In this document: one piece after another, positions 1 to 64,000 of the stretch
Layout: the number at the start of each line of letters is the position of its first letter
Numbering within the stretch: the stretch's first letter is position 1
Assembly: GCF_900880625.1 (NCBI RefSeq)
Contig: NZ_CAAHFB010000001.1
Span: 1,240,001 to 1,304,000 of the forward strand
Source of the DNA: Halorhabdus rudnickae
GTDB lineage: Archaea; Halobacteriota; Halobacteria; Halobacteriales; Haloarculaceae
Direction of reading: 5' to 3'
DNA: 64,000 nucleotides
The notes under the pieces: generated by a model
Told to the model about the DNA's origin: nothing
The model's input: only the letters and a program-made list of their open reading frames with translations
Database searches by the model: none
Position numbers and translations under genes: made by a program

Positions 1-28
1 TTCGGGCCGCGTAGTCCCTGACACTCAT
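1..28 (-). CDS. Second ABC transporter permease, 5' end only
   Basis: Only the first nine codons are in the window (MSVRDYAAR). The start codon at 28-26 overlaps the stop codon of the preceding permease (27-25) in an ATGA arrangement, which implies translational coupling. BMP-type nucleoside importers normally carry two permeases behind the ATPase, so this is most likely the second permease. The assignment rests on position, since too little sequence is present for homology. Confidence 0.6.
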
Positions 29-1158
29 TGCTCGTCACCTCCCAAATCGAACGACTGGCCGGCCATCCGGAACAGCTCCGGGGCAGCCACGAACAGGATC
101 ACCAGCCCGATCACGCCGTCGATCAACTGCCGGGGGACGGGCGAAGACTGACTGATGAAATTCCCGCCCGATTCCAGGCCACCAAACAGGAGTCCAGCAG
201 GAATGACCGCCAGCGGGTTGTTCGCGCCGAGTAGACTGACCGCAATGGCGTCGAACCCAAACGTCGGAATCCCTGCGGGATTACTGTAATACGACAGCGT
301 CATGATGACGAACACCGCCCCAGTCAACCCCGCGACCATGCCAGAGAGCGTCATCGTTTTCATGATGGTCCGAGCCGCATCGACCCCAGAATAGACTGCT
401 GCCCGCTCCTGATGGCCGCTTGTCACCATGTCGTAGCCCGAACTCGTCCGTTCCATGATGACGTAGACGAGGACGGCAACAGCCAACGCAATGAGGATGC
501 CGATGATCGAAAACGACGAGGTATCGAAGACAAGTGACGGGAATGTAGCGTAGTCCGGGAAGTGGGCAGTTCGGACGAAAAACGTCCCTTCCGGCCGAAA
601 GAAGTTATCGATCAGCCAGAATACCATCCCCGTCGCGATGAAGTTCAACATGATGGTCGTGATGATCTCGTTAGCGTCGGCATAGGCTTTCAGCAAGCCA
701 GGGAAAGCTCCATAGAGTCCGCCGGCGACGATCGCGGCCAGGATGCCGGCAGTGATCAACAGGACACCGCCGATCGGACCAGTCGGGAAGAGGGGGGCCA
801 ACGAAATGATCGTCACCGCGGTCGCAAAGCCGCCGACGACCAGTTGGCCCTGGACGCCGATGTTGAACACGCCGGCCCGAAAGGCGATGGCGACGGCGAC
901 GCCAGCGAGAATGAAGCTCGTCGTCGATTTCAACGTCAGCGCAAAGCGATCGGCGCTCCCGAATGCCCCGTAGAGCATGTCCTCGAGAAACCGGATCGGA
1001 TCGTACCCCGAGGCGGTCACGATGACCAGGCCGGTGAGCAGCGCCAGCAGTGTCGAGGCGACGGCAATGGCCAGTCGTTCCCTGACAGTCGGATCCAGCA
1101 GTCGGTCGACTGCGCGTCCGATGGCCGCCCGAACGCGTGGCGTTGTCGGTTCAGCCAT
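25..1158 (-). CDS. ABC transporter permease, BMP/nucleoside (YufP-like) type
   Basis: A 377-residue integral membrane protein. After a short charged N-terminus (about residues 1-25) it has roughly eight to ten hydrophobic segments. The stretch AFRAGVFNIGVQGQLVVGG (about residues 90-109) matches the conserved NIG.EGQ-like signature of branched-chain/simple-sugar/nucleoside permeases. It lies two bases downstream of the ATPase stop and overlaps the next permease by four bases, so binding protein, ATPase and two permeases form one operon. It should form half of the membrane channel of an importer for nucleosides or a related ligand. The family assignment is firm; the substrate is inferred. Confidence 0.85.
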   Translation of the reverse strand: MAEPTTPRVRAAIGRAVDRLLDPTVRERLAIAVASTLLALLTGLVIVTASGYDPIRFLEDMLYGAFGSADRFALTLKSTTSFILAGVAVAIAFRAGVFNIGVQGQLVVGGFATAVTIISLAPLFPTGPIGGVLLITAGILAAIVAGGLYGAFPGLLKAYADANEIITTIMLNFIATGMVFWLIDNFFRPEGTFFVRTAHFPDYATFPSLVFDTSSFSIIGILIALAVAVLVYVIMERTSSGYDMVTSGHQERAAVYSGVDAARTIMKTMTLSGMVAGLTGAVFVIMTLSYYSNPAGIPTFGFDAIAVSLLGANNPLAVIPAGLLFGGLESGGNFISQSSPVPRQLIDGVIGLVILFVAAPELFRMAGQSFDLGGDEQ

Positions 1159-1160
1159 CG

Positions 1161-2735
1161 TCAGCGCTCACCTTTTTGAAGCGCGTCGGCGGCTGGCTCG
1201 TCTGTCATCGGGGGGCCAGAGCCGGTCATCATGAGTCCGAGTTCCTCTTCGGTGACCGTCGACGGGTCGACCACGTCGACGAATTCGCCTTCGTACATCA
1301 CGGCGATCCGGTCGGCCAGTTTCTGGATCTCGTCGAGCTTCGAGGAGGCGAGTATCACGGCCATTCCCTGATCGCGCATCTCGATCAAGCGATTGTGGAT
1401 AAACTCGATCGAACCGATATCGACCCCGTGGGTCGGGTTCATCGCGACGATCACGTCCGGATCGTGTTCGATCTCGCGACCGACGATGAACTTCTGCTGG
1501 TTGCCGCCCGAAAGCGACTCTGCGCTGGTGTCTGGATCGTTGGGCTGGATGTCGTACGTGTCGAGGATCGAGTCCGTGTGATCCCTGACGGCCTGCCAGT
1601 CGAGAAAGCCGTTTTCGGTGAACGAATCGATCGTCTGGTTGCCGAGCAACGCATTGCGAACCAGCGAGTAATCCATGACCAGTCCTTCGGCCACCCGATC
1701 TTCGGGGATGTACGTGATGCCCAACTCGATACGTTCACGACGATCCGTGCCGGTGATGTCCTCGCCATCGAACGTGATCGTGCCTTCGGTCGCAGGTCGC
1801 AAGCCAGTGAGTGCCTCGACGAATTCCGACTGGCCGTTACCCTGGACGCCAGCCACGCCAAGGATCTCGCCCTTTCGGACTGAAAAATTGACCCCCTTCA
1901 CCTGTTCGAGGCCGCGATCACCCTGGGCGTGCAGGTCCTCGACCGCGAAGACGTCCGCACCCGGTTCCGTCTCTCTGTCGTCTGTCTCGAAAAGGACGTC
2001 TCGGCCGACCATCATCCGAGCGAGTTCCTGGCGGGACGTCTCTTCGGCCTCAACCGTTCCGACAGCCTGGCCGTCACGCAACACGGTAATTTCGTCGGCC
2101 GCGCGCATCGCTTCGTTGAGTTTGTGCGTGATGAAGATCAACGAACGCCCTCGCGCGGAGAGTTCCTGCATCACGTCGAGCAAGGTTTCGACCTCCTGGG
2201 GCGTGAGCACGGCCGTCGGTTCGTCAAGCACCAGGATGTCAGCCTCTCGATAGAGGCTTTTGACGATTTCGACGCGCTGACGAACCCCAAGATCGAGTTC
2301 GCGAACCGGCGTGTCGAGGTATTGATCGACATCGAAACCATAATGTTCACAAATTTCTAACACGTCCTCCCTGGCGTCGTCCTGATCGACGAGACCGTTG
2401 TGGGTTGGTTCGTTGCCGAGTACAATGTTCTGGAGGACGGTCATCGGCTCGACGAGCTGGAAGTGCTGGTGGATCATGCCGACGCCTGCCTCGATCGCGT
2501 CCCGCGGTGAGTCAAAGGTGGTCGGCTCGCCGTTGATGATAACCTCACCGCTGTCCCGTTCGTAAAGCCCGTACAAAATACTCATCAGCGTTGTCTTGCC
2601 GGACCCGTTCTCGCCAAGCAAGGCGTGGACAGACCCTTCCTCGAGTGTGAAATCAACCTCGTCGTTGGCGACCACGTCGCCGAACCGCTTGGTGATCGCT
2701 CGCAGTTCTACGGCCGCAGTTCTATCTTGCGCCAT
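1161..2735 (-). CDS. ABC transporter ATP-binding protein, double-NBD nucleoside/sugar type
   Basis: 524 residues with two fused nucleotide-binding domains. The first has Walker A GENGSGKT at 41-48 and Walker B ILVLDEPT. The second has a degenerate P-loop (GVQGNGQSE, near 300) and a full signature motif LSGGNQQK. One canonical and one degenerate site is the usual pattern for RbsA/MglA/NupO-type ATPases that serve simple-sugar and nucleoside importers. It sits 33 bases after the binding-protein gene and 2 bases before the permease. It powers the importer from the cytoplasmic face of the membrane. Confidence 0.92.
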   Translation of the reverse strand: MAQDRTAAVELRAITKRFGDVVANDEVDFTLEEGSVHALLGENGSGKTTLMSILYGLYERDSGEVIINGEPTTFDSPRDAIEAGVGMIHQHFQLVEPMTVLQNIVLGNEPTHNGLVDQDDAREDVLEICEHYGFDVDQYLDTPVRELDLGVRQRVEIVKSLYREADILVLDEPTAVLTPQEVETLLDVMQELSARGRSLIFITHKLNEAMRAADEITVLRDGQAVGTVEAEETSRQELARMMVGRDVLFETDDRETEPGADVFAVEDLHAQGDRGLEQVKGVNFSVRKGEILGVAGVQGNGQSEFVEALTGLRPATEGTITFDGEDITGTDRRERIELGITYIPEDRVAEGLVMDYSLVRNALLGNQTIDSFTENGFLDWQAVRDHTDSILDTYDIQPNDPDTSAESLSGGNQQKFIVGREIEHDPDVIVAMNPTHGVDIGSIEFIHNRLIEMRDQGMAVILASSKLDEIQKLADRIAVMYEGEFVDVVDPSTVTEEELGLMMTGSGPPMTDEPAADALQKGER

Positions 2736-2768
2736 GGCTTGCTCTCGTGGAACTAAAACGGCGTTGCG

Positions 2769-3929
2769 TCAGTCCTGACAGCCAGCGGCAGTACACGGCA
2801 CGTTGATGTCTCCGTTGGCGATCGCCTGTCGTGCCTCTTCGAGGTTCTGGTCGACGACATCCGGGAGTTCAGAACCGATCGCCTGGCCCTTTACCAGTGC
2901 CACACCGTCTTCGGCGACACCGAGGACGTTGCGTCCGGAGACACTGTCGAAATCATCCTCGACAACAGCTTGGGCAACTTCTCGTGTCCCTTCATTGATG
3001 AATTTGACTGCCGACCCCATAATGACGTCCTGATACTCCGGTAACGTCTTCGACTGGTCGGCGTCGACGCCGATAGCGAATCGGCTGGCGCTCTGTGCAG
3101 CGGGGAAAACACCCTGGCCGGCGGCCGCCGCGGCCTGGTAGACAATGTCGGCACCGCTGTCGTACTGGGAACTGGCGATGTTGGTCGCCTTCTGGGTGTC
3201 CTGGTAGTTGCCAATGTATCCGACGCTAACGTCCGTTTCCTCGTTAACCCACCCGACACCGGCCTTGTAAGCGCGTTCGAACGCGTTGATCAGCGGGCCG
3301 TCGACGCCACCGACAAACCCGACCTGGGCACTGTCTGGATCGGTCGAATTACCTTCATAGGAAAAGTCTCGCGTCGTCATCGTCCCGGCCATCACGCCGG
3401 CAAGGAACGACATCTCGTGGTTCGCCCAGACGTATCCCGCGACGTTGGGCTGCTCGACGTGATCGTTGATAATCATCCACTGCTGGCCAGGGTATTCCTC
3501 GGCGTTCGTCTGGAGCGCAGGTTTGTGCTGATACCCGACGAGGACGATCACATCGTAACTGGGGTTCGTACTCGACGCCAGGTTCGACTGCACCGACTGG
3601 TAGTTCGACGGTGACGTCTCCTCAACCTGGTTGAGCGAGATGTCGTACTCTTCAGCGGCCGTCTCCAGGCCCTGGACGGCGAGAGTATTGAACGCCTGGT
3701 CTCCAAACCCGGCCGAGCTTGAGACGATAGCGATGTTCGTCGTCTCCCCACCGCCGCCACCGTCTCCACCTCCCGGCTCGGTCGTTGTGTCGCCCCCGCT
3801 ACAGCCAGCAAGGGTAAGAGCGCTCGCCATGGCCGCACCACCTTTGAGCACGGAACGACGGTCCAGAACCGTCGACGAATCCGTCACGGTGTGAGTCCTC
3901 GGTCCCATGTTGTCACTTTTCTGCGCCAT
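2769..3929 (-). CDS. BMP-family substrate-binding lipoprotein
   Basis: 386 residues. The N-terminus carries a twin-arginine motif (DRRSVLKGG, RR at 24-25) and a lipobox LAGC with the lipidated Cys at 43, followed by a Gly/Thr linker. This indicates Tat export and lipid anchoring, typical of haloarchaeal binding proteins. The mature part reads as a Bmp/PnrA-like periplasmic-binding fold (IAIVSSSAGFGDQAFN, then GFVGGVDGPLINAFERAYKAG), the family that binds purine nucleosides in bacteria. A second in-frame Met at residue 8 is an alternative start. It is the first gene of the operon and is preceded by an AT-rich leader. Nucleoside binding is inferred from the family. Confidence 0.9.
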   Translation of the reverse strand: MAQKSDNMGPRTHTVTDSSTVLDRRSVLKGGAAMASALTLAGCSGGDTTTEPGGGDGGGGGETTNIAIVSSSAGFGDQAFNTLAVQGLETAAEEYDISLNQVEETSPSNYQSVQSNLASSTNPSYDVIVLVGYQHKPALQTNAEEYPGQQWMIINDHVEQPNVAGYVWANHEMSFLAGVMAGTMTTRDFSYEGNSTDPDSAQVGFVGGVDGPLINAFERAYKAGVGWVNEETDVSVGYIGNYQDTQKATNIASSQYDSGADIVYQAAAAAGQGVFPAAQSASRFAIGVDADQSKTLPEYQDVIMGSAVKFINEGTREVAQAVVEDDFDSVSGRNVLGVAEDGVALVKGQAIGSELPDVVDQNLEEARQAIANGDINVPCTAAGCQD

Positions 3930-4210
3930 AATACATGATTAAAAATGGAAATAGATAAAGGTACTGATGAAGGCATTTTTCATCACATAGAAATGCGTGG
4001 TTCGACGGGCTGTCATCCGTGATTCCACATCCAGAAGTGAATTTGGTTTATGTGAAAGTAGGGAAAATTCTACTAGTAAATATTTTGAATCGAATAAGAA
4101 GAGTTCAGTTTTTGGTATGTAACGGTCCCAAAGAGCGGGTAAGGACACACAGGTCTCACCTGTGCCATCCAGACAAGCCAAAACTCAGGCAGAGCATCAA
4201 AGAGTGTAGA
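3930..4210 (-). promoter_or_regulatory. AT-rich promoter region of the BMP transporter operon
   Basis: This stretch lies upstream of the binding-protein gene and downstream of the isomerase gene that reads the same way. It is clearly AT-richer than its surroundings, especially next to the start codon (3930-3985) and at 4070-4110. No gene is recognisable. A separate operon promoter is the likely content; the exact BRE/TATA positions were not resolved. Confidence 0.45.
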
Positions 4211-5179
4211 TTATTCCCAGTAGACCTCACCGGGTGTGGTCGTGAATACGACTCGCTGGAGCACGTCGACAGCTTTCTCCAGACCCTCTCGACCAGACGT
4301 CAGGGAGTCCTCGTGTTCGATAGACATCACGTCGTCGTAGCCGACCATCCGTAGGGTAGAGACGATGTCCTTCCAGTGTTCCTCACCGTGGCCGTATCCG
4401 ATCGACCGGAAAATCCACGACCGGTTGACTTCATCGCTGTAGGTGGTCGTATCGAGAACCCCCTTCTCGCGGACATTCGCGTCGTAGATGTTGGTGTCCT
4501 TGGCGTGGAAATGATAGATTGCATCGGCCCCACCGAGCAGTCGGATCGCCTCAGTCGGGTCGATCCCTTGCCAGTAGAGGTGCGAGGGATCGAGATTCGC
4601 ACCGATCCGATCTGATGTCGCCTCGCGCAGTTCCAGCAGCCCCGTCGGTTCGTAAATGAACATGTTGGGATGCATCTCGATGGCAATGTCAACGCCATGG
4701 TCCTCGGCCAGGTGACCGATTTCGGCCCAGTATTCAGAGACGACTTCCCACTGATACTCCTCGGCCTCGGCGTGTTCGGTCGGCCACGGTGCTGTGATCC
4801 AATTAGGGACTTCGTCGTTGGGACCACCGGCCGGGAGTCCCGAGAAGCACGTTACCGTGTTCACGTCCAGTTGGTCAGCGAGCCGAATCGTTTCGCGAAG
4901 TTCCGTGTCCGCCCGCTCGGCCGTCTCCTCGTCGGGATGAACCGGATTGTTGTGGGTCGCCAACGCGCTGATAGACATGTCGTACTCCTCGAGCGTATCG
5001 AGCAATGCCGCCTGCTCGTCTGGGTCGTCGAGAACGGCACGTCGCTCGATGTGGGGTTGTCCCGGATGGCCACCGGTCCCTAATTCGACGGCGTCGACGC
5101 CGAGCGAATCCAGGTACGACAGCGTGCTTTCGAGTGACTCGTCTTTCAACGGAACGGTAAGTACGCCAATTTGCATCAC
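4211..5179 (-). CDS. Sugar phosphate isomerase/epimerase-like TIM-barrel protein
   Basis: 322 residues of the xylose-isomerase-like TIM-barrel (AP endonuclease 2) superfamily. Visible family marks are VDAVELGTGG near the N-terminus, DIAIEMHP in mid-protein, GANLDPSHLYWQG (metal ligands) and IYHFHAKD, ending with MSIEHEDS. These Glu/Asp/His positions normally bind a divalent metal for isomerisation or epimerisation of a sugar or polyol. It lies next to Gfo/Idh/MocA oxidoreductases, the usual partner in inositol-like or oxidised-sugar catabolism. The real substrate cannot be read from sequence. Confidence 0.85.
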   Translation of the reverse strand: MMQIGVLTVPLKDESLESTLSYLDSLGVDAVELGTGGHPGQPHIERRAVLDDPDEQAALLDTLEEYDMSISALATHNNPVHPDEETAERADTELRETIRLADQLDVNTVTCFSGLPAGGPNDEVPNWITAPWPTEHAEAEEYQWEVVSEYWAEIGHLAEDHGVDIAIEMHPNMFIYEPTGLLELREATSDRIGANLDPSHLYWQGIDPTEAIRLLGGADAIYHFHAKDTNIYDANVREKGVLDTTTYSDEVNRSWIFRSIGYGHGEEHWKDIVSTLRMVGYDDVMSIEHEDSLTSGREGLEKAVDVLQRVVFTTTPGEVYWE

Positions 5180-5430
5180 CAGTAAATTTCAAAATTTGGG
5201 GTTTTAAGTCTTGGGGCGGCCGAAACGGCGAAGACGGAGACATCCGTTCGTCATGCCCGACATCATTTATAAATATGCATTCAATCATGATTTACTGCCC
5301 GTGACGTGTCACCTCGATCAGGACGCACGGGACAGCTGATACTACTACCTGGCCCAACAATGGATTCTAGCCCCAGAAACGTCGAAAAAGAGTCTCTAAG
5401 TCCCCCCAGACAACATACGAGGTGCGGACT

Positions 5431-5440
5431 AAAAATATAA
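5431..5440 (+). promoter_or_regulatory. TATA-like box for the first Gfo/Idh gene
   Basis: The sequence aaaaatataa lies about 37 bases before the ATG at 5477, a good distance for an archaeal TATA box with a short leader. It sits in a 297-base gene-free stretch (5180-5476) that also serves the divergent isomerase gene. A short inverted pair, atgta...tacat, lies between box and start and could be a regulator site. Confidence 0.5.
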
Positions 5441-5476
5441 GAAACGACTATGTATGTTGAGTAACTACATCACGCT

Positions 5477-6688
5477 ATGGCTTCTGAAACGTTCGGCATT
5501 GGTTTCGTCAGTGCAGGGTTCATTACGAGTGAGGCTCACGTCCCAAGCCTCGAGTACATTCCCGACGCAGAAGTAGCCGCGATCCACGAATTGGATCGTA
5601 AACGCGCCGAGGACCTCGCCGAAGACAGTCGGGACCTGGGGGTTGGCAATCCGAACATCTACGGTGAGGACGAACTAGCCGAAATGGTCGCCGATACCGA
5701 CGTCGACGCCGTCTGGGTTACCAGTCCCAATTTCACGCGGAAAGACGTCGTCGAGGGAATCGTCGAGGCCGTCGAAGACGGGGCGACTCTCCAGGGCATC
5801 GCCATGGAGAAACCGATCGCGAGGAACGTCGACGAGGCCAACCGAATCCTCGAGCGCGTCGAAGACGCCGGGTTGCCCCACGCCTATCTGGAGAACTGGG
5901 TCCACGAACCTGCCATCGAAGACATGCGGGAACTCCTCTGGGAGCAAGGCCGCGACGCCGGGCGACCCTACATCGCACGCGCTCAGGCCGAGCACGGCGG
6001 GCCACACTCGGCGTGGTTCTGGAATGGGAAGCTACAGGGAGGGGGCGCGCTCACGGACATGCTGGTCCACGCGATGGGTGGCAACGACTACCTCTTGACC
6101 GATCCGGAGGGCAGCAAGCTCGAACCGGTGGCCGTCTCCGCAGACACAGAGACGTTGAAGTGGAGCCGCGAGGAATACGCAGCCCAACTCGAGGAAGAGT
6201 ACGGCGTCGACTACGAGGACTCCCCGGCCGACGACTACGCCCGGGTGACGATTCGCTACGAGGACGAAAAGGGCCGGCCAGTCATCTCGGAAGCGGCCGG
6301 CTCCTGGTGTTACGTCGGGTCGGGGGTCAGTCGAACCGTCGAACTGCTCGGCCCGGAATACTCCGGACAAGTCCGGACAGACGACGATTCCTCGAGCATC
6401 TTCCTCTCAGACGAGCTGTCGGGCGAGGGCTGGGCTGAGAAACAAACCGCCACGAGTGGGCGAATGCCGATCGACGCCGAAGTCGTCGTCAACAGCGGGT
6501 ACGTCGGTGAGAACCGAGACGCGATCGACGCGTTCCGTGACGGCGAGAACGGACGGTTCGACCTCGAGGACGGCTTGCGGATGATCGAATTGAGTATGGC
6601 CGCCTACAGGGCCGCAGAAGACGGCGAAGAAGTCGATCTCGCCACGGCCGATCTGGACGGGTATCGACCGCCGCCAGCCCGCGAATAG
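5477..6688 (+). CDS. Gfo/Idh/MocA family oxidoreductase
   Basis: 403 residues. The N-terminal Rossmann fold starts with IGFVSAGFITSEAH, a variant of the usual nucleotide-binding glycine loop. The family EKP motif is present (AMEKPIARN, near residue 113), where Lys is the catalytic proton relay. The C-terminal alpha/beta substrate domain follows. The family uses NAD(P) to oxidise or reduce sugars, inositols or their derivatives. It is divergent from the isomerase gene at 4211-5179 and close to a second Gfo/Idh gene on the other strand, so the group probably processes one imported sugar or cyclitol. Confidence 0.88.
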   Translation: MASETFGIGFVSAGFITSEAHVPSLEYIPDAEVAAIHELDRKRAEDLAEDSRDLGVGNPNIYGEDELAEMVADTDVDAVWVTSPNFTRKDVVEGIVEAVEDGATLQGIAMEKPIARNVDEANRILERVEDAGLPHAYLENWVHEPAIEDMRELLWEQGRDAGRPYIARAQAEHGGPHSAWFWNGKLQGGGALTDMLVHAMGGNDYLLTDPEGSKLEPVAVSADTETLKWSREEYAAQLEEEYGVDYEDSPADDYARVTIRYEDEKGRPVISEAAGSWCYVGSGVSRTVELLGPEYSGQVRTDDDSSSIFLSDELSGEGWAEKQTATSGRMPIDAEVVVNSGYVGENRDAIDAFRDGENGRFDLEDGLRMIELSMAAYRAAEDGEEVDLATADLDGYRPPPARE

Positions 6689-6718
6689 CGCCGTCCAGAA
6701 GCCGATTTTCGCTGCGAA

Positions 6719-7750
6719 CTACGCTACCAACTCGAGGCGCTCACCAGCCGCAGCACTCCGGCGAGCGGTCTCGACGATTCGGTGGGCCTCCCGACAGAAA
6801 ACTGGGTCGCACGGACCCTCGGGATCGTTGTCAGTCTCCAGCAGGTGGACGATGTACGCGACGAGATTCTCGTAGCGGTCGGCCAGTGGATCGGCCTCGA
6901 CGCCGTAGCCTTCTGGATCGTCTCGGGTCGTGACATACACGTCGTGACCGCTGACGCGCGTACTGATCGAACCCCCGGTCCCAACGAGTTCGTAACCCTT
7001 CGGCGGCGTGGGCTCGATCTCCCAGGGACTGGTCAACATCCGCCAGGTCGTCTGAAACGCACTCATACCCTCGTCGTAGCGTGCGATCGTGGAACTCTGG
7101 ACATCGACCGCCATGTCCGCAGGGACGTAGGTATCGCTTGTTACTGACTCGGGGAGTTCGCCGCCGCGGAACCACGTCGAGAACGTCGCGCCATAGCCAA
7201 GGTAGTCAAGCATCGACCCGCCGCCGTCCTCGGGATCGTAGAACCAACTTCCCTCGGGTGGTGCGCCCGCGTTGCCGCCGTAATACTGAACCTCGACAAC
7301 ATCGCCGATCGTACCCTCATCGACGAAGCGCTTGACCGTGTGGTTGACCGGATCCCAGGTCACGGGCCAGTTGACGACGAACAGTTCGTTCTCGACCGCA
7401 TCGAGCATGCGGTCGGCGTCGGCCAGCGAGACGGCCAGTGGCTTCTCGATGGCGAGAGCTTCGAGGTCGAATTCGGTGACGCGCTCGACGAAATCGGCGT
7501 GCAAGGAGTTGCGCGGACACCCGAGAACGACGTCGGGTGCCGTCTCTTCGAGACAGCGCTCGAGGTCATCGAAGACGGCTGCCTCGGGGATGTCGAGATC
7601 CGAGAGGGCCTGCTCGAGTGATCCGGTCGAGGTCGACGGATCCTCGTCACAAACACCCACAAGTTCTGTCTCCGGATGATCGCGAACCCACTCGAGATTG
7701 GTGTTCATGTGCATCTGATCGAAGTTCGCACCGACGACGCGATAGACCAT
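6719..7750 (-). CDS. Gfo/Idh/MocA family oxidoreductase, second copy
   Basis: 343 residues from the ATG at 7750 (MVYRVVGANFDQMHMN). The open frame runs upstream to 8092, but that extension is Ser/Arg-rich, unlike haloarchaeal protein, and contains the natural AT-rich promoter, so it was rejected. The nucleotide-binding start is atypical (VGANFDQMH), with VVLGCPRNSLH and the catalytic motif IEKPLAVS present. It shares little with the neighbouring Gfo/Idh protein, so the pair probably does different steps. It is convergent with that gene, 30 bases apart. Confidence 0.85.
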   Translation of the reverse strand: MVYRVVGANFDQMHMNTNLEWVRDHPETELVGVCDEDPSTSTGSLEQALSDLDIPEAAVFDDLERCLEETAPDVVLGCPRNSLHADFVERVTEFDLEALAIEKPLAVSLADADRMLDAVENELFVVNWPVTWDPVNHTVKRFVDEGTIGDVVEVQYYGGNAGAPPEGSWFYDPEDGGGSMLDYLGYGATFSTWFRGGELPESVTSDTYVPADMAVDVQSSTIARYDEGMSAFQTTWRMLTSPWEIEPTPPKGYELVGTGGSISTRVSGHDVYVTTRDDPEGYGVEADPLADRYENLVAYIVHLLETDNDPEGPCDPVFCREAHRIVETARRSAAAGERLELVA

Positions 7751-7883
7751 ACTCGATATATATTCGAAAACAATAATGAATGTTTCTAGGCAAGGAGTGA
7801 CCACCAGTGACTCGAAGGTCCCCTTAGCGCGGACGTACCTCCATTGGAACCGTAGGTGCCACCTGTTCCGGAAAGAAACTCGT

Positions 7884-8882
7884 TCACAGACCTTCGCGTT
7901 CGACGTGCTTGCTGAGCGCCGGTGGCTGATCCGGGTCAACCCCTCGATCTCTAGCCAGAACGAACGTGAGTCGCTGGATCGCTTTGAGCGTGTAGAGGAA
8001 CTGTGGGCGGCCGACTGGGATGGCAATCGACGCCTCGACGGCAAGGTCGGTGGTATCGGGATGGATAGCCACGACCCGCCCACCAGCGTCACGCAGTTCC
8101 TCGAGAAGAGGTTCGTAGTGATCGATCATCGTGGGATCGCTGAGGACCAACAGCACAGGATCGCCCGATACGTTCGCCATCGGCCCATGACTGATCTCCA
8201 TGGCCGGCATGGGCGTCGAGTGAAGCAATGGTCCTTCGCCGAACTTCCGAGCAGCTTCGCCGGCCAGCGCGTAGTCGATCCCTGTCCCGAGTGTATAGGC
8301 ATGGCTGGCGTCTCGGAACACGTCAACGGCTGTATCGAAGTCCCGATCCGCGATCGATCGACACGTCTCAGCCGACCACGTGGAGCCCAGATTTCCGTCG
8401 TCGGCTGCCTCGGTCAGCAGGATCGAGGCCACGACGGCGGCATCGACGGACTTGGTCGCGAGGATCGACTCCTCGGTCCCAGCTGGCGTGACGTAAGCGT
8501 GATCAGCGAGTTCCGAAAGCGCCGATCCCGCCGTGTTCGTGATCGCGACCGTCCGCGCGCCCGCTTCGACCGCCGCCTCGAACGCCTGGACGGTCTCAGT
8601 CGTCTCGCCCGACTGCGAGTAGGCGACAACGACCGTCTCCTTGTCGACTGCATACTCGCCGAAGTAGAACTCCGAGGCCGTGATAGCCTCGGCGTCGGTG
8701 CCTGCGTCGCGGAACCAGTGTGCTGCCATCGTACCCACCCAGGACGAAGAGCCACACCCCAGGAAGTAGTAGCGAGACGCCGGGGCAATCGCGTCGGCGA
8801 TCGTCGACAGCGCGGGTCGCTCATCGAACGTCGCTTCGATCGCGGCACAGCCGTCACGTATCTCCGTGTCAGTGACTGTCAT
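7884..8882 (-). CDS. SIS-domain sugar-phosphate isomerase/deaminase (AgaS/GlmS-isomerase like)
   Basis: 332 residues with two tandem SIS domains. The first contains YYFLGCGSSSWVGTMAA and SQSGETTETVQA, the sugar-phosphate-binding Ser/Thr loops. The second contains TLGTGIDYALAGEAARK and FGEGPLLHSTPMPAMEISHG, matching the isomerase half of GlmS and AgaS-type proteins. There is no glutaminase domain, so it should act as an aldose-ketose isomerase or amino-sugar-phosphate deaminase rather than as GlmS. It reads in the same direction as the second Gfo/Idh gene and lies just downstream of a decayed ROK kinase, suggesting an amino-sugar pathway. Confidence 0.88.
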   Translation of the reverse strand: MTVTDTEIRDGCAAIEATFDERPALSTIADAIAPASRYYFLGCGSSSWVGTMAAHWFRDAGTDAEAITASEFYFGEYAVDKETVVVAYSQSGETTETVQAFEAAVEAGARTVAITNTAGSALSELADHAYVTPAGTEESILATKSVDAAVVASILLTEAADDGNLGSTWSAETCRSIADRDFDTAVDVFRDASHAYTLGTGIDYALAGEAARKFGEGPLLHSTPMPAMEISHGPMANVSGDPVLLVLSDPTMIDHYEPLLEELRDAGGRVVAIHPDTTDLAVEASIAIPVGRPQFLYTLKAIQRLTFVLARDRGVDPDQPPALSKHVEREGL

Positions 8883-8954
8883 GACCTCATTTTGATCGGA
8901 AAATGATGATAGTAGCTGTCCGAACTAAACTCTTTCGAGAAGGAGATACCGATA

Positions 8955-9223
8955 TCAGGCGTGATACAGGTCGAGGTCAGCTACCGTCACAGACGCGATC
9001 GCACCTAACAACTCCAGATCGGCGCCCAGCGACGTAATCTCGACGCTCGGACGGGAGACGAAACGTAGTCATCGAGGTGCCGTTCGATCCCCCTAAGTAC
9101 GACCTCGGGATTGTTGAGAGCGACGCCGCCAAGTGTGACGACCCCAGGGTTGACGATGTTGATCATGCCCCCGAGTCCCGCCGCGTTGTACCGACCGATG
9201 CGTACGATAGCCGGTACCGGCAC
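8955..9223 (-). pseudogene. ROK-family sugar kinase, C-terminal remnant with frameshift
   Basis: The minus strand from 9223 encodes a stretch ending in AAGLGGMINIVNPGVVTLGG, the typical C-terminal segment of ROK kinases, followed by NNPEVVLRGIERHLDDYV. Near 9060 the frame shifts. The next frame continues with VSRPSVEITSLGADLELLG and a terminal LYHA before a stop at 8955, exactly how ROK proteins end. A stop codon sits just upstream of 9223 and the N-terminal ATPase half is absent. The remnant lies 72 bases before the SIS gene on the same strand, so it was once probably in the same operon. Confidence 0.8.
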
Positions 9224-9312
9224 CCAGATCCCGACCTAGAAGCCCCCGATGGCGGGTGAACCGCCCCGGGACGCCCGGTGTTTAAGCCGCTGCCGATCGC
9301 AGTGTCGTGGTG

Positions 9313-10326
9313 ATGTACTATCGACGACTCGGCAAGACTGGACTGGAGGTATCGCCGATCGCGCTCGGCACGTGGCGTTTCGGGAAGGAACACGAGGAAA
9401 GCGGTGTCGTCGAGACGGGTCGCAAAGAGGCTCACGAACTCTTAGACGCCTACGCCGAGACTGGCGGGAACTTCATCGATACGGCCAACGGCTATGGCCG
9501 CGGCGACAGCGAGCGCTGGATCGGCGAGTGGCTCGCTGACCGTGATCGCGAAGACTACGTGATCGCCTCGAAGTGCTACTGGTCGAACGAATCCCGATTC
9601 CAGGAGAACCTTTCGCGAAAGAACGTCCGCGCCGAAGTCGAGGGCTCGCTCGACCGACTCGACACGGACTACCTGGACATCCTGTACCTTCACCGCTTCG
9701 ACGACGGGACCCCCATCGAGAAGACGCTCAGGACTGTCGACGATCTCGTGAGCGAGGGGAAAGTCCATCACGTCGGCCTCTCGACGGCTGACGCCTGGAA
9801 GCTCACGAAGGGCCTCTGGAAAGCCGACGTCAACAACTACGAGGCCTTCACCGTCACCCAGCCCCTGTTCCACGCCGCCTACTACGAGGACGTCGCGGAG
9901 TACTTGGACGTTTGTGCGGATCAAGACCTGGCGGTCGTCCCGTACTCGCCACTGGCGGGTGGCTTCCTCACCGGGAAATACGAGCGCGTCGGTGACGGCA
10001 CCTACGAACTCGACGCGCCCGAGGACACCCGTGCCCAACTCGACGAAATGTTCACTGACTGGTACGTCTCCGAACGGGGCTGGCACGTCCTCGATGAGGT
10101 CCAGACGATCGCTGAGGAACGTGACGCCACGCCCGCACAGGTTGCTCTCCGGTGGCTGATCGACCAGCCGGAGTTCACGTGCGTCCCGATCGTCGGCGCT
10201 CGCACTGTCGAGCAACTGGAGGAGAACCTCGGGGCGCTCGAAGTCGAGTTGAGTGACGAGCAGTTCCGCCGTATCTTCGAGGCACGCTACGACGAGAATG
10301 GAGACCTCTACAAAACGAACGCCTGA
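9313..10326 (+). CDS. Aldo/keto reductase
   Basis: 337 residues from ATG 9313 (MYYRRLGKTGLEVS); two GTG codons just upstream are possible but less likely starts. It is a TIM-barrel aldo/keto reductase of the YajO/potassium-channel beta-subunit-like group. Visible are FIDTANGYGRGDSERWIG (catalytic Asp and Tyr), VIASKCYW (catalytic Lys), DILYLHRFDD (catalytic His) and a C-terminal cofactor segment IVGARTVEQLEENL. It should reduce aldehydes or sugars with NAD(P)H in the cytoplasm. A TATA-like tttaag near 9281 suggests its own promoter. The substrate is unknown. Confidence 0.92.
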   Translation: MYYRRLGKTGLEVSPIALGTWRFGKEHEESGVVETGRKEAHELLDAYAETGGNFIDTANGYGRGDSERWIGEWLADRDREDYVIASKCYWSNESRFQENLSRKNVRAEVEGSLDRLDTDYLDILYLHRFDDGTPIEKTLRTVDDLVSEGKVHHVGLSTADAWKLTKGLWKADVNNYEAFTVTQPLFHAAYYEDVAEYLDVCADQDLAVVPYSPLAGGFLTGKYERVGDGTYELDAPEDTRAQLDEMFTDWYVSERGWHVLDEVQTIAEERDATPAQVALRWLIDQPEFTCVPIVGARTVEQLEENLGALEVELSDEQFRRIFEARYDENGDLYKTNA

Positions 10327-10491
10327 TACAGCCGGGCCGGACCGACAGGGTCAGCGGCTCAGTGACCGGTGGACCCCGCGAAACTCCGAGACGTATCGGT
10401 GGTGGCTGTGGGGGTCCAAGAGGGATCGGCGGTGGCTGGGACGATCCGGGAGGGGTTTTTACTCGTGGGACCCATCGGTTAGGTATCCGGA

Positions 10492-11529
10492 ATGTCGAAC
10501 GAGCAGGTCGAGTCCCACCCGAGCGACATGAATTGGTGTTACAACACCGTCCAGGACGTCTCCCGGACGTTCGCGTTGACCATCGCGGAGCTTGAGGAGC
10601 CGATGGCTGCCGAGATTTGCGTCGGCTACCTCCTCTGTCGGGTTGCCGATACCGTCGAGGACGCCACGCATATCCCACCCGCTGATCAACACGAACTGCT
10701 TACGTGTTACAGCCGGGTGCTCGACCCGGACGACCCGACGACCGTCGAGGCGTTCCGAACGGACATCGAGCCGTATATTCCCGAGAGTCCCGACGATGAC
10801 TGGACGGTCGTCGCAGAGACGCCGCGGGTCGTCGCGACGTTTCGGGACCTGCCCGAGGCCTCCCGGGCGATCATCCGGCCGTCGGTCCGGGAACTGACCG
10901 ACGGGATGGCCGAGTTCGTCGACCGCTACGCCGAGGAAGGTGGACTACGGATTCAATCGGTCGACGAACTCGAGGAGTACTGCTGGTACGTGGCGGGGAC
11001 GATCGGCTCGTTTGTCACCGAGTTACTCATCGACGATGTCCCGCCCGATCAGCGGGCCGCCTTCGCGGACAACGCGACTGCCTTTTCGCGGCTGTTGCAA
11101 CTCGTCAACGTCACCAGAGATATCGCGACGGACTACCGCGAGGAAGACAACGTCTACGTCCCGGCAGCACTGCTGGCCGAACACGGACTGACGGCTGCTG
11201 ACATCGGCGATATCGAGAACGCAGAAGCGTTCGCGCCTGTCATTACCTCACTTGCTGACCGGGCTGAGGACTATCTCGACGACACGCAAGCCTGGATCGA
11301 AACGATGCCCGAGACGCGCGGGAATACCCTGGCCGCCTGGGCGATCCCGTTCCTGCTCGGCGTCGGCACCCTCCGGGAACTCCAGGCCAGGCCGGCCGCC
11401 GTCCTGAAAGGGGACGTAAAGGTGTCCCGCCAAGAGGTTTATGCCCTGCTCGGACGGTTCGCCGACGACAGCGACCCCTCACTGTCGCGGTTGCGACAGG
11501 AAGTCCAGGCCGGGTCGCTTGCCGAGTAG
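10492..11529 (+). CDS. Squalene/phytoene synthase family protein
   Basis: 345 residues. It has DVSRTFALTI near residue 22, a first aspartate-rich motif DTVED (53-57) and a second (NVTRDIATD, around 206-214), the two prenyl-diphosphate/Mg binding sites of head-to-head prenyl synthases. DTVED is closer to squalene synthases than to the DD..D of phytoene synthases, and YVAGTIGSFVTELL also fits. It most likely condenses two farnesyl-PP to squalene, a lipid haloarchaea make. Phytoene synthesis is the alternative. Its own promoter is suggested by the TATA-like ggttttta stretch before the start. Confidence 0.87.
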   Translation: MSNEQVESHPSDMNWCYNTVQDVSRTFALTIAELEEPMAAEICVGYLLCRVADTVEDATHIPPADQHELLTCYSRVLDPDDPTTVEAFRTDIEPYIPESPDDDWTVVAETPRVVATFRDLPEASRAIIRPSVRELTDGMAEFVDRYAEEGGLRIQSVDELEEYCWYVAGTIGSFVTELLIDDVPPDQRAAFADNATAFSRLLQLVNVTRDIATDYREEDNVYVPAALLAEHGLTAADIGDIENAEAFAPVITSLADRAEDYLDDTQAWIETMPETRGNTLAAWAIPFLLGVGTLRELQARPAAVLKGDVKVSRQEVYALLGRFADDSDPSLSRLRQEVQAGSLAE

Positions 11530-12004
11530 GGAGACCAATCGTTTTTGCACAGTGGTTCGCTATATTCGGCTGGCCGATGACGAGCCCACGGGCCGAGCCG
11601 GCCTCACGACCCGGCGACGACGAGCCCTATGAGTGCCGAGGCCAGCCTTCTATGCATATAATGGAGTGAACGAATATGGGAGAATCGTACCTGCTACCTT
11701 CTGAGAGAAAACAGTTGTTAATTGAGGTCAGCTAGGGTGGCCTCTAAATGCAATACAGATTTGGCGTGCCATAGAAACATTCACAGTTGACTTACTACGG
11801 TGCAACTCGGGACAGAAAATGATGGTGCGGGGGCGATTACACAACGCGTTTCAAGATACAGAGAATAGGGTCAGCAGGCGCTCGGTCACAAAGTATCCGT
11901 CAGAAACCATTGACCGAGGACGGAACTGAAAGAAGTGAAGCACGGTTACTCATCCCCAATAGGCATTCAAATAACTTAATAACGTTTACAACTTCAGAAA
12001 TGAC
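11530..12004. other. Gene-free stretch, low-GC insert start
   Basis: No convincing gene. From about 11640 the base composition becomes AT-richer and the sequence looks unlike the flanking core genes. Near 11631 it contains one member of a short direct repeat, and near its end a TATA-like cttaataacg precedes the small gene at 12005. Confidence 0.5.
11631..11655. repeat. Left copy of a roughly 25-bp direct repeat flanking an insert
   Basis: The segment begins gagtgccgaggcca and continues to tatgc. A near copy (first 14 bases identical, then a few mismatches and a 1-base gap) lies at 12657-12681. The two copies bracket about 1 kb of AT-richer DNA with one small gene, as expected for an acquired segment. 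Confidence 0.55.
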
Positions 12005-12433
12005 GTGGTTTCCGCCTCACTCCCACTTGAGATCCACGCGATTCACCCCTCTGCAGTCTATGAGGGACGGGTTTATACACAGGATGTAGTCGTTTCTCTA
12101 GAAGATAGTACGCAGTTCGAGGTTTACGACCATGAGGTACTTCTCAACTCCAAACACGTGGGGATGACCATATCAGTCGAGTTGTTTGTTTTCTTGGCGA
12201 ATGTGGCCGAATTCGATACGAGCGAAAGCAGGGTCGTATTTGATGGCGAGGGCCAACCCGTCTTTCATGGTCGGGTGACCGAGATCGACTGTGATACCGA
12301 TAATAGTCGTGGCGTTCTGGACGTTGGTGTCGGAACAATCTTGTTTGATCCATCAGAAGCAGAGAATACTCTTGAAGTGGGTGACTGGATTCAGATTTCC
12401 CGAAATATCCGATATCTCGAAACAGTCCACTGA
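12005..12433 (+). CDS. Hypothetical protein in the AT-richer insert
   Basis: 142 residues from GTG 12005 (MVSASLPLEIHAIHP). I do not recognise a family. The protein is acidic and predicted to be rich in beta strands (QDVVVSLEDSTQFEVYDHEV, then GVGTILFDPSEAENTLEVGD), with no signal peptide and no membrane segment. The C-terminal part, which ends in a phrase about being above a threshold (TLEVGDWIQISRNIRY), resembles an OB- or beta-barrel-like domain. It stands alone between squalene/phytoene synthase and the FAD oxidoreductase, inside a segment flanked by a direct repeat, so recent acquisition is plausible. Coding status is supported by length and acidic composition only. Confidence 0.55.
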   Translation: MVSASLPLEIHAIHPSAVYEGRVYTQDVVVSLEDSTQFEVYDHEVLLNSKHVGMTISVELFVFLANVAEFDTSESRVVFDGEGQPVFHGRVTEIDCDTDNSRGVLDVGVGTILFDPSEAENTLEVGDWIQISRNIRYLETVH

Positions 12434-12656
12434 CTATTGAATCGATAACTGTGCTGAAGGCGCTCCTTGTCTCTCACACAGACGCCTAATAGAACCGAGA
12501 GAATACCACTTCGCTATCTTCGGTAAGAGACAACGACATTTTTGACTTAAAATTTGGATAACATGAAGGAAAAAGTAACAAGAGAGTGTAAGATTACGAA
12601 TTGAGGGCCGTCTATAGAGCTGCAAAATACATTCATCATTGACATATTGTGAGTCG

Positions 12657-12681
12657 AGAGTGCCGAGGCCAACTTTTATGC
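12657..12681. repeat. Right copy of the direct repeat flanking the 12-kb insert
   Basis: Starts with the same 14 bases gagtgccgaggcca as the copy at 11631 and continues aacttttatgcc. It lies about 70 bases before the likely start of the FAD oxidoreductase, so the repeat may derive from that gene's promoter region. Confidence 0.55.
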
Positions 12682-12747
12682 CAAGATGACAGGACCGTGG
12701 TCGGCACGGAGTCACCACAAGTCTCACCCGTCCGAACGACTATCTGG

Positions 12748-13800
12748 GTGTCGAACGAATCACCGCCTGTGACACGGATCGGCATCATCGGCGCTGGTGC
12801 GGCCGCGGCCGCGGCGGCCTGGGCTATCGACACCCAAACTGAGGCGACGATCACCGTCGTCGAGAAGTCGGGCGGCCTCTGTGGGCGTGCGGCGACACGC
12901 CGCCGCGGCGCGGTGACCTACGACTACGGCGCGAACTACCTCAAAGCAGAGGACGATCGCGTCGTCGACCTCGTGACCGGAACGCTGGACACCGAGGGAC
13001 TCGTCGACATCGGCGAGCCAGTGTACACCTTCGACGGCGCAGGCCAGGTCGCTGAAGGCCGAGACGCCGACGAGCACAAATGGAGCTACGAACAGGGGCT
13101 AACACAGATCGCCAAGCGACTGTTCGGGCGGACCGCGGCGACCGTCCATCGCAACACCCGGGCGACAGCCATCCATCGCAGGGGCGAAAGCTGGGAAGTT
13201 TCCGCAGGTGAGGAGCGATTCGGCCCCTTCGACATCCTATTGGTCAATCCGCCAGCACCCCAGACCGCCGCGCTGCTCGCCGACAGCACCTGGGACGATC
13301 CGCTCCGAGAAAAGCTGATCGACGCACTGGGGGCAGTCGACTTTCGGACGGTCTGGACCGCGATCGTGGGGTATCCCTTCGAGATCGATCGGCCCTACTA
13401 CGCACTGGTGAACATCGACAACGAGCACGCTATCGGCTGGATCGCTCGTGAGGAGTGCAAGCCAGGTCACGTCCCTGATGGCGAGTCGGTACTGATCATC
13501 CAGGCCAGTCACGACTGGTCGGTCACACACTACGACGACCCGCCGAGCGAAAACATCAGTCGCCTCGCGCAGATGGCCAGCGAGATTCTCGATGACGAGC
13601 GCCTGGCGACACCCGAGTGGTCGGACTGGCAGGGCTGGCGGTATGCCCAGCCAGAGACTGGCGCGCCGACGGATCTGCTCCGTGCGGCCGAAGGGCACGA
13701 TCTGTACTGTCTGGGCGACTGGACCGTCGGAACGGCCCGCCTCCACGGGGCGCTCCGCAGTGGACTCGAGACAGCCGACCGCATTCGACAGTCCCGATGA
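12748..13800 (+). CDS. FAD/NAD(P)-dependent oxidoreductase, amine-oxidase/renalase-like
   Basis: 350 residues from GTG 12748 (MSNESPPVTRIGIIGAG); GTG 12769 is an equally possible start. The dinucleotide-binding motif GIIGAGAAAAAAAW is followed by VVEKSGGLCGRAATRR, the FAD-binding start of renalase-like flavoproteins. The C-terminus has the second FAD contact YCLGDWTVGTARLHGALRSG. It is therefore a cytoplasmic flavin oxidoreductase of the NAD(P)/FAD-dependent family. Substrate unknown; proximity to squalene/phytoene synthase is interrupted by an insert and may not mean much. Confidence 0.85.
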   Translation: MSNESPPVTRIGIIGAGAAAAAAAWAIDTQTEATITVVEKSGGLCGRAATRRRGAVTYDYGANYLKAEDDRVVDLVTGTLDTEGLVDIGEPVYTFDGAGQVAEGRDADEHKWSYEQGLTQIAKRLFGRTAATVHRNTRATAIHRRGESWEVSAGEERFGPFDILLVNPPAPQTAALLADSTWDDPLREKLIDALGAVDFRTVWTAIVGYPFEIDRPYYALVNIDNEHAIGWIAREECKPGHVPDGESVLIIQASHDWSVTHYDDPPSENISRLAQMASEILDDERLATPEWSDWQGWRYAQPETGAPTDLLRAAEGHDLYCLGDWTVGTARLHGALRSGLETADRIRQSR

Positions 13801-13844
13801 GGGGGCGACAGGCCGAGCGGGGAGTCAATCCGCCAATGCGCTGA

Positions 13845-14135
13845 TCAGTCCGCCAGTGCGGCGAGGTGCTCGCGGGCTTCCGCACGAGTCATGCCCCGAA
13901 CCCCACAGGTACACGAAAACAGTTCTGGCTCGTGCGGTTCATCGACCTGCGTGCGATCGATGCGCCTGAGACTGTCATCGTCGGCATCGTATTCGAAGGA
14001 ATACCGATAGCTCACCTGCGTAATCCCCTCTATCTGGTGAGTCGCGTCTGGGTCGGGGTTCGCGATGGCAGCGGCGTGTTCGTCCTGCATCGAGTCTTTC
14101 CATTCCTCGAGCGTACGCTCGGGGTTGTCGGGCAT
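13845..14135 (-). CDS. Small conserved-looking acidic protein with CxC motif
   Basis: 96 residues from ATG 14135 (MPDNPERTLEEWKDSMQDEH). The upstream extension of the open frame to 14324 is basic and rejected. The C-terminal part has FSCTCGVRGMTRAEAREHLA, a Cys-x-Cys followed by a helix, which could bind a metal with a partner. The protein is acidic and reads like a typical small haloarchaeal gene. No family recognised. It is divergent from the CNNM/CorC gene, with its start 146 bases from that start. Confidence 0.7.
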   Translation of the reverse strand: MPDNPERTLEEWKDSMQDEHAAAIANPDPDATHQIEGITQVSYRYSFEYDADDDSLRRIDRTQVDEPHEPELFSCTCGVRGMTRAEAREHLAALAD

Positions 14136-14281
14136 ACCTGCGGTTTGGTGGCCACCGGCAACAGCGTGTCGGCACGAGTTGGGGTTACGGCCGGCCGAAA
14201 AATAGGGCCGCAGTCGACCTTTTTTGTGGCTGGCCCGAAAGAAGCCGGCATGCACAAGACATTCGCGTCCGGGGGTCACCG

Positions 14282-15604
14282 ATGGTAGATCTCGTTTCGT
14301 CGCTCGGTGGTTTCTTCGTCGCACTCGTCCTCGTCGCGTTGAACGGGTTCTTCGTCGCCGCGGAGTTCGCTTTCGTCCGGGTCCGCTCGACGTCGGTCGA
14401 ACAACTCGCCGAGGAAGGGCGGGCGGGATCGAAGACGCTGCAGGACATAATATCGAATCTCGACGACTACCTTGCGGTCACACAACTGGGGATCACGCTC
14501 GCCTCGCTGGGGCTCGGGTGGGTCGGCGAACCTGCAGTCGCGTCGCTCATCGAGCCCGTCCTGGATCCGGTCCTCCCGGCGGGACTGATCCATCTCGTGG
14601 CCTTCGCGGTCGGCTTTGGCTTCATCACGTTCCTGCACGTCGTCTTCGGCGAACTCGCGCCGAAGACGATCGCGATCGCTCGGGCCCAGCACCTCTCGCT
14701 GTTCGTCGCGCCACCGATGAAGCTCTTCTATTACGTATTCTACCCGGGGCTGGTCGTCTTCAACGGAACGGCAAACGCGTTCACCCGGCTGCTCGGCGTC
14801 CCGCCGGCCTCCGAGACGGACGAGACCCTCGAGGAGCGCGAGATCCGGCGGGTCCTGGCGCGGTCCGGCGAGGAGGGTCACGTCGACACGGCGGAAGTCG
14901 AGATGATCGAGGGTGTCTTCGACCTCGACGACGTCGTCGTCAGAGAGGTCATGGTTCCGCGACCGGACGTGGTGAGCGTCCCGCCCGACGCCACACCGTC
15001 GACGCTCCAAGCAGTCGTCCGCGAGTCCGGCCACACGCGCTATCCGGTCGTCAAGCCAGACGACGATCAGGTCGTCGGGTTCGTCGACGTCAAGGACGTG
15101 CTGGGGGCGATCGACGGAGACGAAGAGGGCGTCACGGCCGAGAACCTGGCCCGCGACCTCCTCGTCGTCCCGGAGACGACGGCGGTCAGCGATCTCCTGT
15201 TGCAGTTCCGCGAGGGGGGCCAGCAGATGGCCGCGGTGATCGACGAGTGGGGAGCCTTCGAGGGACTCGCCACCGTCGAGGACGTCGTCGAAGCGGTCGT
15301 CGGGGACCTGCGCGACGGGTTCGACGAGCAAGGACCCTCGATCACCCAGCGCGAGGACGGCTACGACGTCGACGGAGGTGTAGCGCTCTCGACGGTCAAC
15401 GACGCCCTCGACACCGACTTCACCCACGAAGGGGTCGAGACGATCGGCGGGCTGGTTCTGACTCGTCTCGGGCGCGCACCCGAGACCGGCGACCAGGTTG
15501 AGGTCGACGGGCACACCATCGAGGTGACGGACGTAGAGGGAGCACGAATCGCGGCGCTCCGGGTCACCGAGCGTGACACTGACGACGACGAGGTGGACGA
15601 GTGA
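14282..15604 (+). CDS. CNNM/CorC (hemolysin C-like) membrane protein with CBS domains
   Basis: 440 residues. Residues about 1-190 form a DUF21 (CNNM) transmembrane domain with NGFFVAAEFAFVRVRSTS and ITLASLGLGWVGEPAV. A tandem CBS pair follows (about 210-335, VMVPRPDVVSVPPDATPS to LATVEDVVEAVVGDL). A CorC/HlyC domain ends the protein (about 345-430, LSTVNDALDTDF). Members are linked to magnesium or other cation export. The long open frame on the other strand across this gene is a shadow of its GC bias. Strong family call; transported ion inferred. Confidence 0.93.
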   Translation: MVDLVSSLGGFFVALVLVALNGFFVAAEFAFVRVRSTSVEQLAEEGRAGSKTLQDIISNLDDYLAVTQLGITLASLGLGWVGEPAVASLIEPVLDPVLPAGLIHLVAFAVGFGFITFLHVVFGELAPKTIAIARAQHLSLFVAPPMKLFYYVFYPGLVVFNGTANAFTRLLGVPPASETDETLEEREIRRVLARSGEEGHVDTAEVEMIEGVFDLDDVVVREVMVPRPDVVSVPPDATPSTLQAVVRESGHTRYPVVKPDDDQVVGFVDVKDVLGAIDGDEEGVTAENLARDLLVVPETTAVSDLLLQFREGGQQMAAVIDEWGAFEGLATVEDVVEAVVGDLRDGFDEQGPSITQREDGYDVDGGVALSTVNDALDTDFTHEGVETIGGLVLTRLGRAPETGDQVEVDGHTIEVTDVEGARIAALRVTERDTDDDEVDE

Positions 15605-15658
15605 CTGCCCGGACGAGCGACCGCCGCACTTGATAGGCTCCGGTCACGTATCGCGTCT

Positions 15659-16135
15659 ATGGATGTCATCGCCGTCGCCGCGGTCGCCGAGAACGGTATC
15701 ATCGGTGACGGTTCCACCCTACCCTGGCACCGCCCCCAAGAGGTCAAACGGTACCGCGAACGCGTCGCCGGCGAGACCGTCGCCATCGGTCGCCGGACCT
15801 TCGAGATGTTCGACGATCCCCCGGGCGCACACCGGATCGTCCTGAGCCGGACGGACCAAGAGTACGACGATCCGCGCGTGAGTCACGCGGGCGGCGTCGA
15901 GGAGGCGATCGAACGGGCTCGCTCGGCGGGCGAGCCGGTTCTCTACGTCCTCGGTGGCGCGGCGATCTACGAGGCCTTCCTCCCGTACTACGACCGCATG
16001 CTCCTGAGCCGGATCGACGGTGAGTACGACGGCGACGCCACGTTCCCGGATTTCGAGGAGAGCGAGTGGGAAATCGTCGACGAACGGCGGTTCGACGGGT
16101 ATACGCTCGAAACGTGGGGCCGCCGGCAACGGTAA
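15659..16135 (+). CDS. folA: Dihydrofolate reductase
   Basis: 158 residues, typical DHFR length. Signature elements are IAVAAVAENGIIGDGSTLPW (substrate and cofactor N-terminus), VAIGRRTFEMF, and YVLGGAAIYEAFLPYYDRM (NADPH-binding GG and helix). It reduces dihydrofolate to tetrahydrofolate for thymidylate and purine synthesis. It starts 55 bases after the CNNM gene and could be cotranscribed with it, though a TATA-like ttgatagg lies 30 bases before the start. Confidence 0.95.
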   Translation: MDVIAVAAVAENGIIGDGSTLPWHRPQEVKRYRERVAGETVAIGRRTFEMFDDPPGAHRIVLSRTDQEYDDPRVSHAGGVEEAIERARSAGEPVLYVLGGAAIYEAFLPYYDRMLLSRIDGEYDGDATFPDFEESEWEIVDERRFDGYTLETWGRRQR

Positions 16136-16424
16136 CTGCGGCCGTTGGTCGGACACGCCACCAGGTGCCACCACTCGGAACCCGACGATTGCCGTCTTGC
16201 CAATATCCCTCGGGCGGAAGCATCACTGGGCACCGACTGGTGTGCTGTCCGCGGCAGGAGGGGACAGCCACTTCGTGTCCGGCCCGGAGGAGCCGTGGCG
16301 ATCTCGACGAGACCGGGGTCGATAAATAGCCACCCAAGTTGCGGTGGGACAGCCCGAACTCTTCGGTGGCCCGGATAGGGTCCCGGCCGCCACGGTGATT
16401 AGGCCTGGCCCGTGATGGTGTCGT

Positions 16425-16853
16425 ATGGCCCCGTCACACGTCCTCGTCCCGCTCGATGGGTCGCCGATGGCCGAGGCAGCACTGACTCACGCACTCGAGA
16501 CCTTCGAGTGTCGGGTGACAGTGTTGAACGTCGTCACGTCGATCGACGCCGGGATGAGCGAAGGCAACCTCGTCGACGTTGCTCCGGAAGAGTCGACCGC
16601 CCGGGAGCGAGCTGAGGAAGTGATCGACGACGCCACGGCCCAGGCCGAGGCCGCGGATCGGGAGATCGAGACAGTCGTCCGGACCGGCGATCCCGCCGAC
16701 GTGATCCATGCGTTCGTCACGGAGCACGACGTCGACCACGTCGTCATGGGAAGTCACGGCGGCGACGCTGGGCGGATTGCCCGGCGGTTGTTGGGGACCG
16801 TCGCGACGGCCGTCGTCGGTGAGGTTCCCGTCCCCGTCACCGTGGTCCGATGA
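16425..16853 (+). CDS. Universal stress protein UspA family
   Basis: 142 residues, one Usp domain. It begins HVLVPLDGSPMAEAALTHAL and carries the ATP-binding signature VMGSHGGDAGRIARRLLGTV near the C-terminus with a final VPVPVTVVR strand. It is convergent with the phosphate transporter gene (60 bases apart). The preceding 289 bases hold no gene that I can support. Role is a general stress-linked nucleotide-binding protein. Confidence 0.93.
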   Translation: MAPSHVLVPLDGSPMAEAALTHALETFECRVTVLNVVTSIDAGMSEGNLVDVAPEESTARERAEEVIDDATAQAEAADREIETVVRTGDPADVIHAFVTEHDVDHVVMGSHGGDAGRIARRLLGTVATAVVGEVPVPVTVVR

Positions 16854-16912
16854 GTCAGTGCCGTCGCTGTTGCCCATCGCTGACGGGAAGTCGACACCGG
16901 CCGTCCCGGTGA

Positions 16913-18088
16913 CTACCACCAAAACTGGAACAATAGCGCAAACGTCCCGTACGCGCCGATCGTCGACAGCAACGGGACCACGTTCTGCATGACGATCACA
17001 CGGCCAGTCGTCGCGGGATCGAAGAGATCGGCCGCCGACGGGATTTCCGCCGGTTCCTCCTCGCCGATCTCGGGTACCTCCTCGCCGGGATCCTCGGCGG
17101 CCAGCGCCCCGACAGAGACGTTTGGTGACTCCTCGCCGCGGACCACCTCGGGGAGAGCGGTCGTCCGAGTCGCCCGCCCCCAGCCCAGCCCGACGATCGA
17201 GGTCGTCGCGATGATGACGAAGCTCGCGGGGATGCCGATGATCGAGAGGCCGATGACGATCGTCGAGGAGATGATCGCGACGACGATCGCCGCTGTCAGC
17301 GGCAGGTCGGTGATGTCGTTGCCCAGCGTGTCCAGCGTCCGTCGAGCGATCGTGAACGCGCCGACGGCAACCGCCCCACAGCCAAGCAGAATCATCATGT
17401 TGATGTCGGCGCCCGCACCCACGAGCGGGGCGATCGCGTTGGCAATGTTCGAGGTCCCCGAGGAGAAGGCCATCAGACAACCGATCGCGATGACGACGAC
17501 GCCGCCGATCACCTCCCGACGTGTCGTGTTCGGCCCGGCGACGGGTCGCGGAATCACGCCCGAGTGATCGATCCGAAACAGGGCACCCTCAGTGGTCGTG
17601 ATCGCAACCAATTCGTTGATTCGCGGGTAGAGGTACCGGCCGATCATTCCCGAGATCCAGAAGCCGACGATCGGCGCGACGATCCACCAGATCGCGATCC
17701 CGCCCATCACGGCCCAATCTAGCGTCCCCGTTGCGACGCCGAGTCCGCCCAGCGCGCCGACGGCGGTCATCGACGTCGAGGCCGGGACGCCGTAGTAGTT
17801 GCCCAGGAACAGCGCCCCGCCGATGAAAAAGAGGACCACGATGCTCGATTCCATTGTCAAGACGGTCGCGTCGGTGAACAGCTCGCTACCGAGCGTGTCG
17901 ACGACGCGGCGCCCGATCGTCCAGGCACCCACGAAAAAGAACACGGCCATCAGCCCGGCTGCGACGGTCTTGGAGATGGCATCGGCCCCAACCGCCGGCC
18001 CGAACGCCGGCCCGGTGGTCGCACCACCGATATTGAACCCAACGAACAACGCAACGACGATGCCGACGAGGAGGAGCACTTCGACCAT
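16913..18088 (-). CDS. PiT-family inorganic phosphate transporter
   Basis: 391 residues with about ten hydrophobic segments. The second half carries the PiT signature FSSGTSNIANAIAPLVGA, while the first-half copy is weaker (VGFNIGGATTGPAFGPAVGA). A hydrophilic acidic loop rich in Glu/Pro (about residues 315-365) precedes the last membrane segments. PiT proteins import phosphate with a cation. The companion PhoU-like/DUF47 regulator, often adjacent, is not next to it here. A UspA gene lies convergently downstream. Confidence 0.88.
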   Translation of the reverse strand: MVEVLLLVGIVVALFVGFNIGGATTGPAFGPAVGADAISKTVAAGLMAVFFFVGAWTIGRRVVDTLGSELFTDATVLTMESSIVVLFFIGGALFLGNYYGVPASTSMTAVGALGGLGVATGTLDWAVMGGIAIWWIVAPIVGFWISGMIGRYLYPRINELVAITTTEGALFRIDHSGVIPRPVAGPNTTRREVIGGVVVIAIGCLMAFSSGTSNIANAIAPLVGAGADINMMILLGCGAVAVGAFTIARRTLDTLGNDITDLPLTAAIVVAIISSTIVIGLSIIGIPASFVIIATTSIVGLGWGRATRTTALPEVVRGEESPNVSVGALAAEDPGEEVPEIGEEEPAEIPSAADLFDPATTGRVIVMQNVVPLLSTIGAYGTFALLFQFWW

Positions 18089-18265
18089 ACAGTAACGAAC
18101 CGTCGAAGTGGCTTAAGCGTGCGTTATCAGTCGCGGATGAAGCGTTCGATCCCAATCCAGTCGGAAGCGAGCGACTGCGAACGGAGGGTTATTCCTATCG
18201 CTGGTCCTACTGTGGCGTATGAATCACGACAGCAACCGGCTTGTCCACGCTATCGGAGGTCACCG

Positions 18266-18844
18266 ATGAAGCCGTCTCGCGTCGATTTCCTCGTCGATCT
18301 GGCTTACGGGACACTGATCTTTGTCTCGATCGGCATCATCTTCGTCGCCGAGACGAGCGTCGGCGTCGCGTTCGGACTAGGTGCGCTGGTAGCTTATGTC
18401 ATCCACATTGGCTGGAAGATGGGGCGGTTCGATCCCGACTGGATGACTCGCGAGATGGCCCAACGCGTCGAGGAAACGGTCAGCGAGACGGTCAGCGAGG
18501 AAGTCGAGAAAACCGTCGGTGACACTGTCAGCGAGGAAGTCGAACAGACGGTCAGCGACACCATGAGTGAAGAAGTCGAACAGACAGTCGAGGCAGCCGT
18601 CCACGACGAGGTCGAAGAGACAGTCAGCGAAACAGTCAGCGAGGAGGTCGATCGCGTCGAGGAAACAGTCAGCGAAGAGGTCGAAAAAACCGTCGAAGAA
18701 ACCGTCTCCAAGGAGGTCGACGAGGTGGCCGAACAGGTCGGCGAGACTGTCAGCGAAGAAGTCAGCGAGAAAGTGGAAGACACCGTCAGCGAAGAAGTCG
18801 AAAAGACAGTCAGCAAAGAGATTGGCGACGACGAGGACGCGTAG
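18266..18844 (+). CDS. Membrane-anchored protein with a 12-residue tandem repeat
   Basis: 192 residues from ATG 18266, chosen because an exact ggaggt ribosome binding site lies at 18255-18260. Residues about 8-50 form two hydrophobic segments (LAYGTLIFVSIGIIFVAE, then VGVAFGLGALVAYVIHIGW). From about residue 70 onward the protein is nearly all a repeat of the type TVSEEVEKTVGD, very acidic and with Val at every fourth position. The result should be a membrane hairpin with a long helical stalk. No enzyme domain is present. Function unknown. It is divergent from the PiT transporter gene. Confidence 0.8.
   Translation: MKPSRVDFLVDLAYGTLIFVSIGIIFVAETSVGVAFGLGALVAYVIHIGWKMGRFDPDWMTREMAQRVEETVSETVSEEVEKTVGDTVSEEVEQTVSDTMSEEVEQTVEAAVHDEVEETVSETVSEEVDRVEETVSEEVEKTVEETVSKEVDEVAEQVGETVSEEVSEKVEDTVSEEVEKTVSKEIGDDEDA
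18475..18822 (+). repeat. 36-bp coding tandem repeat (12-residue units)
   Basis: About ten imperfect units of 12 residues, consensus T-V-S-E-E-V-E-x-T-V-x-D/E; single units are 11 or 15 long. DNA units share agtcagcgaggaagtcga-like cores. The repeat fills the C-terminal two thirds of the membrane protein at 18266. Confidence 0.85.
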
Positions 18845-19130
18845 TCCTACCGCGACACGAACAAGAGTAGCCGATAGCACGGCCCTCACGGACGGTCACG
18901 CAGGCGTGACCTACCTCGAAGGGGATGCACCGACTGCGTTATACCGCCTGGTTGGCCACCACTTCACGGAAATGGAAGGACCCCCGGTAGCTTGATGGGC
19001 GCCAGCGGAGCACCTGCTCGTTCGTCCAACGCGCCCAGCGGTACCTGATCGTCGTCTCTGCGATCGGGACAGGCCGACTATCGGGTTCGTCACAGGAGAG
19101 AAACGGGAGACTGACCGTGATGGAGTATCA

Positions 19131-20189
19131 TCAGCGATCCCATTCGACTTCGGCGACGTCGTCGGTCTCCCGAAGGATGAACGGGCCGATCGAGAGAGTG
19201 TGTTTGGTGACCGTCGCGATCCGCACGACGTAGGCGAGCAAAAGCAGGAACGGCGCCAGCGCGACGGTAGTCATGGCCGCGACGAGCGGGACGAGCGCGT
19301 CGAAGCCGGCGATCGTCGGCGCGTGGGCTGTTGGGTCGAAGAACGTGATCATACTCGTCGAGACCAACAATGCCGGGATCGAGACGGCAAGTATGTGCCG
19401 CGAGAGATCGATGAGGTCCCACTGGAAGTACAGCGTCTTGAAGTGCTCGCGGGCGGGACCGAACAGTTCCAGCGCGTCGGTCAACTGTTCGAGGGCGACC
19501 TGACTTTCCTCCGCAAGTGTATCGCCGTAGCGCTCGTGGATGCGACGGGCCGTGAAGATCTTCCAGGAGTAGTTGAAGTCGAGTGCCGAGGCGGTCACGT
19601 CGAACTCGCCGAACCGGGCGTCGTCGAGCCCCGTTGCGACCGCGTCGGCGTTCTCTATCAGACTGTCGGTGAGATCTTCGACCGCCGCCTGCAAATCCTC
19701 GTCAGGTGTACCCGCACCCGTGGCGGCGTCAAGGCCGACGGCTTCCCGGAGGTCCCGTGCCCGCCCACCGGAAACCTGCACGAGCGCCCGGAGAAACTGG
19801 GCAGGTCGAGAAGGACTGACTGGCGCACCGACGACGTCGGCGACGTCTTCGCGAAACGCCATCGCCTCTTCCATCCGCTCGCGTTGGTCGCCCGCAGCGC
19901 CGAGTTCCTGGGAGAGCACCAGTTGGTTTAGCGTGAGCACGAGCGTGACGCCGGTGATTGTCGCCGTCAGGAGTGCCTGAAAGAGCGTGTCCACCGAGTC
20001 GCCGGAACGGATCGCGATCTCGGCGGCCGGCAAGAGAGAACCCACGCCGGTCAGCGTGACAAACACGACGGCGACGAGAAGAGCCGTAACGAGCCAACGG
20101 TCGGCGTCCATGAGCAGCCAGAGCTTCAGACGGCTCCCGCCGGCCCGCTCGCGCAGCCGATCACTCGGCGCGTCGCCGGCACCTGGCAT
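19131..20189 (-). CDS. Haloarchaeal conserved membrane protein
   Basis: 352 residues from ATG 20189 (MPGAGDAPSDRLRERAG). Two hydrophobic segments lie near the N-terminus (WLVTALLVAVVFVTLTGV and ALLTATITGVTLVLTLNQLV) and two near the C-terminus (ILAVSIPALLVSTSMITFF and ALVPLVAAMTTVALAPFLLL). A large soluble middle with acidic helices separates them. The stretch TGVTLVLTLNQLVLSQELG resembles a conserved haloarchaeal family of unknown function. A 286-base gene-free stretch (18845-19130) precedes its 3' end; I see nothing in it. Confidence 0.75.
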   Translation of the reverse strand: MPGAGDAPSDRLRERAGGSRLKLWLLMDADRWLVTALLVAVVFVTLTGVGSLLPAAEIAIRSGDSVDTLFQALLTATITGVTLVLTLNQLVLSQELGAAGDQRERMEEAMAFREDVADVVGAPVSPSRPAQFLRALVQVSGGRARDLREAVGLDAATGAGTPDEDLQAAVEDLTDSLIENADAVATGLDDARFGEFDVTASALDFNYSWKIFTARRIHERYGDTLAEESQVALEQLTDALELFGPAREHFKTLYFQWDLIDLSRHILAVSIPALLVSTSMITFFDPTAHAPTIAGFDALVPLVAAMTTVALAPFLLLLAYVVRIATVTKHTLSIGPFILRETDDVAEVEWDR

Positions 20190-20350
20190 GATCGGGGTTA
20201 CTGGAGGCGACGGGAAAAGTCCTCGCGCTCGTGAACGGTCCAGTGCAGATTTCACCGAAAAACCGGGGGACGTTCGAAATTACGACTCACGATGGCGTAC
20301 AGAAACGCACGGTCGATATTGCCTGCTACACGGCGAGAACGAACTGCGCG

Positions 20351-20635
20351 TCAGTCGATGTGGCCTTCGCGACGGAGCTGCTCGGCGTCGGCGTTGTCGT
20401 AGCGCCACTCCACGTTGGCTTTCTCGTCTTGCCAGTCCCACGGCTCGGCGAGGACGACGTCGCCCTCCTCGATCCAGACGCGGTACTTCATCCGTCCGGG
20501 AATGCGCCCCATGCGGGTCTTGCCGTCCTCACACTGCAGTTCGACGTGGTTGCCACCGTTGTGCTGTGTCACAACGGCGAACACCTCGTCGTCGTCGGGC
20601 ATCCGGAGATTCCGTCGCCCTGAATTCTCACTCAT
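20351..20635 (-). CDS. eif1A: Translation initiation factor aIF1A
   Basis: 94 residues from ATG 20635 ([13 protein letters not shown]). The OB-fold core is clear: [19 protein letters not shown], then [19 protein letters not shown] and [20 protein letters not shown]. This matches archaeal/eukaryotic IF1A, which binds the A site of the small ribosomal subunit and stimulates initiation. Length agrees with the family. It stands alone, reading away from a decayed gene upstream. Confidence 0.95.
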
Positions 20636-21036
20636 ACATCCGATAGGCACCCCGCACGGTAAAGGGATGCGGGAACGGTGCTACCTTCCGACACGGGGGT
20701 GCGTACCGTCCACCGAAAACATGCTGAGCACCGAAATTGAATTGTAGCCACTCCAGCGGGACGGCAGCATCGGCGAAGGCCTTCCGATCGAACGGGCGAA
20801 CCTCGGCTCCGGGCAGAGTCATCTCGGGAGCCGCATCGCCTCTCCCAGCTAGGTGTTCGCAGACAGTCGTGACGAAGGGCGACCGAACCGCCTCGTAGCA
20901 GTCCTTGGCGGCAATGGGCCCGTCACGCACCCGAATCAAGGACCGGCCGCTCGGCGGCCACGAGCACCGGCCCGCCGGCTACTGCCCCGGCCAAAAGCAC
21001 GGCGGGGACGACCAGCGCGATCCTGGTTCGGTCCAC
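20628..21036 (-). pseudogene. Small secreted protein, broken by a frameshift
   Basis: A GTG start at 21036 gives a 37-residue peptide with a clear signal sequence (RTRIALVVPAVLLAGAVAG) that stops at 20923. A second frame takes over almost at the stop and continues RVRDGPIAAKDCYEAVRS and further for about 100 residues to 20628. Joining the two gives one secreted or membrane-tethered protein of about 130 residues. I do not recognise the family. The 3' end overlaps the aIF1A start by a few bases, also typical of a decayed gene. Confidence 0.5.
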
Positions 21037-21450
21037 GGGCAATCACTCCACTCCGTCCGACGTTTCATCCCGTTTCCGTGTTTGATCCGCTCGTGTTCTC
21101 GGCATGAGTGTATGTAACGTGGATCACACTATTACGGCCACGGCGTAATATCGTTAGTGGCCGATCTCGGCGGGCCATCCCGGGAATGGATGGTGACTGA
21201 CGAGCTAACTCCCTAGAGTGTGCGATTCGCAACCGGAAACCACAATCCACTGATAAATATTCGTTTCGCTGTGCCTGTCTCATCTCTTCAAACCGCCGTT
21301 GTCGTGTCCTTCAGCGCGGGCCGTTCGCTACACTCACGGTGATGCGCTGAAGAGAAGCATCCGGACGGAGTCCAACGCGAACGCAGTAAGCGCCGTCAGC
21401 GGAGGCAAGAAACACCGTCATTAGCTGTGACGTCAGGCTGTGGATATCGC
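21037..21450. other. Gene-free stretch with a hairpin and a tRNA-Arg fragment
   Basis: No gene can be supported. An inverted pair cttcagcgc ... gcgctgaag lies around 21308-21354. It is followed at once by catccggacggag (21358-21370), identical to part of the 3' end of the tRNA-Arg gene 4 kb away. Confidence 0.5.
21358..21370 (-). repeat. 13-base fragment of tRNA-Arg 3' end
   Basis: catccggacggag is shared with the partial tRNA copy at 25299 and, with one base changed, with the intact tRNA-Arg(GCG) at 25454. Such fragments are commonly left by integrated elements that target tRNA 3' ends. The match is short and could be chance. Confidence 0.4.
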
Positions 21451-22428
21451 CTAATAGTGACGAAACAGTAACTGGCGCACGTCGTCCTTCGTCCGGGCAG
21501 ATTCAGTGGTCCCGTCGGGCAAATCGACTTCGTATGGGGCGTCGCTTTCGCCTCTGCGCCACTTCTCGCTGTGGTCGTCCAGTAACTTGTTGACCGACGC
21601 GAGTGGTGATGCCGCGGGCGACCCTGTTTGGTCCTCAGAGGTCGATACGTCACCATCGTTCGGACTGTCATTCGAGTCGGCACCCGACTGGTCGGCTGCC
21701 TCTTGTTCAATTTCGTCTTCTGTAAGTGACTTCTCGTCCGTCTCGTTCCCTGTAGGCGACTCTTCGCCCGCAGAGTCCGCCAGCATCGGGCCTGACGGAG
21801 AAGTTTCGCCTCCCGTCTCCTCAGCAGGTGATGTATCGGCGGACGCTCCCGTATTGGGAGCCGTATCAGAAGACGCCTCTCTCGTGACCGCTCCGTCGCC
21901 GACTGGCAGCCCCGAGGCAGTCGTCCTCGTACCGTCGGAACCGCGTGTCGCTTCCGGGTCAGCATCGTTATCCGTCAATGTCGCTTCCGGGTCAGCATCG
22001 TTATCCGTCAATGTCGCTTCCGAGTCAGCATCGCTATCCATCAATGTTTCTTCCGAGTCAGCATCGCTATCCATCAATGTTTCTTCGTCGTCAGATCCTG
22101 TGTTCGCCGCCCGGAGGTGCTCGGCGAGAGTTTCCGGGCCAAGCGCGGCTAGCAACCGCCCGCGCATCTCTGCAGCACCGATACCGCTCCCAGGAACTTC
22201 ATCGATATCGCTCGCAACTTGCTGGAGTGTTGGGTACTCCGCTGTGGCAAGTTCTTCGTAGGCAGCGATGACCTCCCGTTTCTCGGGTGAGGTATAGGTA
22301 TCGAGTAAGTACTCGAGGGCATCCCGTGGTCGCGTCTCACCATAGGCCTCGACGTATGCGGCTTGTACTTCGCGACGCACTACTTCGAGCCGGTCCTGCT
22401 GGGTTTCGGTAATGGCAAGTTCGGGCAT
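21451..22428 (-). CDS. Acidic repeat-containing protein, function unknown
   Basis: 325 residues. The N-terminal 110 residues look folded and helical (ITETQQDRLEVVRREVQAAY, DALEYLLDTY, a short ribbon-helix-like opening). The centre is a low-complexity acidic linker with four 11-residue repeats (LTDNDADPEAT type) and more Glu/Ser-rich sequence. The last 60 residues are again ordered (SVNKLLDDHSEKWRRGESD, ending LLFRHY). It could be a regulator or scaffold in which two folded ends are joined by a variable acidic linker. It is divergent from the zinc-ribbon gene at 22515. Confidence 0.7.
   Translation of the reverse strand: MPELAITETQQDRLEVVRREVQAAYVEAYGETRPRDALEYLLDTYTSPEKREVIAAYEELATAEYPTLQQVASDIDEVPGSGIGAAEMRGRLLAALGPETLAEHLRAANTGSDDEETLMDSDADSEETLMDSDADSEATLTDNDADPEATLTDNDADPEATRGSDGTRTTASGLPVGDGAVTREASSDTAPNTGASADTSPAEETGGETSPSGPMLADSAGEESPTGNETDEKSLTEDEIEQEAADQSGADSNDSPNDGDVSTSEDQTGSPAASPLASVNKLLDDHSEKWRRGESDAPYEVDLPDGTTESARTKDDVRQLLFRHY
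21948..22079. repeat. Four tandem 33-bp coding repeats
   Basis: Units start at 21948, 21981, 22014 and 22047, each ending in tcaatg, with units 1 and 2 identical and units 3 and 4 nearly so; a partial fifth follows. On the minus strand they encode 11 residues of the form D-N/S-D-A-D-P/S-E-A/E-T-L-T/M. Multiples of three keep the frame, so copy number can vary without breaking the protein. Confidence 0.9.
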
Positions 22429-22514
22429 TGTCGAGGTAAACGGCGTCCTGGGGCATAATTCCGTCCCTGAAGCTCCCGCATTGCATTAATTAGCATACAG
22501 TTCGAAGGACTGCT

Positions 22515-22847
22515 ATGGAGTGTCCGCGCTGTGGGAAGGACCTGGCGACTTTCGCTATCGAGGGAACAGAAGCGACAGCCGTGGTCTGTGAGTCCTGTGG
22601 GTTCAGTGGGGTCCCAGCATCACACCGCCACGAGGACAGTGAGACTGAGACATGGGATCGGGCGATGAAACGGTTCGAGAGCGAACAACTCCCACCGGAG
22701 GCCACCTGTCTCATCGGTCGGGAAGACGGAGTTTCCATCCCGAACGACGGCTCTGATTCCGAAACAGGGTCTGGAACCACGATGGCTGAACTCGGAACGG
22801 TGACGGTTGCAGCGTCACTCGATACGAATTCGAAAAAAGACGCCTGA
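22515..22847 (+). CDS. Small zinc-ribbon protein
   Basis: 110 residues. It starts MECPRCGKDLATF and has a second CESCG pair at about residues 29-33, giving a four-cysteine zinc ribbon. An acidic helical middle (EDSETETWDRAMKRFES) and a C-terminal strand segment (GTVTVAASLD) follow. Small zinc-ribbon proteins of this plan are abundant in haloarchaea and often of unknown function. It is convergent with the salactin gene, 7 bases apart. Confidence 0.8.
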   Translation: MECPRCGKDLATFAIEGTEATAVVCESCGFSGVPASHRHEDSETETWDRAMKRFESEQLPPEATCLIGREDGVSIPNDGSDSETGSGTTMAELGTVTVAASLDTNSKKDA

Positions 22848-22854
22848 GACTCCT

Positions 22855-23913
22855 TCAGTCGTCGTTCTTGGCTTCCGCGCTCGCTTCTTCTGGTTCGTCG
22901 GCGGCAGCTTCGGCAGATTGCCTCGTGCCGCCACGTTCTTCTTCCGATCGGGCAGCCACGAGTGCACCCTGTGCAACGCTGTAGAGCGGGTTCTGGGCAC
23001 GTTCGACTCCCTGGATCGAGAACGGAATATCTGCCTCCGAAAGCCGTTCGGCGAACAGGTCTTCGAAGCCGTCTGGCGTCGAGGTCCCACCAGTCACCAC
23101 GACCGGAACGTCGAGGCCCTCTTCGATGTCCTCTTCGTCGACCTCTTTGATGATGTTCTCGATGACGTAATCGAGCAGGTTGTCGTAATAAATGCTTAGT
23201 GCACCCTCGATTCCGCCAACGTCAGTCTCGAAGTCTAGTTCGAAGTCCTCCTCTTTGACGGAGGTGACTTTGTCGACAGGTGTCCCGGTCGCCTGGGCTG
23301 CCTTCTCGTCGATCCAGTCACCACCCCGAGCGATGGAGAATTTCATGACCGGTACCGCGTAGTAGGACAGGCAGACGTTGGTCATGCCGGCCCCGAAGCT
23401 GATACCCAGCCCCGTGAACTCCATGTCGGCCAGTTCCGAATAAATGACCGCCATCCCCTCGTTGATCGGTTCGGGATCGTACCCCATGTCGCTGAGCAGC
23501 GACTCGACGGTCTTCTGATGGTATAACGTTGATGTGTCGTCGTCAATCGGATCAGCCGGCACCGAGAAGAACAGTCGCTCGTCCGGGAACTGCGGATCAC
23601 CGACCACCTGTTCGGTGATGAGTTTGATCATCGGAATCGCGGACTTCTCATCACTCGAGAGAATCCCCGCTTGCATCGGCCGGCGCGTCTCCTCGTTGAA
23701 AATGTTCGCGAAGTTGAGCGCGTCGTCCCCGACGATATACACCTTATCGTCTTTTCGGATGTGCAACACATCGCTACGAGACAACATTTGATCGGCCATG
23801 TCGCTGTAGTCGATCTCGACAAACGAGTTGCGTTGTTGCACGAAGACCGTTTCGTCTCCCTCTTGTCTGGCAGACAGGAGGTTCATCGTCCCCACATCAA
23901 GTCCTTTTGCCAT
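22855..23913 (-). CDS. Salactin-like actin-family protein
   Basis: 352 residues with the actin/Hsp70 ATPase layout. Phosphate loop 1 is [11 protein letters not shown] near the N-terminus, phosphate loop 2 is [13 protein letters not shown] mid-protein, and the adenosine motif is [13 protein letters not shown]. The C-terminal 40 residues are a Glu/Ala-rich tail. Salactin is a haloarchaeal actin homologue that forms dynamically unstable filaments, and the N-terminus [11 protein letters not shown] fits it as I recall. MreB or a ParM-type protein would be alternatives. It is followed upstream on the same strand by a membrane protein gene, often its neighbour. Confidence 0.8.
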
Positions 23914-24083
23914 GAAAAGTCATTGTGCCGGGGATTAGAAATAATTTTGTATGTTTTCCTCCGCCTGAGTCGATAACGAATTCTGGCCACTCATCCATCT
24001 CAAGTGCCGGCAGAGTCCCTCTCCTACTTTCGAAGTCGAGATACGTTTATTTTCGTTCTGAGTCGAGACGTGACTCAACCGAG

Positions 24084-25064
24084 TCACTCGAACAGTCGCC
24101 GTCGGAGACGTGCGAATCGGCCCTCGCTGTCTGGAGCGACAAATCGTGCACGCAGACGACCAATTAGCCCCACTTCGGCGTCAACGCCTGTCTCGATCTC
24201 GTCTTCTTCCTGTTGTTGTTCGCGCATCTGTGCGAGTGCGGAGACCTGATCGTCTGGGCTTTCCGCGCGGGCCGTCTCATCCTCTCCACCCTGGAGTTTT
24301 CGCAACCCATTGACTGCGTTCTCGACCGAGTCATCGGACGATCTGGTTTCGGTTGCCGCATCAACGTTCGTATCGACGGTGCCAACCTCAGCGGCGTCAG
24401 GCATATCGAGTTCGAGCCGTTTCGTGGTCGGCTCGGCTTCGACACCTCCCCAGGTCAGCGAGGAATCGGCCATCGCATCGTCAATGTCCGCGCGAACTTC
24501 CTCGTCGGTGACACCATCTTCCGATGATTCATCTTCGCCAGTGACGGTTCCCCTTCGTGGCTGATCAGTAGCCCGATCGATGTACTGAGCAACCAGCGCT
24601 GCGCCCGTCGCCCCGATAAGCAACGCGACTCCCAGGGCGTAAAGACTAATCACACTCGTATCGTTGGCACCACTCCACCGCCAGGGATAGACCTGTGTGA
24701 ACCACAAGACCGACACGAGAATAATGATTGTCCCGACCGTGCTGACTGCGTGCGTTCGGCGGCCGACCGGCAGGAGAATGACGATGCTCACCGCGACGGC
24801 AGGGATCATCAGCGATCCGGAGACCAACGCAACCTCACGCATCAACCAGTACAGGTCGGTCCCGATTTCGTAGCTACCACTGTAAAGAAACACGACAAGT
24901 GCGACGATACCAAACGTGACCCCGGCAAAGAACAACCCGAAGCCGCTGTAAATCTCTGGGCGAGACGTGTCGGCTTCGATGTATCGTCGGTACGTTGCGA
25001 CCAAACCGGTCTCTGCGTCGGGTTCTGATTCTTGAGCGTCCGTTGTTGACCCGTCTCCATTCAT
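24084..25064 (-). CDS. Haloarchaeal membrane protein, next to salactin
   Basis: 326 residues from ATG 25064 (MNGDGSTTDAQES). The N-terminal half has about four hydrophobic segments (FGLFFAGVTFGIVALVVFLY; ALVSGSLMIPAVAVSIVILL; VGTIIILVSVLWFTQVYPW; ALGVALLIGATGAALVAQYI). The C-terminal half is a long acidic cytoplasmic tail that ends in a basic patch (RLRARFVAPDSEGRFARLR). It reads like the DUF7139-type family. The tail could dock a cytoplasmic partner, perhaps the adjacent actin homologue. That link is positional inference. Confidence 0.7.
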   Translation of the reverse strand: MNGDGSTTDAQESEPDAETGLVATYRRYIEADTSRPEIYSGFGLFFAGVTFGIVALVVFLYSGSYEIGTDLYWLMREVALVSGSLMIPAVAVSIVILLPVGRRTHAVSTVGTIIILVSVLWFTQVYPWRWSGANDTSVISLYALGVALLIGATGAALVAQYIDRATDQPRRGTVTGEDESSEDGVTDEEVRADIDDAMADSSLTWGGVEAEPTTKRLELDMPDAAEVGTVDTNVDAATETRSSDDSVENAVNGLRKLQGGEDETARAESPDDQVSALAQMREQQQEEDEIETGVDAEVGLIGRLRARFVAPDSEGRFARLRRRLFE

Positions 25065-25298
25065 GTGATTATGATATGGTTCAGGCCCCAGGATTATAGT
25101 CATTTATCGTGGCTCATATCGTTTCATTGACGTGAGTGTCTGTCTGTTGCCTCTGTCACATCTCCGACATGGACGTCGAGGACGAGGTTGGTCTGGCCTG
25201 CCGTTCGGCGGGATGACTCCCGTCGAACCGGTCCCGCGCGAACGCAGGGAGCGTGGGCACGTCCGGGCGTGAATGAACGACTGAAAGGCGTGAAGGAA

Positions 25299-25321
25299 CA
25301 TCCGGACGGAGATTTGAACTC
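25299..25321 (-). repeat. 23-base partial copy of the tRNA-Arg 3' end
   Basis: The 21 bases from 25301 to 25321 are identical to 25456-25476, which is the T-arm and acceptor 3' strand of the intact tRNA-Arg. The copy lies 130 bases downstream of that tRNA (in the tRNA's own direction), in the orientation expected of an att site left by a tRNA-targeting integrase. The gap between them (25324-25371) holds a large inverted repeat, gaagtca ... tgacttc with an inner ccggg/cccgg. Confidence 0.75.
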
Positions 25322-25323
25322 GT

Positions 25324-25371
25324 GAAGTCATGCCGGGTCGCTCACTACGTTCGCTCCCGGGCTGTGACTTC
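25324..25371. terminator. Long hairpin downstream of tRNA-Arg
   Basis: Outer arms gaagtca (25324-25330) and tgacttc (25365-25371) are perfectly complementary, with inner arms ccggg/cccgg. It lies just downstream of the tRNA gene on the minus strand and could end its transcript, or be part of a former integration site. The rest of the 25104-25453 gap holds no gene. Confidence 0.4.
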
Positions 25372-25453
25372 CCTGCACAGATCGCCTCTTGACGCATAAC
25401 ACGGCCCGTATACGAGCGACAGAGCTGTCGCTCGCGTGTTGCGTCGGCAGAAA

Positions 25454-25526
25454 CGTCCGGACGGAGATTTGAACTCCGGTCCCTGGCTCCGCAAGCCAAG
25501 AGGATAGTCCACTACCCTACCCGGAC
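25454..25526 (-). tRNA. tRNA-Arg(GCG)
   Basis: 73 bases. Acceptor arm gtccggg pairs with tccggac (one G-U), discriminator G. The anticodon arm ttggc / gccag encloses the loop ttgcgga, anticodon GCG, reading CGC arginine codons. T arm cggag-ttcaaat-ctccg is perfect. No CCA is encoded. Its 3' end is duplicated nearby, so it has probably served as an integration target. Confidence 0.95.
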
Positions 25527-25657
25527 TCGATTCGACCTTTCGCGGTCCCGAATAAAGGGGTTACGGTTCGGCCGGCTCGACGGATCCACTGTGTCGGGAA
25601 CAAACGATTGTTTGACCATACGGAATTGTCTTTTCCTACGGGACCCTCCGGCTTCGT

Positions 25658-26293
25658 ATGAACCGACGACAGTTCCTCACGGCGACGACCACGGCGGGCG
25701 CGTTCGGTTTGCTCGCGGGTTGCATGAACAGCGATCCAGGAGAGGACAGTTCGACGACAGACGAACAGACGCCGACCGAGGCTGAAAGGACGACGTCTCA
25801 CGAACCGACTACCGAGAACGGCGAACCCGCCAACAAGAGGACGAGGACCGAAACCGGGATCGAAAACGACAGCTGCGCCAGCGGGAAGATGATGGACGGC
25901 GTCGAATTCGAGTTCCGAGGGGACGGACCCGAGTGCAGTGGAGCGGCCGAGATGAGAAGGATCGACCAAGCTGGCGTCGAGTTCGAGACAAACACAGACG
26001 AGATCATCGTTGAGGGGGTCATCAGTGGGAGTGACCTCTGCAGCCGCGCCCGCCTGGCCGACCTCTCGTACGATCGCGAGGAGAGCCATCTCTCGGTCGC
26101 GATCGAATCGGTCAAAGATGAAAACTGCGAGGCGGGCGGTCAATGTATCGTCGAAATACCGTACGAGGGAACGTTCTCATTCGAGAATGGGGTCCCAGAG
26201 AGCGTCTCAGTCAGCCACAACGGCCGGGATATCATGAGTGGGGCACACGAAAGCGCGCGCGTCACGCCGCCGGACGAAACAACCGACGAGTGA
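25658..26293 (+). CDS. Tat-exported lipoprotein, unknown function
   Basis: 211 residues. The start MNRRQFLTATTTAGAFGLLAGC has a twin-arginine motif and a lipobox with the lipidated Cys at residue 22. A Thr/Glu-rich linker (to about residue 65) leads to a compact domain with four cysteines (NDSCASGK, PECSGAAE, LCSRARL, ENCEAGGQC) likely in disulfides. It should sit on the outer face of the membrane. No family recognised. The start is supported by a fitting signal peptide and a close upstream promoter-like stretch. Confidence 0.8.
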   Translation: MNRRQFLTATTTAGAFGLLAGCMNSDPGEDSSTTDEQTPTEAERTTSHEPTTENGEPANKRTRTETGIENDSCASGKMMDGVEFEFRGDGPECSGAAEMRRIDQAGVEFETNTDEIIVEGVISGSDLCSRARLADLSYDREESHLSVAIESVKDENCEAGGQCIVEIPYEGTFSFENGVPESVSVSHNGRDIMSGAHESARVTPPDETTDE

Positions 26294-26377
26294 CGACCAA
26301 GAAACCGCACGACTGGGGCCGCACGCCGGCCGACGGCAATGCTTAAACGGACCGCTGCCGTGCCCATCGGTACACAG

Positions 26378-27799
26378 ATGGGTGCGATCGAAGAGGTTTT
26401 CGAGGATCTCGACGCCGACGTCTCCGAGGAGCGCTTCCGGGAGGCAGTCGAGGAGAAAGTCGAACAGATGGGGGGCCTGGCGGACGAGGAAACGGCAGCG
26501 ATGCTCGTCGCTCACAAGCTGACCGAAGGCGAGGTCGAGACCGTCGCCGACATCGAGGCCGGAATGGAAGAGGTACAGTTCCTCGCGAAGGTACTCTCAG
26601 TCGGCGAGTTGCGGACGTTCGAGCGCGACGGCGAGGACGTCGAAGACGGTCGAGTGATAAACGTCGAGGCGGCCGACGAGACCGGCTCGGTCCGGCTGGC
26701 TTTCTGGGACGAGCAGGCCGTCGCGATCGATGAGGGCGAACTCGAGGTCGGCGAGGTTCTCCGCATCAAGGGCCGACCACAGGACGGGTACAACGGCCTT
26801 GAAGTCAGCGTCGACAAGGCCGAACCCGACGACGAGGCGACGATCGATGTCGAGCCTGGCGACGGCGAGACGATCGAGGCACTCACGCTCGGCCAGTCGA
26901 ACGTCTCCGTCCGTGGAGTAGTGCTGGATACCGAGGGGATCCGGACGTTCGATCGCGACGACGGTTCGGAAGGGCGGGTAGCGAACCTGGCGATCGGCGA
27001 CGAGACCGGCCGCGTCCGAGTGACGCTGTGGGACGACCAGGCTGATACCGTCGAGGAAGTCACGGCCGGCGAGACCGTCGAAGTCGTTGACGCGTACGTC
27101 CGCGAGCGCGACGGCGATCTTGAGGTCCACGTGGGCGAGGAGGGAGCCGTCGAGGGACTGGCGGACGCCGACGTCGAGTACGCGCCCGAGACGACGCCCA
27201 TCGACGAGGTAGAGATCGAACGGACGGTCGACATCGGCGGAGTCGTGCGCTCAACGGACCCCAAACGGACGTTCGACCGCGACGACGGCTCGGAAGGGCA
27301 AGTCAAGAACGTCCGCATCCAGGACGACACCGGCGACATCCGGGTCGCGCTGTGGGGGGAGAAAGCCGACCTCGATCTAGCGCCGGGCGACGAAGTCGTC
27401 TGCGCGGACGTCGAAATTCAAGACGGCTGGCAAGACGATCTGGAAGCCTCTGCAGGATGGGGTGCGACAGTCGTCGTCCTCGAAGACGGTGCGTCGATGT
27501 CGTCTGCGCCGGACGCAGCGAGTGGTTCCAACGGCGGAGACGACGGCGCGACCGGATTGTCAGACTTCGCCGACGGCAGCGGTGACGCTGCCGGGAGTAC
27601 GAGTACCGAAGACAGTACAGACGACGGAACGCAAATCGAGCTCACGGGGACAGTCGTCCAGACGGGCGATCCAGTGATCGTCGACGACGGCGAGGAGACT
27701 ATCACCGTCGAGACAGGTGAGTCAGTCCGACTGGGTGAAGAGGTGACGATCCGCGGCAGGCGCCGTGACGGGGACGTCGTGGCCGAGGAGTTGTTCTGA
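26378..27799 (+). CDS. RPA-like single-stranded DNA-binding protein, multiple OB folds
   Basis: 473 residues from ATG 26378 (MGAIEEVFEDLDADVSE); 26339 is upstream of the likely TATA-proximal start and rejected. After a helical N-terminal domain come at least three OB-fold units with similar cores: VLSVGELRTFERDGED / VRLAFWDEQA, VLDTEGIRTFDRDDGSEG / VRVTLWDDQA, and VVRSTDPKRTFDRDDGSEG / IRVALWGEKA, plus a short C-terminal OB-like strand set (TVVQTGDPVIVDDG). No zinc ribbon is seen. It binds ssDNA in replication and repair. It stands just before the histone gene, a grouping known in haloarchaea. Confidence 0.9.
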   Translation: MGAIEEVFEDLDADVSEERFREAVEEKVEQMGGLADEETAAMLVAHKLTEGEVETVADIEAGMEEVQFLAKVLSVGELRTFERDGEDVEDGRVINVEAADETGSVRLAFWDEQAVAIDEGELEVGEVLRIKGRPQDGYNGLEVSVDKAEPDDEATIDVEPGDGETIEALTLGQSNVSVRGVVLDTEGIRTFDRDDGSEGRVANLAIGDETGRVRVTLWDDQADTVEEVTAGETVEVVDAYVRERDGDLEVHVGEEGAVEGLADADVEYAPETTPIDEVEIERTVDIGGVVRSTDPKRTFDRDDGSEGQVKNVRIQDDTGDIRVALWGEKADLDLAPGDEVVCADVEIQDGWQDDLEASAGWGATVVVLEDGASMSSAPDAASGSNGGDDGATGLSDFADGSGDAAGSTSTEDSTDDGTQIELTGTVVQTGDPVIVDDGEETITVETGESVRLGEEVTIRGRRRDGDVVAEELF

Positions 27800-27883
27800 T
27801 CCAGGGGACGAGTACGTCGCTCCGCCGAAAAGTTCCGCGAACGTGAGGAAACCCTTAAGACCCAAACCGCCCCCGTGTGGCGT

Positions 27884-28324
27884 ATGAGCGTCGAGTTACC
27901 GTTCGCCCCCGTCGACTCGATCATCCGACGCAACGCCGGCGGGTTGCGAGTGAGTGCAGAAGCGACAGAAGAACTCACTCGCCGTATCCAGTCAAGCGGG
28001 GCGCAACTGGCGGTCGACGCGGCCGAGCGCGCCAGAGCCGACGGTCGGAAAACGCTGATGGCTCCGGACTTCGGGGTGAACACTGCCCCGGAGAAAGACA
28101 CACTGGAACTGCCGATCGCGCCGGTCGACCGTATCGCGCGGCTGGACATCGACGACCGGTACCGCGTGGCGATGGACGCGCGGATCGCTCTGGCGTCGAT
28201 TCTCGAGGCGGAAGCCGACGACATCGCCGCCGCCGCGGCGCTGCTGGCCGAACACGCAGGGCGCAGAACCGTTAAGGCGGAGGACGTCGAAACGTATTTC
28301 GAATTGCACCAATACGTTGAATGA
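27884..28324 (+). CDS. hstA: Archaeal histone, fused double fold
   Basis: 146 residues from ATG 27884 (MSVELPFAPVDSIIRRNAG). Two histone folds lie in tandem: residues about 1-66 (IIRRNAGGLRVSAEATEEL, ending RKTLMAPDF) and about 76-146 (LPIAPVDRIARLDIDDRYRV, ending RRTVKAEDVETYF). A histone pair on one chain is the haloarchaeal form, half of a tetramer-like particle. It binds DNA and compacts or regulates the chromosome. The stop overlaps the deacetylase start by four bases (ATGA), so the two are coupled. Confidence 0.93.
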   Translation: MSVELPFAPVDSIIRRNAGGLRVSAEATEELTRRIQSSGAQLAVDAAERARADGRKTLMAPDFGVNTAPEKDTLELPIAPVDRIARLDIDDRYRVAMDARIALASILEAEADDIAAAAALLAEHAGRRTVKAEDVETYFELHQYVE

Positions 28325-29331
28325 AATTCGGCTATCGCGAGATCTGCCTGGAACACGACACCGGAAGCCGCCATCCGGAGAGTCCTGACCGTCTTCGGGC
28401 GATCAGACGGGCACTCGACGACGCGGAGGACATCGAGTACGTAGCGGCGGACGCGGCGACGAAGGCGGAAGTCGCGTCCGTCCACGCGGACGAATACGTC
28501 CGATCCGTGCGCCAGTTCTGCGCGGACGGCGGCGGTAACTGGGACGCCGACACGGTCGCCGTCGAGGAGACATGGGACGCGGCGATGGCCAGTGCCGGGC
28601 TTGCGGCCTGGGCGGCCGAGGCTGCGCTGGACGGCGCCGACGGCGCTGAAACCCCGTTCTCGCTGGGCCGACCACCCGGACACCACGCCGTCGCCGACGA
28701 CGCGATGGGATTTTGTTTCGTCAACAACGTCGCCGTCGCGGCCGAGCGTGCCCTCTCGGAACGCGATGTCGATCGTGTAGCTATTTTGGACTGGGACGTC
28801 CACCACGGCAACGGCACCCAAGACATCTTCTACGATCGAGGCGACGTCTACTACGTCTCGTTTCACGAGGAAGGACTGTATCCCGGGACTGGAGACATCA
28901 GTGAATCTGGGGACGGCGAAGGGGAAGGCCAAACGATGAACGTCCCGTTTCCGCCGGGCTGTGGCGACGCGGACTATCTGTCGGTCTACGATACGATCGT
29001 CGAGCCGGAGTTCGAAGCGTTCGATCCGGACCTGCTGCTGGTGAGCGCTGGCTTCGACGCTCACGAACAGGACCCGATCTCGCGGATGCTCGTCTCGACT
29101 GGGGGCTACGGCGTGCTCGCCAAACGGCTGGCCGACTTCGCCGAGCGGACCGACGCGCCGCTCGCGTTCGTCCTCGAAGGTGGGTACGGCCTCGAGACGC
29201 TCTCTTCGGGAGTCCGCGAGGTCCACGACGTCCTAGGAGGCAAAGAACTAGCCGACGTCGACACGGAGCCAAGCGAGGACGGTCGTAACGTCAGGGATGC
29301 CCTTGTCTATCAGGGCTTCGGGCCACAGTAA
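28321..29331 (+). CDS. Histone deacetylase family (acetoin utilisation/AcuC-like) enzyme
   Basis: 336 residues. Zinc-hydrolase marks are clear: RPPGHHAVADDAMGF with His121-His122, ILDWDVHHGNGTQD with His161-His162, SAGFDAHEQDP and a C-terminal EGGYGL. The family removes acetyl groups from lysines or small amines. It is coupled by a four-base overlap to the histone gene. That makes the histone or another chromatin protein a plausible substrate in this archaeon. Its 3' end overlaps the convergent CCA-enzyme gene by 22 bases. Confidence 0.92.
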   Translation: MKFGYREICLEHDTGSRHPESPDRLRAIRRALDDAEDIEYVAADAATKAEVASVHADEYVRSVRQFCADGGGNWDADTVAVEETWDAAMASAGLAAWAAEAALDGADGAETPFSLGRPPGHHAVADDAMGFCFVNNVAVAAERALSERDVDRVAILDWDVHHGNGTQDIFYDRGDVYYVSFHEEGLYPGTGDISESGDGEGEGQTMNVPFPPGCGDADYLSVYDTIVEPEFEAFDPDLLLVSAGFDAHEQDPISRMLVSTGGYGVLAKRLADFAERTDAPLAFVLEGGYGLETLSSGVREVHDVLGGKELADVDTEPSEDGRNVRDALVYQGFGPQ

Positions 29332-30662
29332 CCCGCGAGTTCCGTTCCGAACTCGGTGGCGAGTTCGGCGACACCCCCACCGACAAGTACCGTGTATTCG
29401 TCGGCGAGCGCCCGCTCGACCGCCGCGCCAAGCGCCACGTCGAAGACGGCGTCACTTCGGAGCAAGTCAGTCGCGGTCCGATGTTCGCGCTCGCGTTCGA
29501 CCACGTATCGATCCTCGTCGACGAACGGGCCATAGGCGTCCCCGTCCCGATACGCGTCGTAGAACCCTTCGGCGTGTTCCCGGACGGCCACCGGCGGCCC
29601 TTCGTGACGTTCAACTGCGGGCCGTTCGGTGACTTCCAGCTCCGCAAGCAAGACGGTCCGCTCTCTGGCGAAGGCGTCGGCACGGAGGACGTCGAACCCG
29701 TTGCGGTCGAGCAGCCCAACGATGCCTTCGAGGGATTTTTCGAGTTGGGGGTAGAGGTCGTCCTCTACCAGATCTGGTGTCCCAAACGTGACCGCGAGCG
29801 GGGTCGTTCCGCGCCGATCGAAGAACGAACGGGCATCGGAAGGTGAGAGTGGATCGGGTTCGGACGGTTCGAACAGCGATTCCCGAGGATCGGCGAGGAA
29901 CTCGCGAGCGTAGTGCTGGAAGGCGGCGAGGTTGGCCGAAGAGAGGGCAGCCGCGACGTTCCGTTCGGGATCAGTCGGGTCGATCATCACGAGATCGTCT
30001 CGGAAAGTGGCATCGCCATGGGACTCCGGGTCGAATCGGACAGGAGGGTGCCAGTCGGCGGCGGCTTCGAGCAGGGGGAGAAAGCCGCCGTGTTCGAGGA
30101 CAAGCAGTTCTGTCAAGTAGCCCGAGAAGCCCCGTGTCCGGAGATCGCTGCCGTAGACGCCGATACCCTTCAGGAAGGCTTTGCAGAGTCGCACGTCGGC
30201 AGTGAGATCCTCGTCGAGTCGCGCCTCGATGTAGTGGGTGTGGAAAGGGGTGCGATCGACGGCAGACTGGATCGCCGTGGCAGCTTCGACAGCATAACAC
30301 GGCACGAGGTCGATGTCGTAGCCATCGACCTCGCCGACGACGTAGGGGTGTTCGGCGTACTCCTCGTGGCCCTCTGGCAGGACTGCGTGGCCGATCTCGA
30401 GACCGACTGTTTCGAGAGTTTCGCGGTCGATTTCGGGTGGGAAGCGCACGAAGACGTCGATGTCGCGGTCGCCGGCAATCCAGGTGTCCCTGGCAGTACT
30501 GCCGACGAGCATCACGTCACCCGCGATGTCGCGGGCGTCGATTGCGCTTTCGGCCCGTTCGATCACTGTCTCGGCGACGTATCGGAGACGACGGCGCTCC
30601 TCGGCGTCGGGGTCGACGCGTTCGCGAACGGATTCGAGTACCGGCGTGACCGCGTCGCTCAT
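29310..30662 (-). CDS. cca: CCA-adding enzyme (tRNA nucleotidyltransferase), class I
   Basis: 450 residues, right length for archaeal class I CCA enzymes. The catalytic motif DVMLVGSTARDTWIAGDRD and DIDVFVRFP (two carboxylates) lies near residues 46-70, with the third Asp in GYDIDLVPCYAV. Then come the central CCA-specific segment (HTHYIEARL and RLCKAFLKGIGVYGSDL) and the C-terminal tail. It adds CCA to tRNA 3' ends; none of the four tRNA genes here encodes CCA. Convergent with the deacetylase, with a 22-base overlap. Confidence 0.95.
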   Translation of the reverse strand: MSDAVTPVLESVRERVDPDAEERRRLRYVAETVIERAESAIDARDIAGDVMLVGSTARDTWIAGDRDIDVFVRFPPEIDRETLETVGLEIGHAVLPEGHEEYAEHPYVVGEVDGYDIDLVPCYAVEAATAIQSAVDRTPFHTHYIEARLDEDLTADVRLCKAFLKGIGVYGSDLRTRGFSGYLTELLVLEHGGFLPLLEAAADWHPPVRFDPESHGDATFRDDLVMIDPTDPERNVAAALSSANLAAFQHYAREFLADPRESLFEPSEPDPLSPSDARSFFDRRGTTPLAVTFGTPDLVEDDLYPQLEKSLEGIVGLLDRNGFDVLRADAFARERTVLLAELEVTERPAVERHEGPPVAVREHAEGFYDAYRDGDAYGPFVDEDRYVVEREREHRTATDLLRSDAVFDVALGAAVERALADEYTVLVGGGVAELATEFGTELAGYCGPKP

Positions 30663-30776
30663 ACCAAAAGTGATTCGACAGAAACGGGAAAGGGTATCGG
30701 TGCGACGTGACCGCCGTCAGGCACCGGACTCGAAACGAAAGCCCTATCAAATAACTCCGACTACTCCGGAATGTCT

Positions 30777-30849
30777 GCCGCCGTAGCTCAGATGGTAGAG
30801 CACCACGCTGTTAACGTGGTTGTCCCAGGTTCGAGTCCTGGCGGCGGCG
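30777..30849 (+). tRNA. tRNA-Asn(GTT)
   Basis: 73 bases. Acceptor gccgccg pairs with cggcggc, discriminator G. The anticodon stem ccacg / cgtgg encloses ctgttaa, anticodon GTT. T arm ccagg-ttcgagt-cctgg is perfect. No encoded CCA. Downstream sequence carries decayed copies of its 3' region. Confidence 0.96.
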
Positions 30850-30984
30850 CTTTCTGCTGTGAACAAGACGACGAGCGTAGCGAGGCAAACGAAGTGAACC
30901 CTCGATGCGAGCGGTGTAACCGCGAGCGAGAGCGAGTCGTCGATAAGTAGCGAGAGCAACATACGCCAGGACTCGATCACGCGA

Positions 30985-31316
30985 GTCCCAGCTCGCACAA
31001 CGAAGTAAGCAGGAGCGTCTCGCATTGGTTCGAGCCCTGCGGCGATCGGAAGACCGTTGGTCTTGATAGTCGGACAGAAATAAAATATTTCTTATAACTG
31101 CGGCGCAAAATCGCAGAGCGATTTTCCGGCCCACGAGAGCTGCCACGCAGTTCTCGGGCAGCGCTTGCCATTCTTGGGTGGGGTGGTTATCTGCCGGGCG
31201 ACAACGCCATCGAAATACGGCGCAATCCGGGACTCGAACACGGAAGTCCCAGCTCGCGCAATGAACGAAGTGAACGAACAAGATCGTCTTGCGTCGGTTC
31301 GGGTTCTGGCAGCGGC
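30985..31316. repeat. Decayed direct repeats behind tRNA-Asn
   Basis: Two imperfect copies of about 65 bases start at 30985 and 31246 (both gtcccagctcgc, then caa and aacgaagt). Each ends in a T-arm-like ggttcgagccctgcggcg (31027-31044) or ggttcgggttctggcagcgg (31296-31315), resembling the tRNA-Asn 3' part ccaggttcgagtcctggcgg. The 573 bases between the two tRNA genes hold no supported gene. A similar cagcccgcaca stretch occurs again near 31565. The pattern fits repeated integration at the tRNA. Confidence 0.6.
31107..31125. terminator. Perfect 8-bp hairpin
   Basis: aaaatcgc and gcgatttt are perfectly complementary with a 3-base loop; the T-rich arm reads out on the plus strand. It could terminate transcription coming from tRNA-Asn, or be a relic of a mobile element end. 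It lies in the gene-free stretch between the two tRNA genes. Confidence 0.35.
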
Positions 31317-31422
31317 TTGGTAGCGACTAAAGGAGAGATTTCGCATGTCGGCTTATTCGGATGGGCAGCCTGGCTGTCGAAGACGGTACAATTTAGTTGG
31401 CCGACGAGATATGGCCGAGTGA

Positions 31423-31497
31423 GGGCCCGTATCTCAGTCTGGTTAGAGAGAGCGGCTCATAACCGCTTCGTCCTTGGTTCAAATCCGAGCGGGCCCA
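31423..31497 (+). tRNA. tRNA with CAT anticodon (Ile2 or elongator Met)
   Basis: 75 bases. Acceptor gggcccg pairs with cgggccc, discriminator A. The anticodon stem agcgg / ccgct encloses ctcataa, anticodon CAT. T arm ttgg-ttcaaat-ccga is present. CAT-anticodon tRNAs are initiator Met, elongator Met or Ile2 (modified to read AUA). The acceptor is not that of an initiator. The choice between Ile2 and elongator Met cannot be made by eye. Confidence 0.9.
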
Positions 31498-31616
31498 CTC
31501 AGCATGTCGCGGACGAAGGTGAAAGGCTGCTGTATTACCCCACGGATTTGAGCCCAGGCAGTCACAGCCCGCACAGCGAGCGGAGCAAGCAAGCAGGACC
31601 AATTCCACCGCTCGGT

Positions 31617-32018
31617 GAGGACACCTACAGCGAGGTCGTCGGACCGGAAATCGCGGATCACGTGACCCCACTCTTCGAATGGATCTGCCAGCGGGCATTG
31701 CCACGATTGCTCGACCGGCAGTTCACCGATGTCGGTCGGTGGTGGTTCAAGGAACAGGAACTAGATGTCCCCGGGCTGAGTCGGGAGGACTCGTGGCTGG
31801 CGAGGGCAAGCTCACGTCCGATCCCGTGAGTGAGGGGGATGCTTTCGGATCTCGAACGGACGACAGCAGCGGTCCGCTGGTCGGACGAACCAGCGGACGC
31901 CGACCTGCTGTACGTCTTGTTCAGTCGCTCCGGATACTCCGACGATGTCGAACAGACGGCAGCTGCCCGAAGCGACGTTCGTCTCTTCGGTCTGGCTGAC
32001 GTACTGTCTGTGTTGTGA
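31617..32018 (+). pseudogene. Archaeal DUF234-type ATPase, C-terminal remnant with two frameshifts
   Basis: Three frames in succession give one protein end. The first gives DTYSEVVGPEIADHVTPLF and then VGRWWFKEQELDVPGL. The second, from about 31793, gives VAGEGKLTSDPVSEG. The third, from about 31838, gives MLSDLERTTAAVRW and ends LYVLFSRSGYSDD ... VRLFGLADVLSVL. This is the order of the DUF234 C-terminal domain of archaeal ATPases. The P-loop part is missing upstream, where the tRNA begins. It sits 120 bases after the CAT tRNA, typical of decayed element cargo. Confidence 0.75.
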
Positions 32019-32190
32019 GCCGTGACACCCTTTGTTCCTCATTAGTGCGATACACAACGTGAATTCAGCACTCGCGATTGGTTATCCGTGAGCGCTTCAG
32101 AGGCACATAGTATGCAATGATCCACACGGTAACTGCGGTATCTGTATATCACGTGGCGAAGGTAACAATCCAAGACCCTCCACCGAAAGA

Positions 32191-32226
32191 ATGACAGAAC
32201 TAGTCTAGTTCTATGACAGCTCTAGT
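32191..32226 (+). promoter_or_regulatory. Operator-like palindrome and direct repeat
   Basis: A 17-base perfect palindrome agaactagtctagttct lies at 32196-32212. It is part of a direct repeat atgacagNNctagt at 32191-32204 and 32213-32226, spaced 22 bases (two helical turns). It precedes the small gene at 32269 by about 45 bases. Such phased sites usually bind a dimeric repressor, often an antitoxin that controls its own operon. Confidence 0.5.
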
Positions 32227-32268
32227 AAGAAATCCGACTTACTGTCTCAAACCTACTGTCTGCTGTTG

Positions 32269-32466
32269 ATGGAGAAGCAAGCTGTCAAACCGTCTGCGTT
32301 GCAGGACCGCGCTGCTCACTATCAGCCCGAAGCGGCACTCGACTTGCGTGCTGTCATCGATGAACTCCTCGAGTACCGAGAGACAGAAGGCGAGGCGACA
32401 GCTGATCGGCTCCCCGAATGGGAAGCGTTCAAACAGACAGCAACAGAGTATGACATCACCCTATGA
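32269..32466 (+). CDS. Small acidic helical protein, possible antitoxin
   Basis: 65 residues from ATG 32269 (MEKQAVKPSALQDRAAHY). Two or three predicted helices (ALDLRAVIDELLEYRETEG, LPEWEAFKQTATEYD), acidic, no membrane segment. No family recognised. A phased operator-like repeat precedes it and a second short reading frame overlaps its stop (ATGA), which is the layout of a toxin-antitoxin pair. The second frame has an internal stop. Function is therefore only suggested. Confidence 0.5.
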   Translation: MEKQAVKPSALQDRAAHYQPEAALDLRAVIDELLEYRETEGEATADRLPEWEAFKQTATEYDITL

Positions 32467-32621
32467 GTGAACGTTCCAGATTCGGCTAGGACTATATCGG
32501 GACAGAACTCCGGACGATCGCGGTCAACTCGGGAACTATCAGTAACGGTATGAGAGATATTGGGACCGTAGGCAATGACGTCGCTTTCCGAGATCGGCGC
32601 TATTCAACTCAATCAGTATAG
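32463..32621 (+). pseudogene. Short overlapping frame with an internal stop
   Basis: The ATG at 32463 overlaps the stop of the 65-residue gene. After eight codons a TAG occurs, then the frame stays open for 43 codons (DYIGTELRTIAVNSGTISNG, ending in RRYSTQSV) to a TAG at 32619. If the first TAG is a nonsense mutation, this was a 52-residue partner of the upstream gene. No family recognised. Confidence 0.3.
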
Positions 32622-32672
32622 ATCGAAAAGGATCACGCTGAAACAGATCTCATATCGATGCATTCCATGCGG

Positions 32673-33200
32673 TCAATGATCCGGTGAAGCCCGATTGTAG
32701 GTGAGCTCTATCGCGGTTCGCTCTAATTGCAACTGACAAACGTACACCAGCCTCTTGTCTGGATTTGTGGGTTGAGATAGTCCAGTCGTCCTTTCAGGAG
32801 TTTTTTGCTCGGCAGCTAATTGTATTGCTCGACGTTGATCTCCTTTGAGCTTAGAAGATCCGGTCTTCGCCTCGATAAAGATACGTCGCCTGACATCGTA
32901 GTCTGGTAGCGTGGCCTCGAAGCTGAAATCAGGCTCCCATGTGACTTCTTTATCGTTGTCATCATCCAGAAAACACAATCTTTGGACAACGCTCGGGCCT
33001 TTCACATGTGAAATCCAGATTCTGGTATCAGCGTTCTCGATTTCAGTATCGGCGAGAAGTGAGGGGGTTTGTCTGATTTGACTTTTGAGGTAAATCCCAC
33101 TCAGAAATTCTCCGAACATCCCCTTCTCTTTGTTCGGGAAATGGTCGATGTCTTCTATAGTGATACGCTGGGTGGAAGAATTCTCGTGATCGAACTCCAT
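32673..33200 (-). CDS. PD-(D/E)XK nuclease-like hypothetical protein
   Basis: 175 residues. The likely nuclease core is Glu31 in MFGEFLSGIYL, Asp91 in WEPDFSFEATL and Glu110-x-Lys112 in IFIEAKTGSSK, followed by a helix with DQRRAIQLAAEQ. This E / D / ExK order is the hallmark of the PD-(D/E)XK fold used by restriction and repair nucleases. No specificity or methyltransferase partner lies next to it. It is a solitary accessory gene between the tRNA-linked debris and a Fic gene. Activity is inferred from the motif alone. Confidence 0.6.
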   Translation of the reverse strand: MEFDHENSSTQRITIEDIDHFPNKEKGMFGEFLSGIYLKSQIRQTPSLLADTEIENADTRIWISHVKGPSVVQRLCFLDDDNDKEVTWEPDFSFEATLPDYDVRRRIFIEAKTGSSKLKGDQRRAIQLAAEQKTPERTTGLSQPTNPDKRLVYVCQLQLERTAIELTYNRASPDH

Positions 33201-33300
33201 GGGACAATTATGCGAGGATTCGTAATATATCCCTCATCCTGCTTACGTTATTGTTTGATGTCGATAGACGGAGAGACCGACGCCTGACCACCCCTACAAA

Positions 33301-34557
33301 CTATGACCGCAGTACGGATGACGGAGCGGGTAGATTGGCCACGTCTCGTTCGACAATGTCCATGATTTGCGTGGCGACAAACTCTCGGTTTCGCTCTTTC
33401 GTGTCCACCTGTGAGAGAACGTCATCTTCGACAAGTTGCTCTACGGCACTGTTGGCTGCTGGGTACGACATGTCGATCTGATCTGCTGCGGTCGGCACAG
33501 TCAGATACGGCTGTTCGAACAGTACTTCCAGCAGTCGTTGCACGGATTGCGGGGTAGACGCGTATTGCTCTCCGTACGATTCGTATAGCTCGTAGAGGAG
33601 ACTCGCACGGCAGAGGGCTTCTTCCGCCTGGTCTCTCATTCCAGTGATGAAAAATCGAAGCCACTCTTCCCACGCGCCGTTCTCACTGACGGCCAGCAAT
33701 CGATCGGTGTACTCCTCTCGATTTTCCTTGATATAGGCGCTCATGTAGAACAACGGTGTCGTGAGCAGGTCACAGGCGACCAAAAGGAGCAATGCGACGA
33801 GGCGACCGACCCGACCGTTGCCGTCCGTGAACGGATGGATCGTTTCGATCTGATAGTGGACGAGTGCAACGTCGACGATTGATGGATACTCCGAAGGTGA
33901 TTGGATATACGAGAGGAGGTCGTCCATCATCGATTCGACCATGGCAGCCTTCGGTGGGACGAACCGAACTGATTGCTTCCAGGGCTCGTTCGACTCCTCG
34001 ATCCAGGCATAGTCAGGACGGAACTGGCCGGGGAGTGGATCCTCCTCGTCAGTATACCCGGTTTCCATGACCGTCTCGTGGAGATCTGTGATGAGATCCG
34101 CGGTGATGTTCTCCCGGGAACGCCCTTCCGCGAGGAGACGAGCACCCGCTTCTCGGAGGGCTTCGACGTAGTTGAGTGCCTCCTGGACATCGCGGCTTCG
34201 GGCGGCAGTATCTCCAGCGGCTGTTGCTCGATACATGTCGGTCGTCGTCACCTGTGTCCCTTCAATCTGTGAGGACTGTTCGGCTTCTTTGTACAGGAGC
34301 GGTCGAAAAACGGTCTCTGCTGCGTCGGCTTGACTGCGAAATCCGTCGAGCCGGCCGAGCGCGTGAGCGGCCCGCTCGACTTGCTTCAGGACCGTATCGG
34401 AGAGGTCAATCTCCGGCGGCAGCGGATCCGGTTTGTAGAACTTCCCGAACGGGACGCCCCTGTCGGAACGCACTGGGCGATACATCCCAGGGGCTCGTTC
34501 AGGAAGATCGAATCCGTCTTGCATTACACTGTTGTTCGTCCCTGTTAGTAAAGACAT
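33301..34557 (-). CDS. Fic-domain protein (class II, AMPylator-type)
   Basis: 418 residues; ATG 34557 is used, ATG 34524 is an alternative. The Fic active site HPFTDGNGRVGRL starts at His241, complete with catalytic His and the Asn/Arg of the anion site. The N-terminal inhibitory motif SSQIEG at 95-100 matches the (S/T)xxxE(G/N) helix of class II Fic proteins. The C-terminus is a winged helix (VPTAADQIDMSYPAANSAV). Such proteins transfer AMP to target proteins and are common in mobile DNA. The target is unknown. It lies in the accessory strip behind the CAT tRNA. Confidence 0.9.
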   Translation of the reverse strand: MSLLTGTNNSVMQDGFDLPERAPGMYRPVRSDRGVPFGKFYKPDPLPPEIDLSDTVLKQVERAAHALGRLDGFRSQADAAETVFRPLLYKEAEQSSQIEGTQVTTTDMYRATAAGDTAARSRDVQEALNYVEALREAGARLLAEGRSRENITADLITDLHETVMETGYTDEEDPLPGQFRPDYAWIEESNEPWKQSVRFVPPKAAMVESMMDDLLSYIQSPSEYPSIVDVALVHYQIETIHPFTDGNGRVGRLVALLLLVACDLLTTPLFYMSAYIKENREEYTDRLLAVSENGAWEEWLRFFITGMRDQAEEALCRASLLYELYESYGEQYASTPQSVQRLLEVLFEQPYLTVPTAADQIDMSYPAANSAVEQLVEDDVLSQVDTKERNREFVATQIMDIVERDVANLPAPSSVLRS

Positions 34558-34881
34558 TTTGGGATTGGTTTGCTAACTCTGGAGTTGTCTAGGTGGCAGT
34601 GTGGGGAGCTAGCTTGATTTGGCTGTGGCAAACGCATTGGGCGAGACCTTGCTTGGCCGGTGTGCTGTCCAGATAGGGATTGATCTGCTTTGCTATGATG
34701 GTTCCTCAAAATTTCGGTCACTATTTCAACACATCTCAAGCCGCTTTTCAGCACCCTACTCTCCGGAATATCCATAGTTGAGGCTCCAGACCGTCCTAGA
34801 TGTTCCCCGAGTGGGCCCACTACGCCGTGAGGGACTGACGGGCTGGGTTGAGAGAAGACCAACGGAACGACTCGACGGGAC
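34558..34881. other. Gene-free stretch between Fic and radical SAM genes
   Basis: AT-richer than the flanks. No reading frame has recognisable protein features on either strand, and no repeat or hairpin stands out. It may contain the Fic promoter and decayed sequence. Confidence 0.4.
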
Positions 34882-36099
34882 TCAATCCGCCGGGTTGTCT
34901 GCCGTACCTTGGGGGAATGGCCCGTCGTAGCTATCGGGAACGTACGCACAGAGAGGATCACTGGCGAGTGGATCGCCAGTCGTCGCAAACGCCCGCGAGC
35001 GACTGCCACCACAGACGTATCGGAACTCACAGGCCCCGCACTTCCCCGCGAGTGCGTCCGGATCGCGGAGTCGGTTGAACAGTTCTGCGTTCCGATAGAT
35101 GTCGACGATACCCCGGTTACGAACGTTACCGGCCGATTTGGGGAGAAAACCCGAGGGGAAGACCTCGCCCGTGTGGCTGACGAATGCAAAACCGTTGCCG
35201 GCGGTGATCCCCGTCGAGCGATCGCGGTCAGGGGAGTCGCCGGTATCAGTGGGTGGTCGGCCAGTTTTGGCCCCGCGACGCTGCTGGAGGACGACACGCC
35301 TGTAGTGGGGGGCTTCGGTCGTCTTGATGCCGAACTCGGCCTCACGCTGGACGCCCGCGAGCCACTCCATCACGTCTTCGGCGCGTTCGGGCGAGATCGG
35401 ATCGAGAACCGTCCCGCGACCGATCGGGACGAGGAAGAACACCGACCACAGCACCGCGCCCAGATCGGCCACCAGATCGCGGATCGCCGGCAGGTCCTCG
35501 ACCGTTTCCCCACAGACAGTGGTGTTGACCTGCAACGGCAGGCCACGATCACGAGCGGCACGAGCCGCCGCGATCGTCTGCTCGAAACTACCCGTTTCCT
35601 GACGGAACTCGTCGTGGGATGTGCCATCGGGGCCGTCCAGACTCACGGCCATTCGCCGGAGACCGGCCTCGGCGAGAGCGTCGATCCGTTCGGGTGTCAG
35701 TGAGGCCGTCCCGCTCGGGGTGAGTGTCATCCGAAGCCCCTGTTCGGTACCGTACTCGACGAGTTCGGCCACGTCGTCCCGGTAGAGTGGGTCGCCACCC
35801 GAAAGGACGACCAGTTGCTCGTCGCCAAAGTCGGTCGCATCGGCGAGCAACTGCTTGCCCTCGGCCGTCGTGAGTTCCTCTGGGTGGCGAAAGTCCTCGG
35901 CCTCGGCCCGACAGTGCTTGCAGGCGAGATCACAGGCTTGTGTCAGTTCCCAGATGAGGACCACCGGGCGCTCACTCGGATCCACATCAGTCGGCCGCAC
36001 GTCAACTCCCTCCCGATAGTATGACAGGTGTCTCTCGACGTCCTCCGGTGAGAACGCCCTGCTGGCAGTACATATAGCAGCATTCGGGCGAGCGGACAA
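34882..36099 (-). CDS. Radical SAM/SPASM domain protein
   Basis: About 405 residues; the frame starts with TTG at 36099, and the true start may be further in. The radical SAM cluster motif CDLACKHC lies near residue 56, followed by LSGGDPLYRDD and AVSLDGPDGTSHDEFR. A SPASM-like C-terminus carries Cys residues for auxiliary clusters (CGACEFRYVCGGSRSRA, PLCAYV). The shape is that of TIGR04053-type haloarchaeal radical SAM proteins, some of which are linked to heme or peptide modification. The reaction is unknown here. A peroxiredoxin gene lies divergently upstream. Confidence 0.85.
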   Translation of the reverse strand: MSARPNAAICTASRAFSPEDVERHLSYYREGVDVRPTDVDPSERPVVLIWELTQACDLACKHCRAEAEDFRHPEELTTAEGKQLLADATDFGDEQLVVLSGGDPLYRDDVAELVEYGTEQGLRMTLTPSGTASLTPERIDALAEAGLRRMAVSLDGPDGTSHDEFRQETGSFEQTIAAARAARDRGLPLQVNTTVCGETVEDLPAIRDLVADLGAVLWSVFFLVPIGRGTVLDPISPERAEDVMEWLAGVQREAEFGIKTTEAPHYRRVVLQQRRGAKTGRPPTDTGDSPDRDRSTGITAGNGFAFVSHTGEVFPSGFLPKSAGNVRNRGIVDIYRNAELFNRLRDPDALAGKCGACEFRYVCGGSRSRAFATTGDPLASDPLCAYVPDSYDGPFPQGTADNPAD

Positions 36100-36338
36100 G
36101 TCGACCGCCCCGAATACGTTCGTCCGGCGAAGGGCACACCGTTTGTCCGTCCAGATAGCATCAGTTCGTTTAACCGAGATACTTCGATGGATGGGAACGT
36201 ATCGGTTGTCACCGCTGATACGTGGCTTCGTGAGACCATCGAGACGCGGGGACCATCGCGATCCCAGTAACGCGGTATCGGGAGGTCGATAAACTCGCCA
36301 GAAGGTTTAGATATGTGGCGATGTTGGACCTACAAGAT

Positions 36339-36815
36339 ATGGCCTCAACAGGCGATAGCGCACCGACGTTCACGGCGACGTTCAAAGGTAGCGATCACGA
36401 AACGTTCGATCTGGAAGAACAGTTGGGCGACGGGCCAGTCGTATTGGCGTTCTTCCCTGGCGCGTTCACTCCGCCGTGCTCGAACGAGATGGTCGCACTC
36501 CAAGACCACTACGATCGGTTCGAGGAAGCGGGGGCAACCCTCTTCGGGATCAGTGCCGACTCCTCGTTCTCTCTGGGAGCGTTCGCCGACGAGTACGATC
36601 TCGAATTCGATCTCGTCAGCGACATGGCCGGCGACGCGATCGAAGCCTACGATCTCACGATGGACATTTCGGAACTCGGTCTCCACGGAATCGCAAACCG
36701 GGCAGTGTACGTCCTCGACGACGAGGGCGCTGTCACATACGAGTGGGTCGCAGAAGATCCAACGAACGAACCGGATTACGACGCGCTTCTCGAAGCCGTC
36801 GAAGCTTCGCAGTGA
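36339..36815 (+). CDS. Peroxiredoxin
   Basis: 158 residues from ATG 36339 (MASTGDSAPTFTATFKG); ATG 36321 is a possible longer start. The peroxidatic Cys47 lies in AFFPGAFTPPCSNEM, the family's conserved pocket, with the typical thioredoxin fold around it (VVLAFFPG, then AVYVLDDEGAVTYEW). The TATA-like tttagatatg ends about 25 bases before the chosen start, supporting a leaderless mRNA. It reduces peroxides with electrons from a thiol carrier. The usual resolving Cys near the C-terminus is not seen, so it may be a 1-Cys type. Confidence 0.92.
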   Translation: MASTGDSAPTFTATFKGSDHETFDLEEQLGDGPVVLAFFPGAFTPPCSNEMVALQDHYDRFEEAGATLFGISADSSFSLGAFADEYDLEFDLVSDMAGDAIEAYDLTMDISELGLHGIANRAVYVLDDEGAVTYEWVAEDPTNEPDYDALLEAVEASQ

Positions 36816-37284
36816 ACGACTGCAAGAACTGACAGACGCTTCTCGACGTGTGTGATCATCTCTGGAACTATTCTGATTCGAGTGAGAGAAAACGACTTCT
36901 GAGTCAGAAGTTGTGCCTATCCGTTTACAAACGGATCGCCCGTCAATCCGAATGGACTGGCTCCCCTGCCAGTCTACTGGCGCGACACAGACAGCGGATT
37001 CGCGCTCAGTTCGGATCTCATCACCTCCCCGGGCATCCGGGGATGACAGAAGTGACGGCTGATCGCCGCCTCTTCGGCGTGTTGCTCATCCCCTCCCTTT
37101 CGTGTCAACACGTCTTTTCCCCGTCGGACGAACCTGTCCAGAGTCCCTGACATACCCTCACCTTCCTCACCGATCGCCCGAACGTGATGGTGCGAGGCGA
37201 ACGTGTGAACTAGTCCAGTTGTGCCTGGAGTGGGGGCTACATGCACCCCAGTCCTTAATATCGGACCTCCGATAGCCAGAGACA
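36816..37284. other. Gene-free stretch with a palindrome
   Basis: No confident gene. An 18-base near-perfect palindrome atccgttt-ac-aaacggat lies at 36919-36936. A minus-strand frame at 36974-37153 (59 residues, MSGTLDRFVRRGKDVLTRKG) is a weak small-gene candidate; it is basic, unlike most neighbours. A TATA-like cttaatatc near 37252 serves the gene at 37285. Confidence 0.4.
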
Positions 37285-38205
37285 ATGCCCGAGCACGCAC
37301 CGCCACCGGGATCGGAGGACCCGCTCGACCTCCAGGGGGTTATCCCGCCGACGCTCACGGCGTTCGACAACGAGGGGGCCGTCGACTACGAGCAGACGGC
37401 CGCCCAGGCTGAGTTCGTCGTCGATCGAGGCGCCCATGCCGTCTTCCCACTGGGAACCAACGGCGAGTTCCCGCTGGTATCCGGCGACGAACGCGAACAG
37501 GTCATCAAGACGGTCGTCGCGGCCGTCGGGGACGAGGTCCCGGTGATCACCGGCGTCGGTGCGCCGGGAACCCAAGAGACCGTCGAACACGCCGAGCGCG
37601 CAGCCCGAGCGGGCGCAGACGGACTCGTCGTGGTCACGCCCTATTACTTCCCGCTCGATCACGAGGGTGCGGTCGAACACTATCGGCAGGTTGCAGCAGC
37701 CGTCGAGCGGCCGATCTACGTCTATCACATTCCGCCACGGACGGGCAACACGCTGGCGCCAGAGACACTGCAGGAGATCGCGGCCATCGACGGCATCGCG
37801 GGGTTGAAAGACACCAGCGAGGATGTCCCGTGGCTCGGTCGAGCGATGGCCGACAGCCCCGACCTGACGTATCTGGCGGGCTCGAACGCGCTGCTGTATG
37901 CCGGCCTGGAGATCGGCTGTTCGGGACTGGTCAGCTCCGTGGCCAACGCCTTCCCGGAACTGGTCGTCGACCTCTACGAGGCGTTCGACGATGGCGACGA
38001 GGATCGAGCCCAGCAGCTCCAACGGCAGGTCCTCGACGTGCTGGCGGCGTTCGATCGCGGGCCGTACATGGCAGCCGTCAAGACGGCGCTCTCTGTTCGG
38101 GACGTAGACGTTGATCCCGGACCGTTGCGGAGTCCACTCCGGCGGCTGAACGACGAGGAAACGGCCGCACTAAAAGCGGACTTGGCGGAACTGGGCCTCC
38201 TGTAA
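37285..38205 (+). CDS. DapA-family class I aldolase (dihydrodipicolinate synthase / KDG aldolase-like)
   Basis: 306 residues, TIM-barrel. The Schiff-base lysine is Lys175 in GIAGLKDTS, and the catalytic Tyr is in VYHIPPRTGN. GTNGEFPLVSGDERE replaces the usual GTTGE segment. Family members make dihydrodipicolinate or cleave 2-keto-3-deoxy acids such as KDG or N-acetylneuraminate. The adjacent DUF4380/mutarotase-like gene (118 bases later, same strand) favours a sugar-acid role over lysine synthesis. The substrate is inferred. Confidence 0.85.
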   Translation: MPEHAPPPGSEDPLDLQGVIPPTLTAFDNEGAVDYEQTAAQAEFVVDRGAHAVFPLGTNGEFPLVSGDEREQVIKTVVAAVGDEVPVITGVGAPGTQETVEHAERAARAGADGLVVVTPYYFPLDHEGAVEHYRQVAAAVERPIYVYHIPPRTGNTLAPETLQEIAAIDGIAGLKDTSEDVPWLGRAMADSPDLTYLAGSNALLYAGLEIGCSGLVSSVANAFPELVVDLYEAFDDGDEDRAQQLQRQVLDVLAAFDRGPYMAAVKTALSVRDVDVDPGPLRSPLRRLNDEETAALKADLAELGLL

Positions 38206-38323
38206 AGGACCATGTGGGTCAGCAGTGTCGACACACCGATGCTGATCCGCCGGTCGGCCACAGCAGCGTGAACGTATCCGAACCGTTATACGACCGACGG
38301 GAGACCGTACGCACTGGACAATC

Positions 38324-39199
38324 ATGAGTGAACCCACAGTCGAACGCGTCGATCACGAGCGATGGGGCGAAAGTGTCCGTATCGCCAACGGAACGATCGA
38401 GCTGCTGGCGCCGACGACGATCGGCCCGCGGATCGTCCGCTTCGGGTTCGAGGGCGGTCCCAACGAGTTCCAGCTCTTCGAGGAGGGTCGCGACGAGTGG
38501 CCGCTGGTCGGGGGCCATCGACTCTGGCATGCGCCCGAGAACAGCGATCGAACCTACGAACCCGACATGGACCCAATCGAGGCAGAGGTACTGATCGACG
38601 GGGTTCGTCTCGTCGGACCGGAGGATCCCGGCGCTGGCGTCCAGAAGGCGATCACCGTGCGGATGGGGACCGGCGCGTCGGTCGAGGTCGAACACGAACT
38701 CACGAACCGGAATCCCTGGCCCATCGAGTTCGCGCCCTGGGGAATCTCCGTCCTCAAGCCGCACGGCACGGCAGTGCTCCCGTTCACCCCGCAGGCCGAC
38801 GAGGATTCGCTGTTGCCCGACCGGTCGATTCAGTTGTGGCCCTACACCACACCCGGCGACGACCGGATCGACTTCGGCGACGAGTACGTCTCCGTCAGCC
38901 AGGACACCGACCGCGATCCGATGAAGATTGCCACGTCGGGCGCGGACGGGTGGCTCGCCTATCACAACGACGGCCACGTCTTCCGAAAAGACTACCCCTA
39001 CGATCCCGACGGGACGTATCCGGACGCGGGCAGTGCGGCCGAAGCCTACACCGACCAGGCCATAATGGAAATTGAATCGCTGAGCCCGATCCGGACCGTC
39101 GAACCCGGCGAGACGGCCACGCACACCGAGACGTGGACCGTGGCGGAGGGCGTCGACGCTCCGGCCGACGCCGCCGAGGTTGAGCCGGACGACGTCTAA
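38324..39199 (+). CDS. DUF4380-like / galactose-mutarotase-like protein
   Basis: 291 residues, beta-rich. It begins with a recognition stretch IANGTIELLAPTTIGPRIVRF and contains GGHRLWHAPENSDRTY, EHELTNRNPWPIEFAPWGI and a C-terminal IRTVEPGETATHTETWTV. This matches the DUF4380/aldose-epimerase-like superfamily that binds sugars in a jelly-roll-like fold. It follows the DapA-family aldolase on the same strand with a 118-base gap. Catalytic residues cannot be assigned. Function inferred as sugar binding or mutarotation. Confidence 0.7.
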   Translation: MSEPTVERVDHERWGESVRIANGTIELLAPTTIGPRIVRFGFEGGPNEFQLFEEGRDEWPLVGGHRLWHAPENSDRTYEPDMDPIEAEVLIDGVRLVGPEDPGAGVQKAITVRMGTGASVEVEHELTNRNPWPIEFAPWGISVLKPHGTAVLPFTPQADEDSLLPDRSIQLWPYTTPGDDRIDFGDEYVSVSQDTDRDPMKIATSGADGWLAYHNDGHVFRKDYPYDPDGTYPDAGSAAEAYTDQAIMEIESLSPIRTVEPGETATHTETWTVAEGVDAPADAAEVEPDDV

Positions 39200-39266
39200 A
39201 ACGAGACGGACCGTCTGGGTGAAGGGAATATCTTCGATTTGCCGGTTTCCCGGCGCTCACTCGCGT

Positions 39267-39362
39267 CTTCCTGGCGACCAATGCTTACTCCTCGTCGTCT
39301 TCCTGGCGACCAATGCTTACTCCTCGTCGTCTTCCTGGCGACCAATGCTTACTCCTCGTCGT
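39267..39362. repeat. Three perfect 32-bp tandem repeats across a stop codon
   Basis: Units at 39267-39298, 39299-39330 and 39331-39362 are identical (cttcctggcgaccaatgctt then actcctcgtcgt). The third unit overlaps the 3' end of the gene at 39349-39717, and the coding sequence continues with a slightly altered partial fourth unit. The stop codon and the bases after it are thus triplicated. A 32-base unit is not a multiple of three. Confidence 0.95.
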
Positions 39363-39717
39363 CTTCCTGGTGGCCTTGGGCTTCCCAGATCTCGATCATC
39401 TTCTCGGCGAAGGCTTCCGTTCGGACCGGATAGCCGCGTGGCCCCGTCTCTTCGATGGGTTCCTCAGCGACGTCCGCAACGAACTCCTCGTCGAAGTCCA
39501 TCTCGACGAGCGTCTCGGTCACGTCGAAAGTGAGCGTCTGCTCCTCGAGGTCGTTTTCGAGCCAGGGTGCCTTCGACTGGGTCTCGTCGTACTCGATTTC
39601 GTAGGTCTCCCCGCCGAAGAGGTCTCTGAGCGCGTCTATCTTCCCGACTTCGAGCCACTCGTCCGCCCACTCGACGAAAAGCGTCCCGTCTTCGAGTTTC
39701 GTATCGTAGCGTTGCAT
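39349..39717 (-). CDS. Conserved-looking acidic haloarchaeal protein, function unknown
   Basis: 122 residues. It starts MQRYDTKLEDGTLFVEWADEW and is strongly acidic, with two beta-rich segments (YEIEYDETQ, QTLTFDVTETLVEMDFDEEF) and an amphipathic helix near the end (RTEAFAEKMIEIWEAQGHQ). No known domain. It ends in EDDEE, and its stop codon lies in the last of three tandem 32-bp repeats, so its 3' region has recently been multiplied. A gap of about 240 bases separates it from the phosphatase gene. Confidence 0.75.
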   Translation of the reverse strand: MQRYDTKLEDGTLFVEWADEWLEVGKIDALRDLFGGETYEIEYDETQSKAPWLENDLEEQTLTFDVTETLVEMDFDEEFVADVAEEPIEETGPRGYPVRTEAFAEKMIEIWEAQGHQEDDEE

Positions 39718-39962
39718 GGGGGCTGCTCGTGGGTGAGTGCTACGCGGCTGGCGGTAAATAATCCACGAAGGGGTTACCTGACCGGGAGCGCTCGCTACGA
39801 CGGGTGCGATCGCTCCTTGGCCTGTCGAGACCGTTGGACGTACCGACTGGAACGACGGACACTTTCGTCGTCTCCGGGGCGTCGTCGAAGGAACCGTGGT
39901 GTCCCGGCTCAGGGCCTCGGGACCGACGCCACCTGCGTGGCCCCAAGTCCCGGCCTGTCGGA

Positions 39963-40658
39963 TCAGAATTGTCCAGCCACGACGCGATCGAGGGCCTCGA
40001 GGAAACCGTCGGCGAAGGACTGGTCAGTGACGTGGTCGGCCGCATCGATCGCTGCGGCGTCCGCGTTGGCGACGGCGATCGCCGTGCCGGCACGCTCGAA
40101 GGTCGAGACGTCGTTTTCGGAATCCCCGACGGCAATGAAGTCCCCCGGTTCGTAGCCAAGCGACGGGGCGACAGACTCCAGGGCGGCCCCCTTGCTCATG
40201 TCGGGGGACTTGACGTGGTAGGCGTAGGTCGTGTCGACGACTTCCAGGCCGTGTTCGGCAGCGATCTCTCTGAGGGGGTCGATCGGGACGTCATGGGCCA
40301 GCGCGACCTCGGTCTCGCGCCAGCGGTTGACCAGATCCGCCGGCCCCCACCCGAGGTCGTAGCCCGCCGCGACGTACTCGTCGGCGACGGCCTGGGCGGC
40401 CTCCCGGTCGCCGTGGCGTTCGATCCCTTCGGCCGTCTCGACGAAAGAGAGACCGCCGTTCTCGGCGATGACGTTGCGATCCAGTCCGAGGTAGTTACAC
40501 AGCGCGATCGGGAACGGAAGGACCTTCCCCGTCGCGAGGACGACCGATGACGACCACTCCCGGAGCGCTTCACCCACGCGCGGATCGAGGATCATGTCGT
40601 CGTCCGTCAGCGTACCGTCGATGTCGGTCACCAGCGGGGGAGCCGCATTCTCGGTCAT
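39963..40658 (-). CDS. Phosphoglycolate phosphatase, HAD-IIB type
   Basis: 231 residues. HAD motifs are complete: motif I LVTDIDGTLTDDD, motif II VLATGKVLPF, and the C-terminal SKGAALESVAPSLGYEPGDF followed by IAVGDSENDVSTFERAG (motif IV). This pattern matches the archaeal TA0175-type phosphoglycolate phosphatases, which remove phosphate from 2-phosphoglycolate. It is the first gene after the tandem-repeat gene on the minus strand, and the J-domain gene lies 51 bases upstream on the same strand. Confidence 0.87.
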   Translation of the reverse strand: MTENAAPPLVTDIDGTLTDDDMILDPRVGEALREWSSSVVLATGKVLPFPIALCNYLGLDRNVIAENGGLSFVETAEGIERHGDREAAQAVADEYVAAGYDLGWGPADLVNRWRETEVALAHDVPIDPLREIAAEHGLEVVDTTYAYHVKSPDMSKGAALESVAPSLGYEPGDFIAVGDSENDVSTFERAGTAIAVANADAAAIDAADHVTDQSFADGFLEALDRVVAGQF

Positions 40659-40709
40659 ATCGAAGCGTCCGATCCCCGTCGGCTTGCCGGTTGTGCTTCA
40701 ACCCGGACG

Positions 40710-41249
40710 TCACTCCCGAAGGGTCTCGTAGGCATCCTGGACGCGTTTGAACGCCTCGCTGTCACCCTCCGCGGAATCAGGGTGGACGTCCTTGACGCGC
40801 TCGCGGTACGCTTCTTTGATCCGCTCCTGACCGGCGTCCGGCCCCACGCCGAGTACATTGCGAGCCTCCCGTCGGGCGATCGAACTCCCGTCCGGGCGGG
40901 GCCGTCGACCGCCGTTGGTCCGTCGCGCTCGCTCACGCCGTGCCCGGCGTCCACGACCACGTTCCGCCCACCGCCGGGAAGACCCATCGTGTCGGTCCGC
41001 CCTTCTGGGACCTCGGCCCGTCGATCGGTTACCGTTGGCCGCGGCCCGCTGCTCGACGCGACGATAGATCCGGGCAGCCAGTCGACCGCTGGCGTGCATC
41101 CACAGGAAATACGTCACGACGCCGAACAGCGCCGCCGGGGCGAGAATCGCAGGATTGTACAGCGCTCCAGCGACGGCTAGCGTGGCCGTCATCGCGGCGA
41201 AGGCTCCGGCCAGCCCGGACAGCAGTCGCGACCGTTGCACGGCCGGCAA
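40710..41249 (-). CDS. Membrane-anchored J-domain protein
   Basis: 179 residues. Two short hydrophobic segments at the N-terminus (LLSGLAGAFAAMTATLAVAG and PAILAPAALFGVVTYFLWM) precede a highly basic Arg-rich linker and a C-terminal J domain (about residues 125-179) with the essential HPD in RVKDVHPDSAEGDSEAFK and ending VQDAYETLRE. J domains stimulate DnaK-type chaperones. A membrane-tethered, C-terminal J domain is a recurrent haloarchaeal form and probably recruits DnaK to the membrane. Divergent from the Ste24-like gene. Confidence 0.87.
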   Translation of the reverse strand: MPAVQRSRLLSGLAGAFAAMTATLAVAGALYNPAILAPAALFGVVTYFLWMHASGRLAARIYRRVEQRAAANGNRSTGRGPRRADRHDGSSRRWAERGRGRRARRERARRTNGGRRPRPDGSSIARREARNVLGVGPDAGQERIKEAYRERVKDVHPDSAEGDSEAFKRVQDAYETLRE

Positions 41250-41373
41250 TTGGAAGTCTATCGGCCTAAACCTCTCGCAACCCCCCTCGTTTGAAGGGGT
41301 CTCCCGCTGTGATCGTTGGCCCGTCCATCTTCGGGTCCGTTCCCTTTTGCTCGTCGACGTTCAAGCGCCGGGT

Positions 41374-42639
41374 ATGCTCGTCTATCACGTCCTCTTCATC
41401 GTGGTGCTGGTCGGGACGGAAGCGTTCTTCACTGCGCTTGCGACGCTGAATCTCCGACACGCCGAGCAGACCGTCGCCGAGGAGAGTACCTGGCTCCGGG
41501 AGCGCCTCGGCGTCGACGATCCGCGCGAACTGCTCGATTACAACCGTCTCGGGACAGCACTCTCGCAACTACAGACGTGGATTACGCTCGTGATCGTCCT
41601 GCTGGTCCTCTATTCTGGCGTCTACGCGGACGTCGTCGCCGGCATCGAGGCGACCGGCTGGCCATTCGTCGTCCGCGGGACCGTCTTCGTTCTCGGGGCC
41701 ATCCTCGCCCTCCAGGTGCTCAGCCTCCCCTTCGACGTCGTCGAGACGTTTGTCGTCGAGGAGCAGTTCGGGTTCAACCAGCAGACGCTCGGACTGTGGC
41801 TGCGCGATCTCGTCGTCTCGCTGGCTGTGATGGTCGTCCTCGGCGGGGTGCTCGCCGCCGCCCTGTTCGCAGCGATCGACGCGATCGGGAGCCTGTGGTG
41901 GATCGCGGCCTGGCTGCTGTTCGTCGGCTTCGCGCTGTCGATGCAGGTCATCTATCCGCGGGTGATCGCGCCGCTGTTCAACGACTTCGAGCCGATCGAG
42001 GGCGGCGACCTCGAAGACGCCGTCCGGGAGGTGTTCGACCGGGCCGGGTTCACCTGCTCGCAACTCTACGAGATGGACGCCAGCAGACGGTCGAGCCACT
42101 CGAACGCGTACTTCGTCGGGTTCGGCCGGACCAAGCGCGTGGTCCTGTTCGATACACTGATCGAGCAACTGTCGATCCCGTCCCTCCAGGCAGTGCTGGC
42201 CCACGAACTCGCACACTACGAACGGGGTCACATCTGGAAGCAACTCGCAGCCGGAACCGTGCAGATCGGCGTCCTGCTGTTCGGGGCGTCGCTACTGGTC
42301 GAAGCGACCTGGCTGTACGACATGTTCGGCGTCGCAGGGCAACCGATCTATGCGGGGCTTGCCCTTGCCGTGCTGTGGCTCGAACCCATCGGACGGTTCA
42401 TATCGCCGCTGACAAATCGCCTATCGCTGGCTCACGAACGGGAAGCCGACGCGTTTGCGGTCGAAGTAGCCGACGCCGACGCGATGGTCGACGCGCTGGC
42501 GGCCCTGACAGGCGAAAACCTCTCGAATCCGTTCCCGCACCCGCTGTACGCCACGTTCCACTACGATCACCCCCCGATCCCCGAGCGCATCAGACACATC
42601 CAGGAGACAGCGGGCGAAAGAAGTGACCGACCAGCCTAA
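41374..42639 (+). CDS. M48 family zinc metalloprotease, Ste24-like
   Basis: 421 residues from ATG 41374 (MLVYHVLFIVVLVG). Six or seven hydrophobic segments. The zinc site is HELAH at 277-281 (AVLAHELAHYERGH), and the third ligand is the Glu in LAHEREADAFAV. VETFVVEEQFGFNQQTLGLW is a hallmark of Ste24/CAAX prenyl protease 1. It cleaves membrane-associated substrates, in eukaryotes prenylated proteins; in archaea the substrate is unknown. Its stop directly abuts the stop of the convergent serA gene. Confidence 0.92.
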   Translation: MLVYHVLFIVVLVGTEAFFTALATLNLRHAEQTVAEESTWLRERLGVDDPRELLDYNRLGTALSQLQTWITLVIVLLVLYSGVYADVVAGIEATGWPFVVRGTVFVLGAILALQVLSLPFDVVETFVVEEQFGFNQQTLGLWLRDLVVSLAVMVVLGGVLAAALFAAIDAIGSLWWIAAWLLFVGFALSMQVIYPRVIAPLFNDFEPIEGGDLEDAVREVFDRAGFTCSQLYEMDASRRSSHSNAYFVGFGRTKRVVLFDTLIEQLSIPSLQAVLAHELAHYERGHIWKQLAAGTVQIGVLLFGASLLVEATWLYDMFGVAGQPIYAGLALAVLWLEPIGRFISPLTNRLSLAHEREADAFAVEVADADAMVDALAALTGENLSNPFPHPLYATFHYDHPPIPERIRHIQETAGERSDRPA

Positions 42640-44205
42640 TCAGTTCAGCTCGACGACTTCGACGTGGGTGACGCGGTCGTCACCCTCCATGGCCGCGACG
42701 ATCTCCTCGTCGACGGGGTCGTCGAGGTTGTAGACAGACATGGCCTCGCCGTCGATGGCCTGCCGGGCGTTAGCCATCCCGGCGATATTGATATCGTGCT
42801 CGCCGAGGACCGAGCTGAGCGAGCCGATCACGCCCGGCTCGTCGTTGTTGTAGGAGACGAGCATCGTCCCGTGGGGGATCGCATCGACACGGAAGTCGTC
42901 GATCTCGACGATCCGTGGCTGGTTGTCGCCAAAGAGTGTCCCGCTGACGGTCAGTTCGTCCTCGCCGTCGCCGACGGTGATCGAGACGAGATTCTGGTAG
43001 TCCTCGGTCTCCCGGCGACGACTCTCGACGACCTGAATACCGCGCTGCTCGGCGATCCGCGTCGGCGCGTCGACGACGACGTCCTGCCAGCCGAAGGGGT
43101 TGAACACGGCCGCCGTGATCAGGTCGACCTCCTCGTCGGCCAGGTCGCCGGCGTACTCGATCTCGATCGACTGGATGCGGCCGTCGAACAGCCGAAGAGC
43201 GAGTTTACTGGCCGTCTCGGCGACGTCGACGAACCCACGGGTTCGCGCATCCGAACTCGCGTCCGTCGAGGGGATGTTCAGCGCGTTCTGGACCTGTTCA
43301 CCTTCGAGCCCGTCGATGATACTGTTGGCGGCGGTGACAGCGACGTTGACCTGTGCGTTGTAGGTTTTTGCCCCCAGGTGTGGTGTGACGACGACATCGT
43401 CGACGCCGAGAAGCGGGTTGTCTTCGGCCGGTGGTTCCGTCGAGAAGACGTCAATGCCGGCAGCTTCGATGTCTCCACTCTCGACGGCGTCGGCCAGCGC
43501 TTGCTCGTCGATGATACCGCCACGGGAACTCAACACGACTAGGTCACCCGCGAAGCGGTCGATCTCTTCGGGACCGATCAGCCCGCGGGTCTCGTCGGTG
43601 AGGCGAGCCTGGACCGAGAGCATGTCGACACGTTCGAGTAGCTCGTCGAGTTCGACCAGCTCGATTCCCATCTGGCGGGCGCGGGCCTCCCCGAGGTAGG
43701 GATCGTAGGCGAGCAGATCCATCCCGAGGTTGTCCAGCCGCCAGGCGACCTCCTGGCCCAGGCGACCCAGTCCGACGATCCCGGCGGTCATCCCGCCCAG
43801 TTCCAGCCCCTCGAAGGATTCGCCGTTCCAGTCCCCGTCTTCGACCTGCATGTGGGCCTGCGGGATTCGCTTGGCGGCGTTGAACGCCAGGCCGATCGTG
43901 TGCTCGGCGGCCGCATAGACGTTGCCCCGCGGCGCGTTGGCGACGATGACATCGTGGTCGGTCGCCGCCGGGATGTCGATGTTGTCCACCCCGATCCCCG
44001 CCCGCGAAACGACCTTGAGGTTCGGTGCGTTCTCGAACACCTCGCGGGTGATTTCCGTCCCGCGAATGAGCATCGCGTCGATATCCTCGACGATCTCGAG
44101 GACACCCTCCGTGTCGATGTCGACATCTTCGACGACGTCCAGGCCAGCGCTGCGCAGGCGCGCCAGGCCCGCGTCGTCGATCGGGTCCGTGACCAGTACC
44201 TTCAT
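42640..44205 (-). CDS. serA: D-3-phosphoglycerate dehydrogenase
   Basis: 521 residues from ATG 44205 (MKVLVTDPIDDAGLARL). It has the substrate and NAD domains (GIVGLGRLGQEVAWRL nucleotide site; VVSRAGIGVDNIDIPAAT; catalytic His in VVVTPHLGA), an intervening ASB domain and a C-terminal ACT domain (GTMLVSYNNDEPGVIGSL). It starts serine synthesis by oxidising 3-phosphoglycerate. The ACT domain usually senses serine. Its stop abuts that of the convergent protease gene. Confidence 0.95.
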   Translation of the reverse strand: MKVLVTDPIDDAGLARLRSAGLDVVEDVDIDTEGVLEIVEDIDAMLIRGTEITREVFENAPNLKVVSRAGIGVDNIDIPAATDHDVIVANAPRGNVYAAAEHTIGLAFNAAKRIPQAHMQVEDGDWNGESFEGLELGGMTAGIVGLGRLGQEVAWRLDNLGMDLLAYDPYLGEARARQMGIELVELDELLERVDMLSVQARLTDETRGLIGPEEIDRFAGDLVVLSSRGGIIDEQALADAVESGDIEAAGIDVFSTEPPAEDNPLLGVDDVVVTPHLGAKTYNAQVNVAVTAANSIIDGLEGEQVQNALNIPSTDASSDARTRGFVDVAETASKLALRLFDGRIQSIEIEYAGDLADEEVDLITAAVFNPFGWQDVVVDAPTRIAEQRGIQVVESRRRETEDYQNLVSITVGDGEDELTVSGTLFGDNQPRIVEIDDFRVDAIPHGTMLVSYNNDEPGVIGSLSSVLGEHDINIAGMANARQAIDGEAMSVYNLDDPVDEEIVAAMEGDDRVTHVEVVELN

Positions 44206-44311
44206 GCACGAAGGGAATTTCCCCACCACATTAACCTTTTAGAGTTCGTCGCGACGCGCGAGTCAGAGCCGGCGAGAAAACAAGGAGCCGCTGAATAGTA
44301 CTCCGGGCTCT

Positions 44312-45646
44312 TCAGACCGGCTCGCCGAGCATCTCGGCGAGGTCCTCTTCGGGGTCACCGATCGCCTGGAGACCGAACTCGTCGTTGAGGAGCTCGACAA
44401 CGTCATCGGTGAGCCACTCGGGAATCGTCGGGCCGATACGGACGTTCTGGATGCCCAGATCGAACAGCCCGAGCAGGACGGCGACGGCCTTCTGCTCGAA
44501 CCACGAGAGGACGATGCTCACGGGCAGGTCGTTGACGCCGCAGTCGAAGGCCTCCGCAAGCGCCTGGGCGATCTTGACCGTCGAAATGGAGTTGTTACAC
44601 TGCCCCAGGTCGATAAAGCGGGGGATGTCCGTGCCGGGGACGGTACCGTACTCGAGATCGTTGAAGCGGAACTTGCCGCAGCCGGTCGTCAGGACCACGC
44701 AATCGTCGGGAACCGACTTTGCGAGTTCGCGGTAGTACGACCGGCCGTCCGTGGGTCCGTCACAGCCCGCGATGACGAAGAAGTGCCGGAGTTTGCCCGC
44801 TTCGACGGCCTCGACGATCTCCGGGGCCAGGTCGAGGACGGTCTCGTGGTAGAAGCCCGTCGAGAGCGTTTCATCGCTGTTCCACTCCTCGGCGGCCGGC
44901 TCAGGTAGCTCCTTGGCCTGTTCGATGACCGGCGCAAAGTCGCCGTCCTCGATATGGGTGGCCCCCTCCAGACCGGCGACGGTCGTCGTGTAGAACCGAT
45001 CGACGTAGTCGTCGACCGGCGGCATCAAGCAATTGGAGGTCCCGACGATGGCACCGGGGAACTCACGGAAGAGGTCACGCTGATCGAACCACGCCTCGCC
45101 GACGTTGCCCTTGAGGTGGTCGTATTTGGCGAGTTCGGGGTAGCCGTGGGCGGGCAACATCTCCGAGTGCGTGTAGACGTTGATCCCTTCGCCTTTGGTC
45201 TGTTCGAGCAGTTCCTTTAGGGCGTACAGATCGTGACCAGTAACGACAATCGACTTGCCCTCAACCTGATTTTCGGGGACCTCCGTTGGTTCGGGTCGAC
45301 CGAGCGTATCGATGTGGGCCTGATCGAGCAGTTCCATGGCGTCGATCGCAGCCGACCCCAGGTCCAGAGCCTGGTCGATCGTCTCGTCCATGTCGAAGTT
45401 GACGTTCGTCAGCGTGTGGAACAGCGTCTCGTGGACGGTCGCGTCGACGCCCTCGTCGACGTACCCCATCTCGCGGGCGTGGTGGGCGTACGCCGAGACG
45501 CCCTTCGCACCGAGGATCATCGTCTCCTGAACACTGTCCAAGTCCGGGTCCTTGCCACAGACGCCCTGGACGGTACAGCCACCGTCGAGCGTTTGCTCGC
45601 ATTGCAGGCAGTCCATCATACATCCCTGACTCGTCACGCCACCCAT
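44312..45646 (-). CDS. hcp: Hybrid-cluster protein / hydroxylamine reductase
   Basis: About 444 residues from ATG 45646 (MGGVTSQGCMMDCLQCEQT). The open frame extends to 45703, but a TATA-like box ends only 15 bases beyond that, so a start at 45646 or 45619 is more likely. Cluster ligands are seen in CLQCEQTLDGGCTVQGVCG and, further on, HSEMLPAHGYPEL, GTSNCLMPP, CDGPTDGRSYY and TTGCGKFRFN. The enzyme reduces hydroxylamine or nitric oxide, or acts in nitrosative stress. A palindromic TATA region controls it. Confidence 0.93.
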   Translation of the reverse strand: MGGVTSQGCMMDCLQCEQTLDGGCTVQGVCGKDPDLDSVQETMILGAKGVSAYAHHAREMGYVDEGVDATVHETLFHTLTNVNFDMDETIDQALDLGSAAIDAMELLDQAHIDTLGRPEPTEVPENQVEGKSIVVTGHDLYALKELLEQTKGEGINVYTHSEMLPAHGYPELAKYDHLKGNVGEAWFDQRDLFREFPGAIVGTSNCLMPPVDDYVDRFYTTTVAGLEGATHIEDGDFAPVIEQAKELPEPAAEEWNSDETLSTGFYHETVLDLAPEIVEAVEAGKLRHFFVIAGCDGPTDGRSYYRELAKSVPDDCVVLTTGCGKFRFNDLEYGTVPGTDIPRFIDLGQCNNSISTVKIAQALAEAFDCGVNDLPVSIVLSWFEQKAVAVLLGLFDLGIQNVRIGPTIPEWLTDDVVELLNDEFGLQAIGDPEEDLAEMLGEPV

Positions 45647-45702
45647 ATACTTCGTCCACCGCCTCCCCGTCCACTGGGAATCCGGACGAAGGTGTTCGGC
45701 CA

Positions 45703-45718
45703 CCCTATTTATATAGGG
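45703..45718 (-). promoter_or_regulatory. Hcp promoter with palindromic TATA region
   Basis: The bases ccctatttatataggg contain a TATA box inside an imperfect palindrome (ccctat/ataggg). The position, about 60-75 bases before the likely hcp start, fits a promoter with a short leader. An operator that overlaps the TATA box would allow repression by blocking TBP, as expected for a stress-induced gene. Confidence 0.5.
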
Positions 45719-45864
45719 ATTCTGAACGTCGAATTTCCTAAGCAGTAGCGATCCAAACGTACAAAACGATGATCGATTGTGTTAAATAATGTTGTTTCTA
45801 TGGTTCAACCGAGGTCAGCGGGTGGTCCACTCGGCAGTCAGTCAGGATCGTATCGTATCGTATT

Positions 45865-46082
45865 GGTAGTGTTCAGATAAGGATCCAACCAGAGTGAGAC
45901 TACTCTGAAAGCCCTCGCCAGTTTCAGTCCCGCGCCTCGCTGCGCGCTTCGGCCGCGTTGCGGCCTGCAGTGCTTACGTCGTCGGGGTTCCCGAAACTGG
46001 CTCGCCCTTTCACTCCACCAGGATTCGGCTGATTAGCGGGGAGAAACAGATTCTCTGATCGGTACTTATCTGAACACCGCCA
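45865..46082. mobile_element. 218-bp MITE with 17-bp terminal inverted repeats
   Basis: Left end ggtagtgttcagataag (45865-45881) is mirrored by the right end cttatctgaacaccgcc (46066-46082), which reverses to ggcggtgttcagataag, 15 of 17 matches. Both sides carry the exact 8-base duplication atcgtatt (45857-45864 and 46083-46090). No protein is encoded. It is a non-autonomous element mobilised by a full-length insertion sequence elsewhere. Eight-base target duplication fits IS1595-type elements, of which a remnant lies at 59.1 kb, but the parent is not proved. Confidence 0.92.
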
Positions 46083-46103
46083 TCGTATTTGACACTATTG
46101 CTT

Positions 46104-46113
46104 TTATTATCAC
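46104..46113 (+). promoter_or_regulatory. TATA-like box of the KwaB-like operon
   Basis: cttttattat sits about 30 bases upstream of the ATG at 46139, placing the transcript start near the start codon, as in leaderless archaeal mRNAs. It begins only 14 bases after the MITE target duplication, so the MITE may have altered the operon's promoter. Confidence 0.5.
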
Positions 46114-46138
46114 TCGCAAAAGTGCGATTATTATAAGG

Positions 46139-46831
46139 ATGGCTAACATTACAATCCCTCTACTCAGCGCAATTATCGGAGGCCTTTCTGGCGGACTTGT
46201 TTTTTCTTTTATACAGAGCTGGGCATGGCGGTGGTATACGAAGCCGAAGTTAACAATTGATGCATCAGCAGCAACTGCTTTCGAAACAAATGACGAAGGA
46301 GAGATCTCTGCTCGGGTATTTCGAGTCCCGATTCAAAACCATGGCCGGTCCTCGGCTGAAAACTGTAAACCAGAATTGCGGATGACTGGAAATTTAGATG
46401 GGAATGAATACGTGATAAACACTCAACTTCACTGGTATGAGGATGAGAATCCAAGTAGAATAACGATTAATTCCGGTGAACGAGCAAAGTACAATCTTCT
46501 TCGGGTGATGACAGAAGAAACAGATGATTATATTACAGTTGACCCTACGTTTATTGTTCAGTTTGCTGGCCCCGACGGATGGGGTGGAGAAGATAGCATC
46601 GTAAAGTGGGAATATGATGACGATACTGGCCGTGCAACAAATGTATCCGTTGGGTCCGATCTTGAACGAGATACTTTTCAAGAGATTTCGTGGGAGTATG
46701 CTGAAATTATTGTTACTGCTGGGAATACTGACAAGATCGAGTCAAGCATAGAACTTGATCTAGGAGAAGAACGAGGGATGGTAGGGATGGAGGTGATGTT
46801 CAACGAAGGCGAATATTCATCAGAGCAATGA
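46139..46831 (+). CDS. One-TM protein with cytoplasmic beta-sandwich-like domain, partner of the KwaB-like gene
   Basis: 230 residues. A single hydrophobic segment (about 5-28, IPLLSAIIGGLSGGLVFSF) is followed by WRWYTKPK, so by the positive-inside rule the rest lies in the cytoplasm. The remaining 200 residues are beta-rich and acidic (RVFRVPIQNHGRSSAENC, EYVINTQLHWYEDENPSR, EYAEIIVTAGNTDK), like an Ig-like fold. No family recognised. Low GC and codon choice differ sharply from neighbours. The KwaB-like gene starts 46 bases later. It takes the place of KwaA, a multi-TM protein, so its role as membrane sensor is inferred. Confidence 0.75.
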   Translation: MANITIPLLSAIIGGLSGGLVFSFIQSWAWRWYTKPKLTIDASAATAFETNDEGEISARVFRVPIQNHGRSSAENCKPELRMTGNLDGNEYVINTQLHWYEDENPSRITINSGERAKYNLLRVMTEETDDYITVDPTFIVQFAGPDGWGGEDSIVKWEYDDDTGRATNVSVGSDLERDTFQEISWEYAEIIVTAGNTDKIESSIELDLGEERGMVGMEVMFNEGEYSSEQ

Positions 46832-46877
46832 GTTAGTTCTTTATTGTTACAGTAATGAACACAAAGAGAAGATACGA

Positions 46878-47867
46878 ATGACAATTGATCAATTCCGGGA
46901 AGCAGTGAATCTATTGGAATCAAATCAGGAATTAGATCGGGACTATATATTGGGTGTAGAAGTCCCTACGACCGACTCTATTTTAGCAGAGCGCAATCTT
47001 ACAGCATTGGAATACCACGAAATTTCTCTTGATCCCGAGGTTCGCCAGAAGATACAATCAATCGCATCTTCTAGGGCTCAAAGTTACCTCACCGATGTTG
47101 ATGATGGGAGTCGAGATTATAGGGAATATGATATAACTAATACAGAACAAGACACTGTTCCGCTCCAATATGCTGACCCAAACAGTATCGAACACTTTGA
47201 GCGATACGAACCTCTGTTGAACGAGACAAATTTCAATACAGAGTCTTATGACACTTTCTCAGACATAAGCTTCCAGTGTCTCCGAATCAGTAATGAATCG
47301 GACGAACAAGTACTTATTTTTCAAAAGTTCTCAAATCGTCAGATTTCAGGTAACACAGAAGACCTTCGTATTAGTGAGAGAGATGACCAGTATCAAGAGT
47401 TCGAAGATACCGTAATTACAATCCCAAAGAGGGTCGACTGTATACTCTATGAAGGCACGATATATGTTTTTGCTTCAAAGAAGTTTGAAGATATATTTGA
47501 TTATTTGAGCCAGTATGAGCGTCATGCAAATGATGTCCTCAGGGGAATAGACAGTTCCGAATTACGTATACATAATATGGACGAATTTGTTGATTCAATT
47601 CTTGGCGACCGGAGAGCACTACGTAAGATGAAATCAATCGAAGAGCGGGGACTCTATGATTCTCTGGACCAATCACAGGTTGAAAGTATTGTGAGTGACT
47701 ACGACCTCGGGATAGAAATACAAGCAGATGAGAGTGGAGAGTGGGGTATACATATACCAGATATGAGAAAGAAATGGGACGTAATACGACTGCTTGACGA
47801 CGATCACTTAGAATCTTCACTTACAAGTACTCAATATCAGGTATACGGCAAAGATCAGCGAGACTAA
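46878..47867 (+). CDS. DUF4868 / KwaB-like antiviral protein
   Basis: 329 residues, close to the length of KwaB. The central and C-terminal parts show the DUF4868 pattern: QVLIFQKFSNRQISG, TVITIPKRVDCILYEGTIYV and FASKKFEDIFDYLSQYERHA, then a helical tail. KwaB is the DNA-associated partner in the Kiwa anti-phage system. The N-terminus (MTIDQFREAVNLLESNQ) is less conserved. The gene is AT-rich and flanked by foreign-looking DNA. It follows the one-TM gene in the same operon. Family match is by eye; a profile search would be decisive. Confidence 0.75.
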   Translation: MTIDQFREAVNLLESNQELDRDYILGVEVPTTDSILAERNLTALEYHEISLDPEVRQKIQSIASSRAQSYLTDVDDGSRDYREYDITNTEQDTVPLQYADPNSIEHFERYEPLLNETNFNTESYDTFSDISFQCLRISNESDEQVLIFQKFSNRQISGNTEDLRISERDDQYQEFEDTVITIPKRVDCILYEGTIYVFASKKFEDIFDYLSQYERHANDVLRGIDSSELRIHNMDEFVDSILGDRRALRKMKSIEERGLYDSLDQSQVESIVSDYDLGIEIQADESGEWGIHIPDMRKKWDVIRLLDDDHLESSLTSTQYQVYGKDQRD

Positions 47868-48089
47868 TCCGGCGATCTGATCATGTTAATATTCTAGATT
47901 AGATTAGACATAGAACTATAATAAAGAGAAGGGCTCTCCACAGCTTGTTATTTTCATTAACTTAGTATTTTCATTCTAACTCTATTATATGCACAAAGGT
48001 GTCCTGATCGGTCGACGGGTCAAGTGCTGTCATATACACAGTGGCACGCCTTTGAAGTCTTTAGTTGTCATGGAAGGGGTTGAAGGCCG

Positions 48090-49079
48090 CTACACTAGAT
48101 CGGCCGGCGGAGTGCCGGACAGGTCGTTCCTGTCGTGTGGGGCCTCGAAGTCCGGGTCCGGTCCCTTCGGGACGATCCGCTTGGGACTCACGTCGGGATG
48201 AGTCGTGTAGTAGTGCTCTTTGATGTGGTCCATGTCCACCGTCTCGGCGATGTCTCCTGTCTGATAGACGTCCCGCAGATACGGCCAGAGGTTGTCGTAC
48301 TCCCGGATCAGCCGATGATTGCACATGAAGTGAGTGTGGTAGACCTCGTCGAAACGCACGAGCGTGGTGAACATCGCGATGTCGGCCTCCGTCAGGCGGT
48401 CGCCCGCGAGGTAGCGCTGGTCGGCTAGTACCGAGTCCCAGTGATCCAGGGCGTCGAACAACTCCGCGACCGCCTCGTCGTAGGCCGCCTGGGAGTCGGC
48501 GAATCCGGTCCGGTAGACGCCGTTGTTGATGGGCTCGTAGATCTCCTCGATGAGCCGGTCGACTTCCTCGCGGTAACCCTCCGGGTAGAGGTCCACGTCG
48601 TTGTCGGCGACACCGTCGAATTCGGTGTCGAGCATCCGCATGATCTCGGCGGACTCGTTGTTGACGATGGTGCCTTCCTGTTTGTCCCAGAGGACAGGGA
48701 CAGTCACACGACCGGTCATGTTGGGATCGGCTTTGACGTAGACCTCACGGAGATAGTCCGCGCCGTTGACCCTATCGGGCGTACAGCCGTCCTTCTCGGG
48801 GGTGAACTGCCAGCCGTCGTCGCCGCGGTAGGGGTCGACGTAGTCGACGGTGATTGCGTCGTCCAATCCCTTCAATTTCCGCGTGATCAGTGTCCGGTGA
48901 GCCCAGGGACAGGCCCGACAGACGTAGAGATGATACCGCCCGGATTCGGGCTGGAAGTGGGCATCGGGCTCGTCCTCGATGCGATCACGGAAGGCAGTCG
49001 TCTGGCGCTCGAAGGTGCCGTCTTCGTTGGTTGTCTCGTAGGCGTCGGTTCGCCACTCGCCGTCAACGAGCATATTCAT
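48090..49079 (-). CDS. Glutathionyl-hydroquinone reductase-like / Xi-class GST
   Basis: 329 residues from ATG 49079 (MNMLVDGEWRTDAYETTNED). The catalytic Cys57 lies in CRACPWAHR, followed by TVPVLWDKQEGTIVNNESAE (thiol-binding) and the C-terminal helical GST domain (ERYLAGD-like YLAGDRLTEADIAMFTTLVR). This is the YqjG/PcpF type, which removes thiol from quinone conjugates. Haloarchaea use gamma-glutamylcysteine rather than glutathione, so that may be the co-substrate. It reads opposite to the KwaB-like operon; 47868-48089 holds AT-rich sequence but no gene. Confidence 0.9.
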   Translation of the reverse strand: MNMLVDGEWRTDAYETTNEDGTFERQTTAFRDRIEDEPDAHFQPESGRYHLYVCRACPWAHRTLITRKLKGLDDAITVDYVDPYRGDDGWQFTPEKDGCTPDRVNGADYLREVYVKADPNMTGRVTVPVLWDKQEGTIVNNESAEIMRMLDTEFDGVADNDVDLYPEGYREEVDRLIEEIYEPINNGVYRTGFADSQAAYDEAVAELFDALDHWDSVLADQRYLAGDRLTEADIAMFTTLVRFDEVYHTHFMCNHRLIREYDNLWPYLRDVYQTGDIAETVDMDHIKEHYYTTHPDVSPKRIVPKGPDPDFEAPHDRNDLSGTPPADLV

Positions 49080-49258
49080 CGTGTGTTGCCGTTGTGTCTG
49101 GACGGCCAAAAGCGTCGCAGTAACCCGCGTGTCACCGCCGGTCATTCATCCCGACATGCAGACTGGACCACCCCCGCTGTCGGAAGACGGTAGTCCGACA
49201 AGGATGGATTTTTGTACTTTCATTGATGAGTATTTAACGGGTAGGTCAGGGTGGTTAT

Positions 49259-50566
49259 GTGCAAGGGGTGACCGACTTCTCGGAGGAGGATCCGGACAGA
49301 GCGCCGCTCACTGCGACCGAAACCGACGGACTGCTTGGACGTCCGTTGCTCGCAGATCGATCGCTGGAGACGTATCTCCGGGACGCCGAACAGCCGCAGT
49401 TCTGTCTGTGGAACCATCGAAACGGCGTCATCGTGGAAGGAAGCCAAGCGTATCGCCCGGACCGATGGTACGCTGGAGTGGCACTCTTGACCGATTGCCG
49501 GATCCTGTTCGCCGTCGGTCGATCGGACGGCGATCGAACGATCTCGATCCGACTCTCGGACGTCAGAGACGTCTCGATCGAGAACCGGCTGCTCGGAGAG
49601 ACGTTACTTGTCGAGACAGCCGACGGTACCTATCGCTTTCCCTGCTGGGCGAACCTCGATCCCGTTCGGGAACGTGCCGGACACCTCGTCGGGACCTGGC
49701 GGACGGCCGAGGATCACCTCGATCGTGCCCGACGGACGCTCGATCGTCTCGAAGAACGTATCGAAAAGGAGATCGGTTCCGAGACCTGCTCGCTTTTCGA
49801 AACCGTCGAGAGTGAACTGGACACTGCCAGCGAGATCATCGGTTCGTTACCCGGCGTCGACGCCGTCCTGGGAGAGGAAATCACCGCTGTTCGAGCCGAT
49901 CTGACGGCGTTGCGTCGGCAGGCCTACGCGGCACGTGGTGATCGCCTGTTCGAGCGGGCCGAGCGTCAGTGGGACGACCGCGAACTCGAAGCGGCCTTCG
50001 ACGACATCGAAGCGGCCGCGGACGCCTACACTCGAGCGATCGAGGTCGACGCCGAGAAGCCACCCGACGAAGAACTGATCCAGCGGCGCGAAATCGTCCT
50101 CGCCGACCGCCGGAGACTCGCCAGAGCACCCCGCGAAGCCGCCGAGTTCGCCCGCGAAGTCGCCGCCGCGACCGAGGACCCCGAAGCGGCGATCCGCTGG
50201 TGGAAGACGACAATCCATCGGTACGAAACCGTATACACCCTGGACTGGGGCCGTGACCGACCCCGGTTCGACATCGATCGGGAGAAGGCCCGGCAAGCAC
50301 TGGAAGTTGCCGCCCGGAACCTGGTGGAGGCCTATTGCCAGCGTGCACGAGAACACGCGAGCGAGAACGTCGCCACCCATCGTTCGAGCCTCCAGACGCC
50401 CCGTGATCGGGCAACCGAATCACTGGAGGCGGCCGACGCGCTGGCACGCGAACGGGTACCTGATATGCTCGAGGACGTTAGATCGCTCCGGAACGACATC
50501 GTTCGGGAAGAATCGACGACGGACGGGCGACAGCCCGGCACAGGTGTCAGTGCCGACGACCGATAG
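49259..50566 (+). CDS. PH-like domain and coiled-coil protein, unknown function
   Basis: 435 residues from GTG 49259 (GTG 49268 is another choice); a TATA-like tatttaac lies 25 bases before. The N-terminal 140 residues look like a PH-like/GRAM-type beta domain ([39 protein letters not shown]). The rest is a long helical, coiled-coil-prone region with helical hairpins ([35 protein letters not shown]). No known enzyme motif. It stands before the L10e gene and reads the same way. A scaffolding or signalling role is only a guess. Confidence 0.72.
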
Positions 50567-50651
50567 TATTCGACGACGCGTCGAGAACTGTGGGCGGGCG
50601 GCTTCGAAGCCCTTATCTGAACGGTTTCCCTCTCTTCGGCTAAGAGAAACC

Positions 50652-51182
50652 ATGTCCGAAAAACCAGCCTCGATGTACCGGGACATCGACAAGCCGTCGT
50701 ATACCCGGCGTGAGTACATCACGGGCATTCCCGGTTCGAAGATCGCACAGCACAAGATGGGCGACGCCGACGCCGATCCCGAGGATTACCCCGTCCAGAT
50801 CTCGCTGGTGGTCGAAGAGTCCGTCCAGCTACGTCACGGCTCGATGGAGGCCTCGCGCCTCTCGGCGAACCGCCACCTCATCAAGGAATTCGGCGAGGGC
50901 AACTACAAGATGGTCCTCCGGAAGTTCCCCCACCAGGTCATCCGGGAGAACAAACAGGCAACCGGGGCCGGGGCAGACCGCGTCTCGGACGGCATGCGCC
51001 AGTCCTTCGGCAAGATCGTCGGTACGGCTGCCCGCGTCCAATCCGGCGAACGCCTGTTCACAGCATACTGTGAGGTCGATCAGGCCGCTGCCGTAAAGGA
51101 AGCTTTCCGACGCGCCTACAACAAGATCACACCACCCTGCCGGATCAAAGTCGAGCGCGGCGAAGAACTGCTGGTCGCGTAG
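50652..51182 (+). CDS. rpl10e: Ribosomal protein L10e (uL16 family)
   Basis: 176 residues from ATG 50652 ([17 protein letters not shown]). It contains the archaeal L10e signature [20 protein letters not shown] and [20 protein letters not shown], and ends [13 protein letters not shown]. It is the archaeal uL16, part of the large ribosomal subunit near the A site. Length fits. The TATA-like cttatct about 40 bases before supports the start. A longer open frame upstream in the same frame is a shadow of the preceding gene. Confidence 0.96.
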
Positions 51183-51230
51183 ATCACTTGGCCCGTCGTT
51201 CGACTCTCTCGTTTTTCGACGGCGTTCTAT

Positions 51231-51954
51231 TCATACGCGACGCCCACTGGCGACGAACAGCTGTTCGGTCAGAGTCGGGAACCGTTCGACGGCCGAAACG
51301 AAGACGCGCACGTCGAAGGCGAGGACCACGATCGCGCCGACCACGTCGAAACCGAGATCGACGACCGTATGGCGCCAGCCGTAGTGGACGAGCCCGGGTC
51401 GACATCGAGTCGGTCGGCCACATCGCGGGCGACGAATTCGAGCAGTTCCCAGCAGACGCCGATCACGACCGTGAACGCGACCGTCATTGCGCCGACGGTC
51501 ACGGAAAGGACATGTTCCCGGCCAGAGCGGGGAACGCCGCATAGAGCAACGCCGCGACGAACGCCGCCGAGACGGTGTGAGTGAGGGGGTCTCACCACCA
51601 CGTCGATTCGTAGCGTCCGAGCATGACAAGTGAGTGGAGGAACCCGGCGATGCCGAGCCAGATCCCGAGCAAGGGGGGCTGAGCGAGCGATCGGTTTACC
51701 AATAGCCGGAATCCGATTCCGAGAATAGCGGGAGCCACCGCGAAAGTGAACGCGCCGAAAGCGTTGACAGCGGCTGTGACGTTCCCGCGACGGGCGGCGA
51801 CGACGAACAGTCCGAGGATCGCTCCCTGAACCGAAAGAGCGAAAAAGTGAGGGGATCGACCACGGTCGTTCAGTCCATCACCTCGGTGCTGTCCCCCGGC
51901 GTCACCATGACGTTTTCCTCCACTGCCGGTCGTCGCCACCCGTGTGGCAGACAC
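51231..51954 (-). pseudogene. YjdF-like membrane protein, inactivated by a stop and frameshifts
   Basis: Minus-strand sequence starting near 51954 encodes ALSVQGAILGLFVVAARRG, FAVAPAILGIGFRLLVNRS and GIAGFLHSLVMLGRYEST before an in-frame TGA (51592-51594) inside a Trp run. The same frame continues LTHTVSAAFVAALLYAA, then shifts to TVVIGVCWELLEFVARDVAD and again to VHYGWRHTVVDLGFDVVGAI. The pieces in order form a polytopic membrane protein of the YjdF/DUF2238 type. At least one nonsense change and two frameshifts make it a pseudogene. Confidence 0.75.
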
Positions 51955-52273
51955 CGGTCTAGCAGACAGCCGATTGAATGGAACACAGAGGGACGGCCGA
52001 GAGCCGCTCTGCCTGCCCTGTGGCGCGACGAGCGTCGAGTTACGGCCACTCCGACTCTTCGAAACAGAGGCCGATAGGGACGACGACGGTCAGACCACGC
52101 CCCAGCACGAGGCGCTGCGTGTGGTCTACCGGATGGGGTACTTCGACATGCCGCGCGAGTCGAACCTCTCGGAACTCGCTGACGAGCTGAACACGATAAC
52201 TTCGGCCCTGTCAGAACGATTGGGACGTGGACAGCGTCAGTTGCTCGAACGAACGATCGCTGGCTCGACTTGA
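51944..52273 (+). CDS. Truncated Bat-type HTH regulator (HTH_10)
   Basis: 109 residues at most, start uncertain. The C-terminal 50 residues are a full HTH_10 domain (TPQHEALRVVYRMGYFDMP, RESNLSELADELNTITSALS, RGQRQLLERTI), the DNA-binding end of bacterioopsin-activator-like haloarchaeal regulators. The sensor or GAF-like part normally found in front (as in the gene at 55250) is missing, though CGATSVELRPLRLFE may be its last strand. Overlaps the decayed YjdF-like gene head-on by 11 bases. Either a decayed regulator or a minimal one. Confidence 0.6.
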   Translation: MADTGLADSRLNGTQRDGREPLCLPCGATSVELRPLRLFETEADRDDDGQTTPQHEALRVVYRMGYFDMPRESNLSELADELNTITSALSERLGRGQRQLLERTIAGST

Positions 52274-52411
52274 ATCTCGGCGAAGATATCTGATAAATAG
52301 CAGGATATATCCTGCAAACTGTTAGCTACCGGGAAGCCGTACTGGTAGGTGTGTGGAGACGGCGAACAGATCGACTTTCGGCGTTGCCCCACCGAACAGG
52401 AGATATGGACT

Positions 52412-52489
52412 ATGACCACACAATTGCCGACAGTCGAATCGGACACCGTACGTGAAGCAACTGACAGCGTGCCGGAGGGCGACCGATGA
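52412..52489 (+). CDS. Possible 25-residue peptide coupled to oleate hydratase
   Basis: ATG 52412 gives MTTQLPTVESDTVREATDSV and stops at 52489 with a four-base ATGA overlap with the oleate hydratase start. It is acidic and fits haloarchaeal codon use. No homology claim is possible. It may be a translated leader or the remains of an upstream gene. Confidence 0.3.
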   Translation: MTTQLPTVESDTVREATDSVPEGDR

Positions 52490-54087
52490 GTACCGACCGA
52501 TACAACCAGACGCCGCCGGCTAGCGAGCGCGAAGCCCACTTCGCCGGTGGCGGCATCGCGGGACTGGCCGGCGCCGCGTTCCTGATCCGGGATGGCAATG
52601 TACCCGGCGAGAACATCCACGTCTACGAGAAACTCGACGTGATGGGTGGCGCGATGGACGGTGCCGGCGATCCCGACGAGGGGTACGTCATCCGTGGCGG
52701 GCGCATGTTCAACTTCCCCGCCTACGAGTGCACGTGGGACCTCTTCCGGACGATTCCGTCGTTGGAGGACCCAGACACCTCCGTCAAGGAGGAGATGAAC
52801 GAGTTCAACCGGCGCTACGAGTCTTACGCGGAAACTCGGCTGATGTCGGGCAGTCGCCGGATCGACGCCTCCCAGTACGAACTAGACACGCAGGATCGAC
52901 TCGCGCTGGTCCGCCTGCTGGCAACGCCCGAACAGCGCCTGGGCGACACCCGGATCGAGGAGTGGTTCCGAGAGGAGTTCTTCGAGACGAACTTCTGGTA
53001 CGTCTGGGCGACTATCTTCGCCTTCCAGCCCTGGCACAGCGTCGCCGAGGTTCGCCGGTACATGTACCGGTTCTTCCACGAGTTTCCTCAGTTGCACACC
53101 ATGGAGGGGATCGATCGGACCAAGTACAACCAGTACGACTCCATGATCCTGCCGCTCCGGCGGTGGCTCGACGACAACGGGGTCGACTTCCAGTACAACA
53201 CCAAAGTAACCGACATGGACGTGGTCACCTCCCGAGAAGGTCGGACCGTCGAGCGCATCCACATGGAGGCCGATGACGACCACGAAACCGTGGATGTCGA
53301 CCCGACGGACATGGTGTTCGTCACGAACGGGTCGATGACCGACGGCTCCGATCTCGGAACGATGGACGAGGCCCCCCAAACCAACGAGACCGGGGCATCC
53401 TGGGAACTCTGGCGAAACCTCGCCGAGAACAACCCACAGTTCGGCGATCCCGAGGTCTTCGCTGGGAACGTTCAAGAGACCAAGTGGGAGTCGTTCACCG
53501 TCACGCTGGACAACACCGATCTGTTCGAGCATATCGTCGAGTTCACGCGAGAAGAGCCCGGAAACGGCCTGGTGACCTACGTCGACTCGAACTGGCTCAT
53601 GTCCACCGTGGTCGCCGCCCAGCCACACTTCGCGAACCAGCCCGACGACGTGAAGGTTTTCTGGGGCTACGCACTGTTCCCCGACCGGAAAGGCAACTAC
53701 GTCGAGAAGAAAATGTCCGAATGCACCGGCCGAGAGATCCTTGAGGAACTGTGCTATCACCTGAACTGTGAGGAGCGCCTACCTGAGATCCTAAAAGACG
53801 TGAACTGCATCCCCTGCATGATGCCGTTCATCACGGCTCATTTCCAGCCCCGCGAGCCCGGCGACCGACCGAGAGTGATCCCGGACGGGTCGAACAACCT
53901 CGCCTTCCTCGGCCAGTACGCCGAGCTGGACCGAGATGTCGTGTTCACCGTCGAGTACTCGGTGCGCTCGGCGATGACCGCTGTCTACGAGTTTCTCAAC
54001 CTCGACGAGGACGAGATCCCGCCGATCAGCAAGCACTACCGCGATCCCGAAGTGCTACTGGACGGGATCAAGGCTTCCTACCGATAG
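52486..54087 (+). CDS. ohyA: Oleate hydratase (fatty acid double-bond hydratase)
   Basis: 533 residues, normal for the family. The FAD motif GGGIAGLAGAAFLIRDG (residues about 21-37) leads to VYEKLDVMGGAMDGAG and RGGRMFNFPAYECTWDLF, strongly conserved in oleate hydratases (myosin-cross-reactive antigen family). The C-terminus has IPCMMPFITAHFQPR. It adds water across the double bond of unsaturated fatty acids, giving 10-hydroxy acids. Archaeal lipids contain no fatty acids, so the substrate is probably imported, and the enzyme may detoxify free fatty acids. Confidence 0.95.
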   Translation: MSTDRYNQTPPASEREAHFAGGGIAGLAGAAFLIRDGNVPGENIHVYEKLDVMGGAMDGAGDPDEGYVIRGGRMFNFPAYECTWDLFRTIPSLEDPDTSVKEEMNEFNRRYESYAETRLMSGSRRIDASQYELDTQDRLALVRLLATPEQRLGDTRIEEWFREEFFETNFWYVWATIFAFQPWHSVAEVRRYMYRFFHEFPQLHTMEGIDRTKYNQYDSMILPLRRWLDDNGVDFQYNTKVTDMDVVTSREGRTVERIHMEADDDHETVDVDPTDMVFVTNGSMTDGSDLGTMDEAPQTNETGASWELWRNLAENNPQFGDPEVFAGNVQETKWESFTVTLDNTDLFEHIVEFTREEPGNGLVTYVDSNWLMSTVVAAQPHFANQPDDVKVFWGYALFPDRKGNYVEKKMSECTGREILEELCYHLNCEERLPEILKDVNCIPCMMPFITAHFQPREPGDRPRVIPDGSNNLAFLGQYAELDRDVVFTVEYSVRSAMTAVYEFLNLDEDEIPPISKHYRDPEVLLDGIKASYR

Positions 54088-54231
54088 GAATGGACACCCT
54101 ATACCGCGACGAGCGAAACGAGTCGCGGTTTCACCAGACGTGACCGATAGGAGTGCCGAGTTCTTTTCCTACGTCTCCACAAGGAGTGGATCCGAGCGCC
54201 GCGAGGCTATGCGACGGAACAAAATGTTGAG

Positions 54232-54305
54232 TGCCGCCTCCCGGATTTGAACCGGGGACAGCTCGATCTTCAGTCGAGTGCTCTCCCAATCTGAGCTAAG
54301 GCGGC
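54232..54305 (-). tRNA. tRNA-Phe(GAA)
   Basis: 74 bases. Acceptor gccgcct pairs with aggcggc, discriminator A. The anticodon stem ctcga / tcgag encloses ctgaaga, anticodon GAA. T arm cccgg-ttcaaat-ccggg is perfect. No CCA encoded. No duplicated tRNA end was found around it. Confidence 0.96.
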
Positions 54306-54359
54306 CTGTTCGGAAAGTCGGCAAGCGGTAGGAAAAGGATTTCGAAAGGCGGCGGTCCG

Positions 54360-54731
54360 TTACTCGTCGGCGAGTCCTTCGATCAGGAACTCCGCGGAGG
54401 TCCGGGTCGTCGCCATAGGCGTGTCATGGACGTCACAGATACGAAGCAGCGCTGAAATGTCGGGTTCGTGTGGCTGGGCAGTCAATGGGTCCCGGAGGAA
54501 GACAATGCCGTCGAGGCCCTCATCAGCCACTTCCGCGCCGATCTGCGTGTCGCCACCTAGCGGCCCGGATTGTTTCCGTTCGACATCTAACTCAGATTCT
54601 TCCATGATTCGCTTGCCAGTCGTCCCGGTAGCGACGATGTCGAACCCCGAGAGATCGTCCTCGTGGGAACGAACGAAGTCGATCATCTCAGGTTTCTCGT
54701 CGTCGTGAGCGATGAGTGCGATTCGGGTCAT
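54360..54731 (-). CDS. mgsA: Methylglyoxal synthase
   Basis: 123 residues from ATG 54731 ([19 protein letters not shown]). Family marks are [21 protein letters not shown] (phosphate site), [18 protein letters not shown] (catalytic Asp in GGDxQ) and [20 protein letters not shown]. It converts dihydroxyacetone phosphate to methylglyoxal, a bypass of lower glycolysis reported in haloarchaea. Length fits. It sits next to the HalOD1 gene on the same strand, 64 bases away. Confidence 0.95.
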
Positions 54732-54795
54732 ACTTCCACAAGGGGCGGCCGCAGGTAAAGATGTTGAGATCCAGTCGTTACAGACAACTTTTGGG

Positions 54796-55083
54796 TCACT
54801 CGACAGCAACGATGTCGACCGCGCCCGACTGATGGACCGTCACTTCGTAGGGATCGACTTCGAAGGAGAGTGTTTCCAGATCAGTCTCGTCGTCGAACAG
54901 CGATCCGAGTGAGTCGTCATCGACGTACTCGCCGAGCGGATCAAGGTCCCCGGCTTCGTACTCGGTCGCGTCGAGAATTGCGTCGATAACGATTTCGTCG
55001 ACAGAACGGGGCTGAATCCAGTCTTCACCGCCTCCCTCGGCCACGTCAGGAATTACGTATAGATCGTCTGGGCACATATACAT
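54796..55083 (-). CDS. HalOD1 output-domain protein
   Basis: 95 residues from ATG 55083 ([17 protein letters not shown]). It contains the HalOD1 pattern: [20 protein letters not shown], a [18 protein letters not shown] mid-segment (the conserved PLxxxxDxxxLxxLF-type core) and a final [17 protein letters not shown] strand set. HalOD1 domains are output modules of haloarchaeal signalling, here as a stand-alone protein. It lies between the Bat-HTH and methylglyoxal synthase genes. Partner unknown. Confidence 0.85.
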
Positions 55084-55249
55084 ATTCCGACGACCGTGAC
55101 GTATATAGGGACTCTTACCAGTTTCGCGCCGTGAAAGAGCGACAATCGTCGGACAGTTCCGGACCTCTAAAGCGTCGTGGTTCGTCCGGATCGTGTCTCC
55201 GCTATCCCGAATCAAGGCAGCCCCTGAAATATAAACTGATTGGGAGAAA

Positions 55250-55915
55250 TCACTGCCTGTCGGCGGTCCCGTCCGCGTCACGTTCACAGACGGTGTTAGA
55301 GACGAGTACCCACAGACCCCGGCGGAGACGTTCGGAGGCTGCCTGCTGTGAGATGTCGAGTTCGTTGGCCAGCGAGGCGAGCGTGGTCTCCCGCGGGACC
55401 GAAAAGTAGCCCCGATTCCAGGCGAGCGTGACGATTTCGCGCTGGGAAGGCGTCAACCCGAACCCGTAGCAAGTCGCCTCGTCCCGGTCGTGGATCGACG
55501 TGACGTCGACCCGGACGCCGAGGTCGCGACATCGCTCACAGAGCGCCGAGAGGGCATCACGATCCGGGATTCGGAACCGGACGTCCCAACCCTCGCCGTC
55601 GCTGATCGCCGCGAGCAACAGTGCATCGTGTTCGATCGCGGCGTTATAGATCGACACTGCCGGCAGATCCCCCGGATGGATAGTACGATAGAGCGGCGCC
55701 TCGGCGGTCGTCGCGAGTCGCCGCACATCCTCGACAGTCGGATCGTCGGCGAGGGACGCGTCGAGATCAGCGGCCGGAACCCCCCGTGCCCAGAAGACGA
55801 GACGAAACGGCGTCGATTCACCGGCGTGAAGCCCCTCGAGTTCGAGACTGAGATCCGGATACTCCGCGAAGGTAGGCTGGAGTACCTCGGCATCGAATCG
55901 GCAACAGGCGATCAT
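55250..55915 (-). CDS. Bat-type HTH transcription regulator
   Basis: 221 residues from ATG 55915 (MIACCRFDAEVLQPTFAEYP). N-terminal part is the Bat/sensor-like domain (VPAADLDASLADDPTVEDVR, ALLLAAISDGEGWDVRFRIP). The C-terminal HTH_10 domain reads LTPSQREIVTLAWNRGYFSV, RETTLASLANELDISQQAAS, LRRGLWVLV. Such proteins control responses to light, oxygen or redox state in haloarchaea. It is the first gene of a possible operon with the HalOD1 protein, 166 bases apart. Target genes unknown. Confidence 0.9.
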   Translation of the reverse strand: MIACCRFDAEVLQPTFAEYPDLSLELEGLHAGESTPFRLVFWARGVPAADLDASLADDPTVEDVRRLATTAEAPLYRTIHPGDLPAVSIYNAAIEHDALLLAAISDGEGWDVRFRIPDRDALSALCERCRDLGVRVDVTSIHDRDEATCYGFGLTPSQREIVTLAWNRGYFSVPRETTLASLANELDISQQAASERLRRGLWVLVSNTVCERDADGTADRQ

Positions 55916-56266
55916 TGTCCGAAATCCATCTGGGCGGAAAGATGTGTCTTCGTGACATAAATTCCGCGATTCTCACGTGATACATATCCGAAAGACAGAC
56001 CAGACTCACGGCGTGAGAGAACAGACCCATACAGTGACTGGACTAGAATCGGGACCGGGCGGAGCTCCCCCCCGTTCCACGCACGGTGTCGGCAACCCGG
56101 AGCACAGGTATGTCAGAGGCACGGGCTCCGATGTCAGCGGGTCGCGCCAACACCGTACCCTCATTCTGGAGGGGCTGGCCACATAACAGTAGCACTTGTA
56201 TAATCAAGTAGTATATAAGGGGTGTCAAAACCGGGTCGCGAGGCTATCGACCGATCCGAACAGCGA
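55916..56266. other. Gene-free stretch between Bat-HTH and dUTPase genes
   Basis: No gene supported. It contains AT-rich runs before the Bat-HTH gene (about 55950-55985) and a second one near 56190-56215 (atcaagtagtatataagg) that could be a promoter. A small inverted pair ctcacggcgtgag lies around 56009-56021. Nothing else recognised. Confidence 0.4.
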
Positions 56267-56731
56267 TTACGACAAATGTTCGCCTTGATACGATCCCTCG
56301 TAGGTATTCTGATGTGCGGCCTCAGCGAGGACGAGTTGGGCGATGCGGGCGCCCGCTTCCAACTCGATCCGGTGGTGGACTTCGAGTAGACCCTCGCCGC
56401 GCCCTTCGTAACCGGCGTCCCAGACAGCGGTATCGAGCATACAGGAGTTCCGCAGCAATGAGGAGCGGGGCAACAGGAACCCGACGTGGCCGTCAGGAAT
56501 CCGGACGACTTCGGCGTACCGGACGACGTACCCACCGGGAGAGAGATCGAAGATGCCGTCCTCGCCTTCGATGCGCTCGCGCCCGCCCACTGTCTTGCCA
56601 TCACGACCGACTCGACCGGCTTCGACCTGCTCGAATACCGCATCGAGTGTCAGATCGACACCGTTTGGCTGGATCTGGTCGTCACGGAGGTCCTCAAGCT
56701 GTGCGGCGACGAAGTGACCGCTCTTGAACAT
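56267..56731 (-). CDS. dUTP diphosphatase / dCTP deaminase family protein
   Basis: 154 residues from ATG 56731 (MFKSGHFVAAQLEDLRDDQIQ). Conserved DCD/dUTPase motifs are QPNGVDLTLD, GHVGFLLPRSSLLRNSCML and VWDAGYEGRGEGLLEVHH. The length is shorter than a full dCTP deaminase and fits the haloarchaeal dUTPase form. The protein clears dUTP and supplies dUMP. The upstream extension of the frame is basic and rejected. Divergent from the aconitase gene. Confidence 0.85.
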   Translation of the reverse strand: MFKSGHFVAAQLEDLRDDQIQPNGVDLTLDAVFEQVEAGRVGRDGKTVGGRERIEGEDGIFDLSPGGYVVRYAEVVRIPDGHVGFLLPRSSLLRNSCMLDTAVWDAGYEGRGEGLLEVHHRIELEAGARIAQLVLAEAAHQNTYEGSYQGEHLS

Positions 56732-56926
56732 AGCGGGGGATCGCCGCTCGGGACCAAGAGCGTTCCGACGTTTGGATCGACGTTCAGGTTCGAGACTCCG
56801 AAAGCCGACCAGGCATGACCGACACGGTCGATCATCGGGGAACGGAGAAACCGCCAGAGGGCGAACCCGCAGCATTCGCGCCAACACCGGGGATTTATGT
56901 CCGTGCGCAGCCTCTTACTGGACGAT

Positions 56927-58900
56927 ATGGGACAGACGCTCACGGAGAAGATCCTCGACGACCACCTCGTCGAAGGGGAACTGACTCCAGGCGAGGAGAT
57001 CGGCATCGAGATCGATCAGGCACTCACACAGGACACGACGGGGACGCTCGTCTGGCTGCAGTTCGAGGCACTCGACCTCGAAGAGGTACAGACGGAACTG
57101 GCGGCCCAGTACTGTGACCACCAGACGTATCAATTCGACTTTAAAAATACCGACGATCATCGGTTCCTGCGCTCGGCGGCTGGGACGTACGGCGCGTACT
57201 TCTCGCGACCGGGGAACGGGATCTGCCACCAGGTCCACAAAGAGCACTTCGCCGCGCCGGGCAAGACGATGCTCGGTTCGGACAGCCACACGCCGACGCC
57301 CGGCGGCCTGGGCGAACTTGCGATCGGCGCGGGCGGACTCGACCTCGCGGTGGCGATGGGTGGCGGCGCCTACTACATCGAGATGCCCGAGATCGTCAAC
57401 GTCCGTCTGGAGGGCGAGTTGCCGGAGTGGGCGACCGCCAAAGACGTCATCCTCGAACTGCTCCGGCGGCTCTCGGTGAAGGGTGGCGTCGGAAAGGTTC
57501 TTGAGTTCACTGGCCCGGGCGTCGAGACGCTGACCGTGCCCGAGCGGACGACTATCACCAACATGGGCACGGAGCTGGGCGCGACGACGTCGATCTTCCC
57601 GACCGACGAGAAGACCAAAGACTTCCTCTCCCGACTCGACCGGGCCGAGGAGTACGTCGAGATCGGCCCGGACGAGGACGCCGAGTATCACGACCAGATC
57701 ACGGTCGACCTCTCGGATCTGGAGCCGCTGATCGCCACGCCGTCGATGCCCGACAACGTCGTTCCGGTCCGGGAAGTTCAAGGCACGGACGTCGAGCAGG
57801 TCATCATCGGCTCGTGTACCAACGGCGCCTACGAGGACATTCTTCCGTCGGCGAAGATGCTCGAAGGCCGCGAGATCGATCCGACGACCGAGATGATCGT
57901 CGCCCCCGGCTCGAAGCAGGCTTCCGAGATGCTCGCCCGGGAAGGCTGGGCCTCAGAGATGATGGCCGCCGGCGTCAACTTCTCGGAAGCCACCTGTGGG
58001 GCCTGTATCGGGATCGGCCACGTGCCCGCCTCTGATTCGGTCAGCCTGCGGACGTTCAACCGGAACTTCGAGGGGCGGTCGGGCCTGGAGGACGACAACG
58101 TCTACCTGGTCTCCCCGGAGGTCGCGACCGCGTCGGCCATCGCCGGCGAGATTGTCGACCCGCGTGATTTGGCTACGGAACTCGGTGACCTGGACGCACC
58201 GGGTATGGAACTACCCGACGAATATTACGGTGCCGACACGGACATCATCGAGCCCGAAAACGCCGTCGACGACGACCTCATCAAGGGGCCGAACATCGGC
58301 GACGTGCCGCTGAAGGATCCCCTCGAGGCTGACCTGGGCGGGCCGACGCTGCTGAAGATGGGCGACGACATCACGACCGACCACATCATCCCGGCAACCC
58401 AGGACATCCTGATGTATCGGTCGAACGTCCCCAAGCTCTCGGAGTTCACCCTCTCGCGGGTCGACGAGGACTTCGCCCAGCGTGCGCTGGACGCCGACGG
58501 CGGGTTCCTGGTTGCGGGCGAGAACTACGGCCAGGGCTCTTCCCGGGAGCACGCAGCCCTCTGCCCGATGTACTTAGGCGTCGAGGGTGTGCTGGCCCAG
58601 AGCTTCGCGCGCATCCACAAGGCCAATCTGTTCAACTTCGGCCTGCTGCCCTTAGAGATCGACGAGGAAACGTACGAGAAGATCGACCAGGGCGACGACA
58701 TCGAGATCGTCGACGACGTAGCGGGTGCCGTCCGATCCGGTGCCGAGGAGTTCACGATCCGGGTCAACGACGAGTGGGAGGCGACGGGCTACCTGGACGC
58801 CTCCGAGCGTGAACGGGAGATCCTCGCCGACGGCGGCAAGCTCCCCCACACCAAGTTGCAGTACGAACAGTCCGGGTCTGGGACGCCTGCCGACGACTGA
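56927..58900 (+). CDS. acn: Aconitate hydratase
   Basis: 657 residues from ATG 56927 (MGQTLTEKILDDHLVEGEL). Iron-sulfur ligands are in GSCTNGAYEDI and ATCGACIGIGH. GSDSHTPTPGGLGELAIGAGG gives the catalytic His/Asp region and ENYGQGSSREHAAL the swivel-domain active-site loop. The layout (short N-terminal, fused swivel) is like the archaeal/mitochondrial type. It interconverts citrate and isocitrate in the TCA cycle. The TATA-like gatttatg 36 bases before fits a short leader. Confidence 0.96.
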   Translation: MGQTLTEKILDDHLVEGELTPGEEIGIEIDQALTQDTTGTLVWLQFEALDLEEVQTELAAQYCDHQTYQFDFKNTDDHRFLRSAAGTYGAYFSRPGNGICHQVHKEHFAAPGKTMLGSDSHTPTPGGLGELAIGAGGLDLAVAMGGGAYYIEMPEIVNVRLEGELPEWATAKDVILELLRRLSVKGGVGKVLEFTGPGVETLTVPERTTITNMGTELGATTSIFPTDEKTKDFLSRLDRAEEYVEIGPDEDAEYHDQITVDLSDLEPLIATPSMPDNVVPVREVQGTDVEQVIIGSCTNGAYEDILPSAKMLEGREIDPTTEMIVAPGSKQASEMLAREGWASEMMAAGVNFSEATCGACIGIGHVPASDSVSLRTFNRNFEGRSGLEDDNVYLVSPEVATASAIAGEIVDPRDLATELGDLDAPGMELPDEYYGADTDIIEPENAVDDDLIKGPNIGDVPLKDPLEADLGGPTLLKMGDDITTDHIIPATQDILMYRSNVPKLSEFTLSRVDEDFAQRALDADGGFLVAGENYGQGSSREHAALCPMYLGVEGVLAQSFARIHKANLFNFGLLPLEIDEETYEKIDQGDDIEIVDDVAGAVRSGAEEFTIRVNDEWEATGYLDASEREREILADGGKLPHTKLQYEQSGSGTPADD

Positions 58901-59108
58901 TCGGGACCGCCCCGAAACTCGCGGCGCTCGCTTTTTTGGCTCTTGCCAAGCCCAGTGAAACAGCGTGAGAATCACGGCATCCCGCCAACAATGCTGGAGT
59001 ATGCCTACCCAAACAGCATTACCCGCTGTTTTTCCACAATTTCGCAAATATATTCGATATTATGATGTTTTTACTGTAAATTACGGTAGAAAAGATTAAA
59101 TAGTTTTG

Positions 59109-59327
59109 CGACGCGACCAAGAATATATCACTGATGACGGCGTTTACATCAACCAGGTCGAGTGTCTCTGGTCACTGTTGAATCCGTGGCTGGCGAAATT
59201 CCGTGGTCTCTCCAAACCAGGATTGGAGTAGTCCGTCCGAACCTACGGGTTCGTCCGGACGCTCAACCTTGCTGGAGCACCGCTGCACGCGCTTGTTGAG
59301 TGCTTCGTCGTCAACGTGTTTCGCTAA
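59109..59327 (+). pseudogene. Transposase C-terminal remnant, IS1595-like, with in-frame stop
   Basis: From 59109 the plus frame reads RRDQEYITDDGVYINQVECL and then [20 protein letters not shown], followed by TAG at 59229-59231, and then in frame [20 protein letters not shown] ... FVVNVFR and a stop at 59325. The pattern of DDE-type IS1595 transposase C-termini (acidic Glu before LWSLL, then a Gly-rich turn) is clear. The N-terminal two thirds and both element ends are missing. Confidence 0.75.
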
Positions 59328-59344
59328 GTTGGGCAAGAGCCTAA

Positions 59345-59356
59345 GATTTTATTATG
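59345..59356 (+). promoter_or_regulatory. TATA-like box for the transducer fusion gene
   Basis: gattttattatg lies about 25-30 bases before ATG 59377, which places the transcript start at or next to the start codon. It begins 18 bases after the transposase remnant, so the remnant may have brought or created the promoter. Confidence 0.5.
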
Positions 59357-59376
59357 AAGAACGGCTTTGTGGGGTT

Positions 59377-62007
59377 ATGAAACAACTACTCGGTTTGCTG
59401 GCGGGAAACTTCAAAGATGAGCCGGGTACTACAGATGGATCAGAGATGACTGATGGGGATATAGAGATGGGAAAGACACCCTCATCAAACTTTGAAAGCG
59501 GTGGCAATGAGATTGTGACGGAAAGTGTTGAGTCGTTCGATTTAGATGGGCTGTCCAAGACGGAGGTACGAGCGGTCATCACAGAGTTGCATAATGAGCG
59601 TAATATTGCTCAGGAGCGTGTCCGCAATCTGGAGGACCGTGTTGAGGGGTTGGAGGCTGAATTGCGAGAGAAGGACCAGCGGCTTCACGACTATGAGGGT
59701 TCAGTGAATGAGTTACAGGGCGTTGTCACGGCAAATGCCGACGGTGATCTGACTCGGCGTGCTGAGATAGATTCTGATATCGACACGATTACCGACTTTG
59801 TTGCCACCTACAATGAGATGATAAAGCGGTGGAATGAGATTGCTCAGCAGTTGAAAACGGCCAGCCAGACTGTGACGGATGCGACAAAGACTGTTGAGGA
59901 CGAAATCCATGCTGTCAGCGACAAAAGCGAAGAAATCGACACATCGGTCGATGATATCGCGCGTGGTGCTGAAGAGCAGAGTGACAAGTTGGGAGAGGTG
60001 CTTGATGAGTTGGAAAGCTTATCAGCGACGATCGAAGAGGTGGCTGCATCGACAGATGAGATAGCAACGAACGCAAGCGAGACGATTGAGCGGGGTGATT
60101 CAGCACAGCGGGCAGCAAGTGACGCGCTTGCTGTGTTGGAGTCTATGGAGTCCCAGACAGATGATCTGGTGACAGAAATTGAGGGTTTGAATGAATTGAT
60201 GGGTGGGATTGAGGAGGTAATGGAGTTCATCACAGATATTGCTGAGGAGACGAATATGCTTGCGCTCAATGCGAATATCGAGGCCGCCCGTGCCGATCAA
60301 AGTGGTGATGGGTTTGCTGTCGTAGCGGACGAGATTAAGTCTCTGGCAACGGAGACGAAAGAAGCGACCGATGATATTGCAGGCTCAATCGAAGAGGTGA
60401 ACGAGCAGACACAAACAGCTGTTGAGAAGATGCATTCGACGGAGGATGCAGTTGACGACACGCGGGAGGTAGTGCAAACCGCGATTACGGAGTTGGACGA
60501 GGTTGTCGAGATGTCAACCGAGGCGAGTCAAAGTATTCAGGAGACCAGTGAGGCGATTGATCAACAGGCTTCGACAACGCAGGAAGTCGTTGCAATGGTG
60601 GACGATGTGAGTGCGGGGAGCGAAGAAACGAGTGCTGCTGCACAGACTGCGGCTGAAGCGACGGAGACTCAAACGAAATCGATCACAGATATCGTCACGG
60701 AAGTTGAAACGCTAACGGCTGAGGCAGACGGTCTTGAGGGTGCCAGTGAGCAGTTTGAGACTGGCGAACGCGTGAAGCGAGTTGTTTCGAAGACGGATAC
60801 AGAGGTTGACTTCTGGCACGCGATGGGTGGGCAGAAAGCGTTGATACTGACGGATCTCGTTCGTGAGTTTGAACAAGAGTATGGTGGAGTGCATTTCAAC
60901 CTCTCATCGATGGGGAGCTATGATGGGACTCTGACAGAAGCACTGGCGGCTGCAGAAGAAGGAGATGCGCCAGCAATCACACAGGTTAACGAGATCAGCA
61001 CTCTGAAAGCCTATGAGAGCGGGGCGTTCAAGCCGGCGGGTGAGTTGTTGCCAGCACAGACACAACACTCTCTCGTTGATTCGGTCCAGGAGTACTATAC
61101 GATTGAGGGAACACTCCAGTCTGTACCGTTCAACTCCTCAAACCCGATTTTGGTGATCAACAAAGAGCTGTTTACTCAAGCCAGGTTGGATCCAGAGAAC
61201 CCACCAGAGACGTTGAGCGAGGTCAAACGTGCGAGTGAACAGCTTGTCTCACAAGGCGTCGCAGAATTCGGGATCACATTTGCGAACTACTCGTGGTTTG
61301 TTGAGCAGTGGTTTGCTGAGGACAGTCAACAACTAGTCGATGCAGAGAATGGTCGCACTGGAACGCCGAACGAGGCGTACATAGATAGTAAGACGGGCAG
61401 AGAGTTGTTTGATTGGTGGGTGACGATGGAGCATGATGGGTTATATCAAAATCCTGGCGTCAAAGCCCGTGGCACGGCGAAAAAAGAGTTCCATGATGAA
61501 CGAGTAGCTATGTTGATCGGGTCAACGTCGTCTCTCAATTCGATTGTCAGGCGTGCCGATTTTGCTGTTGAAACGGCACCGCTTCCAGTCTTGAATGAAC
61601 GAAATGGAGTAGTTGTTGGTGGGGCTTCGTTGTGGGTTGGTGATGGACTTGCGAATGAAACTGAGTCGGTGGTGCGTGCATTCTTCGACTGGCTGTTGGA
61701 GCCTGAGCAACAGGCCCAGTGGCATCAGGAGACTGGCTACTTCCCGGTCACAACAGATGCAATCAGGCAGTTACAGACGTCAGGTTGGTTTGAAGAAAAC
61801 CCCCACTTCGTGACTGCATTCACTCAGCTTCAAGATACGATCGATAGTGCAGCAACGAATGGAGCACTCATTCAGTCGTTCCCAGAGGTGCGCTCACTCA
61901 TCGAAGAGTATCGCGCTGAGATGGCAACGCCAGCAACCGTTTCACGACAGCTCCAAGAGTTGAATAGCGAAATTGAAACACGTCTTGGATATCAAACCGA
62001 TCGTTGA
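59377..62007 (+). CDS. Cytoplasmic chemotaxis transducer fused to a C-terminal solute-binding protein
   Basis: 876 residues from ATG 59377 ([17 protein letters not shown]). Upstream codons of the frame belong to the transposase remnant. No signal peptide or membrane segment. Residues about 58-115 are coiled coil, about 113-155 HAMP-like ([20 protein letters not shown]), about 160-465 the MCP signalling hairpin with tip [20 protein letters not shown] and [19 protein letters not shown]. From residue 479 ([13 protein letters not shown]) to the end is a UgpB/MalE-type solute-binding protein ([53 protein letters not shown]). Codon use and low GC differ from neighbours. A cytoplasmic solute sensor is inferred. 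Confidence 0.88.
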
Positions 62008-62125
62008 CAGTCCCGCTCTATCGGGAGCGTGACCACGCCACCAGTAACGAAGAGTTCCAGCCTGTCGATCGACGCAGGCCCATGGCCGGACCTGACGGTC
62101 ACGAATCGATAGAAAAACGAATAGT

Positions 62126-62144
62126 GGGGGTGGGGGTGGGGTGG
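62126..62144 (+). other. G-rich tract, possible G-quadruplex
   Basis: ggggg-t-ggggg-t-gggg-t-gg gives three runs of at least four G and a fourth of two with single-base loops. It lies between the transducer gene and rimI. A folded G-quadruplex in the plus strand or a transcript signal is possible; chance is the alternative. Confidence 0.35.
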
Positions 62145-62249
62145 CACCCGGATGGGTGCATGCGCTAGTTGTCCGCCGGTTATTAAGTGTCTTTTGGCGG
62201 CGGTGGGACTGTCGTTACGTCTTTGTAGGCCCCTGTCGTAGCTTGCACC

Positions 62250-62741
62250 GTGACGACTGTCGTTCCCGGCGAAGCCACGGTCCCCTTCATCCGACCGGCC
62301 ACGCGTTCCGATCTGTTGGCCGTCGCCGACATTGAACGCCAGTCGTTCCCACAGCCGTGGTCAGTGGCGGCCTTCGAGCGGTTTCTCGACGCGCCCGCGT
62401 TCCTCGTGGCGATCAGTCGCGGGAACGCACCCTCGGACGGTACAGTCGTGGGGTACGTCGTCGCAGATTCCGTCCCCAACCACGGCGAGGCGCTCGGTCA
62501 CGTCAAGGACCTGGCCGTTCATCCCGAACAAAGACGCCGGGGGATCGGTAGACAGCTCCTCGAGCGGGCAGTCTGTACGCTCCGCTCGACCGGCGTTGGC
62601 TCGATCAAACTCGAGGTCCGGGAGAGCAACGAGGGGGCAAAGCGTCTGTACCGCCAGGCGGGGTTCGTCCATCGGCGGACGGTCCCGCGGTACTACGACG
62701 ACGGCGAGGACGCGCTTGTCATGCTCCGGACCTGGGGGTAA
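62250..62741 (+). CDS. rimI: RimI-like ribosomal-protein N-acetyltransferase (GNAT)
   Basis: 163 residues from GTG 62250 (MTTVVPGEATVPFIRPATRS). GNAT fold with IERQSFPQPWSVAAFERFL at the N-terminus, acetyl-CoA motif VKDLAVHPEQRRRGIGRQLL and C-terminal LEVRESNEGAKRLYRQAGF, typical of RimI. In archaea this enzyme acetylates protein N-termini and has broad specificity. It is followed by the small conserved gene at 62779. Confidence 0.92.
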   Translation: MTTVVPGEATVPFIRPATRSDLLAVADIERQSFPQPWSVAAFERFLDAPAFLVAISRGNAPSDGTVVGYVVADSVPNHGEALGHVKDLAVHPEQRRRGIGRQLLERAVCTLRSTGVGSIKLEVRESNEGAKRLYRQAGFVHRRTVPRYYDDGEDALVMLRTWG

Positions 62742-62778
62742 CGAGAGGTCTTTCTGTCGGGCCCGCCTGCGTTCGGAC

Positions 62779-63219
62779 ATGGGATACGCGTGCCCGGTCT
62801 GTGCGGCCCCGCAGGCCGACGCCAAGCACCTAGCGGACCACCTGGCCTTCACGGCGCTACTGGGCGACGACGATCACGAGATCTGGCTCGAGGAGCACGC
62901 TCCGGGCTGGGACGAAGAGGACGACGCAGGGCTGGCCGAACAGGTCGTCGACGAGGCAGAGAAAGTCGATCTTGCTGTCGACGACGCGGCGGAGGGCCAC
63001 GCACACGCACCGGATTCGGCCGTCTTCCAGAACAGCACTCACGAACCGGGCGTCGCCTTCGAGGAGCTAGCGGGTGACGTCCGGGCAGATGCGAACCGGC
63101 CTCTGGACGATGAGGCCCAGGCCGCTCTCCGGGAAGCCTACGAACTCACCCGAGAGCGCCGCGAGCGTGCGGCACGCGACGACGAGGACGTCACAACTGA
63201 CGCGGGCGAAACCGAGTAG
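62779..63219 (+). CDS. Small haloarchaeal zinc-finger-like protein (DUF5810 type)
   Basis: 146 residues from ATG 62779 (MGYACPVCAAPQADAKHLAD). The N-terminal CPVC ... H..H arrangement (AKHLADHLAFTALLG) suggests a C2H2-type zinc site. The rest is acidic with helices, ending in a Glu/Arg-rich helix (RRERAARDDEDVTTDAGE). I recognise the haloarchaeal family pattern called DUF5810. It lies 38 bases after rimI and 24 bases before the next small gene, so they form an operon. No function known. Confidence 0.75.
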   Translation: MGYACPVCAAPQADAKHLADHLAFTALLGDDDHEIWLEEHAPGWDEEDDAGLAEQVVDEAEKVDLAVDDAAEGHAHAPDSAVFQNSTHEPGVAFEELAGDVRADANRPLDDEAQAALREAYELTRERRERAARDDEDVTTDAGETE

Positions 63220-63243
63220 TGGGCGCCCGTCCAACGGCGGAAC

Positions 63244-63720
63244 ATGGACACCGAGGGGTTGTTCGCGCCCGAGACGGTTGCCGAGGCACGCGAGCAGTAC
63301 GCCGACCTCCAGGCGGCCGCCGGGACCGTCGTCCGCGAAGTCGGGCGAGCGATGGAACTCGACGGCGAGGAGTACGACCGACTGGTCACAGACGACGTGA
63401 TCGCGACCGGTCACGACGCGCTGTTCGCCTCGCTGCTAGAAGTCCGGGTCGGCACCCACGAGGAGTTCGAGGCGTTCTGCACGGAGCGGGACGCTACGGT
63501 CGTTCAGACCGGAAGCGAACACGTCGAGGGGGTCGTCTGGCACGCGCCCGCCTTCGCCGACCGGATCGTCGCGACCACGTTTGCGGACGCCCGCGAGGCT
63601 GCGGTCGGGACACTGCGACGGCAGGCGTTCGGGCAGTTGTATCGAGACGTTCTGGGCGAGCGTGAGGGAACCCACCAAGGCGGGAAGACGACCGACGAAC
63701 CAGCCGTGGAGGGCGAATAG
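63244..63720 (+). CDS. Small acidic protein (DUF5809 type)
   Basis: 158 residues from ATG 63244 (MDTEGLFAPETVAEAREQYA). Helical and acidic, no cysteine pairs of note, no membrane segment. The segment LTTFADAREAAVGTLRRQ-like (VATTFADAREAAVGTLRRQA) repeats the theme of the family. The pairing with the DUF5810-type gene and the next membrane-protein gene is common in haloarchaea as far as I recall. Its stop abuts the start of the next gene. No known function. Confidence 0.7.
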   Translation: MDTEGLFAPETVAEAREQYADLQAAAGTVVREVGRAMELDGEEYDRLVTDDVIATGHDALFASLLEVRVGTHEEFEAFCTERDATVVQTGSEHVEGVVWHAPAFADRIVATTFADAREAAVGTLRRQAFGQLYRDVLGEREGTHQGGKTTDEPAVEGE

Positions 63721-64000
63721 ATGCGCCGTCGGACGCGCATCGCCCTGCTGGTGATTCTCGGGATCGTCGTCTTCTTGCTCGCGCTGGGCGCGCTCCCGAA
63801 CTACATCAAGAGCGGCGATCCGTACTACCTGACTGCAACGCCAGTCGAGGATCACGCCGCGATCAACGGCAGTGATCTCGACGAGCGGCGTTACCCCTAT
63901 ACGACGGCAGCAATCGCGGACGCCACCGCCGACGAACCCGGACGATCGGACCCCTATTGGAAAGGCTACGTCGGCTTCAAAGAGGCGTTCACTCACTCGC
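63721..64000 (+). CDS. Membrane-anchored protein, 5' part only
   Basis: At least 93 residues, cut by the window end. The start MRRRTRIALLVILGIVVFLL is a typical signal-anchor, followed by ALGALPNYIKSGDPYYLTAT. The visible remainder is acidic and looks extracellular (AAINGSDLDERRYPYTTA-like segment). It begins directly after the preceding stop, so translation is probably coupled. No domain can be assigned from the part shown. Confidence 0.8.
   Translation, partial: MRRRTRIALLVILGIVVFLLALGALPNYIKSGDPYYLTATPVEDHAAINGSDLDERRYPYTTAAIADATADEPGRSDPYWKGYVGFKEAFTHS

Follow-up and report, generated by a model that had tools for sequence, protein, structure and literature searches.

In the window, the whole 64,000-nucleotide stretch of Halorhabdus rudnickae DNA analysed here, two neighboring genes encode a protein with a single membrane segment (the one-TM protein) and a KwaB protein, and the sequence comparisons indicate that this pair is a real, intact and rare Kiwa variant with an exchanged membrane partner. 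The reading that we prefer, and to which somewhat better than even chances are given, is that of a two-gene variant of Kiwa, spread by horizontal transfer, in which the membrane partner of KwaB is no longer KwaA but a haloarchaeal one-TM protein. A sequence-only reading had already proposed a Kiwa-related operon with an unusual partner at this place, and both of its ORFs were recovered at the positions listed in Table 1.

Table 1. Coordinates of the gene pair and of its surroundings in the window.
Feature	Coordinates	Strand	Remarks
Core gene on the other flank, presumably hydroxylamine-reductase-like	44312..45703	-	
Stub of the 3′ end of the GST-like gene	45805..45837	-	duplicated gene end (LPSGPPADLG stop)
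MITE	45864..46082	.	18-nt inverted ends (89%); five more genome copies (four near full length, one partial)
Two-gene cassette	46102..47867	+	DNA homology with Halobellus rufus L002:5964-7736 covers exactly this span
Upstream stretch	46102..46138	+	conserved; TATA-like TTTTATTATC ~30 nt 5′ of the ATG
One-TM gene	46139..46831	+	intact ORF, 230 aa; N-out membrane segment, then predicted cytoplasmic domain
Intergenic gap	46832..46877	+	46 nt, conserved in part (GTTAGTTCTTTA); may hold a second promoter serving kwaB
kwaB-like gene (PF16162/DUF4868)	46878..47867	+	intact ORF, 329 aa
Gene that we take to be GST-like	48090..49145	-	3′ end borders the insertion; intact end LSGTPPADLV-stop at 48090

The assignment of the 329-aa protein to DUF4868/KwaB, made earlier from its pattern and length, held firmly, as the protein matches Pfam PF16162 (KwaB) at an E-value of 1.1e-20 and 74.9 bits, far over the cut-off of 26.3, and is also matched by the PADLOC KwaB models (best 1.5e-18, others weaker). 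Though the DUF4868/PF16162 domain expected of a Kiwa KwaB is present, the protein reaches 64.6 bits against the NCBIfam KwaB equivalog, which is less than the cut-off of 200. The solved Kiwa KwaB chains were recovered at 2e-9 by a profile built from 27 KwaB proteins with the window KwaB at its head, and a phmmer search of the PDB with the window KwaB alone returned chance matches only. By these profile matches, the protein is a distant but real KwaB. E105 and I130 were observed in the KwaBs of both the window and Halobellus rufus, with proline at these positions in 25/25 and 23/25 of the other KwaBs, respectively; the two replacements may mark a changed interface. Structure prediction of the window KwaB from a two-row alignment gave a pLDDT of 32.2, a model too poor for use.

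The partner harbors one hydrophobic segment at about residues 4–27 and none further on, and hydrophobicity over the full protein confirms the single span without later ones that had been described. The large domain of the family is predicted to be cytoplasmic because at least two K/R residues follow the segment in 14 of the 15 family members and at most one precedes it in all 15; by this pattern, the C-terminal domain of the window protein (~190 residues) should be cytoplasmic. No family in Pfam, PADLOC or NCBIfam matched the one-TM protein over its cut-off. The CARDB profile (PF07705) matches residues 36–125 of the window protein at 13.6 bits, under the Pfam cut-off of 22.7, and weak CARDB matches were obtained for six of the 15 family members at E-values up to 0.5 (best 5e-4). 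An AlphaFold model shows a helix followed by ~12 strands, with an uninformative mean pLDDT of 37.5 from a two-row alignment, and the A1 profile found nothing significant in the PDB. The beta-rich, Ig-like domain that had been postulated is moderately supported by the weak CARDB matches in the family, with the window protein itself staying below the cut-off, and the cytoplasmic domain may have a CARDB/Ig-like fold.

The sequence-only reading had also regarded the partner as unrelated to KwaA, and this was borne out: hhalign gave a probability of 0.1% between the profile of the one-TM family (15 members) and a profile of 19 haloarchaeal KwaA proteins, and the PADLOC KwaA models left the one-TM protein unmatched, so the pair lacks the multi-span KwaA partner of Kiwa. 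In addition, no KwaA was found in the genome of the window with the haloarchaeal KwaA profile at E-values up to 1. This miss is informative because the same profile detects the KwaA of Microvirga (6.7e-28) and of Vibrio (3.5e-22); all 19 member rows of the profile match the PADLOC KwaA models, and the solved KwaA chains were recovered at 6e-14.

Among 391 genomes of the class, KwaB was present in 26, and a multi-span KwaA was located directly upstream in 23 of the 25 other KwaB loci, a count in which detection by profile is partly circular for 18 loci (the profile includes their own KwaA; independent support comes from the PADLOC models, which match every row) and in which the neighboring genes come from a simple home-made scorer, so details may be wrong. 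In G314 (L093), KwaB is full-length but all that is left of KwaA is a tail of ~36 residues, and a plasmid of Natrinema salinisoli (G143) bears a truncated KwaB with no partner. Beyond the 25 loci, KwaA was seen in G439, G516, a Halobacterium plasmid, Microvirga and Vibrio, whereas G043 and another locus of G314 have short KwaB fragments without KwaA. A one-TM remnant was looked for beside the two partnerless KwaB fragments and none was found. The second of the two decayed Kiwa traces of G314 (L143) contains a KwaB fragment that is 62% identical to the window KwaB. Among the 26 KwaB genomes, a one-TM partner beside KwaB occurs in that of the window alone.

The deduced tree of 27 KwaB proteins revealed that the window and Halobellus rufus form one clade with 100/100 support within the KwaA-partnered haloarchaeal KwaBs; the two forks that place it there have 88/82 support, and its stem is long (0.99). 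Partner exchange is the best reading because the KwaB of the pair nests among KwaA-partnered KwaBs, and, since the bacterial outgroups have KwaA, the simplest reading of the tree, held with moderate confidence, is that KwaA was lost and a one-TM partner gained. The exchange is further based on the position of the one-TM gene, which lies on the same strand directly upstream of kwaB, where the other loci carry KwaA. However, the moderate fork support and the long stem count against it, as do the presence of only two intact cases that are not independent, the 46-nt gap instead of the near-overlap usual for kwaA-kwaB, the occurrence of the one-TM family elsewhere without KwaB, the poor structure models of both proteins, and the KwaB score under the equivalog cut-off. 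Of the proposal of a Kiwa variant in archaea, the real KwaB, the absence of KwaA from the locus and the one-TM gene in its place have stood; however, many haloarchaea contain canonical KwaA-KwaB, and the variant is an exception rather than the archaeal form of Kiwa.

The same pair was detected in a second genus, in Halobellus rufus, with the one-TM protein 82% and KwaB 85% identical to those of the window. DNA homology (79.7% identity) covers exactly the cassette, that is, both genes and 37 nt upstream, with none on either side. The one-TM gene has a dN/dS of 0.12 (0.01 over its first 40 codons) and KwaB one of 0.04, ratios that are rough owing to large synonymous distances (~0.9 to 1.9), and both genes are under purifying selection. 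Since the homology ends at the cassette edges and both genes are constrained, the pair has moved and been kept as a unit. The window and Halobellus rufus are two intact cases of shared descent with one origin; G510, considered as a third case, was rejected, as its region is 100% identical to L002 and is Halobellus rufus itself. A decaying, non-functional Kiwa remnant that has lost KwaA and lies beside an unrelated gene would have parallels in the partnerless truncated KwaBs of haloarchaea (the Natrinema salinisoli plasmid and the G314 fragment), but this explanation is very improbable, as the window genes are intact and match those of Halobellus rufus end to end, and the two dN/dS values largely refute it.

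The pair was described earlier as AT-rich with its own leaderless-type promoter. The GC content of the cassette is indeed low at 41.4%, the lowest among 248 windows of equal size (mean 60.1%), and the putative promoter, a TATA-like stretch before the ATG of the one-TM gene that may serve leaderless transcription, is kept in Halobellus rufus. Read in the same way as in the window, the gap between the two genes is 56–62 nt in Halobellus. Two other stretches of deviating composition were noted: a 934-codon ORF at 59203–62007 with ~51% GC and strong GC skew within the GC-rich window, and a 175-aa ORF at 32673–33200 (minus strand) with 47% GC in a local GC dip.

The insertion is bordered by the 3′ end of the GST-like gene, and the duplicated stub of this end, in Table 1, is a likely sign of integration. 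The MITE that had been reported beside the pair is there and is repeated in the genome; it lies between the gene stub and the pair, outside the shared cassette. The two flanking genes are direct neighbors in four of six genus mates; in the other two, the core gene (44312..45703 in the window) was not seen in the fetched G079 flank, and the site is split in G269. An element of ~16 kb that encodes a phage-type integrase and a UvrD-like helicase lies at the end of the GST-like gene in G269 (L105, G269:C13:1-20000, ~2200–18500); it is also flanked by a duplicated gene end and occupies the same site as the window insertion. Because the window stub and the integrase element of G269 share this gene end, the end of the GST-like gene is likely an integration hotspot, through which the pair probably arrived.

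Members of the one-TM family were found in 18 of the 391 haloarchaeal genomes and contain a conserved core stretch N-x-G-x-x-x-A-x-N-C. None of the 19 fetched regions around other family members carries KwaB beside the one-TM gene, although some regions end at contig ends and one member is a 55-residue fragment. KwaB and a one-TM gene occur together in four genomes; in the three besides that of the window, the two genes are on separate contigs and KwaB is accompanied by a KwaA. The repeated pairing with DUF4868 genes that would mark a new variant was thus seen with the closest homologue, that of Halobellus rufus, and not in the rest of the family. These distributions bear on a second explanation, in which KwaB acts by itself or together with a host protein encoded elsewhere, and the one-TM gene is an independent gene of the defence island that travels along with it. 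It agrees with a family whose members are mostly found away from KwaB, close to other defence genes, with a TATA-like stretch before each gene, and with KwaB being reported in PMC11514479, which cites a preprint, to work against phage without KwaA. However, the cassette shared with Halobellus rufus begins and ends with the two genes and nothing more, and both have stayed constrained through the synonymous divergence given above, and we regard this explanation as somewhat unlikely.

The neighborhoods of the other one-TM genes were diverse. In two genera (L051 of G239 and L056 of G101), an NA37-like gene and a gene of 565 aa with C-terminal membrane segments lie directly upstream of the one-TM gene; Pfam was run on the G239 copies, to which the NA37-like protein of G101 is 94% identical. 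Together with the one-TM gene, these may possibly form a separate undescribed defence unit. A relation between KwaB and the NA37-like protein was looked for and none was detectable. A PLD-domain gene in G113 (L058, 3156–4496) and a 463-aa gene in G155 (L053, 104–1495) are likewise located directly upstream of a one-TM gene, in AT-rich arrangements like that of the window, and their products are possible other effectors. HmaB-like methylases were observed near one-TM genes in G239, G282 and G030, a SNF2 helicase in G030, and type I restriction enzymes in G101 and G044; a strong PADLOC match was found at five of seven loci, with neighbors hand-picked for length and no random control. Searches of plasmids, phages and viral contigs yielded no further one-TM genes, and the scan of viral contigs with the KwaB pair found nothing. 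The family might be a swappable membrane module of haloarchaeal immunity, whose cytoplasmic Ig-like domain would serve different DNA-acting effectors (KwaB here, the NA37-like pair in G239/G101, the PLD-domain protein in G113, and others); we rate this as unlikely, and, if it were true, KwaB systems would be re-triggerable by exchange of their membrane half.

In bacterial Kiwa, as described in PMC12904381, membrane KwaA tetramers hold KwaB, which binds injected phage DNA without cutting it and blocks replication and late transcription, and the way in which KwaA senses infection is described there as unknown. By analogy, in the preferred reading of an exchanged partner, the one-TM protein would span the membrane, with its beta-rich domain facing the cytoplasm, and hold or recruit KwaB at the membrane as an anchor, perhaps also as a sensor; once a virus injects its DNA, KwaB would bind it, and replication and transcription would be blocked as by bacterial KwaB. 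The interaction of the two proteins, the membrane recruitment, the sensing and the antiviral effect are all inferred. Alternatively, the one-TM protein could serve chiefly to restrain KwaB or to give immunity against it, keeping it inactive or off the host DNA, rather than as a sensor. Tethering to the membrane could sequester a DNA-binding protein, and controlled expression of KwaB is said in PMC11514479 to need KwaA; however, the two short fragments most similar to the window KwaB and a full-length KwaB from another clade have no partner, at three loci that look decayed, and we consider such a role quite improbable.

The general plan of a membrane protein with a DNA-targeting effector is shared with Zorya and SNIPE, as described in PMC12904381, and neither window protein matches the PADLOC models for the genes of these systems. 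In titles and abstracts on Kiwa (including haloarchaea), on DUF4868 and on CARDB in defence, no description of a one-TM/KwaB pair was found. The weak match to CARDB comes with a difference in location, as CARDB domains are mostly extracellular, whereas the window domain is predicted to be cytoplasmic. The PADLOC Kiwa rule requires both kwaA and kwaB models, and a detector with such a demand would overlook the window pair. Like Kiwa, the window pair is a two-gene operon (predicted from the shared strand and the short gap) with a PF16162 KwaB and the gene of a membrane protein directly upstream on the same strand. Unlike Kiwa, in which KwaA is a multi-span protein and kwaA and kwaB usually touch, the window has an unrelated one-TM partner and separated genes, and, lacking KwaA, it is not Kiwa in the strict sense. 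A natural KwaB with a changed membrane partner sets the requirements of KwaB itself apart from the contribution of KwaA, and the pair bears on whether a single membrane segment with a cytoplasmic beta domain is enough to position KwaB and trigger it.

Follow-up and report, generated by a model that had tools for sequence, protein, structure and literature searches.

A family of haloarchaeal chemoreceptors fused to UgpB-like binding domains: candidate cytoplasmic receptors for glycerol 3-phosphate

Introduction

What could a solute-binding domain report on when it is joined to a chemoreceptor inside the cell? This question was raised by a gene in a 64,000-nucleotide stretch of the Halorhabdus rudnickae genome (hereafter the window). 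The gene (positions 59377–62007, + strand) encodes a protein of 876 aa, in which an MCP signalling hairpin is followed by a UgpB-type solute-binding domain.

Solute-binding proteins supply the specificity of the transducers in the BasB/BasT and CosB/CosT systems. These consist of a binding lipoprotein and a transmembrane transducer, two separate proteins that sense outside the cell, whereas the protein studied here is fused and cytoplasmic. Car, the arginine transducer of Halobacterium, resembles the fusion in being soluble, cytoplasmic and without a membrane segment, and is thought to sense intracellular metabolite levels; to our knowledge, Car-type soluble chemoreceptors carry no solute-binding-protein domain. 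TlpD is a cytoplasmic chemoreceptor that also has its sensor behind the hairpin, but this sensor is a C-terminal CZB domain with another fold.

SBP_bac is one of the sensor types listed in a 2022 census of the chemoreceptors of archaea, and the pairing of MCP and SBP domains had therefore at least been counted (PMC9680633). The same part of the census recognises a "cytoplasmic C" class of C-terminal cytoplasmic sensors, which like the fusion place the sensor behind the signalling hairpin, and it counts SBP_bac without describing a ligand, a family or a gene context (PMC9680633). A search of the open-licence literature found no paper that describes the fusion family, identifies its sensor as UgpB-like, or reports a ligand or a linkage to glp genes. 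A first-pass annotation of the locus, made from sequence alone, knew of no described family of this architecture; the literature search agrees as to the family, but SBP_bac sensors as such had been counted in the census (PMC9680633).

Features of the fused gene

The region 59377–62007 (+) was a single uninterrupted frame of 876 codons, in which M1, M24 or M31 could serve as the start. Pfam analysis of the whole protein showed MCPsignal at residues 246–412 (E 2e-35), SBP_bac_8 at residues 494–811 (E 1e-35) and SBP_bac_1 at residues 491–780. The PF00015 score was 122.5 bits against a curated cut-off of 34.6, which places the protein among the MCPs. The frame and these matches bear out the initial description of a transducer and a complete solute-binding protein in one polypeptide.

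AlphaFold modelling of the full-length protein, with 43 fused relatives as input, showed an unstructured N-terminus of 60 residues followed by a coiled coil and MCP signalling hairpin at residues 61–462 (59557–60762, +). Helices were predicted in this half at residues 61–121 (the coil), 136–190, 205–306, 311–407 and 415–462. The MCPsignal core (residues 246–412; 60112–60612, +) contained a hairpin-tip motif of 15 residues (not shown). A short flexible linker (residues 463–473; 60763–60795, +), with low pLDDT around it at residues 456–469, led to the binding domain (residues 474–876; 60796–62004, +), which was complete in sequence and predicted fold and was folded from residue 475 in the full-length model. 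Modelled alone, the binding domain had a mean pLDDT of 93.9. The two folded modules anticipated by the first-pass annotation were both clear in the full-length model, and their relative placement was uncertain (pTM 0.52); docking of the modules is therefore not claimed.

The highest 19-residue hydropathy mean in the window protein was 0.77, so the protein has no membrane or signal segment. This includes the region between the domains and agrees with the cytoplasmic location first proposed. In the fused relatives the same mean was at most 1.33, which assigns them to the soluble chemoreceptors. The HAMP domain that had been placed in the hairpin half was not supported by Pfam: HAMP was absent among the Pfam families matched by the whole protein at E<=0.1, and among the best 25 Pfam families matched by residues 1–467 at E<=5. 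The TATA-like box reported in the junction was found as TTTTATT (59347–59353, +), about 30 bases 5' of the ATG; it was recognised by resemblance to the consensus, and its spacing would fit a leaderless transcript.

Relationship of the binding domain to UgpB

Searches of the solved structures with phmmer matched the binding domain to E. coli UgpB at E 6e-45, and the top sequence matches were UgpB of E. coli (4AQ4, 6X84) and of Phaeobacter (9LFF). The same entries were the top fold matches to the predicted domain, with TM-scores of 0.84–0.90, and UgpB structures occupied the first four places among 1068 matches at E<=0.001. A glycerophosphocholine (GPC)-binding UgpB of M. tuberculosis and a dinucleotide-binding protein were also near in fold. 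Identity to UgpB (4AQ4; 9LFF) in the structural alignment was 28–29 percent, and the likeness extended over the whole domain.

The best NCBIfam model for the domain was UgpB (E 1e-55). The score of 188.8 bits did not reach the equivalog cut-off of 411 bits, and the domain is therefore called UgpB-like and not UgpB itself. It also differs in its setting: UgpB works outside the cytoplasm and delivers its ligand to an ABC importer, whereas the fused domain has no signal sequence, is cytoplasmic and forms part of a chemoreceptor.

Of the original label "UgpB/MalE-type", the UgpB part is retained and the generic MalE-type part is dropped, as sequence, fold and pocket all pointed to UgpB. A generic sugar sensor of the MalE type was accordingly considered less likely.

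Conservation of the ligand pocket

The contacts of UgpB with glycerol phosphates have been described in Phaeobacter numbering (PMC12718374, 2025). The phosphate is held by Tyr64, Ser143, Ser266 and Tyr342, the hydroxyls are contacted by Glu88, Gly303 and Arg393, and Trp188 and Trp191 form a clamp (PMC12718374). In the window protein the phosphate contacts corresponded to Tyr515 (codon 60919–60921, +), Ser588 (61138–61140, +), Ser716 (61522–61524, +) and Tyr788 (61738–61740, +). The hydroxyl contacts corresponded to Glu539 (60991–60993, +), Gly749 (61621–61623, +) and Arg839 (61891–61893, +), and Trp191 of the clamp to Trp640 (61294–61296, +). The fused domain thus shares every hydrogen-bonding residue of the UgpB pocket and, of the clamp, the second tryptophan.

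Alignment of 43 fusions showed that all eight of these tested positions (seven hydrogen-bonding residues and Trp191) were invariant, as against 74 of 378 columns (20 percent) in the binding domain overall; for columns drawn at random, the probability of this result is 1.6e-6. The two-tryptophan clamp was not conserved. The position of Trp188, the first clamp tryptophan, was held by Asn637 in the window protein (61285–61287, +), and by Asn in 38 and Thr in 5 of the 43 fusions. Loss of this tryptophan could widen the ligand specificity.

Exported haloarchaeal homologues had the same pocket and likewise lacked the first clamp tryptophan. Its absence is therefore a trait of the lineage and not decay after fusion, and conservation of the pocket alone is no proof of a sensory role.

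Distribution of the fusion in haloarchaea

A scan of GTDB contigs gave 54 loci with relatives of the binding domain, and in 40 named loci a single frame encoded both halves, the MCP half always first. The fusion was found in Haloarcula, Halomicrobium, Halomicroarcula, Halorubrum, Halonotius, Halohasta, Haloferax and Halobiforma, and in several metagenome bins; the search for the same fusion elsewhere thus revealed a widespread haloarchaeal family and not a peculiarity of the window genome. In an even sample of the class, at least 66 of 392 genomes had a binding-domain match in a frame at least 780 residues long, a count based on the match and on frame length.

In the phylogenetic tree, the fused domains formed one side of a branch with support 93/93, beside exported haloarchaeal UgpB proteins, a placement that would fit a single fusion event in haloarchaea. 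The exported UgpB-like lipoproteins (e.g., at loci L078, L089 and L091) are a sister clade whose pocket also has no first tryptophan; they differ in being unfused and in bearing twin-arginine/lipobox N-termini, signals that the fused forms do not have. The distances of the MCP half and of the SBP half correlated (rho 0.64, reached in 0 of 2000 permutations), and both halves have a common history. The MCP half of the window protein was closer to other fusions (up to 52 percent) than to the receptors of its own genome (up to 40 percent).

A virus-borne gene was rejected, as a pattern-limited scan of viral contigs gave no relative. A plasmid-borne fusion was rejected as well; the binding proteins in plasmid records were all unfused. 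Plasmids of Halobacterium salinarum carry unfused UgpB-like proteins, and close relatives occur on Thermus plasmids (plasmid records NC_002608.1 and NC_017588.1).

Gene neighbourhood of the fusion

Genes of glycerol catabolism were recurrent neighbours. At 17 of the 40 named loci, glpA and/or glpK adjoined the fusion or lay within about 5 kb of it; at the other 23, and at the window's copy, glp genes were not adjacent. Neighbours other than glp were seen in Halorubrum, in Haloferax and in the subclade to which the window copy belongs. The window itself lacks the glycerol-gene context, which the first-pass annotation therefore could not see.

Two arrangements were seen. In Haloarcula, Halomicrobium and two metagenome bins, glpC-glpB-glpA was divergent from fusion-glpK-membrane protein-Cdc6-like ATPase, and glpK began about 130–315 bases 3' of the fusion. 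In Halonotius and Halohasta, glpB-glpA was divergent from glpK-membrane protein-Cdc6-like-fusion-HPr. GlpA, GlpB, GlpC and HPr of these loci scored above or near the NCBIfam cut-offs. For a genome of 3 Mb, a random gene is estimated to lie within 8 kb of a glp cluster in about 0.5 percent of cases, and the linkage would clearly exceed chance even if it counted as no more than two independent arrangements; the individual loci are not independent.

Several other genes of these loci were noted. For the membrane protein beside glpK, an independent study predicted a role as glycerol transporter of a new family (PMC3102087). The membrane-protein-like gene adjacent to glpK at these loci (L051:10889-11962 and homologues; L098:5651-6814 in the window's own genome) had no Pfam or NCBIfam match. 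A Cdc6/Orc1-like AAA+ ATPase was encoded 3' of glpK (L050:12077-13249 and homologues) at 15 glp-linked loci in several genera; it scored below the family cut-off and may regulate the glycerol genes instead of serving in replication. In Halonotius and Halohasta, a PTS HPr gene followed the fusion, with a phosphoglycolate-phosphatase-like HAD gene nearby. Both genes were found downstream of the fusion at L055, L056, L058, L059, L064, L065, L068 and L069, and may point to a connection with PTS-dependent dihydroxyacetone metabolism. The metagenome scaffold L056 also contained a 2402-codon frame (2001-9206) that starts as GlpK and ends as the fusion; only its first part matched GlpK, and it is probably a frameshift or assembly error and not a giant fusion.

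Putative function as a receptor for intracellular glycerol 3-phosphate

A UgpB-like domain with a conserved glycerol-phosphate pocket allows the likely ligand to be named. We consider it probable, at about 0.68, that the fusion is a cytoplasmic chemoreceptor for intracellular sn-glycerol 3-phosphate (G3P), which would give metabolism-dependent glycerol taxis. Sequence analysis shows the fusion, the fold, the intact pocket, the lack of export, the conservation and the glp linkage in relatives; we infer from these which ligand binds, what closure does and that the response is attraction.

In the proposed mechanism, glycerol would enter the cell and be phosphorylated by glycerol kinase, and the resulting G3P would close the C-terminal UgpB-like domain. 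The arms of an MCP hairpin are antiparallel, which brings the end of the C-terminal arm next to the N-terminal input coil. Because of this geometry, a domain hanging by a linker of about 10 residues from the C-terminal arm, beside the input coil, would be well placed to change the packing of the bundle. Closure would alter this packing, then CheA activity and finally switching of the archaellum, and the cell would steer by glycerol actually taken up and phosphorylated. The antiparallel arms also make the earlier statement that a sensor behind the hairpin inverts the usual order an overstatement. C-terminal cytoplasmic sensors of archaea, moreover, are already catalogued in the census (PMC9680633).

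Haloferax volcanii needs glycerol kinase to grow on glycerol (PMC12366361). Most G3P in these cells is expected to come from the phosphorylation of imported glycerol, so a cytoplasmic UgpB domain would report successful glycerol uptake. Archaeal lipids use glycerol 1-phosphate (G1P), and if the reading is right G3P would reflect glycerol catabolism almost exclusively. It would also mean metabolism-dependent taxis with a named ligand, mediated by a solute-binding protein at work in the cytoplasm. In hypersaline waters, much-used carbon is supplied by the glycerol that leaks from Dunaliella, a substrate preferred by haloarchaea such as Haloferax volcanii (PMC12366361), and no glycerol receptor for haloarchaea was found in a search of open-licence papers. 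The fusion family is a candidate for such a receptor, with a predicted ligand and a predicted requirement for glycerol kinase; in it, a textbook extracytoplasmic binding domain, placed behind the signalling hairpin, would sense a metabolite in the cytoplasm. We lean slightly towards the broader evolutionary proposal that a transport binding protein was internalised once in haloarchaeal evolution and became a sensor for G3P, often encoded in the cluster that makes it.

The sensor might instead read G1P or a glycerophosphodiester from lipid turnover, and so report the status of the membrane lipids and not glycerol catabolism. Phaeobacter UgpB binds G3P with a Kd of 0.8 uM and G1P with a Kd of 2.4 uM in the same pocket (PMC12718374), and G1P, the archaeal lipid backbone, may compete with G3P in the same compartment. 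One clamp tryptophan is missing from every fusion, the GPC-binding UgpB and the dinucleotide-binding protein are close in fold, and many fusion genes lie away from glp genes. However, the recurrent function-related linkage, in two separate arrangements, was to genes that make or use G3P, and no lipid-synthesis gene was recurrent among the identified neighbourhood clusters. We regard the lipid reading as unlikely, if the strongest of the competitors.

More doubtful is an output other than motility, for instance regulation of the glp genes or signalling through a different Che-like pathway. It would suit those genera that encode the fusion inside a glp cluster with the possibly regulatory Cdc6-like ATPase. 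However, CheW was present in 66 of 66 fusion-bearing genomes of the class sample, against 323 of 392 overall, as expected for a taxis receptor; kinship among the genomes weakens this count and that of the glp linkage. The genome of the window also encodes archaellins, CheW domains and a 775-aa frame containing one of these domains, which is probably CheA, and thus a Che pathway and a motility organelle.

Slightly less credible still, the binding domain could be a stable appendage, binding nothing or a partner such as GlpK, with sensing left to the N-terminal coil. In its favour, the coil is predicted to be helical behind 60 unstructured residues, but a mere appendage would hardly keep all eight tested pocket positions invariant when 20 percent of the domain's columns are, nor 876 codons open after the probable transfer of the gene.

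Origin of the window copy

The gene of the window's copy is AT-rich. Its GC content was 0.513 and its GC3 0.53, compared with a GC content of 0.607 in the rest of the window and a GC3 of 0.71–0.98 in sister genes. Upstream lay the C-terminal remnant of a transposase (59133–59324, +; 64 residues with one in-frame TAG), which had no Pfam match and was assigned to the IS1595 family by blast against annotated plasmids. No relative of the binding domain was found in six congeners at E<=1e-20. The first-pass annotation had described an AT-rich gene behind a transposase remnant and proposed recent transfer. Low GC3, the IS1595 remnant and the absence from the congeners agree with it: the window copy was probably acquired by transfer, likely from an AT-rich source.

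That the copy is an artefact, a joining of two neighbouring genes by sequencing or assembly, is suggested by its position beside the transposon remnant but is refuted by its relatives: many assemblies made independently, one of them a complete chromosome, together contain 40 named loci with the same order and a similar junction, and at least 66 of the 392 sampled genomes have frames of fusion length.

The host genome encodes glpK and glpABC. It can thus make and use G3P, and as it also has archaellins, CheW and a probable CheA, a receptor arriving by transfer could function there immediately. In this genome, glpK and glpA were divergent and 219 bases apart with nothing between them, and this gap is the exact place of the fusion in Haloarcula; the six congeners keep the glpK-glpA pair. 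Three genomes with a window-type fusion elsewhere (L108-L110) had a glpK/glpA gap of about 0.9–1.2 kb, in which no MCP or SBP similarity was found and which is possibly the scar of a lost receptor gene.
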